A stretch of 64,000 nucleotides of DNA, from contig JBANDB010000006.1 in the NCBI GenBank assembly GCA_037576215.1, positions 372,001-436,000 of the forward strand. Reading direction: 5' to 3'. Of this stretch, positions 1 to 64,000 are shown piece by piece (positions within the stretch are counted from its first letter, which is position 1; every line of letters starts with the position of its first letter). A program made the position numbers and the translations under genes. Source of the stretch: Armillaria gallica. Its lineage: Eukaryota > Basidiomycota > Agaricomycetes > Agaricales > Physalacriaceae. The notes beneath the pieces are model-generated. The model saw only the letters and a program-made list of their open reading frames with translations. It ran no database searches and was not told where the DNA came from.

Positions 1-204
1 TCGAGGTCAGTTTCATCTTCTTACACGTTTGAATCTTTATTCACACTGAACATAGGGACTTGATCATGACGTATTAAGTTATTTTTTTAATGAGCTTTGC
101 CGCGGCGGCAATCTATTCATTCCTTTTGCTTTATTTACAGTATCTGTAAAATTGCTTATAATCACTACCTTCTTTTACACCGTATCTCTTGTCTACCTCT
201 CATC

Positions 205-3200
205 ATGTCCAAAACCAGAGACCTCCTCTTTCATGATGGCACACCGCTCGACTCTGAGTTCCATTTTTTCAAAATGCCAGAGCTCATCAGTATTGTCCAT
301 CCAATATCGTACTTGACGACTGAGCTCAAAAGGTCGAAACTCAAGTTGTACCAGCATATTGTCGGCAGATCAGTTTTGGAGCAGGAAACCATACGTGAGG
401 CAGCTCGGAAGGAGACGGGAAAGGGTCGAAAGAGGAAGAGAATGGATGCGGACGGAAACGGAAGAGGTGGTCGCCGAAAAAAGGCTCGCATGGCTGATGG
501 ATCTACTGTTCAATCTTGCCGCTTTGCGGAAGATAGCTCTGGAGTTTCCAACCATGAAGATACAGATGATTTATGCGAAGGATCTTTCTTGAGTAGTGCC
601 ACTCAGGAAATTCGAAAACAATGTATCGAGATGTACATTGAACGAACTGGAAATGCAGCATTGTCGCAATCAGTATGCATGGTCTGTGCCCAGATCAATT
701 TCCAACAGCAGATGTCGGAAATCAGTGTCGATGACATTCCAAACAGGCATCTGCTTCACCCAGCTCATCCGCATCCTCACCACATCTTAACAGATAGCAT
801 GCTACTTTATGAAGATGCAGTCAATGGCAACAGAGGCTACATATGTTATGGATGTATGCAGCAGTTGGAGAAGGCAAAGATTCCATCTTTTTCGCTTGCA
901 AATGAAATGTGGATAGGGCATGTACCTCACTGTATCTCTATATTAACTCTCCCTGAGAGAGTCCTCATTGCTCAACATCTGCCATGTTCGTATCTCATCA
1001 AACTCTATCCCAAGTCTGGTCATGCCGAACGCTGGGAAAAGGATGATGCACTATACTCTGCCTTAAAAGGGAACGTCTGTACGCATCCTTTAAATGTCAA
1101 TTATGTGGCAGGGCTAGTTGCAGGTGAAGTTATGCCTCTTAACGTTCAGGTTTTGTCTGCAGTAATTGGTGTCACTTTTGTTACTCCAAGAGGTTCTGTC
1201 CAGCCATCAATACCAGGTACCATGTTAGACGTTCAAAGAAATTGTGTAGCTGAAGCATTGCGGTGGCTAAAGGAGAATAATCCACTATATCATGATATCT
1301 ATATATCGTCGGAGCGGTTGGGACTACTTCCAGAAGGTGGTATTCCCAAAGAAATTTTGGCAACAGCACGTTACTCTCATGACATGGCTGGATTAGCCAG
1401 TGAACAGGATGGTTATGTTCCAGATCAAGATGGAGATGAAGACTTTGGTTCGTCGCTAACTTTATATTATAGCAAAATTACTCATGCTTTTTTTCAGTTC
1501 ATGATAAAAATGTTCTCCCTGTGTATGATTCTGGTGATCCTAGATTTATTCGTGTGGAAGACGAGCGTGACGAGACAGAAATCAATGTAGATCCTGGTAG
1601 ATATTCTTGTTTATAAATACGCTGTTCAAAGTCTCATGTTGGATAAGGTGTTTTTCTTCTGCATGCAAATGGCATGATTGATGCAAATGGCGACAATATT
1701 CCAGACCAAGACATCATGACCCATGCGTTAGCAAATATGGCGCAAGATCCAAATGTCAAACCAGAGAAAAAATATCTTATTCAACATGGGAGCGCATTTG
1801 TCAACGAGTATGGTCGAGTTGATGAGATTACAGGAGAGAGAACCGATGGTGGACCTTTGAATCCCAATCACTTGTTAGGCGCCTTTCCGTGGTTGTTTCC
1901 GTATGGGAAGGGGGGTTTTGAAGTTGCGCGGCCTGTCAATGTGACTTATGAACATCATTCACAATGGGCATTGCAATATGCAGACCGAAGATTTCGCAAG
2001 GACTATCATTTTGTATTTCAGGTCTGGGGTGTTATGCACAAACGGAACATCTGTCGTTCGGCTGCTCTGCAAATTAAGAGATCAAGTTTTATACATAAAC
2101 GGGGAGCCATAATGAATATCACACCTGAGGATTTGCGGAAGGCGAGTAGGGAAGAAGCAAGGAAGGTGCCATTTTCACATCCGGGGATTCAGGCTCTACG
2201 AAAGCAACTATCAGCTGTACGAGTACGGGTTCCTGGGACTGATGAATCCAGGACCAGTATCTGATCCAAGATATGGAGCACAAATCTCATTTTTAATCCG
2301 CCTAGTCTTTGGATAATGCTTAACCCGTCTGACTCCCATGATCCTATTGCCCAAGTTCTAGCTGGACAGGACATTGACCTGGATAATTTTGTAAAGACAG
2401 CCGGTCCAAATTCTGCTCAGCGTGGTAGGAATATGGCATCTGACCCTTTTGCGGCAGCACAGTACTTTCATTTTGTCATTGGTGTTGTTCTGGAAGAATT
2501 ATTTGGCATCAAAGGTGGCAGTCGGGGCCGGCCTATTCGCAAAGATGGAATCTTTGGTTGCGTCCAGTCATATATCGGAACTGTTGAATCGCAAGGTAGA
2601 GGTACCCTTCATCTTCACATGCTACTATGGTTAGCTGGAGCACCTAGTGCACAAGCAATGACAGACGCCTTGAAGTCAGTACCATTCAGGGAAAAGGTCA
2701 AGGCCTTCATCAGTGCAAACATCCATGGTGATCTTGGTGGGCTTAGTGGACGCCAAATTGAAGAGATGTTGAAAACTAAGGAAGTGTCATATTCACGTCC
2801 AGCACATCCCAAGAAAGTGAATTATGAAGTCCTGCGAGACGAGGATACAGTCAAGTTGGCATGCACTGTACAGCACCATAAATGCATGCGAGGTGTGTGT
2901 ATCAAGATGAGAGGGGGTCACAGAGTATGCAAGAGATGTGCACCATTTTCTGTGTCATCTCAAGCCTGGGTTCTGCCGACAGGAGAGTGGGGTCCAAAGA
3001 GGTACTCATCATTTATGAATGCATGGAATCCAGAGATTTTACAATGTCTTCGTTGCAACCATGATATTAAGCTGATTACAAATGCAGTTGATACGAAGGA
3101 CATTACCTGGTATATCACCAACTATGCCACGAAAAAGCAATTATCATCATGGAATGCTTCAGCAACTTTAGCAAAATCATTAGCCTTTCAGCTGAAGAAG

Positions 3201-6057
3201 GACAAACATATCTCAGAGTGTCGGGACCTTGGAAAAAAACTTGTACAAACATTCTCGCATGCATTGAATAAAGAACAAGAATTCAGTATTTGTGAGGTCA
3301 TCTCTCATATCATGGGCTGGGGAGATCGCTATATCTCTCATCACTATGTTGTGATTTATTGGGATGTAGCAACAGCTGTATTACGAGATGCTTATCCCTA
3401 TTTAAAAGCAAAAAAGTATGTCTTGTCTCTGAAAGTAGTTATATATTACTGATAACATTTACTTATGAAACAGGGCTTATAACCAAGAGACAGTCATCCA
3501 GGCAAATGGCCAATCAGAATCCTTATCTGGAGAGGTGACAATGCCTGTTGAGGTAGTCAATGGTCAAATGAAGTTGAAGGATCAAATGAAAGAATATTCA
3601 GATCGAGGAGATGTGCTTGAGGATATGTGTTTCTTGGACTATTTTCTGGAGACATATGATGGCAAGCCACCAAAGAAACATCAGGATGGCTCTGAAAGTG
3701 AGGCTCGTAGTCAAAGGGTACCTTATAGAGAAGGTAGTGGTAGAGGAAAGCAATGTCGTGTTATTCGCCAGCCTGGCCATGAGACAATACCACAATTCAT
3801 TGGAAGATGGTTTGCACGACGTGATCGACCTGATATTTATGAGTACTACTGTGCACAAATGATGTTGCTCTTAAAACCATGGAGAACAATGGCAGATCTC
3901 AAGCCTGCAGAAGTGACATTTGCTGTAGCATTTGCTGAGGTTGAAGCCATATTATCAGCAAAGCATAAACGAGTTTTAGACAACATTCAGTACTTTCATG
4001 AGTCGTCAGATGGAGCTCATGCAAAGAAGCCAGAGACAATTATTGGTGCTGGTATGCTGAGTTTAGATGAGGATGACAGGATGGATATAGACATTGATAA
4101 TATGCTGGATGATAGGGAACAGAATCAATTTACTGAGGTAGATGTTGACATTGCAAGAAGTGAACGACATCCAATGAGGGAGGTCCATTTTGGTATTGAT
4201 GCTATAAACATTGCTGAGCAAGCTGGAATGTTCAATGAGATCTGTTGTGATACTGCACTACCATCAATAGCACCTCGAGCTGATGATGCAGATATTATGT
4301 GCTTTTGGCAATGGGAACAAAAATTGAAAAGCATTACAAGGTGGAGAGACAAAGATCTGGGGCATTCTACTCCAGATGATAGAAACATTGTGAATCCAAT
4401 CAGAGGAGAAGGAGAGGTTGAGCCTGGAGGGTCAAGTGAAAGAGAGCCACAGGCACCACCAAAAGAGTGTATCCTCTTAGCAAAGCTGAATACAGAACAG
4501 AAGATGGCACATGATATTATTGAGAACCATCTTAAAGCCAGTATTGCAGGTCGAAGTCCACCTCAGTTATTAATGCAAGTTCAGGGGCAGGGTGGTACAG
4601 GAAAAACAGTTCTTATTAATGCAATAACAGAAACATTTGAATACTATAGAGTTGAACAGAAGCTGGCCAAAACTGCAACTTCAGGCATAGCTGCAAGTTT
4701 AATTGCTGGTCAGACATTACACTCTTGGGGAGGAATTCCTATTCATCCTGGAAAGGATGATGATTGGCATATGAAAGGTAGCAAAGCAACTGAGGCAAAA
4801 CGGAAATCCAACATGGTTGACAAAGAATATCTTGTTATTGATGAATGTTCAATGATGACAAAAGATCTCCTTGCATTGACATCTCAGATTATTGCAAAGC
4901 ATAGGTCTCATGAAGGTGGAAGTGGTCATGAGATGTTTGGAGGCATGAGTGTTATACTTTTTGGTGACTTTCATCAGTTCCCTCCTGTTGGCAACCCAAC
5001 TGCTGCTTTATATCATTCTAGTACTGCTGGTGCAACTGCACGAAGTATTGTTGGGCAGGCAATATATGAGTGTTTCACAACAGTTGTTACTTTGGTCAAA
5101 CAAAATCGAGTAGAAGATGGTGAATGGAATTCTTTGTTGAATAGGCTACGAACTGGAGACTGTACTGAACAAGACATAGAGGAGCTTCAAAAGCTTGATG
5201 TCTTGAAATGTCCTGATGATAATTATTCCACCTTTCCATGGAACTCTGCAATCCTGGTTACTTCCCGTCATGGTCCTAGAGAAAGATGGAATGCTGCTAC
5301 TATTCGGAAGCATTGCAGATTGACTGGCCATCGGTTGTATATTTGCAATGCAGAGGATACTAAGGGTCAAAATAGAACAGAGCTGAATATGGAGGAACAG
5401 GTTACTGTTGCAGGAATGACAATGAAACAGAGTGGTTGACTGGCAGAGAAGGTGGAAATTGCTATTGGCATGAAAGCTATGGTGCTTATGAATATAGCAA
5501 CAGAGGCAGACATCACTAATGGGACAAGAGGTACCATTGAGAATATCATTTTGGATAGCCGAGAGAGTGATATGCCAAATGATTCAGGAACTGTCGAGGT
5601 TGAATTAAAATATCCTCCAGCAGTCATTATATTCCGACCAGATCATGCCTCTGAAGAATTTGAATTTGAAGGGTTGGCTAAAGGTCTTATTCCTATTGTT
5701 GCAAGTGAGGCTGGGTTTACCATTGATACAAGGCAAGGTAAAATCCGTATCCATCGAAGACAAATGGCAATTACACCTGCATATGCATTTACCCATCACA
5801 AATGTCAAGGACAGACAATTGAATATGTGATTGTGGATCTAGGAACTCCACCAGGTGGTGGACTTAGTCCTTTCAATGCCTATGTTGCACTCTCACGCAG
5901 CCGTGGTCGGAAAACCATCCGTTTGTTGCGAATGCCAAAGGATAGTGGGCTGTTTATGAAGCACCCTTCAGAATCATTGAGGAATGAGGATGAGAGACTA
6001 GTTCGTCTGACTCAGAATACCAGAAATCAATTTTTAGGTGGCAAATTTGTGTGGTGA
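205..6057 (+). pseudogene. Helitron RepHel (Rep nuclease plus PIF1-type helicase), two in-frame stops
   Basis: This gene encodes the replication initiator/helicase that moves a rolling-circle Helitron. I start it at the ATG at 205 (MSKTRDLLF); this N-terminus is not conserved, so the start is uncertain. Three introns fit the reading frame: 1448-1497, 1597-1647 and 3416-3473. The Rep part shows ESxxxGTLHLHMLLWL (two-His motif, about 2590-2640) and YITNYATKKQ (Tyr/Lys motif, about 3105-3140). The helicase shows GQGGTGKT (Walker A, about 4585), VIDECSMM (Walker B), LFGDFHQFPPVG, HHKCQGQTI and NAYVALSRSRG. Two TGA codons interrupt otherwise continuous frames: 2262-2264, where related Helitrons usually have Arg (CGA), and 5437-5439, just before the AIGMKAMVL segment. 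Without them the protein would be about 1,800 residues, a normal Helitron size. The element looks recently inactivated. The family is certain; read-through or a sequence error at the stops is possible. Confidence 0.93.
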
Positions 6058-7140
6058 GAAACAGGTGAAGTACTTCACTTCCATTCTTATATTTATGCTA
6101 ATCTAAAAAAGAAAGTACATACGTGCAATGCCAATCTGTCACATCCACATTTACTTAGTCAAAGTGGGCTGGCACCTGATGTTGGATCCTTGACTGCATT
6201 TGTGATTGTTGGCATATGCAGATTCACTGGGCACAGGTGTTTGGGCCCAATGTTAATACAGTTGGGACTGGGTAGGTGGTGAGGGTGTTGGAGATATTGC
6301 AGAAAGCTGCAAGAAGAGTATAGAAGGTTCAAGTTAGCATAATGCTGGATGACCTTGGGATCAATACTTACTGCTTATGGACAAGTTTAGTAGAACATTC
6401 TAGATAGTTTTTGTAGTATAAATACAGGCTCTATAGGAGCCAGAGAATACAAGTTTATTAGTCTGGCTTTACTAGCCACTAGTCTACCCACTGCAAGCCT
6501 ACCATTTCCAACAAAGGGCATGGTGCTGATTTTTGGGATAACAGACAGCATAAAAGGTCATGGTTGTTGTTCTAATTGCAACTGATAAGTACCATTGTAT
6601 CAATACAAACCTGCCATCCCAGCACCTTCCTTTTTGTTCAAATACTGTACTATTTTGACCATATCTTCATGGGGTGTTACATGTTATGCACATCTTCACA
6701 GGGCCAGATCTTCACAAGCAGTTGTCACCCATTACGGTCAAAACACATCTTCATTTTGTCAGCAGATTATAAGTAATCAGATTAGATAGGGAAAAAATGT
6801 GCCAGCTGTGCAACAAGAAATATCTAGTTGCTATCTAAACAACACCAATCACTTCCAGAAAAACCTGAGGAGCACATTTATACTCAATAGATGGATCAAA
6901 AAGGGAAGACATGGAGCAAAGTAACCCCAATAGTGCATCGCACTGCTACAGCACTGACAGCAAAATTTTGCACTTTTGACTGCTCAATCCAAGTTTTTTC
7001 AAGTGCAAAATATATGACCTTCATTGGGCACTGTTATGTGTTACGATCTTTGCCTATCTTCACATAACGGACCCCTGTTATGCGCTATGTGAAGATATGG
7101 TTGAAATAGTACAGTACTGTTACTCAACAGATCTTGAGCA
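6058..7140. other. Gene-free tail after the Helitron gene, with inverted repeat
   Basis: No convincing exon is present. The stretch around 6645-6740 is partly repeated in inverted orientation at about 7030-7125: the run ACTGTACTATTT..ACCATATCTTCA reads forward on the left and on the opposite strand on the right. The right arm also holds a perfect 12-bp stem, TATCTTCACATA (7055-7066) with TATGTGAAGATA (7086-7097). It may be part of the Helitron 3' region or a small foldback element inserted in it. Confidence 0.55.
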
Positions 7141-8661
7141 GATCTGATTGATAATTAGCTGAGCTCCCAGTAGCCCTAACCATTCACCTCTTTTCACCCT
7201 CCCTATTGATTTGTTGAGCATGCCTCCTGGTGCTCCCTGCCCTCTAAGATCTTTCTGCCTTCCATGCAACCTGTGCCGCATGTTCCGCAAGATTTTTGAT
7301 CCCTTCCAGATTAGGTTAAGGGGTAATATAGTAACCTCCCTCATCATCTTACATTGTCACACCTTTACTCATGAATCTTTTATTGAACTCATAGCAGAGC
7401 AATAACATGAACTCATGTCCATAGATATTTATTACATAGGATAATATACTAAGGGTCCATACTTAATATTTTAGAAATAAAAAAAAATAGCTCGCCATAC
7501 ACTGGGCACAGTTGGGCATAGGCATTGACAGCTGGCATCGCGTGTGTCATCAATGGCGTAGCATCCACCTACATCCAAACCAACGATTTCAGGGTGGTCA
7601 GACGAGACAGGGTGCCGGTGGGATGAAGGAGAGGGCCGGGGAGGTGTCAGTGCCCGTTTGACAGCGATGTCGTGGTCCCAGGCGAGAAAGGACCTCGCCT
7701 TTGAATCCTCCGGCATCAAAAACGGGGGTGATGAGGATGGGGTGGTGGTGGCTACGCTGTAGGGGTAGGTATAGGGCAGAAATGGCAGGGATGGGAATGA
7801 GGTGGTGACGCCCAGCGACGGAAGCATCAGGGGCAGTGGCGCACAGCAGGGTCATGTTCCCCCACCCAAATAATGGGGGATACATGACTCTTGAGGTGTG
7901 TGAGGCACGTGGGCAGAGTGGGGGGGAGAGGGGGGCGTTGTTGGCTTTGGGTGGAGTGGGCAGCGGCGGGCAAGCAAATCATTGTATAACAGTAATTCTT
8001 GTGGAATTTATAGCGACCGAGGGTCCTCCTTCGATGTCCAGAAGGGTGTGTTCGTCGTCGCTGTCATTCGGCGTCGGTGTCCCGATCTTTATCCCACCAT
8101 CCTGCTCGACGTCTCCCGCCCTCCTAGATCCTCCATCTCTCCTCTCCTTCCGGGTGAGCCCTCCCCAGGACAACGCCAGGGCCCCGCCTCGCAGTAGAAA
8201 TCCACCCGTCCCTGTAGTCGTCCTCGTCGTTGTGCTCGATGTTGCTGTCCTCATCGTCGGTTGTACGCCTCGTGGGCCCTCCCATGCCGAGATGGCGGCA
8301 GATGTCAGATCCCTGGACATATAGTACACTCTTGTAGTGTGCGAAATTCGTGTGCGAAAGCGATTGGCCCCAATGTCAATGTGGATGCTACTGGAGCGGT
8401 GGGATTGTGAATTTGGGTTGGTTTGATGGCCCCTGGCGGGTGTCTATGGGCATAATCGGCGTCGTCGAGTGTGGGGGTCTCCAGAACTATTGTTGGAGAT
8501 GTCGTCGTATGCTTCCGCCTCGTTCGAGGGCTTACGCAGGTGGTGGTGGGGAAGATGTAGGCTATCTGGGGCTCTTGGGGCCACCAGACGAGGCAAAGGT
8601 ATCTAAAATAGAATAATTAGCATTGAAATAAATCAAACATGGATTTCCGCACCAATGCAAA
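7141..8661. other. GC-rich stretch with no recognised gene
   Basis: Both strands contain overlapping open frames of 60-160 codons between about 7470 and 8620. Their products are low-complexity (runs of Ser, Thr, Gly, Pro and Arg) and match no family I know. They are best explained by GC-rich composition. There is a run of A near 7480. I see nothing else I can support. Confidence 0.5.
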
Positions 8662-8897
8662 GTGTTTGTTAATATTATTTATCAAAGCCACAGCATTCAT
8701 GCAGAGAATGAACTTTACAGACAAGCTAGTGTTTGTTAGTATTATTTATCAAAGCTACAGCATTCGTGCAGAGAATGAACTTTGACAGACAAGCTAGTGT
8801 TTGGTTGTATTATTTTTCAAAGTTACAGCATTCGTGCAGAGAATGAACTTTGACAGACGAGCTAATGTTTGGTTGTATTATTTTTCAAAGTTACAGT
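8662..8897 (+). repeat. 67/68-bp tandem repeat, about 3.5 copies
   Basis: Units begin at 8662, 8729, 8797 and 8865, giving periods of 67, 68 and 68. Each carries GTGTTTG(T/G)T.GTATTATTT, CAAAG.TACAGCATTC and GCAGAGAATGAACTTT. The last copy is cut off after about 33 bp. Copies 2-4 resemble each other more than copy 1. The array ends about 90 bp before the P1 relic. Confidence 0.9.
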
Positions 8898-8989
8898 TTT
8901 CGGGTGCATCGGCCATACTAAAATAGGAAGGCTCTCACCATGGGTAGACCTTCTTTTCAAGCAAGGTAATGCAAAATTCCTGTTGAGCC

Positions 8990-9537
8990 CTGGATGTGTT
9001 TTGGCGACCACAATTTACCGTACACGGCTGAGGCTTCCGAAATCGAGAAGCTGGACGCGTATAGTAAGGAAAGGCTGAGAGACTTCAGTTACAAACTTGT
9101 GAGGGATCATGCATATCTCACAAAAGTCGCTATTGCCCTCAGAGATCATGAGGCGAAAGTAAGACTTCGAACTTCTTTCCGTGTCAGTACAGGCTCGACA
9201 TCCACAATGCTCTTTTCTAGTACCTATCCCAGAAGAAACGCCAATACGCTTCTAGTCGTAAATCATTCAGCTTGCAGCGCCTCACACAGGGGATCAACGT
9301 GCGTGCCAGTGTCCTTTGTATGCTACCGGAATAAATGTCGACATCTCCGTTCAGTCCATGCGGTTCACCGACACAACTAATACTGTCTCCGTGAGCGGGA
9401 TATCCTTTTCTCGGGTAGTTCTGAGTCTTCTAACAGTTGTGCTTCAAGATCGTACCTCCGGCAAGCCTTCCGTTTCTCCGAAAAAGACCGCTGCCTCTGC
9501 CTATAGCATGTCCTCAGCACGTGTAGTGGTTCTCTAG
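8990..9537 (+). pseudogene. Family P1 relic (copy 1), 3' half only
   Basis: This is a 5'-truncated copy of an unnamed family also found at 34.7, 45.9, 47.3 and 57.6 kb. The first preserved exon reads CFGDHNLPYTAEASEIEKLD, then YSKERL...DHAYLTKVA...DHEAK, matching FGDQNIPYMIEPSEFAKLTKY in the 34.7-kb copy. A donor follows (GTAAGA at about 9160), then an exon beginning YLSQKKRQYASSRKS, then probably a last exon SMRFTDTT... ending SARVVVL at 9537. The N-terminal two thirds of the family, including the PWLFLMGTFDG motif, are missing, so this is a relic. It is useful because its last exon gives the empty-site comparison for the insertion in the 34.7-kb copy. Function unknown. Confidence 0.75.
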
Positions 9538-10132
9538 TTCAATGCATCCGAACGATAACCTTATGCTTATTTATTTGTAACCTCTGTACACTGAATAATT
9601 GATAATCTCTTCGAGCTACATCGCTGGCGCCGGGTGGACAAGGCCAAGGCCTACTCAGTCAGGAGCCTGACGAACTGGTCACTTAGGATGGTATTGGCGT
9701 GGAAAATTTGGATCCTCGGCCATCATTGCATATCCGAGTCTTATCATATGTAGACGCGTGCGCGAAAATGTCAACTTTAGCGACATATCGCGTTATAGTC
9801 CTCTCGAACACGATATTTTGAAGCAGTCCTACATAGCCAACGCAATGCGGTTATCCAATATTAGAACCATAAATTTGGCGCATCCTAAATATGAGAGTCT
9901 ATGAGATACTTCAAACATTAATCGCTGTTGAAGAATGAATGGAACGAAGCAGATCTAAAGGGACCTCTATAATGGAATAAGAAACAAGAAGGGTATACGG
10001 AGATGAAGTCTTGACCAGCAATGAACCAACGGTGGATATGTAATATATGTATGAGTCGTGACCTTGGGGATAAACACAAAGGATCCTCGGAGACGTGTGA
10101 ATGAAAACAGGTTACGACTCCCAGCCAGGCGA
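9538..10132. other. Intergenic, no feature seen
   Basis: This lies between the P1 relic and the 3' end of a minus-strand 7-TM gene. Only short open frames without family resemblance are present. Confidence 0.5.
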
Positions 10133-11499
10133 TCATGGTGACGGTACAGCAGGGTTTGCTTTACGATCAATCTCAACTTCCTCTTGCTGAGCCTCTACGT
10201 CGTCGCTGTATACCCTCTGGAACCTCGTCTGAACATGCTCAGAATCCGGCTCGTCAGTTTGCTCCACCTGAGCTTCAGGATCATCATCGAGATTGATACT
10301 GAACATGGAAGAGTCCTGGGTGTCTGTCTGATCCCGATCTTGCCCAAAATGGAGCGAAGACACAATGCTTCCTTCCCATGAGTCGTCGGGCCGAGCGTGG
10401 CCTGCAGCAACCCGTCCAACGAGGAGGGTCGGTGAAATGCCCTATTATAGACTGTTATTCACATATGAAAATCAGTATAGAACCTCCATACCCTGGAAAT
10501 TGTCGTTATGACATCAATATAGTTTTGTCCTCGGCTATTGATAGCATAGCAGACTATATAGACGATCAAGCATACACAATAGAAGGTGGAGGACTCCACC
10601 AGGACTTCGATGACATGCCGATAGGTTCTAAGTCCACCCCTGGTCCACCGTTTACCCGTCCTACACTCAGAATACGGTAGATGATGGCCAGAGTGCACCA
10701 TAATGTTGTAGCGAGTGATAACAATGCATAAACTAGGAGATTGTGTACATCAGGAGTGGTTGCATATATGAACACCAGGTGTATGTCCATAATTTTGAAA
10801 ACTAAGACTGAACTGTAGGTCAAAAAGGAAGTGACAAGATAAATGGATGACTTTACCAATACTGGCGACTAGGCAAAGAGTGGGAAGTACAATGATTAAG
10901 TAATGTTGCCCCCAGACCATCCAGCAACGCCAAATCTGGAGTTTCAATGAGAGTAAGTCATAACCCTGATTTCCATTATCATCACACACACACCATGGCG
11001 GAGTCGGCAAGGATATTGCAGATGATGCCTGTAACGCCCAGCCCTACTGATTCCAGAATATTATTGTCCCGACCGGAAATCAGATATCTGATCCAGATAT
11101 TTTGTCCGTGGAGAGTATACGAGGACGTAAGTGACCAATTCATGGCAAACCCAGCGAAACTCGTGATGTAGAGGAGGATGATGACCACAACCATGACTTG
11201 TCCACTACGCCGAGACTTTCTAATAGCTTGATGACTCATTTCAGTCTTAATAACATAACAGACACAACATACACTCACCGATGTTCCACATCGTAACAGC
11301 AATAATGCCTGTGTATATACCTAAATATGTCCAGCAAGAATGGATACTGACTTAGTAGAAATCCGGACCTTGATAGATAATACTCACCGAGCAATAGAGA
11401 CCAGAGTGTCCTTGAATTCAAGAAATCATCGAAGATATTCGTCAAGTACGCCATATCGCCGTCGGTAAGCCATGCTGGGATATCAGTCTGAGTACCCAT
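10133..11499 (-). pseudogene. 7-TM membrane protein, family copy a, one frameshift
   Basis: One of four members of an unnamed basidiomycete membrane family (others at 15.3, 26.0 and 42.8 kb). The start is MGTQTDIPAWLTDGD at 11499. A short N-terminal exon is followed by exons carrying IYTGIIAVTMWNI, a VMVVVIILLYIT helix, ILADSAM, IWRCWMVWGQ, a long SLATTLWCTLAIIYRIL helix, HVIEVLVESS and the hallmark PTLLVGRVAAGHARPDDSW, then an acidic cytosolic-type tail ending at 10133. The family predicts 6-7 membrane segments and a soluble C-terminus; ligand and function are unknown. The frame breaks near 10630-10640 in a GGGG run, between VNGGPG and LRTYRHVIEV; paralogue c runs through this point without a break. 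It is either a 1-nt loss or a sequencing error. Confidence 0.8.
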
Positions 11500-13634
11500 C
11501 GCAAACTTGCAAAGGAAAGGCGGTTTGGAATGGGAGATGTACTTGGGAGTCTAGTACACATCATACTCCTCATAATATAGGACAAGGACATCCGACATGT
11601 TCCTACGCTGTTGCAACGGATCCGAGCATGGAGGGAAGATCATTTTCGATATCACAACGAAGGGACATCCGAAGATCTGACAATTACCGTTATTACAGTA
11701 TTCGAGAATTCACCAGGTCTTGCAGCTTGATAGGGGCGAAGGACGGGCGCTGATCGAGAGGACTACCAAGCAAAGGAAACTTTCTAAGCACCCTTGTTGT
11801 GCATTGTCGTAGTGACGAGCAGGAGATCCCGGTATGAATCAATCGTGTCTGTCATCCACAGATGTAGCGACCGTCATCGAAGTCAGTATCGGGGAGCTAC
11901 CATCCGAACCAACTGCAAATTGACTCAACTCTACCAGTAGTTTTCGCTATTATAATTGATTGAAGACTCAGCACTTGGTACCGGTGTCCATGCTTGTGCT
12001 CGTTGTCAACGATTGCGCATTAAAGAGCCGTGCCAGCATGGGAGATCACTCTTATTTGTCGTACTTTGATGAGCCTCGAGTGACGAGACATGAAACAAAA
12101 TATCGAGACATTTGGGGCACATCAAGTCGAGGATTCAAAGACTCTGTATTCTGGACTCAGAATCATGTCGTACGGAGCAAAACAAAACCCAGTCGTTTCC
12201 AATAGCAGCAGATGTGAGGGGCTCGGTTGGCATGTTGGATCAACGATCCAATGTTATGATTCCATCGCGAGACATTTGCAGAGAGAGGGAGAATCAACGA
12301 GGTCGTCACAACGACATCGCGTCTTAGCTGTGCTTTGAGGTTTGTCAAATCAGATACAAGCCCCTGTAAATTTTCTGAAACGCGATATCATTCTGAGGAA
12401 CAGAAGGGAAAGACGTACAGGTGGGCTGTCCGGATTAACCACGTGTGAGAGTTCCACTTGCTATAGGGATCTGAGAATTTATTTGGGCGCCAGTGTCGGT
12501 CCTAGTGCGCTAAGTGGAAAACGGTGAGTCGAGTTGGATCAATGGATGCGTCGAATAGCAAGTCCAGAAGTCCGTTGCTGTACTCCACACGCAACGTCAC
12601 CATCCTCGAGTTGGAAAAGCAATGCATTGAACGGAGGGACCAGATGCAAGAGAGAGGAGGAAGCCTGAGCATTGGCCCGCCACCGCGTCTTAGTAGGTAG
12701 TTTACTTAATTGGTAAGAGCTTCGCAGCCGGCTTCTTCCCTCTCTCACGTCTGCCACGCAGACACTCTTTCCGCCGTTCTGGTGTGTAACCGCTCTCGCA
12801 CGTATTCAGACTTTTTCTCTATGTCTCGTGAGTCCTGAATTTCCATCCTTGGCTCGCTTGCTGAGGTCTCAGGTCTCTGTCATAGTCTCAGTTTTCATTC
12901 TTAAGCCTGGTACAGATGACGAACTCCCCAACGCTCTCCTCATCTTGCCAGGTGTGCTATGTCATTTTTGTTACCTTCAGCTAACACTCTGCTCATCTTG
13001 CCAGTGTCGTTCCTGCATTGTAGATAGTTTACTTATTGCGGTTAATCAAACGCAGAATCCAAAAATAAAAAATAAAAATAGCAAGTTACGTTATTCCTGA
13101 TCTCCGGTAGTGGCGGTGCATCACGTCCTGCTCAGTTAATGATCTTGCCCAGGAAATTTCCTATCTTCTTAGACTGCGCCGCCTTGGCTGCGAATAGGAC
13201 GCCCAGATTCAAGCGAAGATGACGTAGAGGACGCCGACTGCGGCGGCAGGATTTCAGCAAAACTGTTATCCAGGATCCTTTACAGATTGCCCACTCTCAG
13301 TCTCCACAATCTTGTGCTTTGGCCTCATCACAAGACGCAATGTCAAAATACTACAACCTGACAAATTTTCAGTCGTGGCCGCCTACTACATGACCCGTTC
13401 TCTAACTCGGGTTTTATTGCCCTCCGAACCACCACTGTACGATAGATAGGGATTCCTAGGTAACTGCCTAGGTACGCGTAGCCTCACTTCTTCAACTGGT
13501 CCTCACTGATCCATCGCCCTTAGCGTTTTCGGAAAAAAAAAAGGGAAACGCTCTCAATTTTTTCTCCATGACGCGATCCCCTTCGCTGCCTATGAATTCG
13601 ATGCGTCCGACACTAACGCCTCTCATTCGCACTA
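11500..13634. other. Long gene-free stretch
   Basis: I found no exon set with family resemblance on either strand. Around 13525-13560 an inverted pair AGCGTTT/AAACGCT flanks a run of A. Near 12700 a tRNA D-arm-like string occurs without the rest of a cloverleaf. Possible decayed repeats. Confidence 0.45.
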
Positions 13635-14407
13635 ATGTTGTCCGGTTTCTTCTTCCTCTCTATCCTTGCCTTCGCCTATGGTGCTCCTACCTCGTTGACT
13701 GGGGACCTCATTGACGCTCTGGGCGGCCTCGTCTCCAATATCAGCGTCACGATAACTGCATGTCCTTTCGTTATCAGCCTCATCGATAACTAACGTTCGT
13801 GCAGCTGGAATCCCTCGTTACCAACCTCGCAGAGTACGTTTCGCATCTCTTCTTTTCCTCCTAGCACTTATCTCCGCTCGATTTAGTCTCTCGTTCAATG
13901 GTACGCTCCTTCTTTTCCCTTTCCTATTCGGTGGTGTTAACGGGCAGCAGTCATCAACCCTCTCCTCGTCGAGCTTACCATCGAGCGCGTTGTCCTCTCC
14001 GCCGGCATCAACACCACCGAGCACATATCTTTGATCACACCTTTGAGGATCCCATCGTCGTTCCAATCCTGGGCACGGCCAATTCCGGTATCATTGAGGA
14101 CATGGCTCTCACTCAGGGTGTGTTAGCCACATTGGATATCGTCTCGCAGGGGGAACTTGACCTTATCAATCTGGATGTTTATCTAAGGCGAGTATTCTGT
14201 GTCTTTGTTGAAATCCGGTTTGTTGACTACCCAATTGTGTAGAGAGACAACGATTAACGGGAAACTGGGTATCCCGGTAAACGCTACGGGGCTAACGCAG
14301 GAGGACGTTCCCACTACGTGCATAGAGTAACTTTTTCTTTTGCCTGCCTCCAGCTTATTCCCTCTGACAGTTACGATACTCCTTTTCACAGACAGGGTTC
14401 TTCCTGA
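13635..14407 (+). pseudogene. Small secreted protein, family S copy 1, one frameshift
   Basis: The first exon encodes a clear signal peptide (MLSGFFFLSILAFAYGAPTS). By comparison with the paralogue at 31777, later exons give FNVINPLLVELTIERVVLSAGIN, HTFEDPIVVPILGTANSG, LDLINLDVYLR, then ETTINGKLGIPVNATGL...DVPTT, and a short end TYDTPFHRQGSS stopping at 14407. Introns are short and lie at the same places as in the paralogue. The order of beta-strand-like segments starting with F-N-V-x-N-P recalls LEA2/DUF3712-type beta-sandwiches, but this is only a resemblance. Relative to the paralogue one nucleotide is missing near 14025 (between GINTTE and FDHTF), so the copy is probably non-functional. 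Confidence 0.7.
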
Positions 14408-15328
14408 TGTGTCGTCTCCTGCCCGTCAAGCTTCGTGCACTACAAGTCCCGTAAACATTGACTTACGTATCAGTTTTACATCTTCTGAAGTGGTCAATCG
14501 CAATTCACTCTATTTTCTATGTCCTTGATCTACCTCGGGTCCATCACCGCAACTGTTTTTTCTCTGCGCCGTATTCATCGCCCTGCCAAAGATTCGACTT
14601 GTAAACCACGCTGGACCTAGGTCCGGTCTGATTAATCGCCACCGTGCTGTTTATGACAGATCTTCTCTCGTGCCAAGTTTTCAAGTTCGTTTACCACCTC
14701 CACTGCTGCGCCTTTAGCACGTCGGTCAAGCTGCAAATAGGTGGTTCTACTCTTCACCTTTACAGAAACCACCAAAGTCGTTAATTGTATGGACATGGTG
14801 TGTGAGTGCTGAACCTTGAGCGTACATCGGAAACTGAGTGGAGCGGTAAACATCCGTATTCACACATGATCATTTCCACTGATCGTCATGTAGCGCGCCA
14901 TGTGGTGGATATGCCGAGCCAAGATGCGTGTTGCCAACACCCACATAGCGTAAATCTCACGGGAATCAAGACCATGCTCGACGCTGAGGCGATGTCCCCT
15001 CGTTCAACCGTGTTCTCATTATGAATGAGAGGGATACTGGTTTGTATTTCCGAGTGCGAACTGATGTCGAAGGGCTCCAGCAAGGGACGTTTATGCTGGT
15101 TCTCTCGGCTGGACGGGAACTTGGATTCACACGCATCATGTCAAAGAGCAGATTGACATTCCATGATCTTCATATTCGCCACGCTTCTTGTCGTCGAGGA
15201 CTTTTCGCTGCCGGCCATATATATACCTTCCATCAAGAGAAGGACGACTGGTAAACATCGCCTAGTGCGCGGACCGCTATATACTCGAGACCACGCAGAG
15301 CGACCCTCGAGCCATCCCTCTCTTCACC
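14408..15328. other. Intergenic, no feature seen
   Basis: Short overlapping frames only, none with recognisable family content. The last 100 bp before 15329 are probably the promoter/5' UTR of the downstream 7-TM gene (a TATATATA stretch near 15217). Confidence 0.45.
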
Positions 15329-16622
15329 ATGCAGGCAAGTCTTCCACCAGATCTTAGCGATGTCGATAAAGCAAAGATCCTTAATGATCTTGGCTCTGAG
15401 ATGGACCGAGTGATCCTCGCCTCTCTCTTACAGGGTACGTCGCACGCGTCTACCAATGCCTCGAATCCAAACTAAACTCGCCTAGGCCTGTACACTGGTA
15501 TCATCGCCGTCGCCCTGTGGAATATCTGTGAGGAGCACCCGTCTCCCCATCTATGACCCTAAATCTCAATCCCCCCTCATGGCAGATATGCACAAATCCC
15601 GACCGATCGGACCACCTATGATCATCGTTATCGTCGTCCTCTATCTCACGACCTGTGCAAACCTCTCCCTTGACTGGTTAATAGTGCGCACGGCCCTGGT
15701 CACCAATGGACAGAACCTTCTGACGATATTCACAAACTTTTCGAATCCTCTGAGATGGATAACGGTGGTGACGGGTGTCTTTGGTGTTGTCTGCACTATA
15801 CTTGTCGACGCTACTATGGTAAGCACCATCTGTCAGCTCGCGCCGTTTTTTTTTCGGCTTACGGTTCCGATAGATCTGGCGATGCTGGTTGGTCTGGGGA
15901 CGACACTGGCAAATCGTCCTTCTCCCTGTGCTGTGTATGGTTGCCGCTGCAGGTACAGTGACTTCTTTCTCCCATTATCATCGCCTTTCACCTATATCAC
16001 ATACAGCCTTAAAAATCTACGTAACATGCCAACCGTACTCCGCGTTACAAAGCTACTTTCAGTATCTAGTGATCTACGCCTCCATGACTCTGGCTACGAC
16101 GCTGTGGTGCACCTTACTTATGATCTACCGGGTTTTGACTGTTGCACAAGGCGCGGAGGGCGCGGGAGCGTATCGACATGTCCTTGAAGTCTTGGTGGAG
16201 TCTTCGGCTTTATATGCTGTGCCGTTGATTTTTTATGTGGCGTTCTTTGCACGTCGTAGTACCGTGTTCTACTACCTTGATCCTATAGCGGGGATCATGC
16301 GGGTATGTTTTCTCCAGGCTCGTCTGAAAGGTAGCTTGACAGACTGTGATTGTAGGGTATTGCTCCGACGCTGCTTGTGGGGCGCGTGGCAGCGGGCCAT
16401 GCTCGTGCAGATGATTCTTGGAAAGGAAGTGTGATGACTTCGCCACTGCGCTTCGGGCAGGATAAGACTGAGAAGAGCTCTCAGGAATATTCTATGGCGG
16501 TCTATGACGACGTCGAAGCTCAGTCGGGGAGGGAGAGTGACAGTCGTGTGGACGAAGAAGAGGAGGGCAGTGATAAAACGGAGAATCATTCGGAAAATCC
16601 TATCATTGAGCTGAGGCATTGA
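15329..16622 (+). CDS. 7-TM membrane protein, family copy b (intact)
   Basis: The start is MQASLPPDLSDVDKAKIL at 15329. Introns at about 15435-15485, 15529-15586, 15820-15874, 15952-16009 and 16301-16356 leave one open frame to TGA at 16622. Membrane segments in order: LYTGIIAVALWNI, MIIVIVVLYLTTCA, ITVVTGVFGVVCTILVDA, WQIVLLPVLCMVAAAG, YASMTLATTLWCTLLMIYRVL, SSALYAVPLIFYVAFFA and DPIAG-GIAPTLLVGRVAAG. Then comes the conserved HARADDSWKGSVMTSPLRFG and a charged, Glu/Ser-rich tail of about 60 residues. The short extracellular-type N-terminus, seven helices and cytosolic tail suggest a receptor- or transporter-like protein, but no known receptor signature (STE3, rhodopsin, Git3) is visible. This is the best-preserved member for defining the family. 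Confidence 0.85.
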
Positions 16623-17608
16623 TTGTATTGGTGAATAATGTTATATGTATTTGTTTTTTTAGTATCTTTTCTGTCTGCGTATTCTGTATGGTTGACAGAT
16701 ATATGTTTAGGTATATATGACTGTAGATTAGCAGGAAAAAATGGTCTGAATACGGCATCGTGAAGGTTAGACAGAAATCCCGGAGTATCTTTTCTAATCG
16801 CTCATGCTAGTCAGTGTGTTTCGACGGAAACCCTTAAAGAGGGGGGATTGCTTTACATGAAGGTTGGACAAGCGGGTGCACGCGCGAGAGCATACACTTC
16901 ATGTACTCAATTCCATGCTGAAGTAAGGTGGAACCGTCGATGCGATAGGCTGTATAGGACAGGTCATGCTATGGGTCTGTGCTCAGTATGGGCCGGCTGG
17001 AGATTATTTAACGTACCTCATAGGCTAAATGTCCATGTGCGGGGCAGGTACTTTCCTTCCATTTGTCGAAATAGCAGGGGTGATTGGGGACGCGATCCCT
17101 TCAAATCGAGGGATAGTGCCTTGACGCCGCTTGCGATGGGGCGCCTAATTCTTCGTTCTTCGTTAATGATCCTCCCTTAGACTTGAATAGATCGTCTAGA
17201 TTTCAAGCCAGTCCCTCGACGTACGAGGAAAGAGAGAAAGACATCTTGCTTTGAGTTGCGGGGGGATGTTACGGATGTAGGGCGTGTGTACAAGTTTAGC
17301 TGATACGCTAAGTGGCGGATGAAGTCGAGGTTCGCCTGATGACGATGAAAATACGAGAAGTCTGTGCGACTTGGTAATAGACTTGAGAAATGAGGCCTGT
17401 TACTGGAAGAGTATTATGTTTCAGGGTTGCGTAGGCAGATAAATGCATAACTCCCGACCCACGGGAGTCCTATAAAGCTGTTTTTTTGGCTGTCGTTAGG
17501 GTGAAAAGGAATGGAAGTGAGAAGAATACGCACAGAAGAGTATAGCAGAGTCGTCGTGTTTTCACCCACGCTTTCAGGGTCAACCTAATAACAATTTTAC
17601 GATGCATA
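16623..17608. other. Intergenic, no feature seen
   Basis: This lies between two gene 3' ends (7-TM copy b and the kinase pseudogene). An open frame at 16848-17180 has no family resemblance. Nothing else can be supported. Confidence 0.45.
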
Positions 17609-20057
17609 CTACACAGTCACATCCCCCATGTCCGCGTCCGTCGAGGACGACGCCGCCCGTTGAGAAACTTGAAAGTCTACCCAGTTCAATTGTGGGCCAT
17701 CCAATGGAATTTGTAGTTTGTTTTTATCAGCTAAGGCTAAAAACTCAATGACGAACTGCCTGCCATCCTCGTCCTCGCCAACCTCAAGTCCTGACAGAAA
17801 TGATTGCCGAACCCAAGTGTAAAGCCAGACCGCAACACACTTCCATATTGATTCAAAGCCCGGTTTAGCAGTCCTCTCTAGAACATCAAGAGCCAACATA
17901 GATCTGTACGCAATGGCGTCTGCGGTTGACCCATGAATTGCCTTTTCGGGGAATGACTCATTCATTCCACACCAGAGGAGGCACCAGGCAAAGGATTCAA
18001 GGTCATGTCGATACATCCGCTTAACCGAACCATCGGCCCTCTCCAGCAATTCCAGCGCTATGAACGGTCTTGTTCCCATCCGCTCCCAGCATTTTTTCTG
18101 TGGTGGTGCATCTCCAGGATTCAAGAGGTCATAGTCATTCAGGATTGCCTTCCCAGTAACAGCATCGTACATCAAATTGCCGATACTGATGTCGCCATGC
18201 ACTACACCGATGCGCCAGAGCAGATAGTGGCCTGCAACCAGCATGTTGTCAGGAGAGAATAACGCGAAAGGAATAAAACATACAACGGATGAGCTCCCAG
18301 GACGCTTTCCGGAAATCCTATGCGCCAAGGTCCTTGATAGGGAATAGTTTGTGGCAAGCCAACCGGAGCAGGGAGTGTAAGGGCTCAGCACCGAGACCGA
18401 GGAGTTGACGAGCCGAACCTGGGAAGACTCGGGAACTTTGTTGCGGTACGGCAAAACTTGATGATCTGTTTGGCAGAGTATTCGAGGCCTTAAGACGATT
18501 GGAACACCACCTCTTAGGGAGAGTCGGCGTCAAACCAGGACTGAAAGATGTTGAGGTGATAACGGGAGCATCGGATGATGCCTAGTGGGGCTCTTGACGA
18601 GCGATGGACTGCTTGGAACCGTCGAGAACATGCAACGTAGCTGCGGACCAAACAGAGGTCACCAAAACCGGTAGAGTGGTCTTTACACCGTCAGACAACT
18701 GCCCGAATGTTTGGCGTCCCACAAGCCCGAAGAGCTTTCCCTTTGCTTTGTAGGATTCGAGGCAGAAGGAGACGGGTCCGTTCTCTGTCATTTGGATGTC
18801 AGATAATACCAACATAGCCGCTTCGAGCCGTTGGAGAATAATGACCATCACTACAAACAGTGGAAGCAGTCCGATGATGTCGATAGGTTGTGTCACGATG
18901 CAGCCTTCGGCATCGTACCAGCGAAGACTGAGCATGTTATCTATTGATATCATGTCAGTCTTGGTGAATGCGCAAGAGTAAGAATACCAACCTTCAAGTA
19001 GAAGGACAATGCTATGCGTTACACCCCGCGCCGCTCGAAGACGCTCGATGGCATAATACGCGCATTGAATGTCACTGGTGAAGTGGGTGGTATCGGGCAA
19101 GGAGTGCAATGTCTTGGACTTCTTCTGCGAGGAGTTGGTTCTAGGCGTATCCTGTGCCCCCTCTGCCTCCGCGTGAATAAGCTTCTTCTCCGAGGCAGCC
19201 CCTGTAAAAGGACCCGAAGCTTGACTGGTCAATCGACGTTCAACTTTGCTGTTGTAGTCGCTATACTGCAGAGTATCAGATGCAGGAGTGGAAGAAGTTG
19301 CAAGTAGAGTCTGATCTGATATCAGAATTCGAAATTGAATGAGGAACACACTGCTGCCTAGCACTTGTTTCTCGGACGTAGCCTGATCAAGCGGTGAACT
19401 TTCGATGACTCTGAACGCCTTCAATTCGATTGAGAGATGAACGTCTGACCAACTTGTCTTTGTGTCGGCATCCTTCCGTACCTGCTTCCAGTCGGTAGAC
19501 TCGGTCGCTACCGAATTTACCAAGGATCGATAATCGAATCCCTTGCACGTGTCGTTCAGGAGGTGGGATAGTTAGATGATGATATTATCAGGCTTGCGCT
19601 TCGTGGTCGGCAGATCCATCTCGAGTTGTTTGGATTCAATGAGATCATTTGGAATAACGATGATTCGGTTGTCGTCGCATAGGCATGGCAGCAGGCCAAA
19701 ACGGTGCTGATCATACTCAAGCATAATGGTATTCATGGTGGTGGCGATCGGGAGGTAGCGCTGACTTTCGGACTTTCCCTCGCAGCTGAGAGGCGTCAGT
19801 GTATACATAGTCAAAAGAGAAGTCGTTACGCACAAGGTCTTGAGGCTGGATTTCATTTTTTCTGATGTCTCCAACCGGATCGATGTCTGCGAGGCGGGCG
19901 ATGTTAATTGTTCTGGAAGACTGGAATTGCAGAACTCGACAGCACTTTTGAGCATCTCTTCAAAGAGTCCATCAGCGTCGGTTTTGGCTTTGCCTAAGGT
20001 TACGACATCCTTGCCGCCAACAGAGGAACCGAGCAATATAATTGTAAGCAGGGCCAT
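17609..20057 (-). pseudogene. FunK1 fungal-type protein kinase, broken
   Basis: FunK1 kinases are a large Agaricomycete family of eukaryotic-like Ser/Thr kinases. Two blocks are clear. The N-terminal FunK1 block (18582-20057) runs through RKPDNIII and VNSVATESTDWKQVRKDADT to RQTFGQLSDG. The catalytic block (18454-17609) has HGDISIGNLMYD (catalytic loop), ILNDYDLLN (metal-binding Asp), MGTRPFIALELL (P+1 region) and MYRHDLESFAWCLLW. Breaks: an in-frame TAA at 19572-19574 between RKPDNIII and LSHLLND, and frame changes between about 18582 and 18400 where the hinge region should be. Some of the second region could be unrecognised introns, but the stop makes a functional product unlikely. The intact relative at 39911-42053 shows the complete order. 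Confidence 0.75.
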
Positions 20058-20377
20058 GAGCGCTGAGCAGCGATACGGACTCGACTTTTTGTGTCTTCTA
20101 CTAGGTCGAGTTCAACAAGCTTGATACTGTCTAGATCGATCTAAGCCTCTAAGAGAAGCAAAATAGAGGTCACGCACCTCTCGTCCTCGTTGGAGAAGCC
20201 ATCCAGCGTGGTTTCAGGCGTTATAGACGCGACTTTAGGTCCCTTGACTGTGGATGTTCAGAGGGCTCGACCTTTCTGGGATGCTCACGTGGACCTTCGG
20301 ATGATTCGGCCCACCTTCGTCCATCTCATCTCAGCCCGACGATATTCCTCTCCTTCCTTTCCCTGTACCGTCCCCGA
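20058..20377. other. Intergenic, left flank of repeat R
   Basis: No gene seen. The last 40 bp resemble the left flank of the second copy only loosely (CTTTCCCT), so the true left edge of repeat R is uncertain here. Confidence 0.4.
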
Positions 20378-21000
20378 GTGTTCGTTGTTCCCGTTTCCGT
20401 GTGTCGTTGTTTCATGGGCCCGAGCTCCGCTGCTGATGCCGCACTGTTTCTCGAAATGGTGTGCGGCACTGTTGCACTTGTTCGGTGCTTGCGCTTTGTT
20501 GTTTCCATGGGCCCAATTTCTGCTGCTCTTGCTGCAGCGCTTTTTCTTGGATGGCGGCGTGCTTGACTTGGTATTTGCGTTTTGTTGGTTCCATTCCATA
20601 GGCCTTGCCGTTCCTGCTGCCGTGCTGTTCTTCGAAATTGTGTGCTGCAACATTGCGCGTTGGTGCTTGCGTTTGGTTTCGGTCGTTCCCGCCCTGCCAG
20701 TTTTTCGGTCCTCTATGTTGCTCGTGGTCCATGCGTATGACTGTATGTTTCACAGTGTCTCACCTTACATGACCACATCCACTTATGACGTGCCACTTCG
20801 GAATGCGTCGCTGGTTCTTTGTGTTTTTTTTTTTTGGGTGTTTTTCCTATAACACTTTAAATCCGTGAGACGTCCTTGGCTGGCAACTGAGGGTATCACA
20901 GCGGCATGGAGTGTTGTAGTCTGTGACACGTTTAGTGGCGGCACAGAATCCCGGCGTTCCTTTTCGGGACCTTGTCCGGTTATCTATCTGTCTATCTTAC
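20378..21000 (+). mobile_element. Repeat R copy 1, retroposon-like, about 0.62 kb
   Basis: This stretch is nearly identical to 35668-36295 in the same orientation, from GTGTTCGTTGTTCCCG to the ACCTTGTCCGGTTATCTA tail. Its 5' half is built of three degenerate units of about 85-95 bp, each with TTGTT..TTCCATGGGCC, a GCTGCTG run and TTGGTGCTTGCG. The 3' half is unique and ends in a short tetranucleotide tail (TATC/TGTC). No terminal inverted repeats and no enzyme gene are seen; the open frames on both strands follow from the repeat structure. A 3' fragment lies at about 59045-59120. Confidence 0.8.
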
Positions 21001-21917
21001 ACGGCACGGTACCTACAGGCACGCCGCCATCAACGTTCAACCGCTATGCTAAGTAGTAAAAGCCGCAGCCAAAATTCGGTGTATTCGGACAAGGAAGCTG
21101 GTGACTCCTCACCAAGAAATAGAATGTGGATCCCCCGGCGACCACCTGTATTCCAAAAACCTACAGTCGTACCGGTGAATTGTTCCATCGAGGTCACTTT
21201 TTTCCTTGACAAAGGTCTATGTTTCTCATTGAACGGTCAGCTTGAACACGGGCTAAGTGTAATTGTCTTCATCGCTTCACCACTTAACTTCCTTGGCGGA
21301 ACTGAAATGTTTTTTTCTATGAGTATAGACTCTCCCGCTTCTGACGAGACTCACACTGGCGGCTCTCCAAAATTTACTGTTCCCTAGGCTGACGTCAATG
21401 CTTCCCCCTGAATCTCTTGCGGATTGACAGCTTTCAAGCCTCTTTTACTCTCCTTCAACAGATGGATCACTTCTTCTTGGCGTTCAGTCTCTCAAGCCGG
21501 GCCTACTCGGACGATCGATATCTAGGTCCTATCCCCCTTTGTCAATGACTTCCGGTCTTCAAATTACAACCAACTCTTAGCAGCTCGTTTTACTGTTGGT
21601 CCTTGGCATACCCAAAATATATTTGTTCCACTCAGCAAGGTGATGTTAGATCTCTATTTTCCTCGCTCTGTCTGAGGCCGACGTTCCGGTCTATGGTGTC
21701 TGGTTACCACCACAGGCACCCTTACGGTTTGGCAGCGTTGGAGTGGGTTGTGTTTGGCCTTCCTTCATCTTGCGTAGGCTGGTGCTATGTTTATCTGACA
21801 TTTGTCGAACAAGGGGTCTTCGAATAGATATAAAAGGGCTCTCAATTCGCCTACATTCTCCAGACAGACACATCATCCTCGTTTATCTACTTTCCCACTA
21901 CCAGCTCATTCATCACG
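21001..21917. other. Intergenic; promoter region of the secreted protein at the right end
   Basis: No exon recognised. A TATA-like ATATAAAAG lies at about 21828-21836, some 85 bp before the start codon of the next gene, followed by a CT-rich leader, both typical for strongly expressed fungal genes. Confidence 0.5.
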
Positions 21918-22458
21918 ATGCGTTTCTCAGTTGCTGCTCTCCTCCCTCTTGCGGCCCTCGTGGTCCCCGCCCTCTCAGGGTCCGTCCAAATTAGGGGCGA
22001 TTCGTATGGAGGTGTGGGAGCCAGTATTTGAGCACAAGGACGACTTCAAGGGATGGAAAAAGGTCAAGTACACCCCCTACGACCACAAGGATGTCGACAA
22101 GGTCACCTTCGAGATGGGTAAGTCCATTTCTTCAAATTTTCGTTCTTGTCACTGACGTCGTCTCCTTTAGAATGCAAGAGCTTCTGCGAGAAGGACGAGA
22201 AATGTAACTCTTGCCAGGGTATGTCTGATGCTTCCTTTTGCCGAGACGCCCGTTTTATCCAACGTGTTTTTTCTAGTTTATTCGCATGATGAAAAGGAGG
22301 AAAAGTTCGTCTGTGAGCTGTTCGTGGAAATCATCGACATCGAGACCCGGAAGGGTGATTGTGATGATGGCAAGGGCCTGAAGGACGGCAAGAAGGGTAG
22401 AAAGGACGGCAATAAGTACTATGACTCTTCTTGCTGGAACGCCCGCTACGGATACTGA
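21918..22458 (+). pseudogene. Small Cys-rich secreted protein, apparent frameshift after the signal peptide
   Basis: A classic signal peptide (MRFSVAALLPLAALVVPALSG) starts at 21918. The mature part is encoded one frame over: VWEPVFEHKDDFKGWKKV, then two phase-1 introns (22119-22171 and 22219-22275), then a third exon to TGA at 22458. The mature region has six Cys, including ECKSFC, EKCNSC, FVCELF and SSCW, and a Lys/Asp-rich loop (KGLKDGKKGRKDGNK). Between the two frames (about 21960-22010) no plausible intron exists, so a 1-nt indel is likely: either real inactivation or a sequence error. Promoter and splice sites look intact, which favours a recent event. No known family; a small secreted protein/effector-like candidate. 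Confidence 0.65.
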
Positions 22459-22891
22459 ATCCGACGAGTCTCCTTACGCACGGTGACGATCAGTCTGTAT
22501 GTATAGTATTATATACTCCCAATGCAGTTCATCCTAGTCTTTTCCTGGCCAAAGTGTAACGACGAAGTCATGCAGAAAGTGACGTTTGACTGCAGAAGAA
22601 ATTTGGAAGAAATAGTAGTGACTAGTCACCCGCGGTCGGCCGTACGTGTGCCGATCATCAGGACCGCTTATGATAGACAAGGGCCGCAATCGTAACGCTT
22701 CTCTCTCCAGAACCAGAAACTGCCTCCGAACCATTTATTTTCTTTGCCAATTCGCTTTGGAAGATGCGGCAGCGGATCGTTATTAGGCAAAGGGCTCCCG
22801 ATTAGGGGCACAACCAATAACAATAAGTACCTATTTATAATGGGACCCTCTATTTCTCTCTTTCTCTTCTTTTCCCTTCCGACACACGGAC

Positions 22892-23930
22892 ATGTACACC
22901 GACGAGTCTTTCAGAATCAAGACAACGCGCAAGTACGGAAAATGCGAGCGAAGGATCGTCAAAGATCACAGGACTCGGTTGGATGTCAAGGAGCGAGAAG
23001 AGTACAAGACGCCTGTCGTCAATCCGTATGTTGTCCCGCCTTTTGTCTTTGTGGGTCTGTTGACGATGTTTTACTTAGAGGCACGTCTGGAGAGATCGAT
23101 GGACAGCCTGTGGGTACGCGATACGTGAACAGAGCGTTGCTTTTGGAAGCGGGGATGCATGGGAGTATCCGACGGGGGATCTATTCGTTCAAAGAAACCG
23201 CGCGGTCTGTTGTATTGTGAGTAACTGGCGATGTTGGTTTTTGCTGCTAACATTGTTGCAGGTCGGGCGGATACGAAGAATTTAACAAGGATAAGGGCAA
23301 TAAAATGTACGCAGCTCCTGTTCCCGGCTTCTAGTCTAGCCTGACGTCTTTTTTGTAGTCGCTTGTGCGGTGAAGGTTCGTTACTGTATGTCGCCTTTCT
23401 GCATTTGTTAGGTGCTGATCGGATGTTAGGTGGACGAAGCAAGGACGGGAAGATGCAGGTGAAAGACCAGGAGTACACTCACGGAAACAAGGCTCTGCAG
23501 GTATGTGCTCTTTCATCTCCTTTGCCTTGGCTAATATCTCATAGAACGCAATGCAGTATGGCGAGCCTGTGCGTGTTACTCGGGGATACAAGCTTGATTC
23601 AAAGTACGCCCCAAGGAATGGGTAAGTGCACCGCTCTCTTTCATAGCAATGATTGACTTGCGGCTAGGTTCCGCTACGACGGCTTGTACATTGTGATAGG
23701 ATGCTACGAGAAACGGGACGAAAATGGATACAGGATCATTCTATTCAAGCTCGAGGTGCGAAATTAGCCTTCCATTGCTCTGCAATGCCTGAATTATTAT
23801 ATAGCGCCTTCCTGGTCAACTCCCCATCGGAACTCAGGGCGCGTTCTGGGCCTACCCTGACTCTGATGTTCCCTCAAGGACGTCCGCGCTCACCTTCCCG
23901 TCTGATTGGCAACGGATTTCCGTGAACTGA
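22892..23930 (+). CDS. SRA-YDG domain protein (methyl-CpG-reader type)
   Basis: SRA-YDG domains flip and bind 5-methylcytosine in hemimethylated DNA (UHRF1 and plant SUVH/VIM proteins). Seven short introns, the first at 23026-23078, join to one frame of about 220 residues starting MYTDESFRIKT. Diagnostic segments in order: GEIDGQPVGTRY, GMHGSIRRGIY, ARSVVLSGGYEE, the DQEYTHGNKAL loop, YGEPVRVTRGYKLDSKYAPRNG, and FRYDGLYIVIGCYE (the YDG motif), then a C-terminal segment ending SDWQRISVN at 23930. The protein is essentially the SRA domain alone: no RING, PHD, Tudor or SET part is visible. All splice sites are canonical and the frame is clean, so it is probably functional. It could guide DNA methylation or repeat silencing. 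Confidence 0.9.
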
Positions 23931-24710
23931 TTGTTTCCCACTCGTCGCTTGTCGCTGCAATCGAAGTGGAGCACCATGAAGAAAACTACTCAAGAAAACT
24001 ACTGTGATGACACTCTACAGTACTCAGTCGAATTGGAATGCCCATACTCCGTCCCGACAGGGAGTCTCCGAGTACTTACTCAGGATAGCACCCTAAATCG
24101 ACGTTGGCCGCCATTTCCATCCCTACATCCTACTCCGAGTCTTCATCTCCCGCAAGAGATCAGGAAGCACCGTCGGCGATCCTCCTAACCTCAAGCGCCA
24201 GAAACTGCCCGGTACCCTACTCGTTAAAGTCCAATCTCCGTCACCCTTCTGCGGAGATCGGGTATCGAGCGTGGTCCTCAGAAGGGGAAGTACAGTGATA
24301 TCGAGGACCAATTATTTTCTTTACAAAACTCTCATTCTGTCTATCATCTTAAGCTCATCACTTTCTACTATCTTGTACTTACTTTCATCTCGGCTCACCC
24401 CACATGGCTACGCACTCTTTACTTCTCTATATCTTCCTTCACGAGAAAATGGCATGGTATCTCCAATACAATTCAAGTCATCCATGTTCCTCGCTACTCG
24501 AGACGCCGTCTGATTGATGATGGAAGCTTCCTTGACTGCCCGTGAATACGAGACCCTGGAGGCGCTTAAGAACCTCCCTCACGAGGCGACCTCGAGTCAC
24601 TGCCTTGAACTCCCACTTCCTACACGCACTAAGCCCCGCCTTCCACACACTCTGCACACGAGTAATTGCATTGAACTCTCACATATCTTTTCTTGTGTAC
24701 ATCCACCCGA
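23931..24710. other. Intergenic, no gene seen
   Basis: This lies between the SRA gene and the IFI6-like gene. Short frames only, including 24104-24298 and 24271-24513, with no family resemblance. The right part presumably holds the promoter of the IFI6-like gene. Confidence 0.45.
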
Positions 24711-25067
24711 ATGCCAAGACGCCGCACTTGGATCTTCTTCGGAATCAGCGCAATCGTTGGTGCCGCCTTGACGCCCGTCATCGTGCCCCCATCTTGGGTT
24801 GGTTCGGCTTCGGTGCAGCAGGTCCCGTCGCTGGTGAGTTAAAAAGTCATCCGAGTACTATCCTCCAAGTGATGATTATTGGCAGGCAGTCTTGCGGCGG
24901 GAATCCAAAGCGGCATCGGTAACGTCGCTGCTGGGAGCCTCTTCGCGCACGTGCAGTCTATGGCGATGGGAGGCATCATCTCGGCTGGTCCGTATGTGAT
25001 TTTGGGAGCTGTTGGAGGGGGTGTAGGGTGGGTTGTGGATCGGATTCTGAGATGGTTCGGCTGGTGA
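24711..25067 (+). pseudogene. IFI6/ISG12-like hydrophobic protein, 1-nt frameshift in a C run
   Basis: The Ifi-6-16/ISG12 family is made of small, very hydrophobic membrane proteins with a Gly/Ala-rich repeat; fungi have many members of unknown role. The body is clear: ILGWFGFGAAGPVAG, an intron at about 24834-24886, then SLAAGIQSGIGNVAAGSLFA and HVQSMAMGG to TGA at 25067. The natural N-terminus MPRRRTWIFFGISAIVGAAL starts at 24711 but runs out of frame at a CCCCC run (about 24785-24790); one more C would join it to the body. It is either a recent 1-nt deletion or a base-calling error in the homopolymer. The frame is otherwise open and the intron canonical. Confidence 0.75.
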
Positions 25068-25119
25068 GGGTGAGTTTGGTAACTTGTATCCGATATTTCA
25101 GCCCATGTACTGAGTCAAT

Positions 25120-25850
25120 TTTCAGTATTTCGATACTGGCCGCCTTCCATGTACACCATCCTTCCATCCTATGCGCCCTCAACTTCTGTCGGTATTTCGA
25201 TGCTTCTTCTGTGCTCCTATCATGTCTCTCTTCCGCCTCCGCTGGACCATTACATCTGTACCTTTTTTTATGACATTTTATCTTCCTAGCTGAGGACATT
25301 CGTGTCCTCCTAGTCTACCCGTTCAGTACTTAGGTATTGCTTCCAGTTTCTTCTTTTCTCAGGTTCTCGATTTCGGAATATTAGTATTTCGCTCCGTTAC
25401 ATTTGCACCTTTCTTACGATGATTCACCTTCTTCACTCTAGGAACATTAGTGTTCCTGCTTGTTTTGCCAAGCATGTTTTCTGCTATCTCGGTACTGCTC
25501 CTAGTTCTGTCTTTTCCCTGTGCTCAACTTCGGAATATTAGTATTTCGCACTGTTACATTTGCATCTTTCACCTTCTTACTCTAGGAACATTAGTGTTCC
25601 TTCATGTTTTTCTGGGGAAGTTTACTTTCCGCAATACGTTCAGTATCTCGGTACTTCTAGTCTTTCCCCGTGTATGCTTAACATGGAGATATTAGTATCT
25701 CGCACCTTTCTTACGAAATCTTATCTTCCTACCTATAACATTCGTGTCTTCGCTTGTCTCGCTAAGTCTATACTGCTATGTGTTCATTTTTTCGATCCTG
25801 CTTACAGGCTCGTCTTTTCCTAATATGCTCAAGAAATACTGGCACATCCG
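25120..25850 (+). repeat. Tandem hairpin array, about 148-bp units with covarying stems
   Basis: Four units start with hairpin X at 25292, 25440, 25584 and about 25736 (periods 148, 144, 152). X stems: GAGGACA-TTCG-TGTCCTC, then AGGAACA-TTAG-TGTTCCT twice. Hairpin Y: CAGTAC-TTAG-GTATTG (25324), TAT-CTCG-GTA (25485), AGTAT-CTCG-GTACT (25642). Hairpin Z: CGGAATA-TTAG-TATTTCG (25374 and 25531) and GAGATA-TTAG-TATCTC (25686). An outlying CAGTAT-TTCG-ATACTG lies at 25123. Stem bases change in pairs while the four-base loops stay TTAG, TTCG or CTCG. CT-rich linkers between hairpins are also repeated. No open frame explains it. Confidence 0.85.
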
Positions 25851-26048
25851 CGTCAACCCCGTGGCGCATGATTCGGAACGTTAACTTGAGGCTGGTTCGG
25901 GAGTGCGGTCAAACCCGTTGAAAACTGACACCTGGTGGACAACGCGTTGGTTCGAACTGAGCAGCTGCCCCGAAGAATGACGAAATAGGCGGACGAAGCT
26001 GGATAAAATAAGGCAATATCGATAAATACTGGTCGTACTTCAAGACCC

Positions 26049-27407
26049 TCAACGAATCTCTTTGATGATGCTCGCCTCAAGATCATCCTGAGCTAATCCC
26101 AAATGGACCTCTGTAGCCGCGCTGTCACCCTGCCTGGTATTTTCCCGCAAGTCCGTAGAACTGTGCTCGACTTCCCTCGGATTTCCTGGCTGAGCTTCGA
26201 AATCATCCTCAAATCCACTCAGACCCGGCACTACTGAATCGTCCCGGAAGCTAGTCCCAGTCTTTTTATGCCCAAAATCTAACGGCGAAGTCATCACAGT
26301 TCCTTTCCAGGAATCGTCTGGCCGAGCGTGGCCCGCTGCGACACGCCCCAAAAGCATCGTTGGAGCAATACCCTGCATACAATGTTTTGAGAATCATCAA
26401 GTGAGGAATGATGACAGGTCGACATACCCTTGTGAATCCGGCTATGGGATCAAGGTAGTAGGTACCTTCATTACCGCGTGCAATGCATGCTACATATATA
26501 ATCAAGGATACAGCGTATAGAGCTGAAGACTCAATGAAAATTTCAATGACGCGACGATAGGCTCTAACTCCACTTCCCCCTCCATCCGTCGCTCGTGCGA
26601 CAGCTAAAACACGGTAGATCACGAGCAAGGTGCACAATAACGTCGTCGCTAGAGTTAAGGCGGCATAAACTGCAAGGAGGGCGGAACCGTTTGCAGCATC
26701 GAGATACTGTTGCTTTGTTACGAGGACCTTACACACTGCAACATCGTTAAGTGAAGGGAATGATGGATGGGGCAAAACGCTGTACCGATACCGGCAACCA
26801 GACAGAGGAAAGGAAGAAGCACGATTTGCCAGCGCTGTCCCCAGACCAACCAACAACGCCACATCTCGAATAGCAGTAAGCTAAAGTCACGACGCAAGCA
26901 GGTATTGTTTCTTTTTGACGCACCATGATGGAGTCAACAAGGATGGTAGAGATCGCGCCCATGATGCCAGTCGCCAATGTCACTGCCGTTTGGGGATTCT
27001 CGATCCTCATGATTTGGGTCAAAATGTTCTCTCCGTTCTCCACCAGCGCCGAGCGCACAGTTGACCAGTTGAGGGAAAAACTGGCGAATGCCATGATATA
27101 AACGATGATGATAATGGCGACCATAGCAAGCGCAACCGGTCGAGACTTTTGCACGACTGTGATTTCCGTTGAGATATGATTAGCATGTGTATGCAACTTC
27201 TTCTTACAGATGGTCCACAGTGCAACCGCAAGAACGCCAGAGTACAGGCCTAAACGTCGCGTCAATGCTTAGACATGAGAATCTTGTGTAGTGAACACGT
27301 ACCCTGCAAGTGAGCAGCGAGGATCACTCTGTTCATCTCAGAGTTGAGAGTAGAAAGGATGTGTGCCACATCAGCACTGGTGACATCAGGTGGAAGATTT
27401 GCCTGCA
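26049..27407 (-). CDS. 7-TM membrane protein, family copy c (intact)
   Basis: The start at 27407 has the MQANLPPDVTSADVAHIL opening, close to copy b. Exons, read on the minus strand, carry YSGVLAVALWTIC, MVAIIIIVYIMAFASFSL, VTLATGIMGAISTILVDSIM, MWRCWVVWGQ, WQIVLLPLSCLVAGIG, VYAALTLATTLLCTLLVIYRVL, SSALYAVSLIIYVA and the family signature PTMLLGRVAAGHARPDDSWK, followed by an acidic tail ending EASIIKEIR. All introns are short and canonical and no frame break is seen. Probably a plasma- or internal-membrane protein with a regulatory cytosolic tail; function unknown. It faces away from the hairpin array, whose right edge lies about 200 bp beyond its stop codon. Confidence 0.85.
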
Positions 27408-28435
27408 TGGTAATAGATGAGAAGTGAAAGCAGCAGGGGAGGGAGAGAATTCTGGGGATGGTACTGTGTAGTGCGCCTCGATTATATAGAGTATCTCCTT
27501 CTAGATGCAGTCCAGGAGTCTGTTAGAATTCCTGTCCATAGGACAGCCAATATCTAGATCCTAAACGCATCCTTTGATATGACATCGAACGATCCAATAA
27601 TCTAAGAAAGCTGGTGACCCATACAAGGAATTCTCTTGACACATGAAAATGAGCAGCAAGGGGGGTTATCCCAAGTAGCGGATTGTTTGATAGAGCTGTG
27701 TGAATCAATATACGAATGAGGCAGGTGCATTAGAGAGAGCGAACCTGATTCTCCTAACGTGATGGATGGCCTGATCGTGTGAACGTGCCCCAGTTTGAAG
27801 ATAATCCCTCTGAAAACGTCTACAACAGTCGTCAGCCTCGTAGGATAACAATAGAGGGACAGTCAATCTCACCTCCAATGTTTAAGTGAGAGAACTGCTC
27901 TCTCTCGAATGAGGCTATACAGTCTTGCTTATTCACACTCATCATGGCATCCTGATACTGATATCAAGGAGGGCACTTGGATCGAACTGAAGCAAGATGT
28001 CTCGATGAAAAAGCCTACACGAACGTTGCAGCTGCCGGCAAATACACCACCGTCTTCCCGTACAATGGCAAAGAGGAATTGAGCAGTGTATCGTGATTTT
28101 ACATCACCAGGAGAAAAGATGCGAAAAACCACGTAAAATTTCTCGATGAGAACATGAAATCAACAGGAGAGATCACGACAATGTCTTGAGGAGCAAGCGG
28201 CTAAGCCAGGCAGGACACCGCGGGGGAGGATCTATGGGGAGCGACGGTGTAGCAACAACGATAAGCGTGAATGGGGACGATGATAATATGAGAACTTGGC
28301 GGTCGGGATTGTGATCTCTCGAAGTAGTGCTGTGGGACACGCGAAGCGAATGTGGTCGTCATGACGGTTTGGCTGAGACGTGTGTCCCGTGCAGGCTATA
28401 TCGAACAGAATATGCCCCTTCATGCATCAGCACTT
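27408..28435. other. Intergenic, no gene seen
   Basis: This contains the promoter of 7-TM copy c just right of 27407 and otherwise only short frames without family resemblance. Confidence 0.45.
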
Positions 28436-28622
28436 CCAATTTCCATCCACGGTTTCCCTCTGTCGCTTTATTACGCCTGAAAGTATTGCGGTCCATCTAC
28501 TAGTAGCGTTCCGGAAACATCAAGTTAGGATGGTATGGAAGGAAGGAGCAAGGCAGCACAGTGAGAAGCTCGAGATAAAGCACTAGAGAAGAGACGCCGG
28601 TATTTGTCGGTAGTGTTTGCAC
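28436..28622 (+). repeat. Flank repeat K, copy 1
   Basis: This closely matches 32696-32872 in the same orientation (shared string GCGGTCCATCTACTAGTAGC plus flanks, and GCCGGTATTTG downstream). Each copy lies about 240-300 bp beyond the stop codon of a P2 gene (28917 and 33113), so it marks a segmental duplication that included the P2 gene and its 3' flank. Confidence 0.75.
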
Positions 28623-28916
28623 TGGAGGACAAGAGATCCGCCACATTCTCTCAAGGATCTGCTCCAGTCACGGATACGCAGCACGCCATTGAAATCTTTT
28701 AAACGAATGCATTCAGGTCTAAGCAGTGAAAATTCTAAGGTAAAATTGTGGGATCCAATTGAACAACGTTGACGTTCCCCTACGGGTCCTTGAAAGATAG
28801 TGATATTATTTAATACCGTAGATAATTAGGAGGCTGTGTACAATCTACTGCCGTGATTTGAAATAACAGACGAATCAATGGTACAAGTCGCTGAACACGC
28901 TTAGATTAGGGTAGGC

Positions 28917-30176
28917 TTAGTATCTGGACGGGTGATAACATTGGCGATCCACACCTTTTACAGCTGACAAAGTGGGAGCTACCACCTCAAGAGGGGCTTT
29001 TGGCATTTTGGATTGAAGCCGGGCATGCAGTTCCTCGTCCTTTCGGCGTGTACGTTCTATATCGTTCTGGATTTTAGCGTTGACACGTTCGTGGTATTCT
29101 GCCTCAATTCTACACGAAAATCAGGATCGGGAGATGCGTCTGAGGATAACGGTTAATTGACATACCTTTTCAAAGCTTCCAGCTCACGGAAGAAATCCCA
29201 TGGGTCGTTAATTTGTTCCACCGATTCCAGATTATTCGATACAACTATCACGGGTTTAGAGTCCGCAGAAGGCCGGCTGAACATGCTGAGGGCTACAATG
29301 GGGTCGAAAGATAGCGTCGAGGCGTTGTCGTCGTCGTCGTCATAGATATCTGCGCGTAGACACGGTATACAGGGAAGGATCTTCCCAAAGATCGAGCGAA
29401 GGAAGGACGATATGGTGAAAGGTCGTTTTTATTGGACTTCGCCAGTCTCCCCAGAGTGTCGGTCTTCAGCTTCAGTGGTCAATTGAAGGGACTTGGTGTC
29501 ACAAAGCGAGTGGCTTTCGGCGTCCTACAAGGTGGGAAGAGGCAAATCAACCGCAGAAGCTTGACGCTCATCAAGCTGATCAAGGGTAGCGTCGTCCTCC
29601 ATGGTGTCAGGGGCCGATTCAGATATTTTCTCCTTTTGCAGAATATCTCTGCGGTCGGCATCATCGTTGAAGTACTGCTGGCTTAGACGAAGACGATCAG
29701 GGACATTCAATTTGTGCTTGGGCTCAGGCCACGAGCCTCCGGTGTTGGTATCGTTTTTGATGCGACATCGTGTCACTGCCTGCGTAGGGTGGTAGCAGTC
29801 TGACCAAGGCAGCGGGTTGCTAGGCTTCATCGGCAAACGGGAGAGTGGGTGAGAGACATTGGGTAGAATGGGGGCCGACATGTCTGGTAGAATGAAACGA
29901 TCTGGGTTACTGATAGGGAGGCCTTGCGAGACCAGAGTCACAGCGATGTTGATGTATTCAACGCCAGGCAAAGGGAAGGAGAGGAGCTGATAAATGGTGG
30001 AAATTAGTAGAATGCACGCGACGTAGGGCAGGCCGACGTACGTTAATGATACATGCAACATAGCTTTTGCTCTCCAAAGCTTCACAAGCCTTTGTCACTG
30101 CGGGATCATACAGATGTTTGAGGGAAGCGACGGGGTCGAGTTTGAGAACGATGTATTCTCCAAAGCGAGGGAGCAT
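28917..30176 (-). pseudogene. Family P2 copy A, two in-frame stops
   Basis: P2 is an unnamed family with six copies in this window. Copy A starts MLPRFGEYIVLKLDPVASL at 30176. After one intron it reads LLSFPLPGVEYI, PDRFILPDMSAPILPN, PLPWSDCYHPTQA.TRCRI and WPEPKHKL, then an acidic variable region, LPCIPCLRADI, PVIVVSNNLESV, INDPWDFFRELEALKR, and after the last intron IEAEYHERVNAKIQNDI and ELHARLQSKMPK, ending at 28917. Two stop codons lie in frame in the variable region (after VDLPLPTL, about 29543, and after GETGEVQ, about 29433), while both sides stay in the same frame and match the paralogues. Probably recently inactivated. The upstream region has the P2 promoter block. Confidence 0.8.
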
Positions 30177-30240
30177 GGCGGAGTATGATACGCGTTCCAA
30201 ACACGAAGACCCGAAATATAGAAAGGCGCCATATTTTGTT

Positions 30241-30290
30241 CCATTGTTCTTCGGAGGAAACAAAGAAAGGAAGGACGAATAAAACTTTGA
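30241..30290. promoter_or_regulatory. P2 promoter block, copy A
   Basis: CCATTGTTC at 30241-30249, AAACAAAG at 30258-30265 and GAATAAAAC shortly after match the block upstream of P2 copies B, D and E. CATTG begins 66 bp from the copy A start codon. ACAAAG/CATTGT is the core recognised by fungal HMG-box factors; binding is inferred. Confidence 0.5.
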
Positions 30291-30516
30291 ACAGAGCAGT
30301 GGCAGGAGGCAAAGTTACCCACACAGGGCCACGCCGAATTCCCACGATTTTCGTGATCAAGAACCGCCACCAGCATACTCGCTACTTTTTCGTGATCTGC
30401 TCGATTCTAGGAACATCTGAACGACGTGTCAGCTGACAGAATAGCCTTCCTTGCAATCCTGTAATCGCACAGGCTCGTACGCGGTGACCTTGTCGGCCTC
30501 AAGATCGGTCCGCACA

Positions 30517-31140
30517 CTATAGACGACTCTCATCCAACACATCGCCTTTCGTGATTTGGGTCCAAGCGGCAGGTCTGACAGGCTCCTCGGAGGAGGAGTC
30601 GCCCATTCTGCTTGCACCGAACCAACTGTTGAAGTCTTTCGCACCGTTGAACATACATGGATTCGCGTTGGGGTCTTTGGGAGCGTTGTGACTAGGTTGA
30701 CTCTTCCTGTTCCGTATGTCAACGAGTTCTTCCCTTCTTCTCTCGACTTCATTGTTATACCATGGACTTGGATCTGGGCATCGTAGCAGAATGGGCCAGG
30801 ATATCACGCTGCTGTTCAGGCTGCGGGGTCAATTCCGGCGTAGGCAGCTCTTCGATGACGCTCAGGTGCAGCTTCATGCCAAGGTACCAATTGTGGGGTT
30901 AAGATTCATTACACGTTCGGAATAAGGCACGTCTTCCCTTTTTCCTCGCGGCTGTATTGTCTCAATAGGTGATACACTCGATAAACGTTGACATAAACAA
31001 TCTCGATAGCATACACGCCGCGGACATGGTCACGGAGTATCTGGAAAATATCCCTCAACTAGTGCCCTTGGCGGTTACCACGAAGGGATTTCTCGCCTGG
31101 TCTGTCTTCAACGATCCCGCCTTGGGAGTTATGCTATGAC
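30517..31140. other. Unassigned region with two possible exon fragments
   Basis: The minus strand has a 96-codon frame from 30807 to 30517 (MISWPILLRC..., rich in charged residues). The plus strand has an exon-like end at about 30970-31138 (VIHSINVDINNLDSI...FNDPALGVML) after an acceptor site. They are not obviously one gene and match no family I know. They could be remains of a gene interrupted during duplication of the flanking P2 genes. Confidence 0.3.
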
Positions 31141-31776
31141 TTGTATGTCTATCAGCTTCTTGTATGTGACGACCTTCAGTTGAAACTTGAGCGTACAACA
31201 GGCTATAGAAGTTCAATCAGCTAGATGACGGCAAGGAGAAACGTCGACAAGTGCACGATTGCACACAAACTCGGAAGCGGTCTCGCGTCAATGTTACATC
31301 TGAAACGCTATCACGTTCACTAGTCGACCTTCCATTTGACGAGAATGGGCATGGCACATTGACTTTCGCCCGAAATATACTAGACGCTGATAGGAATATA
31401 GCGGGTCACGTAGACAAGTTTATTACCTTGTCACTTCGATGTGGGTTCTTTAGTATTAATAACACCATTTTGCCACCGACAGCTGCAACTGTCATCTTGC
31501 GATGAATATCACGTTTCGTCCTGGGATTAAGACCGTGCGAAGTGGGATACGCCATGAGTAGGAACCGCAAGGTAGCAAAGATACTAACCCTGTGGAGTCA
31601 GGTCAAGCCTACGTCTACCAATCGCTTTCTAGCCAGGAATTCGTAGACTTGCCCACTTGCTCCCGCCTCTCCAACTGATCCTCGAGCTTCGCTGCACTAT
31701 TCACCTTCTTGGAATATGGTTGTCTGACTATATAACCGGACGAGGCATGTAACACCCACATCTCCCACTCGCCCTA
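31141..31776. other. Intergenic, no feature seen
   Basis: One 84-codon plus-strand frame (31251-31505) has no family resemblance. The last 60 bp contain a TATATAACC box at about 31729, a likely promoter for the secreted protein at 31777. Confidence 0.45.
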
Positions 31777-32565
31777 ATGTTCTTCAGTTTCGTCCTCTTC
31801 TCTCTACTTGCCTTTTCGTATGGTGCCCAGACTTCGAGGCAATTGGGGGATCCGGGAAGTATCCTCAAGCCTGTCTCCATTGACAGTATCATGGTGACTA
31901 CGCATGTACGTCCTCTCACCCCGGCCATCGACATCTCAGCACTCATGCTGTGACAAGCCACTCTCTCTGAATCCAAACTTCGCTGAGTATGTCTCCATCC
32001 TTCTTAACCACCTTGCACTCATCTCCCCTCGACCCAGCATCTCGTTCAACGGTACGCCTTTCCTCGACCCTTTGCTCAACTACATCCAGTTCTAACAGGC
32101 GTCAGTCACTAACCCCCGCCTACCTGAGATCACACTCGAGCGTGTCATCATCTCCGCCGGTATCAACTCGACCGTATACATCTTCGCCGTCCACACCTTT
32201 AACACTCCCATCGTCATCCCAGGCTTCGGCAAAATAGATTCTGGCATGATCTACGACGTGTCACTTGCCCATGGCCTGTTGAAGGATGAGGTCATTGACC
32301 TAGGCTATCTTGACATATACAACCTGGATGTATACTTCAAGTACATTTTCATGGCCACTCAGTAATGGTCGATTGTTGACGAAGCATTCTTGTAGGGAGG
32401 CGACGATTAACGGGGAATTTGGGATCCCGCGGAACGTTACAGGACTTGAGGAGAAGCGCGTTCCCACTACGTGAGTATGCTCTCGTTCCTGCTAGCTTGA
32501 GCTTATTCTCCTTCGGCAGCTACAAATCTGTTTTTTTCACTCCTCCTATAGAAGGATCTTCGTGA
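31777..32565 (+). CDS. Small secreted protein, family S copy 2 (intact)
   Basis: Signal peptide MFFSFVLFSLLAFSYGAQTS, then introns at about 31907-31959, 31988-32038, 32054-32106, 32341-32395 and 32473-32521. The mature protein of roughly 170 residues reads ISFNVTNPRLPEITLERVII, HTFNTPIVIPGFGKIDSGMI, LDIYNLDVYFK, EATINGEFGIPRNVTGLEEK, RVPTTYKSVFFTPPIEGSS. The stop is at 32563-32565. The regular alternation of beta-strand-like segments and the NVTNP start recall LEA2/DUF3712-type beta-sandwich domains, but no assignment is safe. Few Cys, several N-glycosylation sequons (NVT, NST). It is the intact relative of the copy at 13635 and sits between P2 copies A and B. Confidence 0.7.
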
Positions 32566-32695
32566 TATGCTACAAAAGCGGTTTAACTATACTGTATGCG
32601 AAGGAATTTAGTTCGCTTTAAGCTTGATAAAGTATGACCTCGACGTAGCAACTGGGGAATAAAAAAGAATATAAATCGATCCTCCTTTACATGTA

Positions 32696-32872
32696 TGTTC
32701 CGATTTCCCCATAGCTCTATTGCGCCTGAAAATGTTGCGGTCCATCTACTAGTAGCGTCCGGGGACATCGAGTCGGGGTGGTATGGAAGGAGCAAAGGAA
32801 CGAAGCAAGAAGCTCAGAATATGGCACTGGAGAAGAGGCGCCGGTATTTGCCTGTAGTGTTTCCAGCCGAAG
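32696..32872 (+). repeat. Flank repeat K, copy 2
   Basis: Partner of 28436-28622; lies beyond the 3' end of P2 copy B. The region 32873-33112 between it and the gene shows nothing else. Confidence 0.75.
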
Positions 32873-33112
32873 CCACATCGTTGTTGCCAATCCCTCAATC
32901 AATTCCGAGTACATGCAAATGGTTGATAGACACGATAAGATTATAGGTCGGTGTAAGCGAATATGTGAGAGGTGATTAAGATAATACACTATGAGAAGTG
33001 GTGAAATTAATGAGCGTGGAAGGTAACGCGAAAAGAATGGCTCGGGGAAAAAACCTCAGTAAGATTAAAACCTGAAGACAGCTAGATTAAGCATCAGTAT
33101 CAGGCTTTATAT

Positions 33113-34327
33113 CTACGACAGTCTGATTAGCCTCATGCAGGACATGGGGGTATTTCTCCACACACCTTTGACAGAAGACAATATGGTATCCTCAGCCGAA
33201 GACTCGCGTTTTGGCATTTTTGACTGAAGCCGGGTGTGTAGTTCCTTATCCTTTTGGCGTGTGCGGTCAATGTCAGCTCGGAGTTTTGCCTTCATTCGTT
33301 CATGGTACTCCGCTTGGATGCTACAAAAAGTTCAGCACATTTGTTTGAACAACGGATGTCAGCTAGCGTACCTCTTCAACGCATCGAGCTCGCGAAAGAA
33401 GTCCCACGGGTCGTTGATCTGCTTGACGGATTCCAGGTCATCCAAGACGTCTATGACTGGCATGGTGTCCGGAGGAAGCGTGCCGAATAAACTGATACCC
33501 CAGATTGGATCGTCCGAAAAATCTTTGACGTCGTCATCATCCAAACGTGTGCGTATACACGGCACGCAGTGCGAAACCTTCTTGATGAGCCCGCGAAAGA
33601 GTTTGGACACCTTCGAAAACCAGGTTGACGGTGCCGGTAGAGTATCGTCGACTATGCTGGCTGGACGAGATTGAAGGCTTTCACCGTCATGTTCAGAAGG
33701 AAGCGGCAAGGTTACCACGGAAGCTTCACGCTCGTCCGGATGGTCTTCAGTAGCACAGTCATCTTCAGTGAGCGGCTGGTGTTCTTCTTGAAGAGCCTGT
33801 TTGCGCTCAGCATCCTCCCAGCAGTAGTCTTCAAGAAGGCCGTCTTCCGTTTCCAGCTGATACTTGGGATTTGGCCACGGGTTGCCAATGGTGAAGTCGT
33901 TTCGGATCCGACACCTTGTCGTAGCCTGTGTTGGGTGAAAGCAGTCTGGCCAAGGCAGAGGCACGGTGGGATTGAGTGGCGCGCGCGACAACGGGTTGGA
34001 CGTGTTTGGTAAGACTGTTACGGCCATGTCTGGTGGGATGAAACGATCGGGCTGGCCAGGAGAAAGACCTTGAGAGAGCAAAGTCATGGCAACCTGTATG
34101 TACTCGACGCCGGGAACAGGGAGACATAGAAGCTAGAAAAAAGATAAAGAGGTCAGCAAAATGGATGCTGTGAATAATGTTAATGAACGCACGTAGGTAA
34201 CACAGGCGACATAGGTCTTGGTCTCCAGAGTTTCGCAAGCTTTTTCCACCTCAGTATCCTTCAAAGATTCGAGAGAAGCGACGGGGTTGAGCTTGAAGGC
34301 GATGTATTCTCCAAAATGAGGGATCAT
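33113..34327 (-). CDS. Family P2 copy B (intact), unknown function
   Basis: This is the only fully open P2 copy here and the reference for the family. Exons: 34327-34193, 34133-33372 and 33320-33113; introns of 59 and 51 nt. The product is about 365 residues and begins MIPHFGEYIAFKLNPVASLE. Conserved blocks: CETLETKTYVACVTY, LPVPGVEYI, PDRFIPPDMAV, PLPWPDCFHPTQATTRCRI, WPNPKYQLE, then a variable acidic stretch, HCVPCIRTR (Cys pair after a hydrophobic helix), PPDTMPVIDVLDDLESVKQ, INDPWDFFRELDALKR, and a charged, probably coiled C-terminal helix ending RLQSKMPKR. No signal peptide or known domain is seen. The Cys pair next to a hydrophobic segment could be lipidated, which is a guess. It stands head to head with P1 copy 2 (358 bp between start codons). 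Confidence 0.8.
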
Positions 34328-34686
34328 GACTGCAAAAGAGCAAGGTGAGGAGATTGGATATTCTTGCTGCGTGCTTCACGCTCGAGTTTAAGTCCCAAAA
34401 TATGAATGTCGCTGAGTTTCTCCATTGTTCTTGGAACAAAGGCACAACACGCGAATAAAACAAGAATAACGTGGGAGGTCAAGTTTATCCGGCAACTGCC
34501 GAGGGTACAATTGAGCGACTCAATTCTCTCGATCCTTATTTGTCGCTTATTGTCCACAACCAACTGTGACTGACTTATCCTCCTACCAGGTTACTTGATC
34601 TGATATATATATATAAGTGTTCATGTCTTTTTTGTCCAATCCATGCTTGCCACCCACCGCGTCTTCTTCCGTTTCCGAGTTACAGC
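34328..34686. promoter_or_regulatory. Shared divergent promoter of P2 copy B and P1 copy 2
   Basis: These 359 bp separate two start codons facing away from each other. A dyad, CCATTGTTC (34422-34430) and GAACAAAGG (34434-34442), lies 96 bp from the P2 start and is followed by GAATAAAACAAG. Near P1 there is an alternating TA run (34605-34615) about 75 bp before its ATG, a probable TATA box, and a CT-rich leader. The dyad is shared with three other P2 promoters. Confidence 0.6.
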
Positions 34687-36419
34687 ATGCCATCCTCTAT
34701 CACTATCATTCCTCGAAAGGACCCTCCCCCCAAGTTTCCAGCAAAACCATGCTGCGGTGACATCTTTGTTGTCGAAGAATCTCTGACAATCCCCTTTCAC
34801 AAACTACTCGCAGTAGCGGTGAATACCGCCTCCATCAAAACAGCAGTGACCCCAGCTTGTCGTAGAATTGTCGAAACTATATGTTCTTCTTCGCGTTTTT
34901 CGGAGAAACTGGGTCGTCGACGTCCTGGAATCTTATGCCATGCTCCGCTTGGAGCAGAGGGCGACACCCGGCCCTGGTTATTTCTCATGGGGACCTTTGA
35001 CGGTCACGACGAAATTAATCTTCCTCAAATATACCAAGACTTTGCGATCACCGTCTGTACTGATACAACCCGGGATGGGGAGGGCAAGTTTACCATACGA
35101 ACGTCTCCTGATTGGCGCATGTTCCCTCCAACGAAGACCCAGTGGGTTGTCGTGATACCCATGTCACCGCAGAGCGGAAAGCTTCCGGTTGAGCGATGGA
35201 TCTCCTTTGGCGACCAAAACATACCTTATATGATAGAGCCATCTGAATTCGCTAAGCTCACAAAGTACAGCAGAGGAAAGCTGGAAGAGTTCACTGGAAA
35301 GATTATGAGCGACCGAAACTATCTCACCAAGGTCGCTAAAGATATCCAGAAGCACGAACTCAAGGTCAGTGTTTCTCATCTTTTGCTTCAAACTCTGCAA
35401 TGACCTTGTTCTCGTATAGTATCGAGCTCAGAAGAAACGTGAATATGCTTCTAGTCGTAGGTCATCAGCTCAAATGCATCACCTGCAGCAGGGAATGCGG
35501 GTCCGTATCCTGGCTTCTAAGGACAATCTTCCTTCTAATCACGTCTAATTTTAGTCCATGCAACTCACCGACTTCACCAGCATCGGATTTGTCAGTCGAC
35601 TTCTACCACCATCATCCTCACGAGTCACCGTTCTTCGGGCTCCTCTTTCCCTTTCTTGTGCTCTTGGGTGTTCGTTGTTCCCGTTTCCGTGTGTCATTGT
35701 TTCATGGGCCCGAGCTCCGCTGCTGGTGCCGCATTGTTTCTCGAAATGGTGTGCGGCACTGTTGCACTTGTTCGGTGCTTGCGCTTTGTTGTTTCCATGG
35801 GCCCAGGTTCTGCTGCTCCTGCTGCAGCACTTTTTCTTGGATGGCGGCGTGCTTGACTTGGTGTTTGCGTTTTGTTGGTTCCGTTCCATAGGCCCTGCCG
35901 TTCCTGCTGCCCCGCTGTTCTTCGAAATTGTGTGCTGCAACATTGCGCGTCCTTGGTGCTTGCGTTTGGTTTCGATCGTTCCCGCCCTGCCAGTTTTTCG
36001 GTCCTCTATGTTGCTCGTTGGTCCGTGCATATGGCTGTATGTTTCACAGTGTCTCACCTTACATGACCACATCCACTTATGACGTGTTACTTCGGAATGC
36101 GTCGCTGGTTCTTTGTGTTTTTTTTTTTCACTTGTCCCTATAACACTTTAAATCCATGAGACGCCCTTGGCTGGCAACTGAGGGTATCACAGCGGCATGG
36201 AGTGTTGTAGTCTGTGACACGTTTAGTGGCGGCACAGAATCCCGGCGTTCCTTTTTGGGACCTTGTCCGGTTATCTAACTATCTAACTATCTAACTTTAA
36301 TTTCGAAAGATACGAGTCTTATTCCTCCTGTAGGACCGCGCATCAATGCAGCGCTCATCACCTGGCAGGAAGCCCGTTGCATCTGTTTATAGTAAAGCTT
36401 CCACGCGTGTGGTCCTTTA
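34687..36419 (+). pseudogene. Family P1 copy 2, last exon split by repeat R
   Basis: This is the clearest P1 N-terminus: MPSSITIIPRKDPPPKF, GDIFVVEESLTIPFHKL, CRRIVETICSS, GRRRPGILC, RPWLFLMGTFDGHDE, LPQIYQDFAI, W.VVIPMSPQSGKLPVERWI, FGDQNIPYMIEPSEFAKL, YSRGKLEEF, DRNYLTKVAKDIQKHELK. Introns follow at about 35367-35421 and 35501-35555, with a basic exon YRAQKKREYASSRRS between. The last exon begins SMQLTDFTS at 35556 and is interrupted at 35627-36311 by repeat R. The exon resumes to GRKPVASVYSKASTRVVL and TAA at 36419, matching the end of copy 1. Without the insert the exon is in frame except for a TAG at 36331-36333 where copy 1 has CAA/CAG (Gln). Function unknown; not secreted, no membrane segment. 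Confidence 0.8.
35627..36311 (+). mobile_element. Repeat R copy 2, retroposon-like insertion with 7-bp target duplication
   Basis: The 7-bp sequence ACGAGTC occurs on both sides (35620-35626 and 36312-36318). Removing the insert plus one repeat joins SSSRV to the rest of the P1 last exon in the correct frame, and the P1 relic at 9.4 kb shows the empty site (TGAGTCTT). The shared core with copy 1 is 35668-36295. The element ends in a (CTAA/CTAT)n tail and a short unique piece; it has no inverted ends and no gene of its own. This is the pattern of a SINE-like retroposon. The long open frames across it on both strands are by-products of its internal repeats. Confidence 0.8.
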
Positions 36420-36588
36420 ATCTTGTCTTCAAGGCTATCTCATAATTTATTACTATGTTATCTAATTCCCAGCGTCGCAAAGATCGTGCAGCCTGAGTCT
36501 TCCAGTTCTGGACCGTTATGTGAAACTACGAGATGACGTGTCTCCATTTAAAGACTCGTGTTCAAGGGACATTTTTGCTTGCAGTCGA

Positions 36589-36855
36589 GCATCTAGTCAT
36601 CCTTTTGTTGGGCGGATTCAATAGCGGCTTCAGTTTTGGCATTGACATGCTCGTGATATTGTTCTTCTATTCTGCGTGATGATAAGCGTATGCACGATGA
36701 TGAGATGGAATCACAAACCTTTTGAGAGCGTCCAGGTCGCGAAAAAAGTCCTATAAGTTGTTGCCTTCTTGCACCGAATTTACATCCTTTGACACGACTA
36801 TCACTGGCATAGTGTCCTCAGGCAGAGGGCCGAATAGGTTACTAATGACTACATA
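36589..36855 (-). pseudogene. Family P2 relic (copy C), 3' end only
   Basis: Only the last two exons remain: FGPLPEDTMPVIVVSKDVNS then a degenerate NDPW site (NNL-stop) followed by DFFRDLDALKR, an intron, and IEEQYHEHVNAK...QQKDD with a premature end at 36589. The stop replaces the conserved Trp. The fragment joins directly to the 3' end of the damaged PAF-acetylhydrolase-like gene. Confidence 0.75.
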
Positions 36856-36921
36856 TGGATGAGACTAGTGGTTCGGGTGAGCCAAATTTATTTAATACTC
36901 AATCTAACAAATGGCACATGC

Positions 36922-38196
36922 TTAATGTACAACAATGTTACCAGGACTTCCATTTATATGTCTCCTCGGCCGTCCATTGTTCCACTTCCCAACGTACTCA
37001 ATCTCCATTTCTGCCATTAGTTCAGTGTTCAAAGTGTCGTTCAGTTGATTGTCTAAGAACGCATTGGAGAGCCGTGCGATGATATCCATGAATCTGAGGC
37101 TGGTCTTAGTCCGAATACATGGCAAGAGAGGGTAATCAGAAAACGATTCATGTCTGGCGCGCGAAGATATCACAACTCTGCTTACTGTAGTGCAGCCTCC
37201 AAATGAATGCCCGGAAAAGGTGATATTTTCAACGCACTGTACGGGTTCGGGCCCGTTTTCGTGGGCCGACCAACTGTCCCAGTCCACAGCAGATCCGTCG
37301 ATAGTTTCTAGTAGTAAATCCTCATCTTTCCGTACAAGTGAAGAGAAGGCGGAATGTGCAAGGTATACTTCATGCTTCCGAAATGTCAGCTGGTCCTTCC
37401 TGAGTGGGAATAGACAATCAGACGGCGGGTGGTCCCGTTCCCATCTATATAAAGTTCAAATGTCAAGACTTTAGCATTTTGTTGTACGACTCACCGTACG
37501 TCTTCCTCTCGCAAATATCTTACTACTCTTGGTGTACGGATATTGTCGGTAATACATTTTCTGGTGGTGCAAGCAGGCGCAGTGCCATCTCGATGTTCAA
37601 TGGCTAGGACAACATGCCCTGAAGCGGCTATCCGCGAGCATATCTGACTAAGAACAGAATCATCAACGTTTGATTGCCAGGGAAACAATGATGAGAATTG
37701 ATGGTTACCTATAAGCGGTACTGCTGCCTGCGAGTCCATGAGAAACGATGACCAAGGACCATTGCTTCGTTCGCAGGAGCGGGGCATTGCGATACACAGG
37801 AACCTGTATTCACCTGACCATGCTAGTACCTGAATAAATGCTGCAAATAAGTACACAAACGCCCACAGAAGCCATGACGGGAAACGTTCTGTCTGAAGAT
37901 GAGCGTAGGACATGAAGCTATTTGCACAGAGGCCTACGTGAAGCAAAATCAACAAAACCACGCCATGTTTCGTTCAGAGGTCTGTTTAACCAGTCAATTC
38001 CGAGTCTCAGTGTCCACGATTTATCAACCATGTCAGCGGGATAGTACGCGGTGAATGCGACTTCGTCTAGGACAAGAGCAGGCTGCCCATTGGGCAATCT
38101 TGCAGAGCCGTATATGCGAGATGGTCTCACGGGAGTAACAAAGGTCGTTGCACCGACAGAATAGGGATCATGGCAGTCAGGAAGATGGAAAGGCAT
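36922..38196 (-). pseudogene. PAF-acetylhydrolase-like alpha/beta hydrolase, internal deletion
   Basis: PAF-AH type II-like enzymes are Ser esterases that hydrolyse short sn-2 acyl groups of phospholipids. The start is MPFHLPDCHDPYSVGATTFV at 38196. Diagnostic pieces: a hydrophobic segment (PSWLLWAFVYLFAAFIQVL), the SRIAASGHVVLAIEHRDGTAPAC strand, YLREEDVR, and GHSFGG with the nucleophile Ser (about 37200). The family normally has, between the nucleophile and the FSDYPLL region, a segment with LDPW and the catalytic Asp; here HSFGGCTTVSRVV runs straight into SSRARHESFSDYPLLP, so that segment is missing. Ser and the His of HESFSD remain. With the Asp lost, activity is unlikely. Intron borders in the N-terminal half are uncertain. 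Confidence 0.65.
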
Positions 38197-38447
38197 CTAT
38201 GATTGCCGTAAGCGCAGCTGTCAGCGTTCATAAAAGACCGAGCAATTTTCTACGCTGAAACAATCAATAATACTCTGAGCAAGTGTTAAACGAGCCTTAG
38301 CATTTTCTTATGTGATCATGTGACGACTTGCCCGAATTGTGGGAGAGAATGCACAATATAACATTAATCATAGATAATCATCCCCAGGACAGCATGGAAT
38401 TGGCTGTATTTCTTGGTTCTTCAGCCTTTTGTCGCACGAGTTCAATA

Positions 38448-39543
38448 TCAGCACTTCTTTGCTTTCATTCGCTGGTAGTACTCCGCTTCGATTCTAAGAT
38501 TGTCAAATAGTCAGACTCTACATCCCGGCAATGCTAAATGGTTGACATACCTTTTCAAAGCATCCAGTTCACGAAAGAAATCCCAAGGATCATTGACTTT
38601 TTTGACCGACTCCAGATCATTCGATACAATCACCACTGGAATGCTGTCAGCGGTGACGACCGGGGCAAACGATGATGTCGAGATATCATCGTCTTCGTCA
38701 TAGGAATAGGCCGGAGAATGGGAAAGACGGGGAACCTTCACGAACAGTCGGTGGAAAAACGACGAGACGGGGAAGCGTCTTCGAAAAGCGATCAGTAGTT
38801 GAGAACTACCAGCATCCCTACCCAGGCCGGCTGGGTAAGAAGTCCTGCTCTTGTCTTCGCTGGCTGATCGACAGTACGCGTTCTCGATGTCCTCCTCAAA
38901 CCAAACGGGAAACGTATCGTTGGATCTTCGACACTCGTCAGACTCATCATCGGGAGATGCTCTGCCAACAGCATCAATGCCACCACTGGATGAAACATCT
39001 TGTCCAAGTCGTAGGGCATCCCTACGGTCAGCATCCTGGCGAAAATACTGGTCGAGGCGAAGGCGATCAGTGGCGAGCTCCATTTTATATTTGGGTTCTG
39101 GCCATGGATCGCCGACGTTGGTATCGTTTTGGACGCGGCATTTTATCGTTGCTTGTGTTGGGTGGTAGCAGTTTGGCCAAGGAAGGGGATTGGAAGGCTT
39201 CATTGGCGGTCGCGAAAGTGGGTGGCAAGTTTCCGGTGATATTGGCACAGACATGTCGGGCAGAATAAAGCGTCCCAGGTCACCGTTAGGAAGGCCCTGT
39301 GAAACTAGAGCCGCAGTAAGGGATACATATTTGGCGTCAGGCAAGGGGAAGGAGCAGAGCTAATGTATATTAGTGAGGTTAACACTCTGGAGTAGACGAT
39401 GAACGTACATTGATAACACATGCAATATAAGTCTTACTCTTCAATGCTTTGCAGGCCTTCAACACCGCAGGATCGTTCAACGATCTGAGCGAAGCAACAG
39501 GGTCCAGTTTGAGAACGACGTATTCTCCAAAGTGAGGAAGCAT
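38448..39543 (-). pseudogene. Family P2 copy D, C-terminal frameshift
   Basis: The start is MLPHFGEYVVLKLDPVASLR at 39543. The order matches copy B: CSFPLPDAKYV, GRFILPDMSVPI, PLPWPNCYHPTQATIKCRV, WPEPKYKME, a long acidic region, PVVIVSNDLESVKK, VNDPWDFFRELDALKR. After the last intron it reads IEAEYYQRMKAKK and stops at 38448; shifting by one nucleotide continues the paralogous ADIELVRQKAEE. The conserved RLQSKMPK end is therefore lost. The Cys pair seen in other copies is also absent here (SHSPAYSYDED). It could still make a shortened protein. Confidence 0.75.
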
Positions 39544-39619
39544 GAGGATGGTGAAGAGGAAAGGTCAAGCATTTGAATTCACATTTGTTGGCTTATATGA
39601 ACACTCTGCCTTTGTCCCC

Positions 39620-39660
39620 GAGTACCATTCGAGAGAACAAAGGCTAGCGACAAAGGCATG
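39620..39660. promoter_or_regulatory. P2 promoter block, copy D
   Basis: ACCATTC (39624-39630) and GAACAAAGG (39635-39643) followed by GACAAAGG correspond to the dyad of copies A, B and E, about 83 bp from the copy D start codon. The left half-site is degenerate. Confidence 0.4.
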
Positions 39661-39910
39661 GTGGGCAACAGTTTGAAAGAGGCGCCGGCATTTGCCGACT
39701 GTGAGACGCCGCGCGTGACGCATCCGCTAGCAGGCTGGACTGAATTATTACTTGAACCATGGCCAAGCCTTGTCTTGCGAATTTTTTTCTCAAAGGGGGG
39801 AATGATGACGGATGCTAGAGTTTCCCGCTCGGAGAAAAAGGTTAGAAATTTTGAAAGTATTCTATAGTGTTTTACTATGAGTATGAAATAAGTACGCAGA
39901 AATCTATAAC

Positions 39911-42053
39911 CTACATGGCAGCTGCAGGTGTGGAATGTCCAGACTTCTGCCTCTTCTGCGCCGGCTGAGCATCATCCGAGTCCTGCCGGGGCCGCTTGGT
40001 ACTACCTCCTACTGCGAGTTGATCTTCCGCGCCATCATCTGAAGGCCATCCGTCCTTGCTAAGGGTCATTCGCCAGAAGGCTTCCAGGGCTCTGTGATCA
40101 CGGAATACAACCTTTTCAAGGTCAATTGGTGGTCTGCGAGGTCTGGGGAAAATCAGGAATAACTCTGATTCCAAGTCGGTATCCGGTGGATGTGAGAAGT
40201 CCCTCCACTCGCGGATGGTAAAGAGAGCGTTCTTCGTCCAAGTGTCAAAAGGACCGCAGTCAAATTGAAAATTCTCGCCCAGACATCCCCAACGATTTGC
40301 CAGACCAAACTTCTCGACACCTCCGAAAAACTTCCCATCACCCAAATCTATGCAGGAGTCAAAGATATAGGGTATAAGGCTCCGGAGAACGGGGCCGACT
40401 TTGCTGTGCTGTAAGTAGTGGAGGCCGTGATATAGCGTAACCCAAATGAAGGATTCGAAATCGTCTTGGGATAGATGCTTCTGGGATCCGTCTGCAAGAA
40501 GCCTGGTAGATATGAATTGCCATGTGCCCTTTGCGTTGATGAGAAAGGGTAAAAGATCGAGTAAGAGGCGAGCACTAACCGTGGGCTTAACTTGTGGCGT
40601 TGCTTTGTCCAAGTCGTCTGCGTGTATAGCCATATCCCAGTCGTTCAATATGCCACGTCCTCCACCATCGTAATTGTCCTTTGGCGCCTTATCATCGTAT
40701 ATGGTCAAAATGTTCCCACTGCTAACATCGCGATGAAGAAACTTGCAAATTGTAAAGGCATTCTCATGAGCTAAGGTCAAAGTTATACCAATGAATGTGA
40801 AGGTCAACTTTCAAACATCGCCACTCACCCAAAAAAGCTTCGTATACAATTCTCATAAGCTGTTTCGAGGACTTGAAGTGACTCGGAGGCCGCCCAACCT
40901 CTTCTGTTAGGATCCGTTGGTGTTCACGGATGCAGAAGACTGGGGGATATGCTCTTAGGTTCCAGTCTTCGTTGATATACTTGTGGGAGGTAGTCGTCTG
41001 GCCGAGAATGACACCACCACAGACAAGAGTAGGGACATTTCGGACACCAGCGTCACTGAGGGTCTTCAGCATCTTCAGTTCGTGAGGCAGACTGGTATCC
41101 CGCCAAGTATCTTTGAAGAACCCAAGAGTTCCGGTCTTCATATCGTATACAGGAAGACCCAAAGTTGTTCTTCCCGGTATGCCTTTTGGTATAGCGATGG
41201 CGGGACCAGCAATAACCTCCCTTTCGCTGCCACCATCTGGCACGCGAATCTTCACGAACGTTGGGTAGCACTTCCGATAGATCCGGGGTCTCAGAACCGG
41301 TTCTGAAAGCGATGTTTCCTCGTCCGTGGCCGGTATCACTGTGTCGTCCATGCCTCGACCGCTATCTGTCAACGCATAAAACCAGTACAGAAACCCGATG
41401 AAATATTTGCCTTCTGTCGAGAGATCGAACGCACACGATACGACGGTGTAAGTTCTCTCCCATTTGAAGAAGCGGACGCCATCCAGTCCAAGACTAAGCG
41501 AGAACAGGTGTTTGCGATATTGCGCGTTCAATATCCGAGCAGCACAACTAGCAAGCCGATCGAGGTAGGCACTTGAAGACTCCGTCTCTAACACCCGCTC
41601 ATTCAGGTCGTCATCTTTGAATCCACAAAGAGAGGATGAATTTCTGAATTCCAGCCCGAGATCCACTTTATCCCATCGGGTGGGACTGGTTTGTATGTCG
41701 AGACCAGAGTTGTAGACAAAAGCGTCAGTGACAGTGCTGTAGTCCGAACCATGTTCAACATTTTTGCACTCCTTGTCCAGAACAATCGAGAAGGCGGGAG
41801 AGAGCTCTGATGTTACGGCTTGAATCACGCTGGCCTGAAAAGTATCATCAAGACGTCAACCGTCCACAACCAGTAAACTCACGACCGCTTTGGCGTAGTC
41901 CTTATCACTGGGATATTTTTCGGGTGATTTGATCGACTGAAAGTTGTCCTGAAGGTGATTGGGGGAGCCCAGAACGAATTGACCATCTGATGATCCCATA
42001 AGGTCCTGGAAAAATAGTCCAACTGGCATAGGCCCGATCCAATGATCGTCCAT
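39911..42053 (-). CDS. FunK1 fungal-type protein kinase (intact)
   Basis: An eukaryotic-like Ser/Thr kinase of the FunK1 family, with a fungus-specific N-terminal block. I choose MDDHWIGPMPVGLFF at 42053 as start. Introns lie at about 41835-41884 and 40772-40828, plus a 51-nt one near 40533-40583 that is a multiple of three and open, so it looks like coding sequence but separates KPT from GTWQF. Catalytic features: HRDVSSGNIL (catalytic Asp), ILNDWDMA (metal-binding Asp), GTWQFISTRLL, and SQDDFESFIWVTLYHGL. The C-terminus is a nuclear-localisation-like basic stretch (KRPRQDSDDAQPAQKRQKS). All motifs are present and no break is seen. Confidence 0.85.
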
Positions 42054-42473
42054 TTCTTTCAATCTTTTTGTCAAGTGAGTTATCAGATTCTTGTGGAGAG
42101 TAATGCGTTTATTTATCTAGTGTTTAAGAAAGAAACCTGAGAAGATATTAGCCACACTATCCTTCGCAAGGCAAGAAACAGGTACCGGCTGTGACTCGTT
42201 GGCTGCTGTTTGTCCTGAGGGCAGTAAGTTCAATGAAAGTACAATCAAGGGCAGATGTTTATGAGGAAGCAATATTGCCACCCTCCAGTGTTTGGTACGA
42301 ATGAAAACACATGGCAGGCGACGGTGTCCTGAGACCAAAAATAGACACCCACGATCACGTGGTTGCATAAGGGCAGGCAATCTGGCGTTCGCCGTTAGAA
42401 TTAATAAGTAATATCTTGCTAAACTCGTCCCTCTACTCTGTTCTACCCAAAAACAAAAATTCAAGTTGCATAA
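42054..42473. other. Intergenic; promoter side of the FunK1 kinase
   Basis: A 115-codon minus-strand frame (42117-42464) has no family resemblance. Nothing else can be supported. Confidence 0.4.
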
Positions 42474-42860
42474 CTAGAGGTCCTTCTGGTCCTTCTGGTC
42501 ACTCCTTTCAGCTCTCTCACTAGCTCTCTCACTACCACCACCGCATCTGAGCCACTGAACTAGCAACTCTGCACTGCTTACTAGCCATCTTGGGACTGTG
42601 GTGGCCATGAAGGGGCTCAGGATGTAGAACAGTAGAAGAAGCCCAGAGCCTGAGGGGATAATCCACCATGCCATCCCATGCCAGCGGAGGGTCCAGTCAT
42701 CGTTGTCGCCAAAGACCATGGGTTGTCCGACAACAATGTCTCTTCGCGCGGTGAAAGTAAGAGTCCAGATATTGAAGGCAATCACACATACTACTAGCAA
42801 GAAATAAAACATTGTAAATAGCGACAACACATATATACTACACAATGTCTGCCTTCCCAT
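42474..42860 (-). CDS. Possible small membrane protein overlapping the 7-TM copy d end
   Basis: A 128-codon frame starting MGRQTLCSIYVLSLFTMFYF has two or three hydrophobic segments (LFTMFYFLLVVCVIAFNIW; AWWIIPSGSGLLLLFYILS) and a C-terminal charged repeat (SERASERAERSDQKDQKDL) produced by short tandem repeats in the DNA (GGTCCTTCT and AGCTCTCTCACT units). It overlaps the last 23 bp of the 7-TM copy d coding region in another frame. No family recognised; it could be a real gene or a chance frame. Confidence 0.3.
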   Translation of the reverse strand: MGRQTLCSIYVLSLFTMFYFLLVVCVIAFNIWTLTFTARRDIVVGQPMVFGDNDDWTLRWHGMAWWIIPSGSGLLLLFYILSPFMATTVPRWLVSSAELLVQWLRCGGGSERASERAERSDQKDQKDL

Positions 42861-44180
42861 AGTTCCTGCTTTGCGAGCCTTCCTCTAAGCCTTCCTCCAA
42901 GTCCGACGGCGTTGGACGCAAGGACAAATCGTCCTCAACATCTGCTCCAGTGCTACTGTCTTGGCTGATTGAATGATTTCCGAACTCAAGCGACGACACT
43001 GTGCTTCTCGAATCACCCCAGCCATCGTCTGGGCGTGTATGCCCTGCAGCAACACGGCCGACCAAAATTGTAGGTACAATTCCCTGAAAAGCGGCATCTG
43101 AGTAAGGTTCACATCAAAAAAATAGGACAATTACCCTCATCTCGACAGCTATGGATGTCAGATAATTTCCAACATTCTCATTGTGAACTTCGAGCGCCAA
43201 CAGAACGACAATCATGGCAGAATAAAGAGCGGCAGAATCCACCATGACCTCTATTATTCCGCGGTATAAACGAATTCCTGTAGCAATGCCGCTGACTTTG
43301 AGGATGCGGTACACGATAAAGATTGTGCACCAAATCATAGTGGCTAAAATGAGCGAAGAATAGAGAACAGCCCAGTTGACAGACTCGAGGGCATAAAGGA
43401 ATGATGCCGACCCATTATCGCTGTCCCACTGGGAGAAATTATAATATAGTACGAGGCCCCTGCTGACTGAGTTTATAATGAGTTCAAGACGGAATCATCT
43501 CAGTGTATAGTGGAGAATTGCTACTAAAGGCTTACCGACTCCCAGAGTAGTGCAAATAGTTGGAACAAGCACAACACGCCAAGACCGCCCCCAAACAGTC
43601 CAGCAGCGCCAGATCTAGAATGTTATTCTAATTAAGTTGGTTATACACACAGAAGGACAGGGGTCTTACTAGAGAGGTATCGGCGAGGATAGTGCAGAAG
43701 CAGGCAGCCAGTGCCCCGATGAAGTAAATTGCAGGAGATGGGTTGAATAGAGTTTCGTATCTTGTCCAAAAGTTTTTCTCATTAATGAATGACTGGGCCA
43801 ACGGTATCCAGGTACTGAGTGTGCCGAAAGTCGTGAATATGTATAGAAGCAGGATAATGATTAGGAGGAAACGCGACCCTCGACCATGTAGACGATTTTT
43901 GCTCTGGGCTGTGTATGATTGAAAATTAGACGGGATAAGACCCGGGGAGGCAGAAGGCATATACCGATAGTCCACAAGGTCGTCACCATTACTCCTGTGT
44001 AGAATCCTGGGAAACGAGTTAAGTCGCAGGCAATCCATCCTGAAGCAGACCTTCCTGACCGTGCCATAATAATAAGAGGATCGTGCTGTTTAGTTGTGTA
44101 TCCAGAGCCTGGTATATATTCCTGAGTTGGGTGCTGGTTAGCTCTGGGATATCGGACGCGGTATGAATCCCTGTGGACAT
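42838..44180 (-). CDS. 7-TM membrane protein, family copy d (intact, most divergent)
   Basis: The start is MSTGIHTASDIPELTSTQLR at 44180; upstream ATGs exist but this one aligns with the other copies. Exons carry FYTGVMVTTLWTI, FLLIIILLLYIFTTFG, IYFIGALAACFCTILADTSLV, IWRCWTVWGRSWRVVLVPTI, YSSLILATMIWCTIFIVYRIL, GIIEVMVDSAALYSAMIVVLLAL and PTILVGRVAAGHTRPDDGW, then an acidic tail (LRPTPSDLEEGLEEGSQSR) to 42838. Frames join cleanly across short canonical introns. The GRVAAGH.RPDD signature is kept although the rest has diverged, suggesting a functional constraint at the end of helix 7. Confidence 0.8.
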
Positions 44181-45951
44181 TGAGGCCTCAGGGGGAAATT
44201 GAAGAAGGAATAATGCTTGCTTCTCCCAAGTTTTAAACATTTTATACCGACCGGACATGAAAATTTTCTCTTCAAGATGAAAGTTGATGACACTCCACAA
44301 CAAAAAAGATGAACATTGAGAGAAAAAACACCGCGTTACTGTGATACTGAAGGCTATGTCAATACAGTCTGGTACCTGCAGTTTGAGAAATCTCGGCGCC
44401 TTCCCTGGGATGTCGAAGGAAGAAAAGAAGAAATTTGAGCGTTAAAATTCCTCCATGGCTGACGAAAGGTAGAGAGCACTGAGCTGTCTGAGAAAGCAAG
44501 CAGTGAATGAATCTGTGCAAGGCATCTCATTGACGACATATAGGCAATCACTAGTTCCTGACCAGTGGCCAGTTAGCGATGAAAACGGAACTCCGCAGAG
44601 AGTGTTTTTCTCCTGAAGGAAGTGATAATACCAAAAATGGATATAACACTACGAACAACTTACGAACAACTTACTTGGCGACACTGGGCTATGATATCAG
44701 GGAAACTTCGGTCCAATATGACAGTCATTTAGTACCGGATCGCATGAGAGACATCAGCCACCATGACTCGACATTCGAGACTACTTTTTTGAAGTCATAT
44801 ACTATTGTCAGTACAAGCGAGACCAAAGCATGGTGAGAACATACCAAAAGTTCCTCATCCACGATATCTTCACATACATTGCTTCGTGTTGTACATGAAC
44901 TAGATTGTGACTCATTACTCAGGTGACTCGTTAATGCCCAGGAAAGGTTGAGTTGTAGAGGTGATTGAAACGAGAATCATCACACAGGAATGCTGTATCG
45001 TGGCTTGAGCTTGGACCTGCATCATATGATGGCAGTATAGTAGCGACACCGAAACAAGGATATACATGAGAGCATATCCTGCATAGCCCGGCCAGAACAT
45101 CGTGGGCAGTGTCAGGTCAGCCATAGATAAGGAGTAGAGTCCAAGAAAGAGAGCCCAAGGTGTGAAATTTTCTCGGTAGAAGAAACGACGGTGAAGGACC
45201 AGAGCTGAGAAAAATGGCCCATCTTGAGGCGACTCTCCATCTTGTCCCCATCAAGTTCGTACCTTGAAATCACAGAATCTTAAGTAGTAGTCTGTAATAT
45301 TTTATTCAAGAGAGTGACAACGGAGAACGTTCTGTGAAGAGAAGTATCGAGTATTAGTTGTAGCGAAGGCAGCCGCTCGGGAGTCAGTCTAGAGATCGCG
45401 AAAGATCGTGACATGACGTACCGTCTTCCGGTCCGTCCGGTCCTCTCCTTCGGGGCAGGCAGGCGGCACTGCCGCGGCAGGCACTCCTTCTAGTACTACC
45501 ACCGGTACCGGTCTAGGTTCTACCACCACATCTAAGCTCAGTTCGTTGCTGGTAATAATGTCCTCTGCCTCGTCACCGCCTGCGACACTCGCTAAAATTT
45601 CGACTCAGTGACGAACAATCAAGGATCAGAGTATCGGTCGGCGCAACAGAGGCCCGACACAAAACATCGTGATACCCTTCCGCTTGTCTTGGCATACTCA
45701 TACTCTGAAAGGTGAGTTTTAACAAGATAGTGCCATCGATGGAGTTGACTGGGCCTTGTTCTATACAACATCTCAACTACGCCATTGTTGCGCTCTTGTT
45801 TTTTTCCTACCCGAATTTTCTCCTGCTTTTCCCCCTTGTGTTGGCTCTCTCTTATAAAGCTTTTTTGAAGGACGAAGCCAGCATATTTATACTATCACCT
45901 CTGTGTTACCTCTGTTTATCTTCTTATCTCTATCCCGCAATACTCAAAGGA
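44181..45951. other. Long gene-poor stretch
   Basis: No gene supported. A minus-strand 69-codon frame at 45124-44915 (MADLTLPTMFWPGYAGYALM) is hydrophobic and could be an exon, but no partner exon was found. A CCATTGTTG string at about 45781 resembles part of the P2/P1 promoter block upstream of P1 copy 3, but alone it is weak. Confidence 0.4.
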
Positions 45952-46810
45952 ATGTCAGCTAACTTTCGCTCTTCGAAACTGCGCGCTCCCCCTCAGAATC
46001 AGCCATTATTTGCAAATGGTTATCAGGCCAGTCGGGTCAGAAACCTTCCAGCCCATGGAGACATCTACGTCGTAGATGAATCTCTTATCTATCCGTCTCA
46101 GCAGCTCTGTACCACCGCACTTCAAGTGAACAACGGCACAATACCATCTTCGCCTAGGTGCCAAAATCTCCTCGAAGAATCCATTCGCTCTTCTCAGGCA
46201 AAAGCCAAGTATCGCGGAAAACGTTGACCTGGTGTCGCATGTTCCGCTCCCGACATCCATGGATTCCGACCTTTTAGCGAGTCAGCTCGCCGTCTTTGGT
46301 TCTTTCTCATGGGTACTTTTGACGGCAGTGATGAGAACGCGCTCCCTTCTGTTCTTAGGGATTATGCCGTTCTTGTTTCCACGGACAGGGTTTCCGTACC
46401 CGAAAATCCGGACGTATTCCATATTCACACCAGTCCCGAATGGCAGACGTCTGGCGCGTCTCACCAGTGGCTGGTCATCATTCCGTTCTCTCCCACAAGC
46501 GGTAAAGTACCTGCTGGTCTCTGGATGCACCGCAACAATGAGACCTCAGAAGAAACACTATTCTGTGCCGCATGACGAGCAATTGAAGCTGGTTGAGTAC
46601 AGTCGTCATAAATTAAAGGAATCTACGAGCAGCGTATCATACGATACAGCTTATCTAAAGACAATGGCAGAGCAATTAAATGCTTGCACAAAGGTAATTT
46701 GAATCATCTCTGTGCCAGCAGGCAATTAAAAAAGGTCATTTAGGGCAGCTCATCGAGTCGGCATACTAGCACGAAACATACGAGGAAGACCGTCAGAAGT
46801 ACCAGGCCGT
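45952..46810 (+). pseudogene. Family P1 copy 3, stop codon and frameshift
   Basis: The start is MSANFRSSKLRAPPQNQ at 45952. P1 motifs: HGDIYVVDESLIYPSQQL, LLEESIRSS, GKR-stop-PGVACSAP, WFFLMGTFDGSDENALP, VLRDYAVLV, IHTSPEWQ, W.VIIPFSPTSGKVPAGLW, then, in another frame, SVPHDEQLKLVEYSRHKLKE and DTAYLKTMAEQLN before a donor at about 46694. The TGA at 46225-46227 lies where copy 2 has the second Arg of GRRRPG, so CGA to TGA is the simplest change. A second break (frame change) lies near 46540-46560. It points towards P1 copy 4, which is on the opposite strand. Confidence 0.75.
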
Positions 46811-47274
46811 CTGTGAGTATACAATGCCTGGGTTTCGTAGATTGCAATGTCTAACTTTCAGTCTTCAGGTCGTGCCATCTGTTAAATCCTCAATGAAGAG
46901 TGTACTAGCAAGGAGATTCGCGTTTAAGGACCGCGCTCCATCCCTGGCTAACTTACATCTTCGCGCGATTCTTAGCTGCTGATCTATACATTGAATCTTA
47001 TCGGTTGGTGGATAATTATCCACATAGATGGTACCCCTCAACTATCAAAGTCGGAGACGATGAGATTTCCTCGTATTACCGTGTAAATCCACTCGCTTCT
47101 GAACTTCACAGGCATTGGTACATTGTACTAGTATATAATTAAACAACTTCCAAGTTACGATACTGCCAGACACAGTTATAGCAATACACGAGCTGAGCGT
47201 TTGCTAGAAACAGAAGGCGCAGACTTGTTTCGGGACGATGAATCACCCATGGCACGATACTTCGAAGTACAGCC

Positions 47275-48249
47275 CTATATAGCACTAGAGATCAGAGACG
47301 TAGCTTCCTGAGGAGAGATGATTTGACATGCAGTCATTGTGTTTGTTGAATCGTTCAATCGCACGGACTAAAATAGAAAGACAATTGCATGATGAGTAGC
47401 AGACACGAGGTGCGAAAACCGACCTTCATCGCCTGCTCAAGTTGCTGAACGTTGGAATGGACTGTCCGCTGACTAGCGGCATAGGCCACCTGTTTCCGAC
47501 GGCGATACTGGAAATTCACGTTGAGATCCCCGGAAGTAGTAGGATATAAGCAAGCGTGGAAGTATTTACCTTGGTTTCCTCATTCTGGAGCTCTTGTGCG
47601 ACTTTTTTGAGGTAGTCACGTTCATCGACGAGTTTCTGGAAAAAATCATGTAGCTTCGCCCGGCTGTAGTCGGTGAGCTTCTTCAGTTGCACAGGTTCCA
47701 CTGTGAAGGGAACGTTCGGTGGCCCATAATATATCCAACGTTCTGTGGGAATCACCCCGGTTCTTGAGGTCAAAGGAAGGGTAATACACCACTGAGTCTT
47801 CTCGGGATCAGAGGTTTGCCATTCTGGGACCGTACGGACGTAGAATTGGTCTTGGTCTCCGTCCTGGATAGGTCCAGTAGCGACGATGACGGCAACTCTT
47901 TGTATACCTCCGGGAGCGTAGACTCGTCATGACCGTCGAAAGTCCCCATGAGAAATAGCCAAGGTCCAGGTTGACCATTGGTTTGGGGAGGAGGACGACA
48001 AAGTATACCTGGCCGTGCTTTCCCTCGTGGAACACCTTTCTTTGACAAACGAGAAGAGCATATGCTTTTAACGATTCTTCGACACGCGGGGGTTGTTCTG
48101 ACGGTGGCTGTCTCCAGCGCTGTCATGCACAGTTGATGAAAGGGATGGGTGAGGGACTCGAAGACAGAAAAAATGTCGCCATAGGGAGGTGGGCCAGGAT
48201 TCTTTTGGGGAGCGTCGGCTCGGGGAACGACGGTGACGGAGAATGGCAT
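47275..48249 (-). pseudogene. Family P1 copy 4, complete gene with one 1-nt frameshift
   Basis: The start is MPFSVTVVPRADAPQKNPG at 48249. Motifs: YGDIFSVFESLTHPFHQL, CRRIVKSICSS, ARPGILCRPP, GPWLFLMGTFDGHDEST, LPEVYKE. One nucleotide later the frame changes and continues with AVIVATGPIQDGDQDQFYVR, TQWCITLPLTSRTGVIPTER, WIYYGPPNVPFTVEPVQLKK, YSRAKLHDFF, DERDYLKKVAQELQNEETK, an intron, YRRRKQVAYAASQR, an intron, and SVRLNDSTNTMT...SSAI with stop at 47275. The break is at the short T run after GAG (about 47900). This is the only P1 copy whose full exon set is uninterrupted by other DNA, so it shows the family is about 300 residues. It is head to head with P2 copy E, 331 bp apart. Confidence 0.8.
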
Positions 48250-48581
48250 GAACAGAGGACAGAAAATAGGAATTGACTAGCATTGTCGAAGCAGCTGAGA
48301 CCATACATTATATGTATTCTCAAGGCAACAGTAGATGCAGAAAAACGGACTTAAAAATGTGTGAGCGTGGTGGCAGTTGCTCCGATGGGATCGATCTCGG
48401 CAAGTCCCGGCTACTCTTTGTTTCTACCGTTCGGCACGGTTCAACTTGTCTTATTCCTTTCTTGTTCCTTTCTTCAGTGGACAATGAAAGAAAGTATGGC
48501 AGGATCATATGTTTCAGTTAAAATGGGCCCTATCATCTCTCAACTCTCATCACCCGCTATTCCTCTGCATTGCTCGACACC
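48250..48581. promoter_or_regulatory. Shared divergent promoter of P1 copy 4 and P2 copy E
   Basis: On the minus strand, CATTGTCC (from 48486 leftwards), then GAAGAAAGGAACAAG, then GGAATAAGACAAG (to 48445) match the block in the other divergent promoter, in the same orientation relative to the genes. CATTG begins 96 bp from the P2 start codon, exactly as in copy B. Confidence 0.6.
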
Positions 48582-49870
48582 ATGCTTCCTCACTTTGGAG
48601 AATATATCGCGTTCAAGCTCGACCCAGTCGCTTCCCTCAAGGCCCTCAACGATCCTGAAGTTACAAAATCTTGCGAGACCTTAGAGACGAAGACCTATGT
48701 TTCCTGTGTAACTTACGTGTGTTGAATTGTTAATTTGAGCACTTATATTAACTGACAGTCGTCGTTTCTTAGCTCCTCTCCTTTCCTTTGCCTGGCGTCG
48801 AATATATCTCCGTGTCGATGACTCTTCTTTCAAAAGGTCTCCCTAAGGATGTCCCGGATCGTTTTATCACGTCGGACATGTCGGTGCCCGTATAATCCGC
48901 TTTCGCGACCACCACTAGAACCGAGCATGCCTCTTCCATGGCCTGACTGCTACCATCCAACACAGTCCAGGATGCAATGTCGTGTTTTTAACGACGTCGT
49001 CATTGGCGGAGCGTGGCCCGAGCCCAAGTATGGACTGAGCAGCCACGACCAGGTCCTCCTTGATGGAGATTATTTTGACGACGATTCTAACCGCAGGGAA
49101 TTCTTGAAGACGGATAAAAAACCATCAAGTGATTCTAGCATAGGTGACAATGTTGCAGCCGAACGCAAAACACTGGAGCGGGACACAGAAAGCCAATACT
49201 GCCAGTCGGTAAGCGAAGGCGCGAGTCAGTTGTCTCTCCCGGTCGGCAGTCGAGACTCTTGTTCGGTGCTCGATGCTGAAAGCCAACATTCCAACGAAGC
49301 GAGTCAAAGTCATGACACTCAGCCAGCACCTGCTACCGTATCTACTTTCATTCTCTCTTTCCTTTCAAAGCTCCTCCCATGCATACCGTGTCTACGAGCA
49401 GACATCGACGACCATGAAGAGGTTGCATCGATATCACCTTCCGATCCAATCTGGTCCCATCCCGTCTTCGGCACACGCCCGCCCGACACCATGCCCGTCA
49501 TCACCGTGCTGGACAACCTTGAGACGATAAAACCCGAACAGATCAACGATCCCTGGGATTTCTTTCGAGAACTAGAGGCTTTGAAAAGGTATGATTGTCG
49601 TGCTGTGTTCCGGAAACTCTTCGCTGACTCTCTTAATTGATAGAATCGAGGAAGATTATAGCGAGCGAGTAAAGGCAAAAGCTCAAGCTGCGATTGACCG
49701 TGCACGTCAAAGGGATGAAGAGCTCAATGCTAGGCTTCAATCAAAGATGCCAAAGCGTGTCTCTCCACCAGCGGAGGCGGTGAAGCTACCTCCTTCCAGT
49801 TCGGCAGGTATGCAAATTTACTATGACTTTGATATCGCTGAACGTAGCTGAGGATGGTGACATAGACTAA
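48582..49870 (+). pseudogene. Family P2 copy E, 14-nt deletion
   Basis: The start is MLPHFGEYIAFKLDPVASLK at 48582; the first intron ends at 48772. The second exon reads LLSFPLPGVEYI and DRFITSDMSVPV and then breaks at about 48890: compared with copy B, about 14 nt (the LPNT region) are missing, shifting the frame. After that all blocks are present: NPLSRPPLEPSMPLPWPDCY, HPTQSRMQCRV, WPEPKYGL, the acidic region, LPCIPCLRADI, PPDTMPVITVLDNLETIK, INDPWDFFRELEALKR, an intron, IEEDYSERVKAKAQAAID, LNARLQSKMPKR, and a short last exon ending at 49870. The long downstream open frame suggests the deletion is recent. Confidence 0.8.
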
Positions 49871-50217
49871 TCGCACAGAGCTAGTCTTTGACTGCTTTGG
49901 ACCGGGGAAACAATAGCCCAAACCTGAATATATGTCGAATAAAAGTTCAGTAGTCAGAGTCGCGTTTTTCAGTTGGATTTTTGATTTCCTGCTTTTCATG
50001 GCAGTTTCGAAAGACTAAGAGTTGGCGGAAATCGTTAACAGTTTGACATATGAACAGAATTGAGGAAGAGCCTCATCAATGGAAAATATATGTCGAAACT
50101 TCGATGTACTTGATTGAAACCCAGCGAACATGGCTCACTTCATTTGGCTGTACCCGCCTCACTGACAGTTTTTGTCCGTGTACTTTCGCATGGGCCCCTT
50201 CATGGCAATACAAATTA

Positions 50218-52665
50218 TCAGAGGACATATCTGAAGTCTCGATTCTGTTTGTCCGTCAGATCCAAAAATTCCTGCAGAGCCGTCAGAATGCGTACGAGAT
50301 GCACGACCGGACAGACCTTGTCGACGCGAGCCTTTTCCATAACACCATTCTCGTTCAATCGCTCAATATACATGTTGTCATAGACAGTATCAGCAGGTTC
50401 TGCATCTCTGCGTCGATTTTCGGCTGATAGCAGATACCGAATCGTGAGCAAAGTCAGAATCCGAAGAACGACGCAAACTCCGATTATTATCCAGGGTACG
50501 ACATTACTAATTCGCATACCCATTAGCATAGAAAGACAGGTACTACTGACCTATAGGAAGACGCACCGAGGCTTGTACTTTGCCCTCCACATCAAAGGAC
50601 CAACTGCATTGCCGATACAATACGCGGTGAGCATGATCGTATTGACGGTTATTCTCTTCGTGTGTCCCGCCGTCGTACTCGACAACCAAGAAAGGGAAAG
50701 CACTGCAGTGATCTTAATATCTGTGGCGAGGAGAGAATTCAGACATACCGAAAGCAGTGACCCCGAGGCCTACATTATCGGTAAGTGGTATTATATAATT
50801 GAAATGATGGAACCATCTCACCAGCAAAGAACAACGTCACTAGTAAACCAACTTTATTTTCCCAGCTTAGAAAGAGCATCAAGAACACAGCAGCGAGATT
50901 GGGTATCAGATACACCACGCCGACCCACGCTTGGCTGTTTGGTACCCGCGCTGCGATGGACGTGCCAGTCCAGACCGCTAAGACCGCTACAGCACCGGGA
51001 ACACAGCCCAGGAGAGTAGTGTTAAGGTTAGAGAAACCGAACGACAGGATAATTAGCTGTCGCTGATTGGCGAGCGAATTCGGAATGTTGGCCAACACGG
51101 CAAAGAGAGCGAATAGCCATGTCTTGATGTCCGTTAGAGCTTCTATCATCCTAGGGTTTGGCGCTTGAGAAGAAGTACGACAAGCGTGAAAGGTGAGGTT
51201 TTCATACTGTTCTTTCTTAAAATGCTTGTTCTCAACACCTGTTTGATTTTCCTGTTCCGAAAGAGGGTTATTATAACTTTGAGAGGGCAGGAATATTGAA
51301 TGACCTTCAGTCGCTGAACTGCAGAGGAGCGTTCTTCTGGGGTAAGGAACCACGCGTTTGTAGGAGAATCTGGAAACAGGAACCTGGATCGAGAATCAGC
51401 CATCCCGTAGAGTACTTACGAGGAGAAAGCGGAGTACCAGAAAAGGACCGCAGTCACCATGGTCAGAGCGCCCAAAATGATCATGAGCCTATGGATTAAG
51501 TATTGGATCATAAAAATATAGACACGAAAGGGCTTCGCACCATTGCCAGGCTGTCAATGAATTAGTTTTCATATGCAAGGTTCCGAAACTTATGAATCCG
51601 GAGATTACTTGTGCTAACACCTATTGGTCAACCTAAGTCGTAGGAAAGAACAAATACCTACCACTTCCATCCATCAAGACTACATAAGGAGTCAGCAAAT
51701 ATGGATGACAGCGAATTTGTACCCTTACACCAGTACCCGACTCTCAAAGTCTGCTCCGATCGTGTGTAGAACATGGAGGTGACAATCATAAATCCCGTTG
51801 TGATACAACCTTCAGACATTCCCAGGATCATTCGGACAACAAAGAGGCCGGCGAAATTCTTGCACGCTGCGTGCATACATAACGCAATGGCCCAAACCAA
51901 AATATTGAAGCTACAAGGAATAATATCATTCAAGGATCACTGGTTCGGAAAACGACATACCTCAGCCATTTCCCAACGGGCAGGCGTTGTAGACACAGAT
52001 TTTGTGGGAACTCGAAGACGAGATAGCCGAGATAAAAGATGGTACCAAGCCTGAGGCCTTAACTAAGCGGACGCAATGAATCATGGAACTGGATGTCAAA
52101 CCAGTTATATCTTTGAACACCGAAGAGTCCAGTGAGATAATATCGGAGGTATCATATAAGACTCACTGATCGGCACTTAGATGTGCATCTTCACTGTTTG
52201 GAACGCGAGGTCTAAAATAGAACACAGTTCGATGCGGGTCGCGGGCTTACAGGAGACCTAGGATGGCGGCATTTCCCAAGGTAGCTTTATCCATGTATTG
52301 GATTCTAGGCAACGACAGGCGGTGGTGAACGCGACGACGACAATGTAATAGCCATTGTCACCCACGCATACAGCACTATTTAGGATATCATCATTCTAGT
52401 TGAAGCATATCCGTAATGATGAGACTCACAGCACATTAGCGGAATAATATGGCGGTCTATTTTCCTCCTATTTTCTTTAATGTAAGATACTGTCAGAGAA
52501 TAGGAACATGCCATACCTGATTCTTGTCGCCTCATAGCGGCTCAAGTCCCCAGTTTTACCTATCACGAGCACCGCCCCAGTATCTACTTGATTGGCAGAG
52601 ATCTCGATGAGATGGGGATTACTCTTTTCCTCCGTCGAAATCTTTTCATCGTTCGTCGACGCCAT
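50218..52665 (-). CDS. MFS transporter, anion:cation symporter (Dal5/allantoate permease-like)
   Basis: ACS-family MFS carriers import organic anions such as allantoate, nicotinate or biotin precursors with protons. The start is MASTNDEKISTEEKSNPHLI at 52665; about ten exons with short introns follow. Recognisable pieces in order: RKIDRHIIPL, YMDKATLGNAAILG, the SADQYNWFD-like segment, FNILVWAIALCMHAACKNFAGL followed by FVVRMILGMSEGCI (helix 4-5 region of the family), TPEERSSAVQRLK, MIEALTDIKTWLFALFAVLANI, LLGCVPGAVAVLAVW, VYLIPNLAAVFLMLFL, VVPWIIIGVCVVLRILTLL and the C-terminal EFLDLTDKQNRDFRYVL. I did not resolve all introns, and cannot exclude small defects. Substrate unknown. Confidence 0.75.
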
Positions 52666-53934
52666 CGGGGAAAGGGATAAGGAGGGATAGAAGAGCAAGT
52701 ATTCGCCGTAGTATATATATATTGTTCATGTGCCTAAAAGTGGCGAGAGGAGGTCCAATCAGCACCCTTCTATTTGGAGGCAACGGGAGAATTGCATCAA
52801 GACAGCTCACTGATAATACTTGGGATCTCGATCTGCCGGTGGTCACTGGTAATTCGGTAGAATGGACGAGAGTCAACATCAGATGATTTGAGGATAACGG
52901 AGGCCAATATTACTTCCCCGGGGATCCAGTTTTTTTTCACATCGGAATTATTATGATAGAGTTTTGTTGAGCGAGCAGTCGATCGACACTGATTACAGTA
53001 TCAAAGTTCGAAGCATATTCGCTGGGTTTCAATCAATTAGCACGCTGTGCGGCTCCGGCTTGACCTCCTCGATTGTCTTCTCTACACCTTCTCACCCTTA
53101 TCGCCATATCTTGCAACGGAATCGGCCGCAAGGACCGCATTTCTTCCATAGCGAGGGTGGCTCGGAAAGGAAGGTTGTAGATCACGATACTTGCCTTGGT
53201 GATCAATATTGTTCAACTGATTTCCTGGCAAAGGAACGGCAGACGTGCCAGTCAAATTGAGGAAACCGGCGGATCCAAAGCACCACCTTCCAACCGCTGG
53301 AAAGAATGTATATTCTGGTGTAAAGAGGTGTAAAGTCACCCTTTTGCAAACCATGACCTTCCCAAGCGCAGGATCTTGGAACCGGAGGCTGTTTGATACG
53401 GTATTCAAAGTCTTACAGGTGCATGAAGTCGCGCATGGGCTCTACGGGGATCACCTGTCACTTGCTGTCCGTGTCCAAATTCTTTCCGAAATGTCCAGCA
53501 AGGTGCGCTGTTACCACGAAGCTTCACAGGATCCCCTTTAATGGACTATTCCAGGATCTGTGAGAGTGACCACTTGTTTCGGCGAGGTCTAAAGGTCGGT
53601 GAATACGCGCTTTGTCCAAATCAATGCCGAATCGCACCGCGTTGTCAATATGAAAGTCCAGGTGAGTCCTGTAGGTGGTGCGGTGCGATGTGTGGACAGA
53701 CAGGAATCTAAGTGTTGCTTCTCGTCAATGAACAGTACTCGAGACAAGCGTCAAAATATACAAACATGATCGTTTACGTTGCTACTCGATGCGAATCCGA
53801 CAGTTGGATGTAAGCACTTCTTCCGGCCCTGTCCGAACCAGTCAAGCCTCAGCGCTTCAGCCCTGGACCCTTAGCCTAGGACACCGTCGTCAGCTAGGGT
53901 GAAGCTAGTCATGTCATACTAGCCGGATCGGCAG
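52666..53934. other. Intergenic, no recognised gene
   Basis: Open frames of about 100 codons exist on both strands around 53080-53540 with no family resemblance. The left 100 bp contain a TATATATAT box near 52713-52721, about 50 bp upstream of the MFS start. Confidence 0.45.
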
Positions 53935-54490
53935 CAACAGGAATTTCCGCCGTCTCTGTTTGCAGACTCAGAGAGATGCGCTTTGGCATCTTTGAATGAA
54001 ACTTAGATCCCCTTGACGTGCACGGTCGATTGCAGCTCGAACTTTTTTGCCTTCACTCGCTCGCTGTAATATTCTTCGATCCTGTGAATCAGGAGCCTCA
54101 GTCTGTGAAGAGTTTTCGAAGCACGCACGATAATCATACCTTTTCAAAGCCTCTAGTTCAAAAATAATCCAGGAATCGTTGATCTGTTACGATTTTATGA
54201 TCTCAAGATTGTCCAGCACAACGATGACAGGCAGGGTGTCCGGAGGACCTACACCGTATACAGAATGAGACTGGATTGTATTGGAAGGCGACATCGAGTC
54301 GACGTCTGCTCGTAGACACGGTATGCACAGGAGGAGCATTGAGATCACAGAGAGGGGGAAATTAGATGCAGTAGCAGGTGCTGCCTGAGAAACACGGCCA
54401 TGACTTGCTCCGCTGACAGATTCGTAACCTTGGCTTTTAGCGTCGCGCACCGAAGAACAGTCCTGAAGCATGCTACTGAATCGAAGTTTC
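53935..54490 (-). pseudogene. Family P2 relic (copy F)
   Basis: Only the 3' half remains: LLLCIPCLRADVDS, GPPDTLPVIVVLDNLEIIK, a stop, QINDSW then a damaged DFFREL (FELEALKR), an intron, IEEYYSERVKAK and a decayed tail at about 53980. Closest to copy E by eye (shared VLDNLE and EQIND). Several stops and small deletions make it clearly non-functional. Confidence 0.75.
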
Positions 54491-55110
54491 ACTGATAATT
54501 GATAGTATTAGCTTTCTGCATCCTGCGTGAACGGTAGAGCCAAATTAACTGCTTGTTGGATACATCGGCAGTGACATGTTGTGTAGTGGCTCTTGCTCTG
54601 TCTTCAAGAGCTCCTGCGGTCAGAACCCTCGTCACAGTGTTCTCCGTCAAGGAGGACGTAAACATTCGTTCCATCACATAATTGAGCTCGGTTCTCTGGT
54701 ACAGGCAAAAAGCTGAGCAAGGAATCGCCAGAAGTGCTTGAAGACTCACTAGCACCCGTACATAGTACTCTGACTATCAACATACGCCATTTTTTGCCGC
54801 TAGGATTTTATGGCTACCTCCGCCTGTCCCCATTGCAACAAGTTGATATTCAGAAAGCTCCAATATTGAAAGGTAGCATGTGCTGGACCAGAATATAGAA
54901 ATGGAAAGCTTGTGCCCTATTCGGCGTTTTACATCGCGCTATTAACGTTGGAGAATATTGATGAGCAGGATGCCTAGCTTGACGACGCAAATCTTGTTTG
55001 TCTCCTATTCGCTGATATAACTACAGCAATGCCAGAGGTACTCAGACTCCACGGCACGCATACACCTATAAACGTAGCTTTAACATCAAGGACGACATCC
55101 TGAAATTAAG
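54491..55110. other. Intergenic, no recognised gene
   Basis: A minus-strand frame at 54755-54489 (LNYVMERMFTSSLTENTV) has no family I can name. Nothing else seen. Confidence 0.4.
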
Positions 55111-55533
55111 ATGAATCACCCACCAGCAGGGAAGGAAGGTCGGCGACTCTACCGACTCTTGTCAACCTCTAAGCATTGCTGTGATGAGCTAGAAAAACAC
55201 GGTATATCGTACGCTCGAGCATCGCGTGCAGCATTGAAGACGTTCATGGTGAGAAGGCAGGATTTGTTTGTTGCCGCGACCAAATAACTCTTAGCTTCAT
55301 CGCTCGTCGTTCTCCTTCCTCCACAATCCGTTCCTTCTACCGTGTGCCTTCCCTACATCAACGGTGGATATCTCGAACACCTCAACCTCAAAATACGTCA
55401 AATCCGTGCCGCGACATATGTGATACTTCCTGGAAAAGATCCGTCGACCGCCGATATCTCGAAGCTGGCTGCTGACGATTGTGTCACCAGAAGCCTGTTT
55501 GACTCGGATCTGAGGCTGAAGGGTGGGAAATAA
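55111..55533 (+). CDS. Possible small two-exon gene, unknown
   Basis: MNHPPAGKEGRRLYRLLSTS begins at 55111, and a canonical donor (GTGAGA, about 55249) and acceptor (about 55295) follow. Two downstream frames are open; the one reading CLPYINGGYLEHLNLKIRQI runs to 55533. Joining it to exon 1 requires a frame change, so the structure is doubtful. No family recognised. Confidence 0.2.
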
Positions 55534-55747
55534 CGCTTTGCAAAATTTGGTCTTTCGTTTTGGAGAATTGAAGATAAATCTTTGCTCCGACAATTGCAAG
55601 AAGCCGCTGCAAGAAGAGAACCGGAAGTTCGAGTAGTCGGTCAAAGCGGAGTCTCAGTCTGAGTTTGACTGTTGGCAAGCGAGGTAAACGACTCGGACTG
55701 ATTCACTCTTTCCAAACTCTTTAATCGCATGAGTAAACAGAATATTC

Positions 55748-57002
55748 ATGTCCGAGTCGTCTTCCAATATGCTGTCTTCGCCCTTGTGCAGCACGGAAGA
55801 TATGGTGCAAGCAATTGCGACGGAGCGCCATTCTGTACGTGTCAGTACAGACAGAATCCAGGAATACGCTGACACACAATACAGCTTAATATACCACCTG
55901 AAATTTACGAGGAAATCATTGATTACCTCTGGGATAACAAAGATGCCCTCGTCGCCTGTTCCTTCTGCCGACCTTTATACCTCCGCACCCGCGTACACCT
56001 TTTTCACAGCATCGAGCTGAAGCACACGCCCAACGGCGAGCCGTTCTCCAAAAGTGTCCTTCCGTGCATCAAGAAAATCACGATACACCCGGGTTCCGAT
56101 ATCCTCAGCGTGACCCCGTTGCTATCTTCGCTGCCGAACCTAACTGCGCTCCGCCTCGATGCGCTGGAATTCCCCGATCCGTGGTCACTGCACCAATTCA
56201 TCTGTCAGCTTCACGAGTTGACGAGTCTCGATTTGAGTCGTATACGATTCCGTCGAGATATTCTGGTAGAGCTTGGGAGCCTCGCGGGTTCATTTCCTAA
56301 GATCAACAAGATAACGATGTGCGGGACGTCGCTCCATGCTTCTGTTGTGGGGTTTCTCATCCATAGGCGGGCGCTACGAGCGATATATGTTGATTCCCTC
56401 CGCGAGCTTTGCATCAAGTACCCCGCTGGCGAATGCATGTCTTGCATATGCACCTTTGTGCGTGCGGCGTCGAGGTCATTGAAAAGCTTGGAAATCCGGA
56501 TCCGTGAAACGGGTGGGCGAAACCCTTATTTTTCTGTAGAGTGTACACTAATAATTTGGGTGAAGAGATGTCGAGTTGGCCGGCACAGCTCGACGTGCTT
56601 CCCCTGACTATGCCGGTGTTGCTGATTGAGATGGACTACAATCACTTCGGTTGGCATGATGGGGTCATGAGATGGTTGCTGGATTCTCTGACCGGCGCTG
56701 ATGGACCCATCATGGTGGAAACACTGACGCTGGTGGTCGTGCCTCCTCTGTATTTTAATGAATATGTTATAGAAGGCAATGATCGGCGGTGGGCGAGAAT
56801 GTGGTTGAGGTTGGATGAGATCTTGACGGGTCCAGATATGAAGGTGTTTCGACGATTGAAGGTGACAACTATCTGTCCTCCTGGTGATCGTATTTATTGG
56901 GAAGGGTCGCATTTCACAGAGTGGGTTCGTGGAAAGCTCCCGCTGGTGAATGAGAGAAACATGCTTGATATGGATACTATCGTCGAGGACATAAGTTGGT
57001 AG
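55748..57002 (+). CDS. F-box/LRR-like protein, probable frameshift
   Basis: Agaricomycete F-box proteins act as substrate receptors of SCF ubiquitin ligases. MSESSSNMLSSPLCSTEDM starts at 55748; a 50-nt intron (55835-55884) joins to LNIPPEIYEEIIDYLWDNKD and ALVACSFCRPLYLRTRVHLF, the F-box. Leucine-rich repeat-like strands follow (LPNLTALRLDALEF, HELTSLDLSRIRF, FPKINKITMCG, RSLKSLEIRI). Near 56520-56560 the frame changes: after ETGGRNPYFSVE the sequence continues in another frame as LGEEMSSWPAQLDVLPLTMP to TAG at 57002. A GT...AG pair there is too short for an intron, so a 1-2 nt indel or an error is more likely. The predicted product without the shift is about 400 residues. Confidence 0.7.
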
Positions 57003-57629
57003 AGTTTGTTATATTGTTCGCGAATTAGAGATGCATATCATTCACTTGATCTATGATAAAATAATTGGTAGTAGACGCAATACTTGTGCTCCTAAACCAC
57101 TATCGCCTCCAAGACAGAGTCTGGGTAGCATAGATACACTAGGAAAGCATCTTCCTGACATGCCCTTAAGCCGTGACCGCGCAGGTCAGAGTCGAGCCAG
57201 GCTTCAGATACGTACACTTACGGCGTCTTCAGAAAAAGGACTCTTCATATACTATACGGTGAATAAAAAGGGTCGACCACTGTCAGGAAGATAGTACGAG
57301 GATGGTGCTGAGGAAGCGGGTCCTTATAGCTGTGAACACTTTCAAGGTTTGCTACCTGGTGCTAGCGCTCATAGCCGATGGTAGACGCATTAAGTTGTGA
57401 GAGAGAAATATGACAGGGAGCAGAAAAGTTACAAAAGTGATGAGTTCGCTCCTCTTCGAACATTGCGAGTCGCATCGACTGCCGGGGAGACAGCATGTTA
57501 GCAAAGAGCTAGAGACTGCGACGAAAGCACTCACGTTCACTCCATGGGCAGATTTCTGACTGGCAGCTTACTGTACTCTCTTATGGTGGCAAGTTGAGCC
57601 TAAGAGCTTGATTTCTTGCTTGAAGGGTC
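57003..57629. other. Intergenic, no feature seen
   Basis: An 87-codon plus-strand frame at 57031-57294 has no family resemblance. Confidence 0.45.
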
Positions 57630-58179
57630 AAAAACGGCATACTTTCTTTTCATGATCACTGAGCTCTTGGACGACCATTGGCAAATATCTGCAGTCTACT
57701 ACGACTTTAGATAAGAAGTCGTTCATCGTGCTGAATTGTGTGAAGATGTCCAACTGGGGTGGCTCGATTACAACAGGCATAGTAATTTCGCCCTCCTATT
57801 CCTTTGAATCCCGGTGAGTCGGCGTGAACAGCGGATTCTCTTTAAATGCGAGGGAGCGACACCTCGTCCCGACCGCCAAAGGTTCCCGTGAGATATAGCC
57901 AAAGTATGGAAGGCCCGGGGGGACTTCCGAGGATGGTCGGAGGAAGACAAACAACTCCGGTCGATCTCTCCTGCGCCGGCCTGTCGTGATAGATAACCTG
58001 GAAGGAGCACACATACCGTGGATGATGCTTTTGTTGGCGGGAGTGGTTTCAATGGAAGGGGCTTTCATGGCAGCCAGAAAGAGCTGATAGTAGAGCTGAA
58101 GCAGAAATCCATCGACAAGAAAAGTCTCGCCATAAGACGGTTTGAGCGTGGCATCTTCGTTATGGGGGATGCCAACCAC
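57630..58179 (-). pseudogene. Family P1 relic (copy 5), divergent and decayed
   Basis: MVGIPHNEDATLKPSYGETF at 58179 leads into YGETFLVDGFLLQLYYQLFL, IIHGMCAPSRLS, GRRRRDRPELFVFLRP and FGYISREPLAVGT, which align with the P1 order (GDIF..., ICSS, GRRRPG, PWLFLMGTFDG). Then comes a deletion, and VIEPPQLDIFTQF, NDFLSKVVVDCRYLPMVVQE, LSDHEKK before a donor, matching IEPSEF...DRNYLTKVAKDIQKHELK. The MGTFDG core is degraded and the middle third is missing. This extends the P1 family to 58 kb. Confidence 0.65.
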
Positions 58180-59044
58180 GGAAAGGACATGAAATCACAG
58201 GAGAGATTGGACGGGCAGCAAACTCCGACCCATTCAAGGTCTCATACCTTGAATGGCCGGAGCGCTGATATCGGAGATCTCTCCTCATAGCCATCACCGC
58301 GTCGGCGCGCCGCGGCCTGAACGCCTCGGAAATCTGTGGTCAAAGTAACCTAATGTCATAATCGAGTGCACATGAAACGCACCATTCTATCCAACAGAAT
58401 GCCTCAAGTGCATTGAGTTGGGCTAGGGGTGTCCTGGTGAGTAGGTATATGGCGGTTACGCACATGGCACATACAATATGAGGTGAGACGCGATGCTAGT
58501 GAGCACTGAGTACTGATCCTACGGTAGAGTGTAAGAATAGAACTATGTATCGTGTAAAGATTACGTTGAGGTGAATCTGAGGACGTATCGGACGAAGACT
58601 CTTTTGGATACTCCGTTCTGATGTCTATGCTTGTTGAGTTGCCAATTTAACCACGCGGATATTGAGTGCTGTGAGGATGCTTATAAGAACGATATCTGTG
58701 GCGGCAAATAGATCTGGTTACCGTGATGATTCCAAACAGAATGAGGCAACCGAATTTGACCGCAGATGCGAGAAGCTGTCAACGCACTCGGACGACCCCG
58801 TCCTACGAGCGAATCAAGTGTCAGTTCAAAGTTGTTACTGATGTTTCTATTACACCCCGCCCCATCTACTCCTCTTCTTATATGGCAAGCGAAAATATAT
58901 ACAGAGTTTTATGTTGAAAGCAGGAGATAGCTAGATATCACGATTTCAACATGACGTCACTCCAAGGACCATATCCAGCCGTCACGTGTCTAAGGTTAAC
59001 TCCGTCATCCGACCTGCATCTCTTCTTCCCGTCTTCCACTGTGA
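58180..59044. other. Intergenic, no recognised gene
   Basis: A short palindrome-like pair CATTCAAGGTCTCATACCTTGAATG at 58232-58256 (9-bp arms CATTCAAGG/CCTTGAATG) is the only structure noted. No exons. Confidence 0.45.
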
Positions 59045-59120
59045 TCCATGACACGTTTTTGTGTTGGCACAGAATCCCGTTTTAGTACCTTGTATCTATC
59101 TATCTATCTATCTTCTATCT
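59045..59120 (+). repeat. 3' fragment of repeat R
   Basis: CATGACACGTTTTTGTG, GGCACAGAATCCCG and ACCTTGTATCTATC correspond to the last 80 bp of repeat R (TGTGACACGTTTAGTGGC, GGCACAGAATCCCGG, ACCTTGTCCGGTTATCTA). It ends in a pure (TATC)n tail of four to five units. The 5' part is missing, as is common for 5'-truncated retroposons. Confidence 0.65.
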
Positions 59121-59349
59121 CAGAAACCACCGCAAACCGTCAGTAATGGTCCCTGGACTCTTCGAGGAAACGACGACTCCAGTCCGGTCTCTGGCGGAGA
59201 GTCTGATATGGAACCAGAGTAAGTCAATTCAAATACTTATCTCCTCGGACCGCGTTGATGATGACCAGGGACGCTAAAAATACTTCCGATGATGTAGTTG
59301 AAATACCATCAAATGCATCGCCTCTTGGTGTTCACGTTCGTCCACCATG
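59121..59349 (+). other. Exon remnant whose stop overlaps the malic enzyme start
   Basis: NGPWTLRGNDDSSPVSGGES reads to a donor at about 59218 and continues after an acceptor at about 59268 as DAKNTSDDVVEIPSNASPLG to a TGA at 59348-59350 that overlaps the malic enzyme ATG (ATGA). It looks like the 3' end of a gene whose 5' part was replaced by the repeat R fragment, or like the malic enzyme leader. I cannot decide. Confidence 0.3.
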
Positions 59350-61737
59350 ACCTCCTCCAAGACACAGTACAATGTCGCTCTTCGCGGCGATGCGATGCTC
59401 ACCAGTTCCAGATGGAACAAGGGCACTGCGTTCACCATGGCTGAGCGCAAGGCATTCGGTCTCACTGGGCGATTGCCGTATCGCGTCAATACCCTCGACG
59501 AGCAATGCCAACGCGCTTACGACCAATTGCAAGCCCGGGATTCACCTCTACGCAAGAATTCCTTCTTGCAGAGCTTGAAGAATCAGAACTGGGTGCTTTA
59601 CTTTGCGCTGTTATCGAGGCATCTCAGCGAACTTGTGCCTGTCATCTATACACCGACCGAGGTGAGTGTTCCAGACTTGCGTACCAGTGGGCTTGCCACG
59701 TCGTCTAGATACGCGGGAACAGCAACTATCTGGTCTTTGTTTGGTCATCAATATCACCCACGCAACCGGCAGCTCCTTCCGTCAGGGAGCGTCAAAGACG
59801 CGCCCAACTTTCTGCTTTCAGTAAACTCAGGGCAACAAGGGAACATGGAATGATGCGGTCCTATTCAGTCATCCATCACTGCTAGAAACTCTGCGTTCAT
59901 ATCTTCTCTTCGGACTACACCGGTAACATCCGTCGTTGAATTCCCTTCCATTTTGCAACTCAGTTCTACGCGCCGTTCACGCTACACGACCTTGCTATCC
60001 GCGATGGTGGCAAGCCCATCCGCAGACAACTGACTTTTCTCTCAACAGGCCGATGCAATCGCCAGCTATTCCCATCTCTTCCGGAGGAGCGAAGGATTGT
60101 ATCTGACTTTTCCTGATCAAGACACTATGGAGCAAGACTTTCTCGAGCAGATCAAAGGCCGAAGCATCGATCTGATTGTGTGCTCCGACGCCGAGGCGAT
60201 TCTTGGCATTGGCGATCAAGGTGTCGGGGTATGCCTTAATACCTGTTTGCTACATCGTCGTGCTGATTCTGTTGCAGGGAATTGGAGTAGGTGTTTGAGT
60301 CACAGTTCAAACCATTGGATTTATCTGTTTTGCAGATCTCTGCCGCTAAGGCGGTGATATACACGTGTGTCGATTACCCAAATTAAACAGTGGATAGCTT
60401 CGATTGATTATGATATTAGACTCATCGGCGGCATCGACCCTTCCAGAGCTCTTGCTGTGACGCTTGACGTCGGGACCAACAACGAAGAGCTTCTCGACGA
60501 CAATCTTTACGTCGTAAGCATACTGTTTCCAAACACCTGCGAAGGCTAACTCTGCTTTTAGGGCTGGCCCAACAAACGTATCAGTGGAGAACAGTATGAT
60601 CAATTTATCGACAAGTTCGTTCAGTTGGTTCGAAAATATTTCCCTCATTGTCTACTCCACTTCGAGGACTTCGGCGTGACAAATGCTCAACGTATCCTTG
60701 AACGCTATCGGGACACTCATTCAGTTTTCAATGATGATATGTAAGACGCTCGAGTCGCTGATGTTATTATTTCTGACCTTCTATTTATATAGCCAAGGAA
60801 CCGGCGCAGTCACACTCTCTTGCGTCATGTCTGCTATTGGCATAACGAAGACCAAGCTCTGTGATCAGCGATTCATCATCTACGGAGCAGGCTCCGCCGG
60901 ACTGGGCATCACAAAACAGCTGCGTGATGCCATGGTTGCTACAGACGGCACTCCAGAAGAAGAGGCCAACGCCAAGTTCTGGCTCATCGACAAACACGGA
61001 CTCATCAGACAGAGCACACCTAGTGTTCGGGAAGACCTTCGCGCGTTCATTCGATCGGACGAGGAGTGGACATCGTTTACCGGCGATGTCGGACTCCTGG
61101 ATACAGTCAAGCAAGTCAAGCCGACGGTGCTGATTGGGTGCTCGACTCATGCGGGTGCTTTCACGGAAGAAGTCGTGAAAACCATGGCGGCACACTGCGA
61201 GAGACCGATCATCCTGCCTCTGTCGAACCCGAGCCGATTGGTTGAGGTCAATCCGGGCGACGCTAATGAGTGGACGGGGGGCAAGGCATTGTTGGCCACG
61301 GGTAGTCCATTCCCTCCAGCTAAGATGCCGAATGGGAAGGATTATATCATTGCCGAGTGTAACAGTATGTCGATTTTCTTGTCTCATCTACCTTTGTATT
61401 GATCGTCCTCTTAGATGCGCTGATCTATCCCGGGCTTGGGTTTGGTGCTATGCTTTGCCAGTCTCGCAAGATGACAGACACGATGATTATCGCGGGAGCG
61501 CGTAGACTCGCGTCTTTGTCCCCGGCGTTGAAAGATCCAGACGATGCGCTTTTGCCAGACTTTGGGGACGCGCCTCAGGTGAACTTTGAGGTAGCCGTTG
61601 CCGTTGCTGAGCAGGGGATCGAAGAGGGGAGTGCGGGTGTAGATTGGTCGAAGGAGGAAGTGCGTGCCAAGGCGAAGGCAAAGTTGTGGGAGCCTGTATA
61701 TGCGGAGTATGTGTATGACAAGGACGGAGAAGTCTAG
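59347..61737 (+). CDS. Malic enzyme (malate oxidative decarboxylase)
   Basis: This enzyme converts malate to pyruvate and CO2 while reducing NAD(P)+, supplying NADPH or pyruvate. The start is [20 protein letters not shown]. Motifs: [30 protein letters not shown] (catalytic Tyr), [67 protein letters not shown] (metal-binding acidic pair and catalytic region), [19 protein letters not shown] (nucleotide binding), [10 protein letters not shown], and [20 protein letters not shown]. It ends DKDGEV at 61737. Seven or eight introns; the first (59662-60048, 387 nt) is far longer than the usual 50 nt. No N-terminal mitochondrial leader or C-terminal peroxisomal signal is obvious, so the cytosol is likely. 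The frame is clean. Confidence 0.93.
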
Positions 61738-61888
61738 ACATGGGGAAGTTGACGTGTAGTATACAATTAGAAGAATTGCTTATTTTTGGTCGTACTGATT
61801 ATTGTCGCTTCGCGTGGTTTTGTAAATTTGGATTGTTTCTTTGACTTCAACCATAGCGAACTTGGAACAGACGCTGAGTATGATGCAT

Positions 61889-62833
61889 TCACAACGACGG
61901 GCTCGATTCGGCATGGTTGTTTCTAGGAGGAGCGGCCAGCGTACCGCTCTCTGCGCACTTGTGAAACCTGAAATCGTGGAACAGCTTGTGGGCTATTGGG
62001 TCCTCTTTAACTGAGAAAACGATAACATAAGCACAATACAAGTTGTACTTTGAATTCGTACACTTTTTATCTCCCCATAGCTTGAGATAAAATCCCACCT
62101 CTACGAGCTCCCCACATAGCATCCAACTAAGAGGTTTTGCTTCCATGATGGCCAATGGTAGTTTGTGTTTGCACGGGGTAAGCTCCGCGTTCTTGAAATC
62201 GATAATGACAGGTTGGTTCCGACGCGGGTCCCACAGAAGATGACTTTCGATTCCGGCTCCTAATTGCCCGTGGCGGAATCCTGAGCAGTGCAAATCTTGC
62301 ATCATAGACGCTATTGCCATCCTGCTCTCAAGCGTGTCGTGTGGCCCACCGGCACGCCAGGGAATACCACGGCGTTCTGTGATAGAGCAGACAACCGTAC
62401 CCCCCCAAGTCGTCTCAGCAGTCCATATTCCATAATGGATGGGAACAATCTTGCCTTGCAAATGCTTGAGGTTGGTCGCATGAAAAGTGGCTTCCCTGAT
62501 CAAATCCTTTTTAACGTCATCCGGACAGCTACCCGGGCCAAACTCGACGTGGACTGCCATCTTGATTTCGAAGAGAAGGGTGTCGGGATCACGCCATTTG
62601 GATCCATGGAAGCGGGCGGCGAAGTGGATTGGGCGGTCATTGGTGTAATTCTCCTCTCCGTAGTGGCACAGAGAATCGAGCGACATTGGCCTGCGCATGA
62701 AGCGAGGGTGGTCTGTTTCGAGGATTCCTTCGGGGAGTGAGTCAAATGTGCAGTTGGATATAGGAACGGGGAGAAAATGATTCTCTTTGCGGACAAGTTC
62801 TATTCGTATCTTGCGGAACGCTGAATCGGTCAT
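61889..62833 (-). CDS. Kinase-like protein, catalytic Asp replaced (HGQ)
   Basis: An uninterrupted 314-residue frame starts MTDSAFRKIRIELVRKENHF at 62833. A kinase-like fold is suggested by LLFEIKMAV (possible Lys site), REATFHATNLKHLQGKIVP, the GGTVVCSITERRG hinge-like region, FRHGQLGAGIESHLLWDPRR (catalytic-loop position) and QPVIIDFKNAEL (DFx position). Small basidiomycete kinase-like proteins usually have HGDL at the loop; here it is HGQL, so the catalytic Asp is missing while the metal-binding Asp remains. Probably a pseudokinase. The absence of introns is unusual among its neighbours and could reflect retroposition. The C-terminus (RFHKCAESGTLAAPPRNNHA) is low-complexity. Confidence 0.7.
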   Translation of the reverse strand: MTDSAFRKIRIELVRKENHFLPVPISNCTFDSLPEGILETDHPRFMRRPMSLDSLCHYGEENYTNDRPIHFAARFHGSKWRDPDTLLFEIKMAVHVEFGPGSCPDDVKKDLIREATFHATNLKHLQGKIVPIHYGIWTAETTWGGTVVCSITERRGIPWRAGGPHDTLESRMAIASMMQDLHCSGFRHGQLGAGIESHLLWDPRRNQPVIIDFKNAELTPCKHKLPLAIMEAKPLSWMLCGELVEVGFYLKLWGDKKCTNSKYNLYCAYVIVFSVKEDPIAHKLFHDFRFHKCAESGTLAAPPRNNHAESSPSL

Positions 62834-63375
62834 ACTAGAAGAAAAGTGAGAGATACTGAGACTTACAGACTAATATTTATTTATTTTTAGCAAAAGTGAT
62901 AACTGAATTTGAAAATGGCGAAATAGACTTTTGATGGTGGCCTTACGCCGCCATGGCGAGCATAGAATAGATGCTGAGCATGATGGGGAACAGGAATTTC
63001 TTTGGATATCTCGCAGAGCGAAAAAGCTTATGGCTGCTGAAAAGAAAGGTCGCGTCCCTGATGCTGTCATGCCCGTCTGCCCTTCGTGCAGGCGCAAGCA
63101 GAATATTCTCCTCTCAAAGAAACCATTGCGATGCACGTCATGCAAAACGGCTGTAACATGTAAAGACCAAAGTTCAAGCCAATGTTGAACGGACACAGCA
63201 AAAAAAAACGAAAAGTTGCGCGCCCGACTCCCATAGCGTCTGGGACGTTATACTTGAACGCGTTCAGTAAAAATTCTTGTCATTTTACCGTCACGTTCTG
63301 GATATGGATTCTAAAAGACTAAAACAATCTACTGACTCGTCTATGCTCTATGCGGTTCTTACATCCTTGCTCCGC
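62834..63375. other. Intergenic, no recognised gene
   Basis: A plus-strand frame at 62931-63188 has a CPSCRRK...CTSCK pattern that could suggest a zinc-binding fragment, but it lacks an obvious start and family resemblance, and I do not call it. Confidence 0.4.
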
Positions 63376-64000
63376 TCAGTCGACTCGTCGAGCCCTCGGT
63401 ACAAGCGCCCAGACACCCACCAGCGTGCACATCATCGATACAACTCTAAACACAAACTTTAGTTTCAAACCTGTCGATACCCGAGACTGCTTTGCACTTA
63501 CAACGGCTGCAATGACCGAATTCCATAACGAGATGCCAATAGACCCGTTACGAAGGGCAGGGCCGCCGATCCCGACATACCAATCCCGGTGATCCACCCG
63601 ACACTTTCAGTGAGTAACCTCGCAGGCAGGATCCGTGTCGCGTGCCCGACAAGTATCGGGAACATGGGTCCCAGTAGTAAACCGACGAAAGAAATCTAGG
63701 AATACGTTTAGATGAGCAGTAGAATGATACGAATACAAACGTGCTTACTGCAACTCCGTTCTCGATGATGGAAGGAACAAACCACACGGTTAGTTCCAGT
63801 CTGTTTTATAATTAGCTTAGAATAGGATCGGGTCGCAATAGTTGGCCTGGCTTACGCTATGGCGAGTAAAGTGTATACAAAAACGACGCGGTGCTCTCCG
63901 ACCTGGTCAAGAAATTTGAGTCAACCTCGACGACTGGGACTACCAGGTGCGAACCTTCTTGCTGAACCATATAAGAGATAGTCGGCCCAGAGTCAGTCCT
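63376..64000 (-). CDS. MFS transporter (fucose-permease/Bsc6-like), 3' exons, runs off the right edge
   Basis: Reading leftwards from the window edge: YTLLAI-LELTVWFVPSIIEN, GVAVSFVG-type segment followed by LLGPMFP, ARLLTESVGWITGIGMSGSA, ALPFVTGLLASRYGIRSLQP, an intron, and VVSMMCTLVGVWALVPRARR with stop at 63376. These are the last three membrane helices of a 12-helix MFS carrier in the group whose closest named members are fucose permease and yeast Bsc6. GSAALPF and GLLASRYG near helix 11 are typical. The first half of the gene lies outside the window, and small frame changes in the part above 63900 were not resolved. Confidence 0.7.

Follow-up and report, generated by a model that had tools for sequence, protein, structure and literature searches.

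Mushroom mating-type loci provide a familiar example of two different genes, HD1 and HD2, that are divergently transcribed and have been duplicated as pairs in several subloci. In the toxin MazF, the arginine of an RP motif has a functional role. A third point of reference is the smut pheromone response element, given in PMC3248468 as ACAAAGGGA, which the HMG-box factor Prf1 serves. We found no literature on the pair of genes described below, here called P1 and P2 (preprints and most subscription journals were outside the scope of the search). The window, a 64,000-nucleotide stretch of Armillaria gallica, covers C6:372001-436000 of an assembly of 86 Mb and 28 contigs; the end of contig C16 is 99.9 to 100% identical to part of C6 where compared, with structural differences present, and is treated here as the second haplotype of the C6 region. 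An initial annotation had proposed that P1 and P2 were co-duplicated as head-to-head pairs, and the genome bears this out: the pair is old and repeated, with 8 of 12 P1 loci head to head with P2 and largely congruent trees of the two families. The arrangement is real, and the two genes are inherited together.

Two pairs lie in the window, oriented as first described. In pair ii, P2 copy B (33087..34327, minus strand, start at 34327) and P1 copy 2 (34687..36420, plus strand, start at 34687) stand head to head across a shared intergenic promoter region of 359 bp (34328..34686); in pair iii, P1 copy 4 (47358..48249, minus strand, start at 48249) and P2 copy E (48582..49848, plus strand, start at 48582) do the same across a shared intergenic region of 332 bp (48250..48581). 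P2 copy B is open over four exons (34327-34193, 34132-33372, 33320-33166, and 33112-33087; about 350 aa), as is P1 copy 2 (34687-35364, 35420-35500, 35555-35590, and 36334-36420; about 293 aa), the last exon of each model being assigned by eye. The claim that each pair has one or more broken partners holds for pair iii (48 to 50 kb), where both genes are frameshifted (P2 copy E in exon 2), but not for pair ii (33 to 36 kb), which is not visibly broken, both models being open and spliceable. A dispersed repeat sits within the last intron of P1 copy 2; window positions 20378-20997 and 35668-36288 are copies of it, 92 to 98% identical, and many more occur genome-wide. P1 and P2 have no detectable sequence in common by hhalign (E values of 0.12 and 0.35), as the initial annotation had stated. 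A single recent block duplication giving rise to both pairs is also excluded: the flanks in positions 30200-38500 and 43500-53900 are unlike, and gene segments alone align between these stretches (64 to 67% identity), apart from a single match of 29 bases to P1 copy 3. FunK1-type kinase genes (Pkinase_fungal) also lie inside the cluster (39911-41855 and 17609-18454), and another repeated gene family occurs in direct and inverted copies (D8, I1, I3, and I8) at 10354-10443, 15857-16492, and 26236-26881.

Most of the remaining copies in the window are unpaired, as had been reported. The P1 copies at 45.7 to 46.7 kb (copy 3, 45709..46702, plus strand) and 57.6 to 58.2 kb (copy 5, 57631..58194, minus strand) are broken and reduced to fragments, respectively. 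The P2 copies at 28.9, 36.6, 38.4, and 53.9 kb, all on the minus strand and all without a P1 partner, are copy A (28998..30176, with an in-frame stop), copy C (36596..36864, a fragment), copy D (38457..39543, with its C-terminal end truncated), and copy F (53971..54549, a fragment). The P1 at about 9 kb, taken at first for another free copy, actually belongs to pair i, as the 3' part of its P1 (P1 copy 1, 8971..9534, plus strand), split from the partner P2 by an insertion. This P1 is whole on C16, where positions 4594-6500 of locus L052 match window positions 8971-10876 at 99.9% and where about 970 bp separate it from its head-to-head P2; on C6, the P2 of pair i lies outside the window, at C6:341.5-342.6 kb. 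On C16, both genes of pair i allow an open reading, but one that requires an upstream acceptor for the first P2 intron, where the usual one is missing; the last P1 intron is perhaps retained, in frame. The Helitron-like insertion is present on C6 (from about 343.6 kb) and absent from C16; judging from contig coordinates, it would extend over about 37 kb. Window positions 97..8970 (plus strand) hold its Helitron-like open frames (97-6054) and its right end, near which there are four 68-bp tandem repeats (8647-8917). The pair i intergenic region on C16 also contains a long inverted-repeat (MITE-like) element (L052 3395-3935), of which C6 keeps one arm-like remnant. At C6:488 kb, the P1 of pair iv is broken and its P2 is apparently open.

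Beyond the two window pairs, the head-to-head arrangement was found at six more loci, namely pairs i and iv (C16/C6) and four on C17. Eight of the 12 P1 loci are head to head with P2, two are adjacent to P2 tail to tail, and two are solitary and broken, all of these counts being lower bounds of genome searches; the eight head-to-head loci are split four and four between two diverged clusters. The C17 cluster was reached via P2-like matches (L057, L058, L144, and L145), and P1-like open frames were recognized by the P1 profile in the three loci scanned (L057, L058, and L144) at E values of 4.5e-6 to 9e-5; over the C17 and C16 relatives together, the P1 profile gave E values of 1.7e-8 to 9e-5, and the control loci given yielded no match. 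The genome contains four places for the C17 P1-like protein, and a P2-like place lies head to head with every one of them: 533.8 kb (+) with 532.2 kb (-), 540.8 kb (-) with 541.9 kb (+), 470.6 kb (-) with 471.7 kb (+), and 407.9 kb (-) with 409.1 kb (+). Start-to-start gaps in three of these couples are 387, 396, and 401 bp. A remote P1/P2 couple, present in two copies on C16 (1.534 and 1.628 Mb), is adjacent and tail to tail; the loci bearing it, L055 and L056, form an inverted duplication about 94 kb apart. Around a third copy of the remote P2, on C7, there was no P1-like match within the 4.5 kb examined. C10 and C11 gave five further weak P1-like matches, which were discarded; the two inspected look by eye like F-box-type proteins. 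Among the loci examined, P2 copies without P1 are common and no intact P1 lacks an adjoining P2; P1 therefore seems to depend on P2.

Searches of other genomes yielded at least 60 P2 homologs (8000 candidates scored) and at least 25 P1 homologs. Named P1 homologs belong to Armillaria and Desarmillaria, and the P1 profile at E values up to 1 had no named match outside these two genera; named P2 homologs belong to Armillaria, Desarmillaria, Guyanagaster, and, remotely, Moniliophthora roreri (Moror_3898). Nearly all are annotated as hypothetical or uncharacterized, with no Pfam domain listed for them; the chimeric model P0059 carries a heterokaryon-incompatibility name, which probably comes from its other part. 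The adjacency of P1 and P2 seems to recur in these genomes: Armillaria ostoyae has the consecutive tags ARMOST_16945 (P1), 16946 (P2), and 16947 (P2), and a contig of 5.5 kb carries both families if equal size means same contig. By this measure, which is weak for chromosome-sized contigs, 23 of 25 P1 homologs lie on contigs equal in size to a P2-bearing contig (longest listed size). On contigs shorter than 100 kb, 4 of 6 P1 homologs match a P2 contig in size, one such contig measuring 5,484 bp; for two P1 homologs on an 81,741-bp contig, no P2 was found sharing it.

The P1 tree was built from all 25 hits and four rows from this genome, and the P2 tree from 50 of 60 hits (one split in two) and five rows from this genome, omitting P0043, P0049, P0050, and P0053-P0059 as partial, chimeric, or short; alignment A4 comprises 13 of the 19 P1 hits known by then, and alignment A3 comprises 35 of the 60 P2 hits. 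The two trees are largely congruent for linked partners, the corresponding members being copy 2/B, the C16 pair, the 488 kb pair, copy 4/E, the contig 88275 pair, and ARMOST_16945/16946; the clades of both ARMOST_16945 and 16946 also include D. tabescens, A. nabsnona, and A. novae-zelandiae. The P2 tree does not resolve how the 488, E, and 88275 clades are related, and it has no clear partner clade for the P1 clade of P0065, P0072, and P0085. Distances of linked partners were modestly correlated over six pairs (r = 0.455; reached by 29 of 720 permutations) and more strongly over eight (r = 0.925; 10 of 40320 permutations), two of the eight being orthologous to others. Both proteins show constraint at the sequence level: comparison of pair i with pair ii gives a dN/dS of about 0.13 for P1 and 0.18 to 0.20 for P2, with dS saturated.

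The intergenic regions of seven pairs have a short motif in common. ACAAAG is present in all seven (12 observed versus 1.9 expected) and AACAAAG occurs 9 times versus 0.53 expected, neither count being reached in 1000 shuffles, a result that is partly after the fact, as the motif had been spotted by eye in five of the seven beforehand. When all 7-mers were counted, three, including AACAAAG, were present in six of the seven intergenics; 1 of 200 shuffled sets had any 7-mer in six. Six regions were counted without prior inspection for the motif: two of the seven pairs, the fourth C17 pair (its sequence displayed before its motif count, and its borders approximate), and the stretches upstream of three P2 copies that have no partner. 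All six contain ACAAAG (11 in total) and four contain AACAAAG, the window averages per 400 bp being 0.27 and 0.10, respectively. Since ACAAAG also lies upstream of the three unpaired P2 copies, it is not pair-specific. The pair ii intergenic region contains AACAAAG/ACAAAGG sites, others that are AACAATG-like, and a TATA-like stretch. ACAAAG resembles the smut pheromone response element (PMC3248468), and by analogy with that system the pairs may be controlled by an HMG-box factor.

Joint function is, from the sequence evidence, the likeliest reason for this joint inheritance. We see about an even chance that Armillaria and its relatives have one old two-gene system, with a divergent shared promoter, in which P1 and P2 are the two subunits. 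The two genes would be transcribed divergently from the shared intergenic promoter, mostly about 330 to 400 bp long, and their proteins, produced together and making contact through folded N-terminal domains (a MazF/CcdB-like barrel predicted for P2 and perhaps also for P1) as well as C-terminal helices, would function as an intracellular hetero-oligomer; a function of this kind would lead to the pairs being copied and lost as units. Counting against such a system are the many lone P2 copies and the remotest P1/P2 couple, which is tail to tail and indicates that the head-to-head orientation is not obligatory; the modest six-pair correlation, the ACAAAG sites before unpaired P2 copies, and the 81,741-bp contig with two P1 homologs also weigh against it. 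Repeated block duplication alone could also keep P1 and P2 together, an ancestral head-to-head block being recopied by segmental duplication in a repeat-rich region while the genes are functionally uncoupled. The clusters are full of repeats, broken copies, and fragments, and segmental copies are present (L055/L056); however, adjacency is kept where the proteins are weakly alike and where the flanks have nothing in common, both intact partners are constrained, and P1 seldom occurs by itself (at 2 of 12 loci, broken in each case), and we regard this neutral linkage as possible but doubtful. The two-subunit reading is the one we prefer: the absence of a known domain, copying as a unit, constraint, and deep linkage make P1 and P2 a strong candidate for a two-subunit device.

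The predicted fold raises the question of a toxin. The P2 model is predicted with fair confidence to form a MazF/CcdB-like barrel, and P1 may perhaps do so too; the P1 model (pLDDT 40) is too poor for a fold claim, and its search results include MazF/Kid/CptN in 13 of 50 rows from Foldseek and 14 of 16 from VIA. Foldseek on P2 gave auxin response factors as top rows (E values of 0.13 to 0.17), and a PDB sequence search gave no match for P1 and five weak, unrelated rows for P2. Pfam scans at E values up to 1, covering 13 P1 and 35 P2 relatives, did not detect the PemK_toxin family (PF02452), nor did scans of further P1/P2 members at E values up to 10, and a genome search for PF02452 found none in this genome, with control matches in 3 of 14 genomes. 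No significant kinship with MazF emerged by sequence: single-sequence and profile comparisons yielded nothing significant, and scores as high as the observed one arose from column shuffling in 27 and 22 of 100 cases for P1 and in 4 and 12 of 100 for P2. P1 has an RP motif, with R in 17 of 18 rows that have letters there (of 19), whereas P2 by eye has no RP at the corresponding place. In a block test blind to P1/P2, 79 and 231 of 1000 shuffles equalled the score for P1 and 282 and 119 of 1000 did so for P2, and in this test reversed P1 alignments outscored the real ones.

A toxin-antidote pair, which may be selfish or defensive, would have a harmful P1 (or P1 complex) restrained by P2, with P1 persisting only beside P2. 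The asymmetry between solitary P1, which is broken, and solitary P2, which is common, is consistent with this, as are the MazF/CcdB-like fold of the P2 model (found unreliably in P1) and the RP motif kept by P1, reminiscent of that of MazF. We nevertheless consider it unlikely, because PF02452 has no match and the MazF sequence tests are not significant, the toxin-like fold predicted with fair confidence belongs to P2 rather than P1, and broken pairs are tolerated on both haplotypes. A more elaborate scheme, in our judgment rather improbable, is a nuclear two-part device with a MazF/Kid fold in both halves, P1 with the RP motif and P2 without it, which would work as a heteromeric, self-restrained RNA-targeting or toxin-antidote system switched on by HMG-box factors, its cognate pairs having radiated partly before the Armillaria/Desarmillaria split. 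If the fold is right, a bacterial toxin-antitoxin fold would be used as a pair in mushroom nuclei. Finally, a mating-type-like pair for non-self recognition, comparable to HD1/HD2, is suggested by the presence, in several subloci, of divergently paired genes that look unrelated, and by HMG-box-like promoter motifs, but it is highly improbable, and a mating-type HD pair proper is ruled out, as Pfam scans detect a homeodomain in neither protein, the seven Homeobox_KN places are elsewhere (on C10, C2, and at C6:1.44 Mb, away from the clusters), and the haplotypes of this one genome are 99.9 to 100% identical where compared, insertions aside.

The P1/P2 system compares with known ones as follows. 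Like HD1 and HD2, P1 and P2 are two different genes that are divergently transcribed and duplicated as pairs; unlike them, they have no homeodomain, lie off the homeobox loci, and have near-identical haplotypes. In contrast to toxins of the MazF/Kid/CcdB type (PF02452), the P1 and P2 genes are divergent rather than in an operon, are eukaryotic, and have no family sequence match, and their proteins are predicted to have long C-terminal helices and a low-confidence linker.
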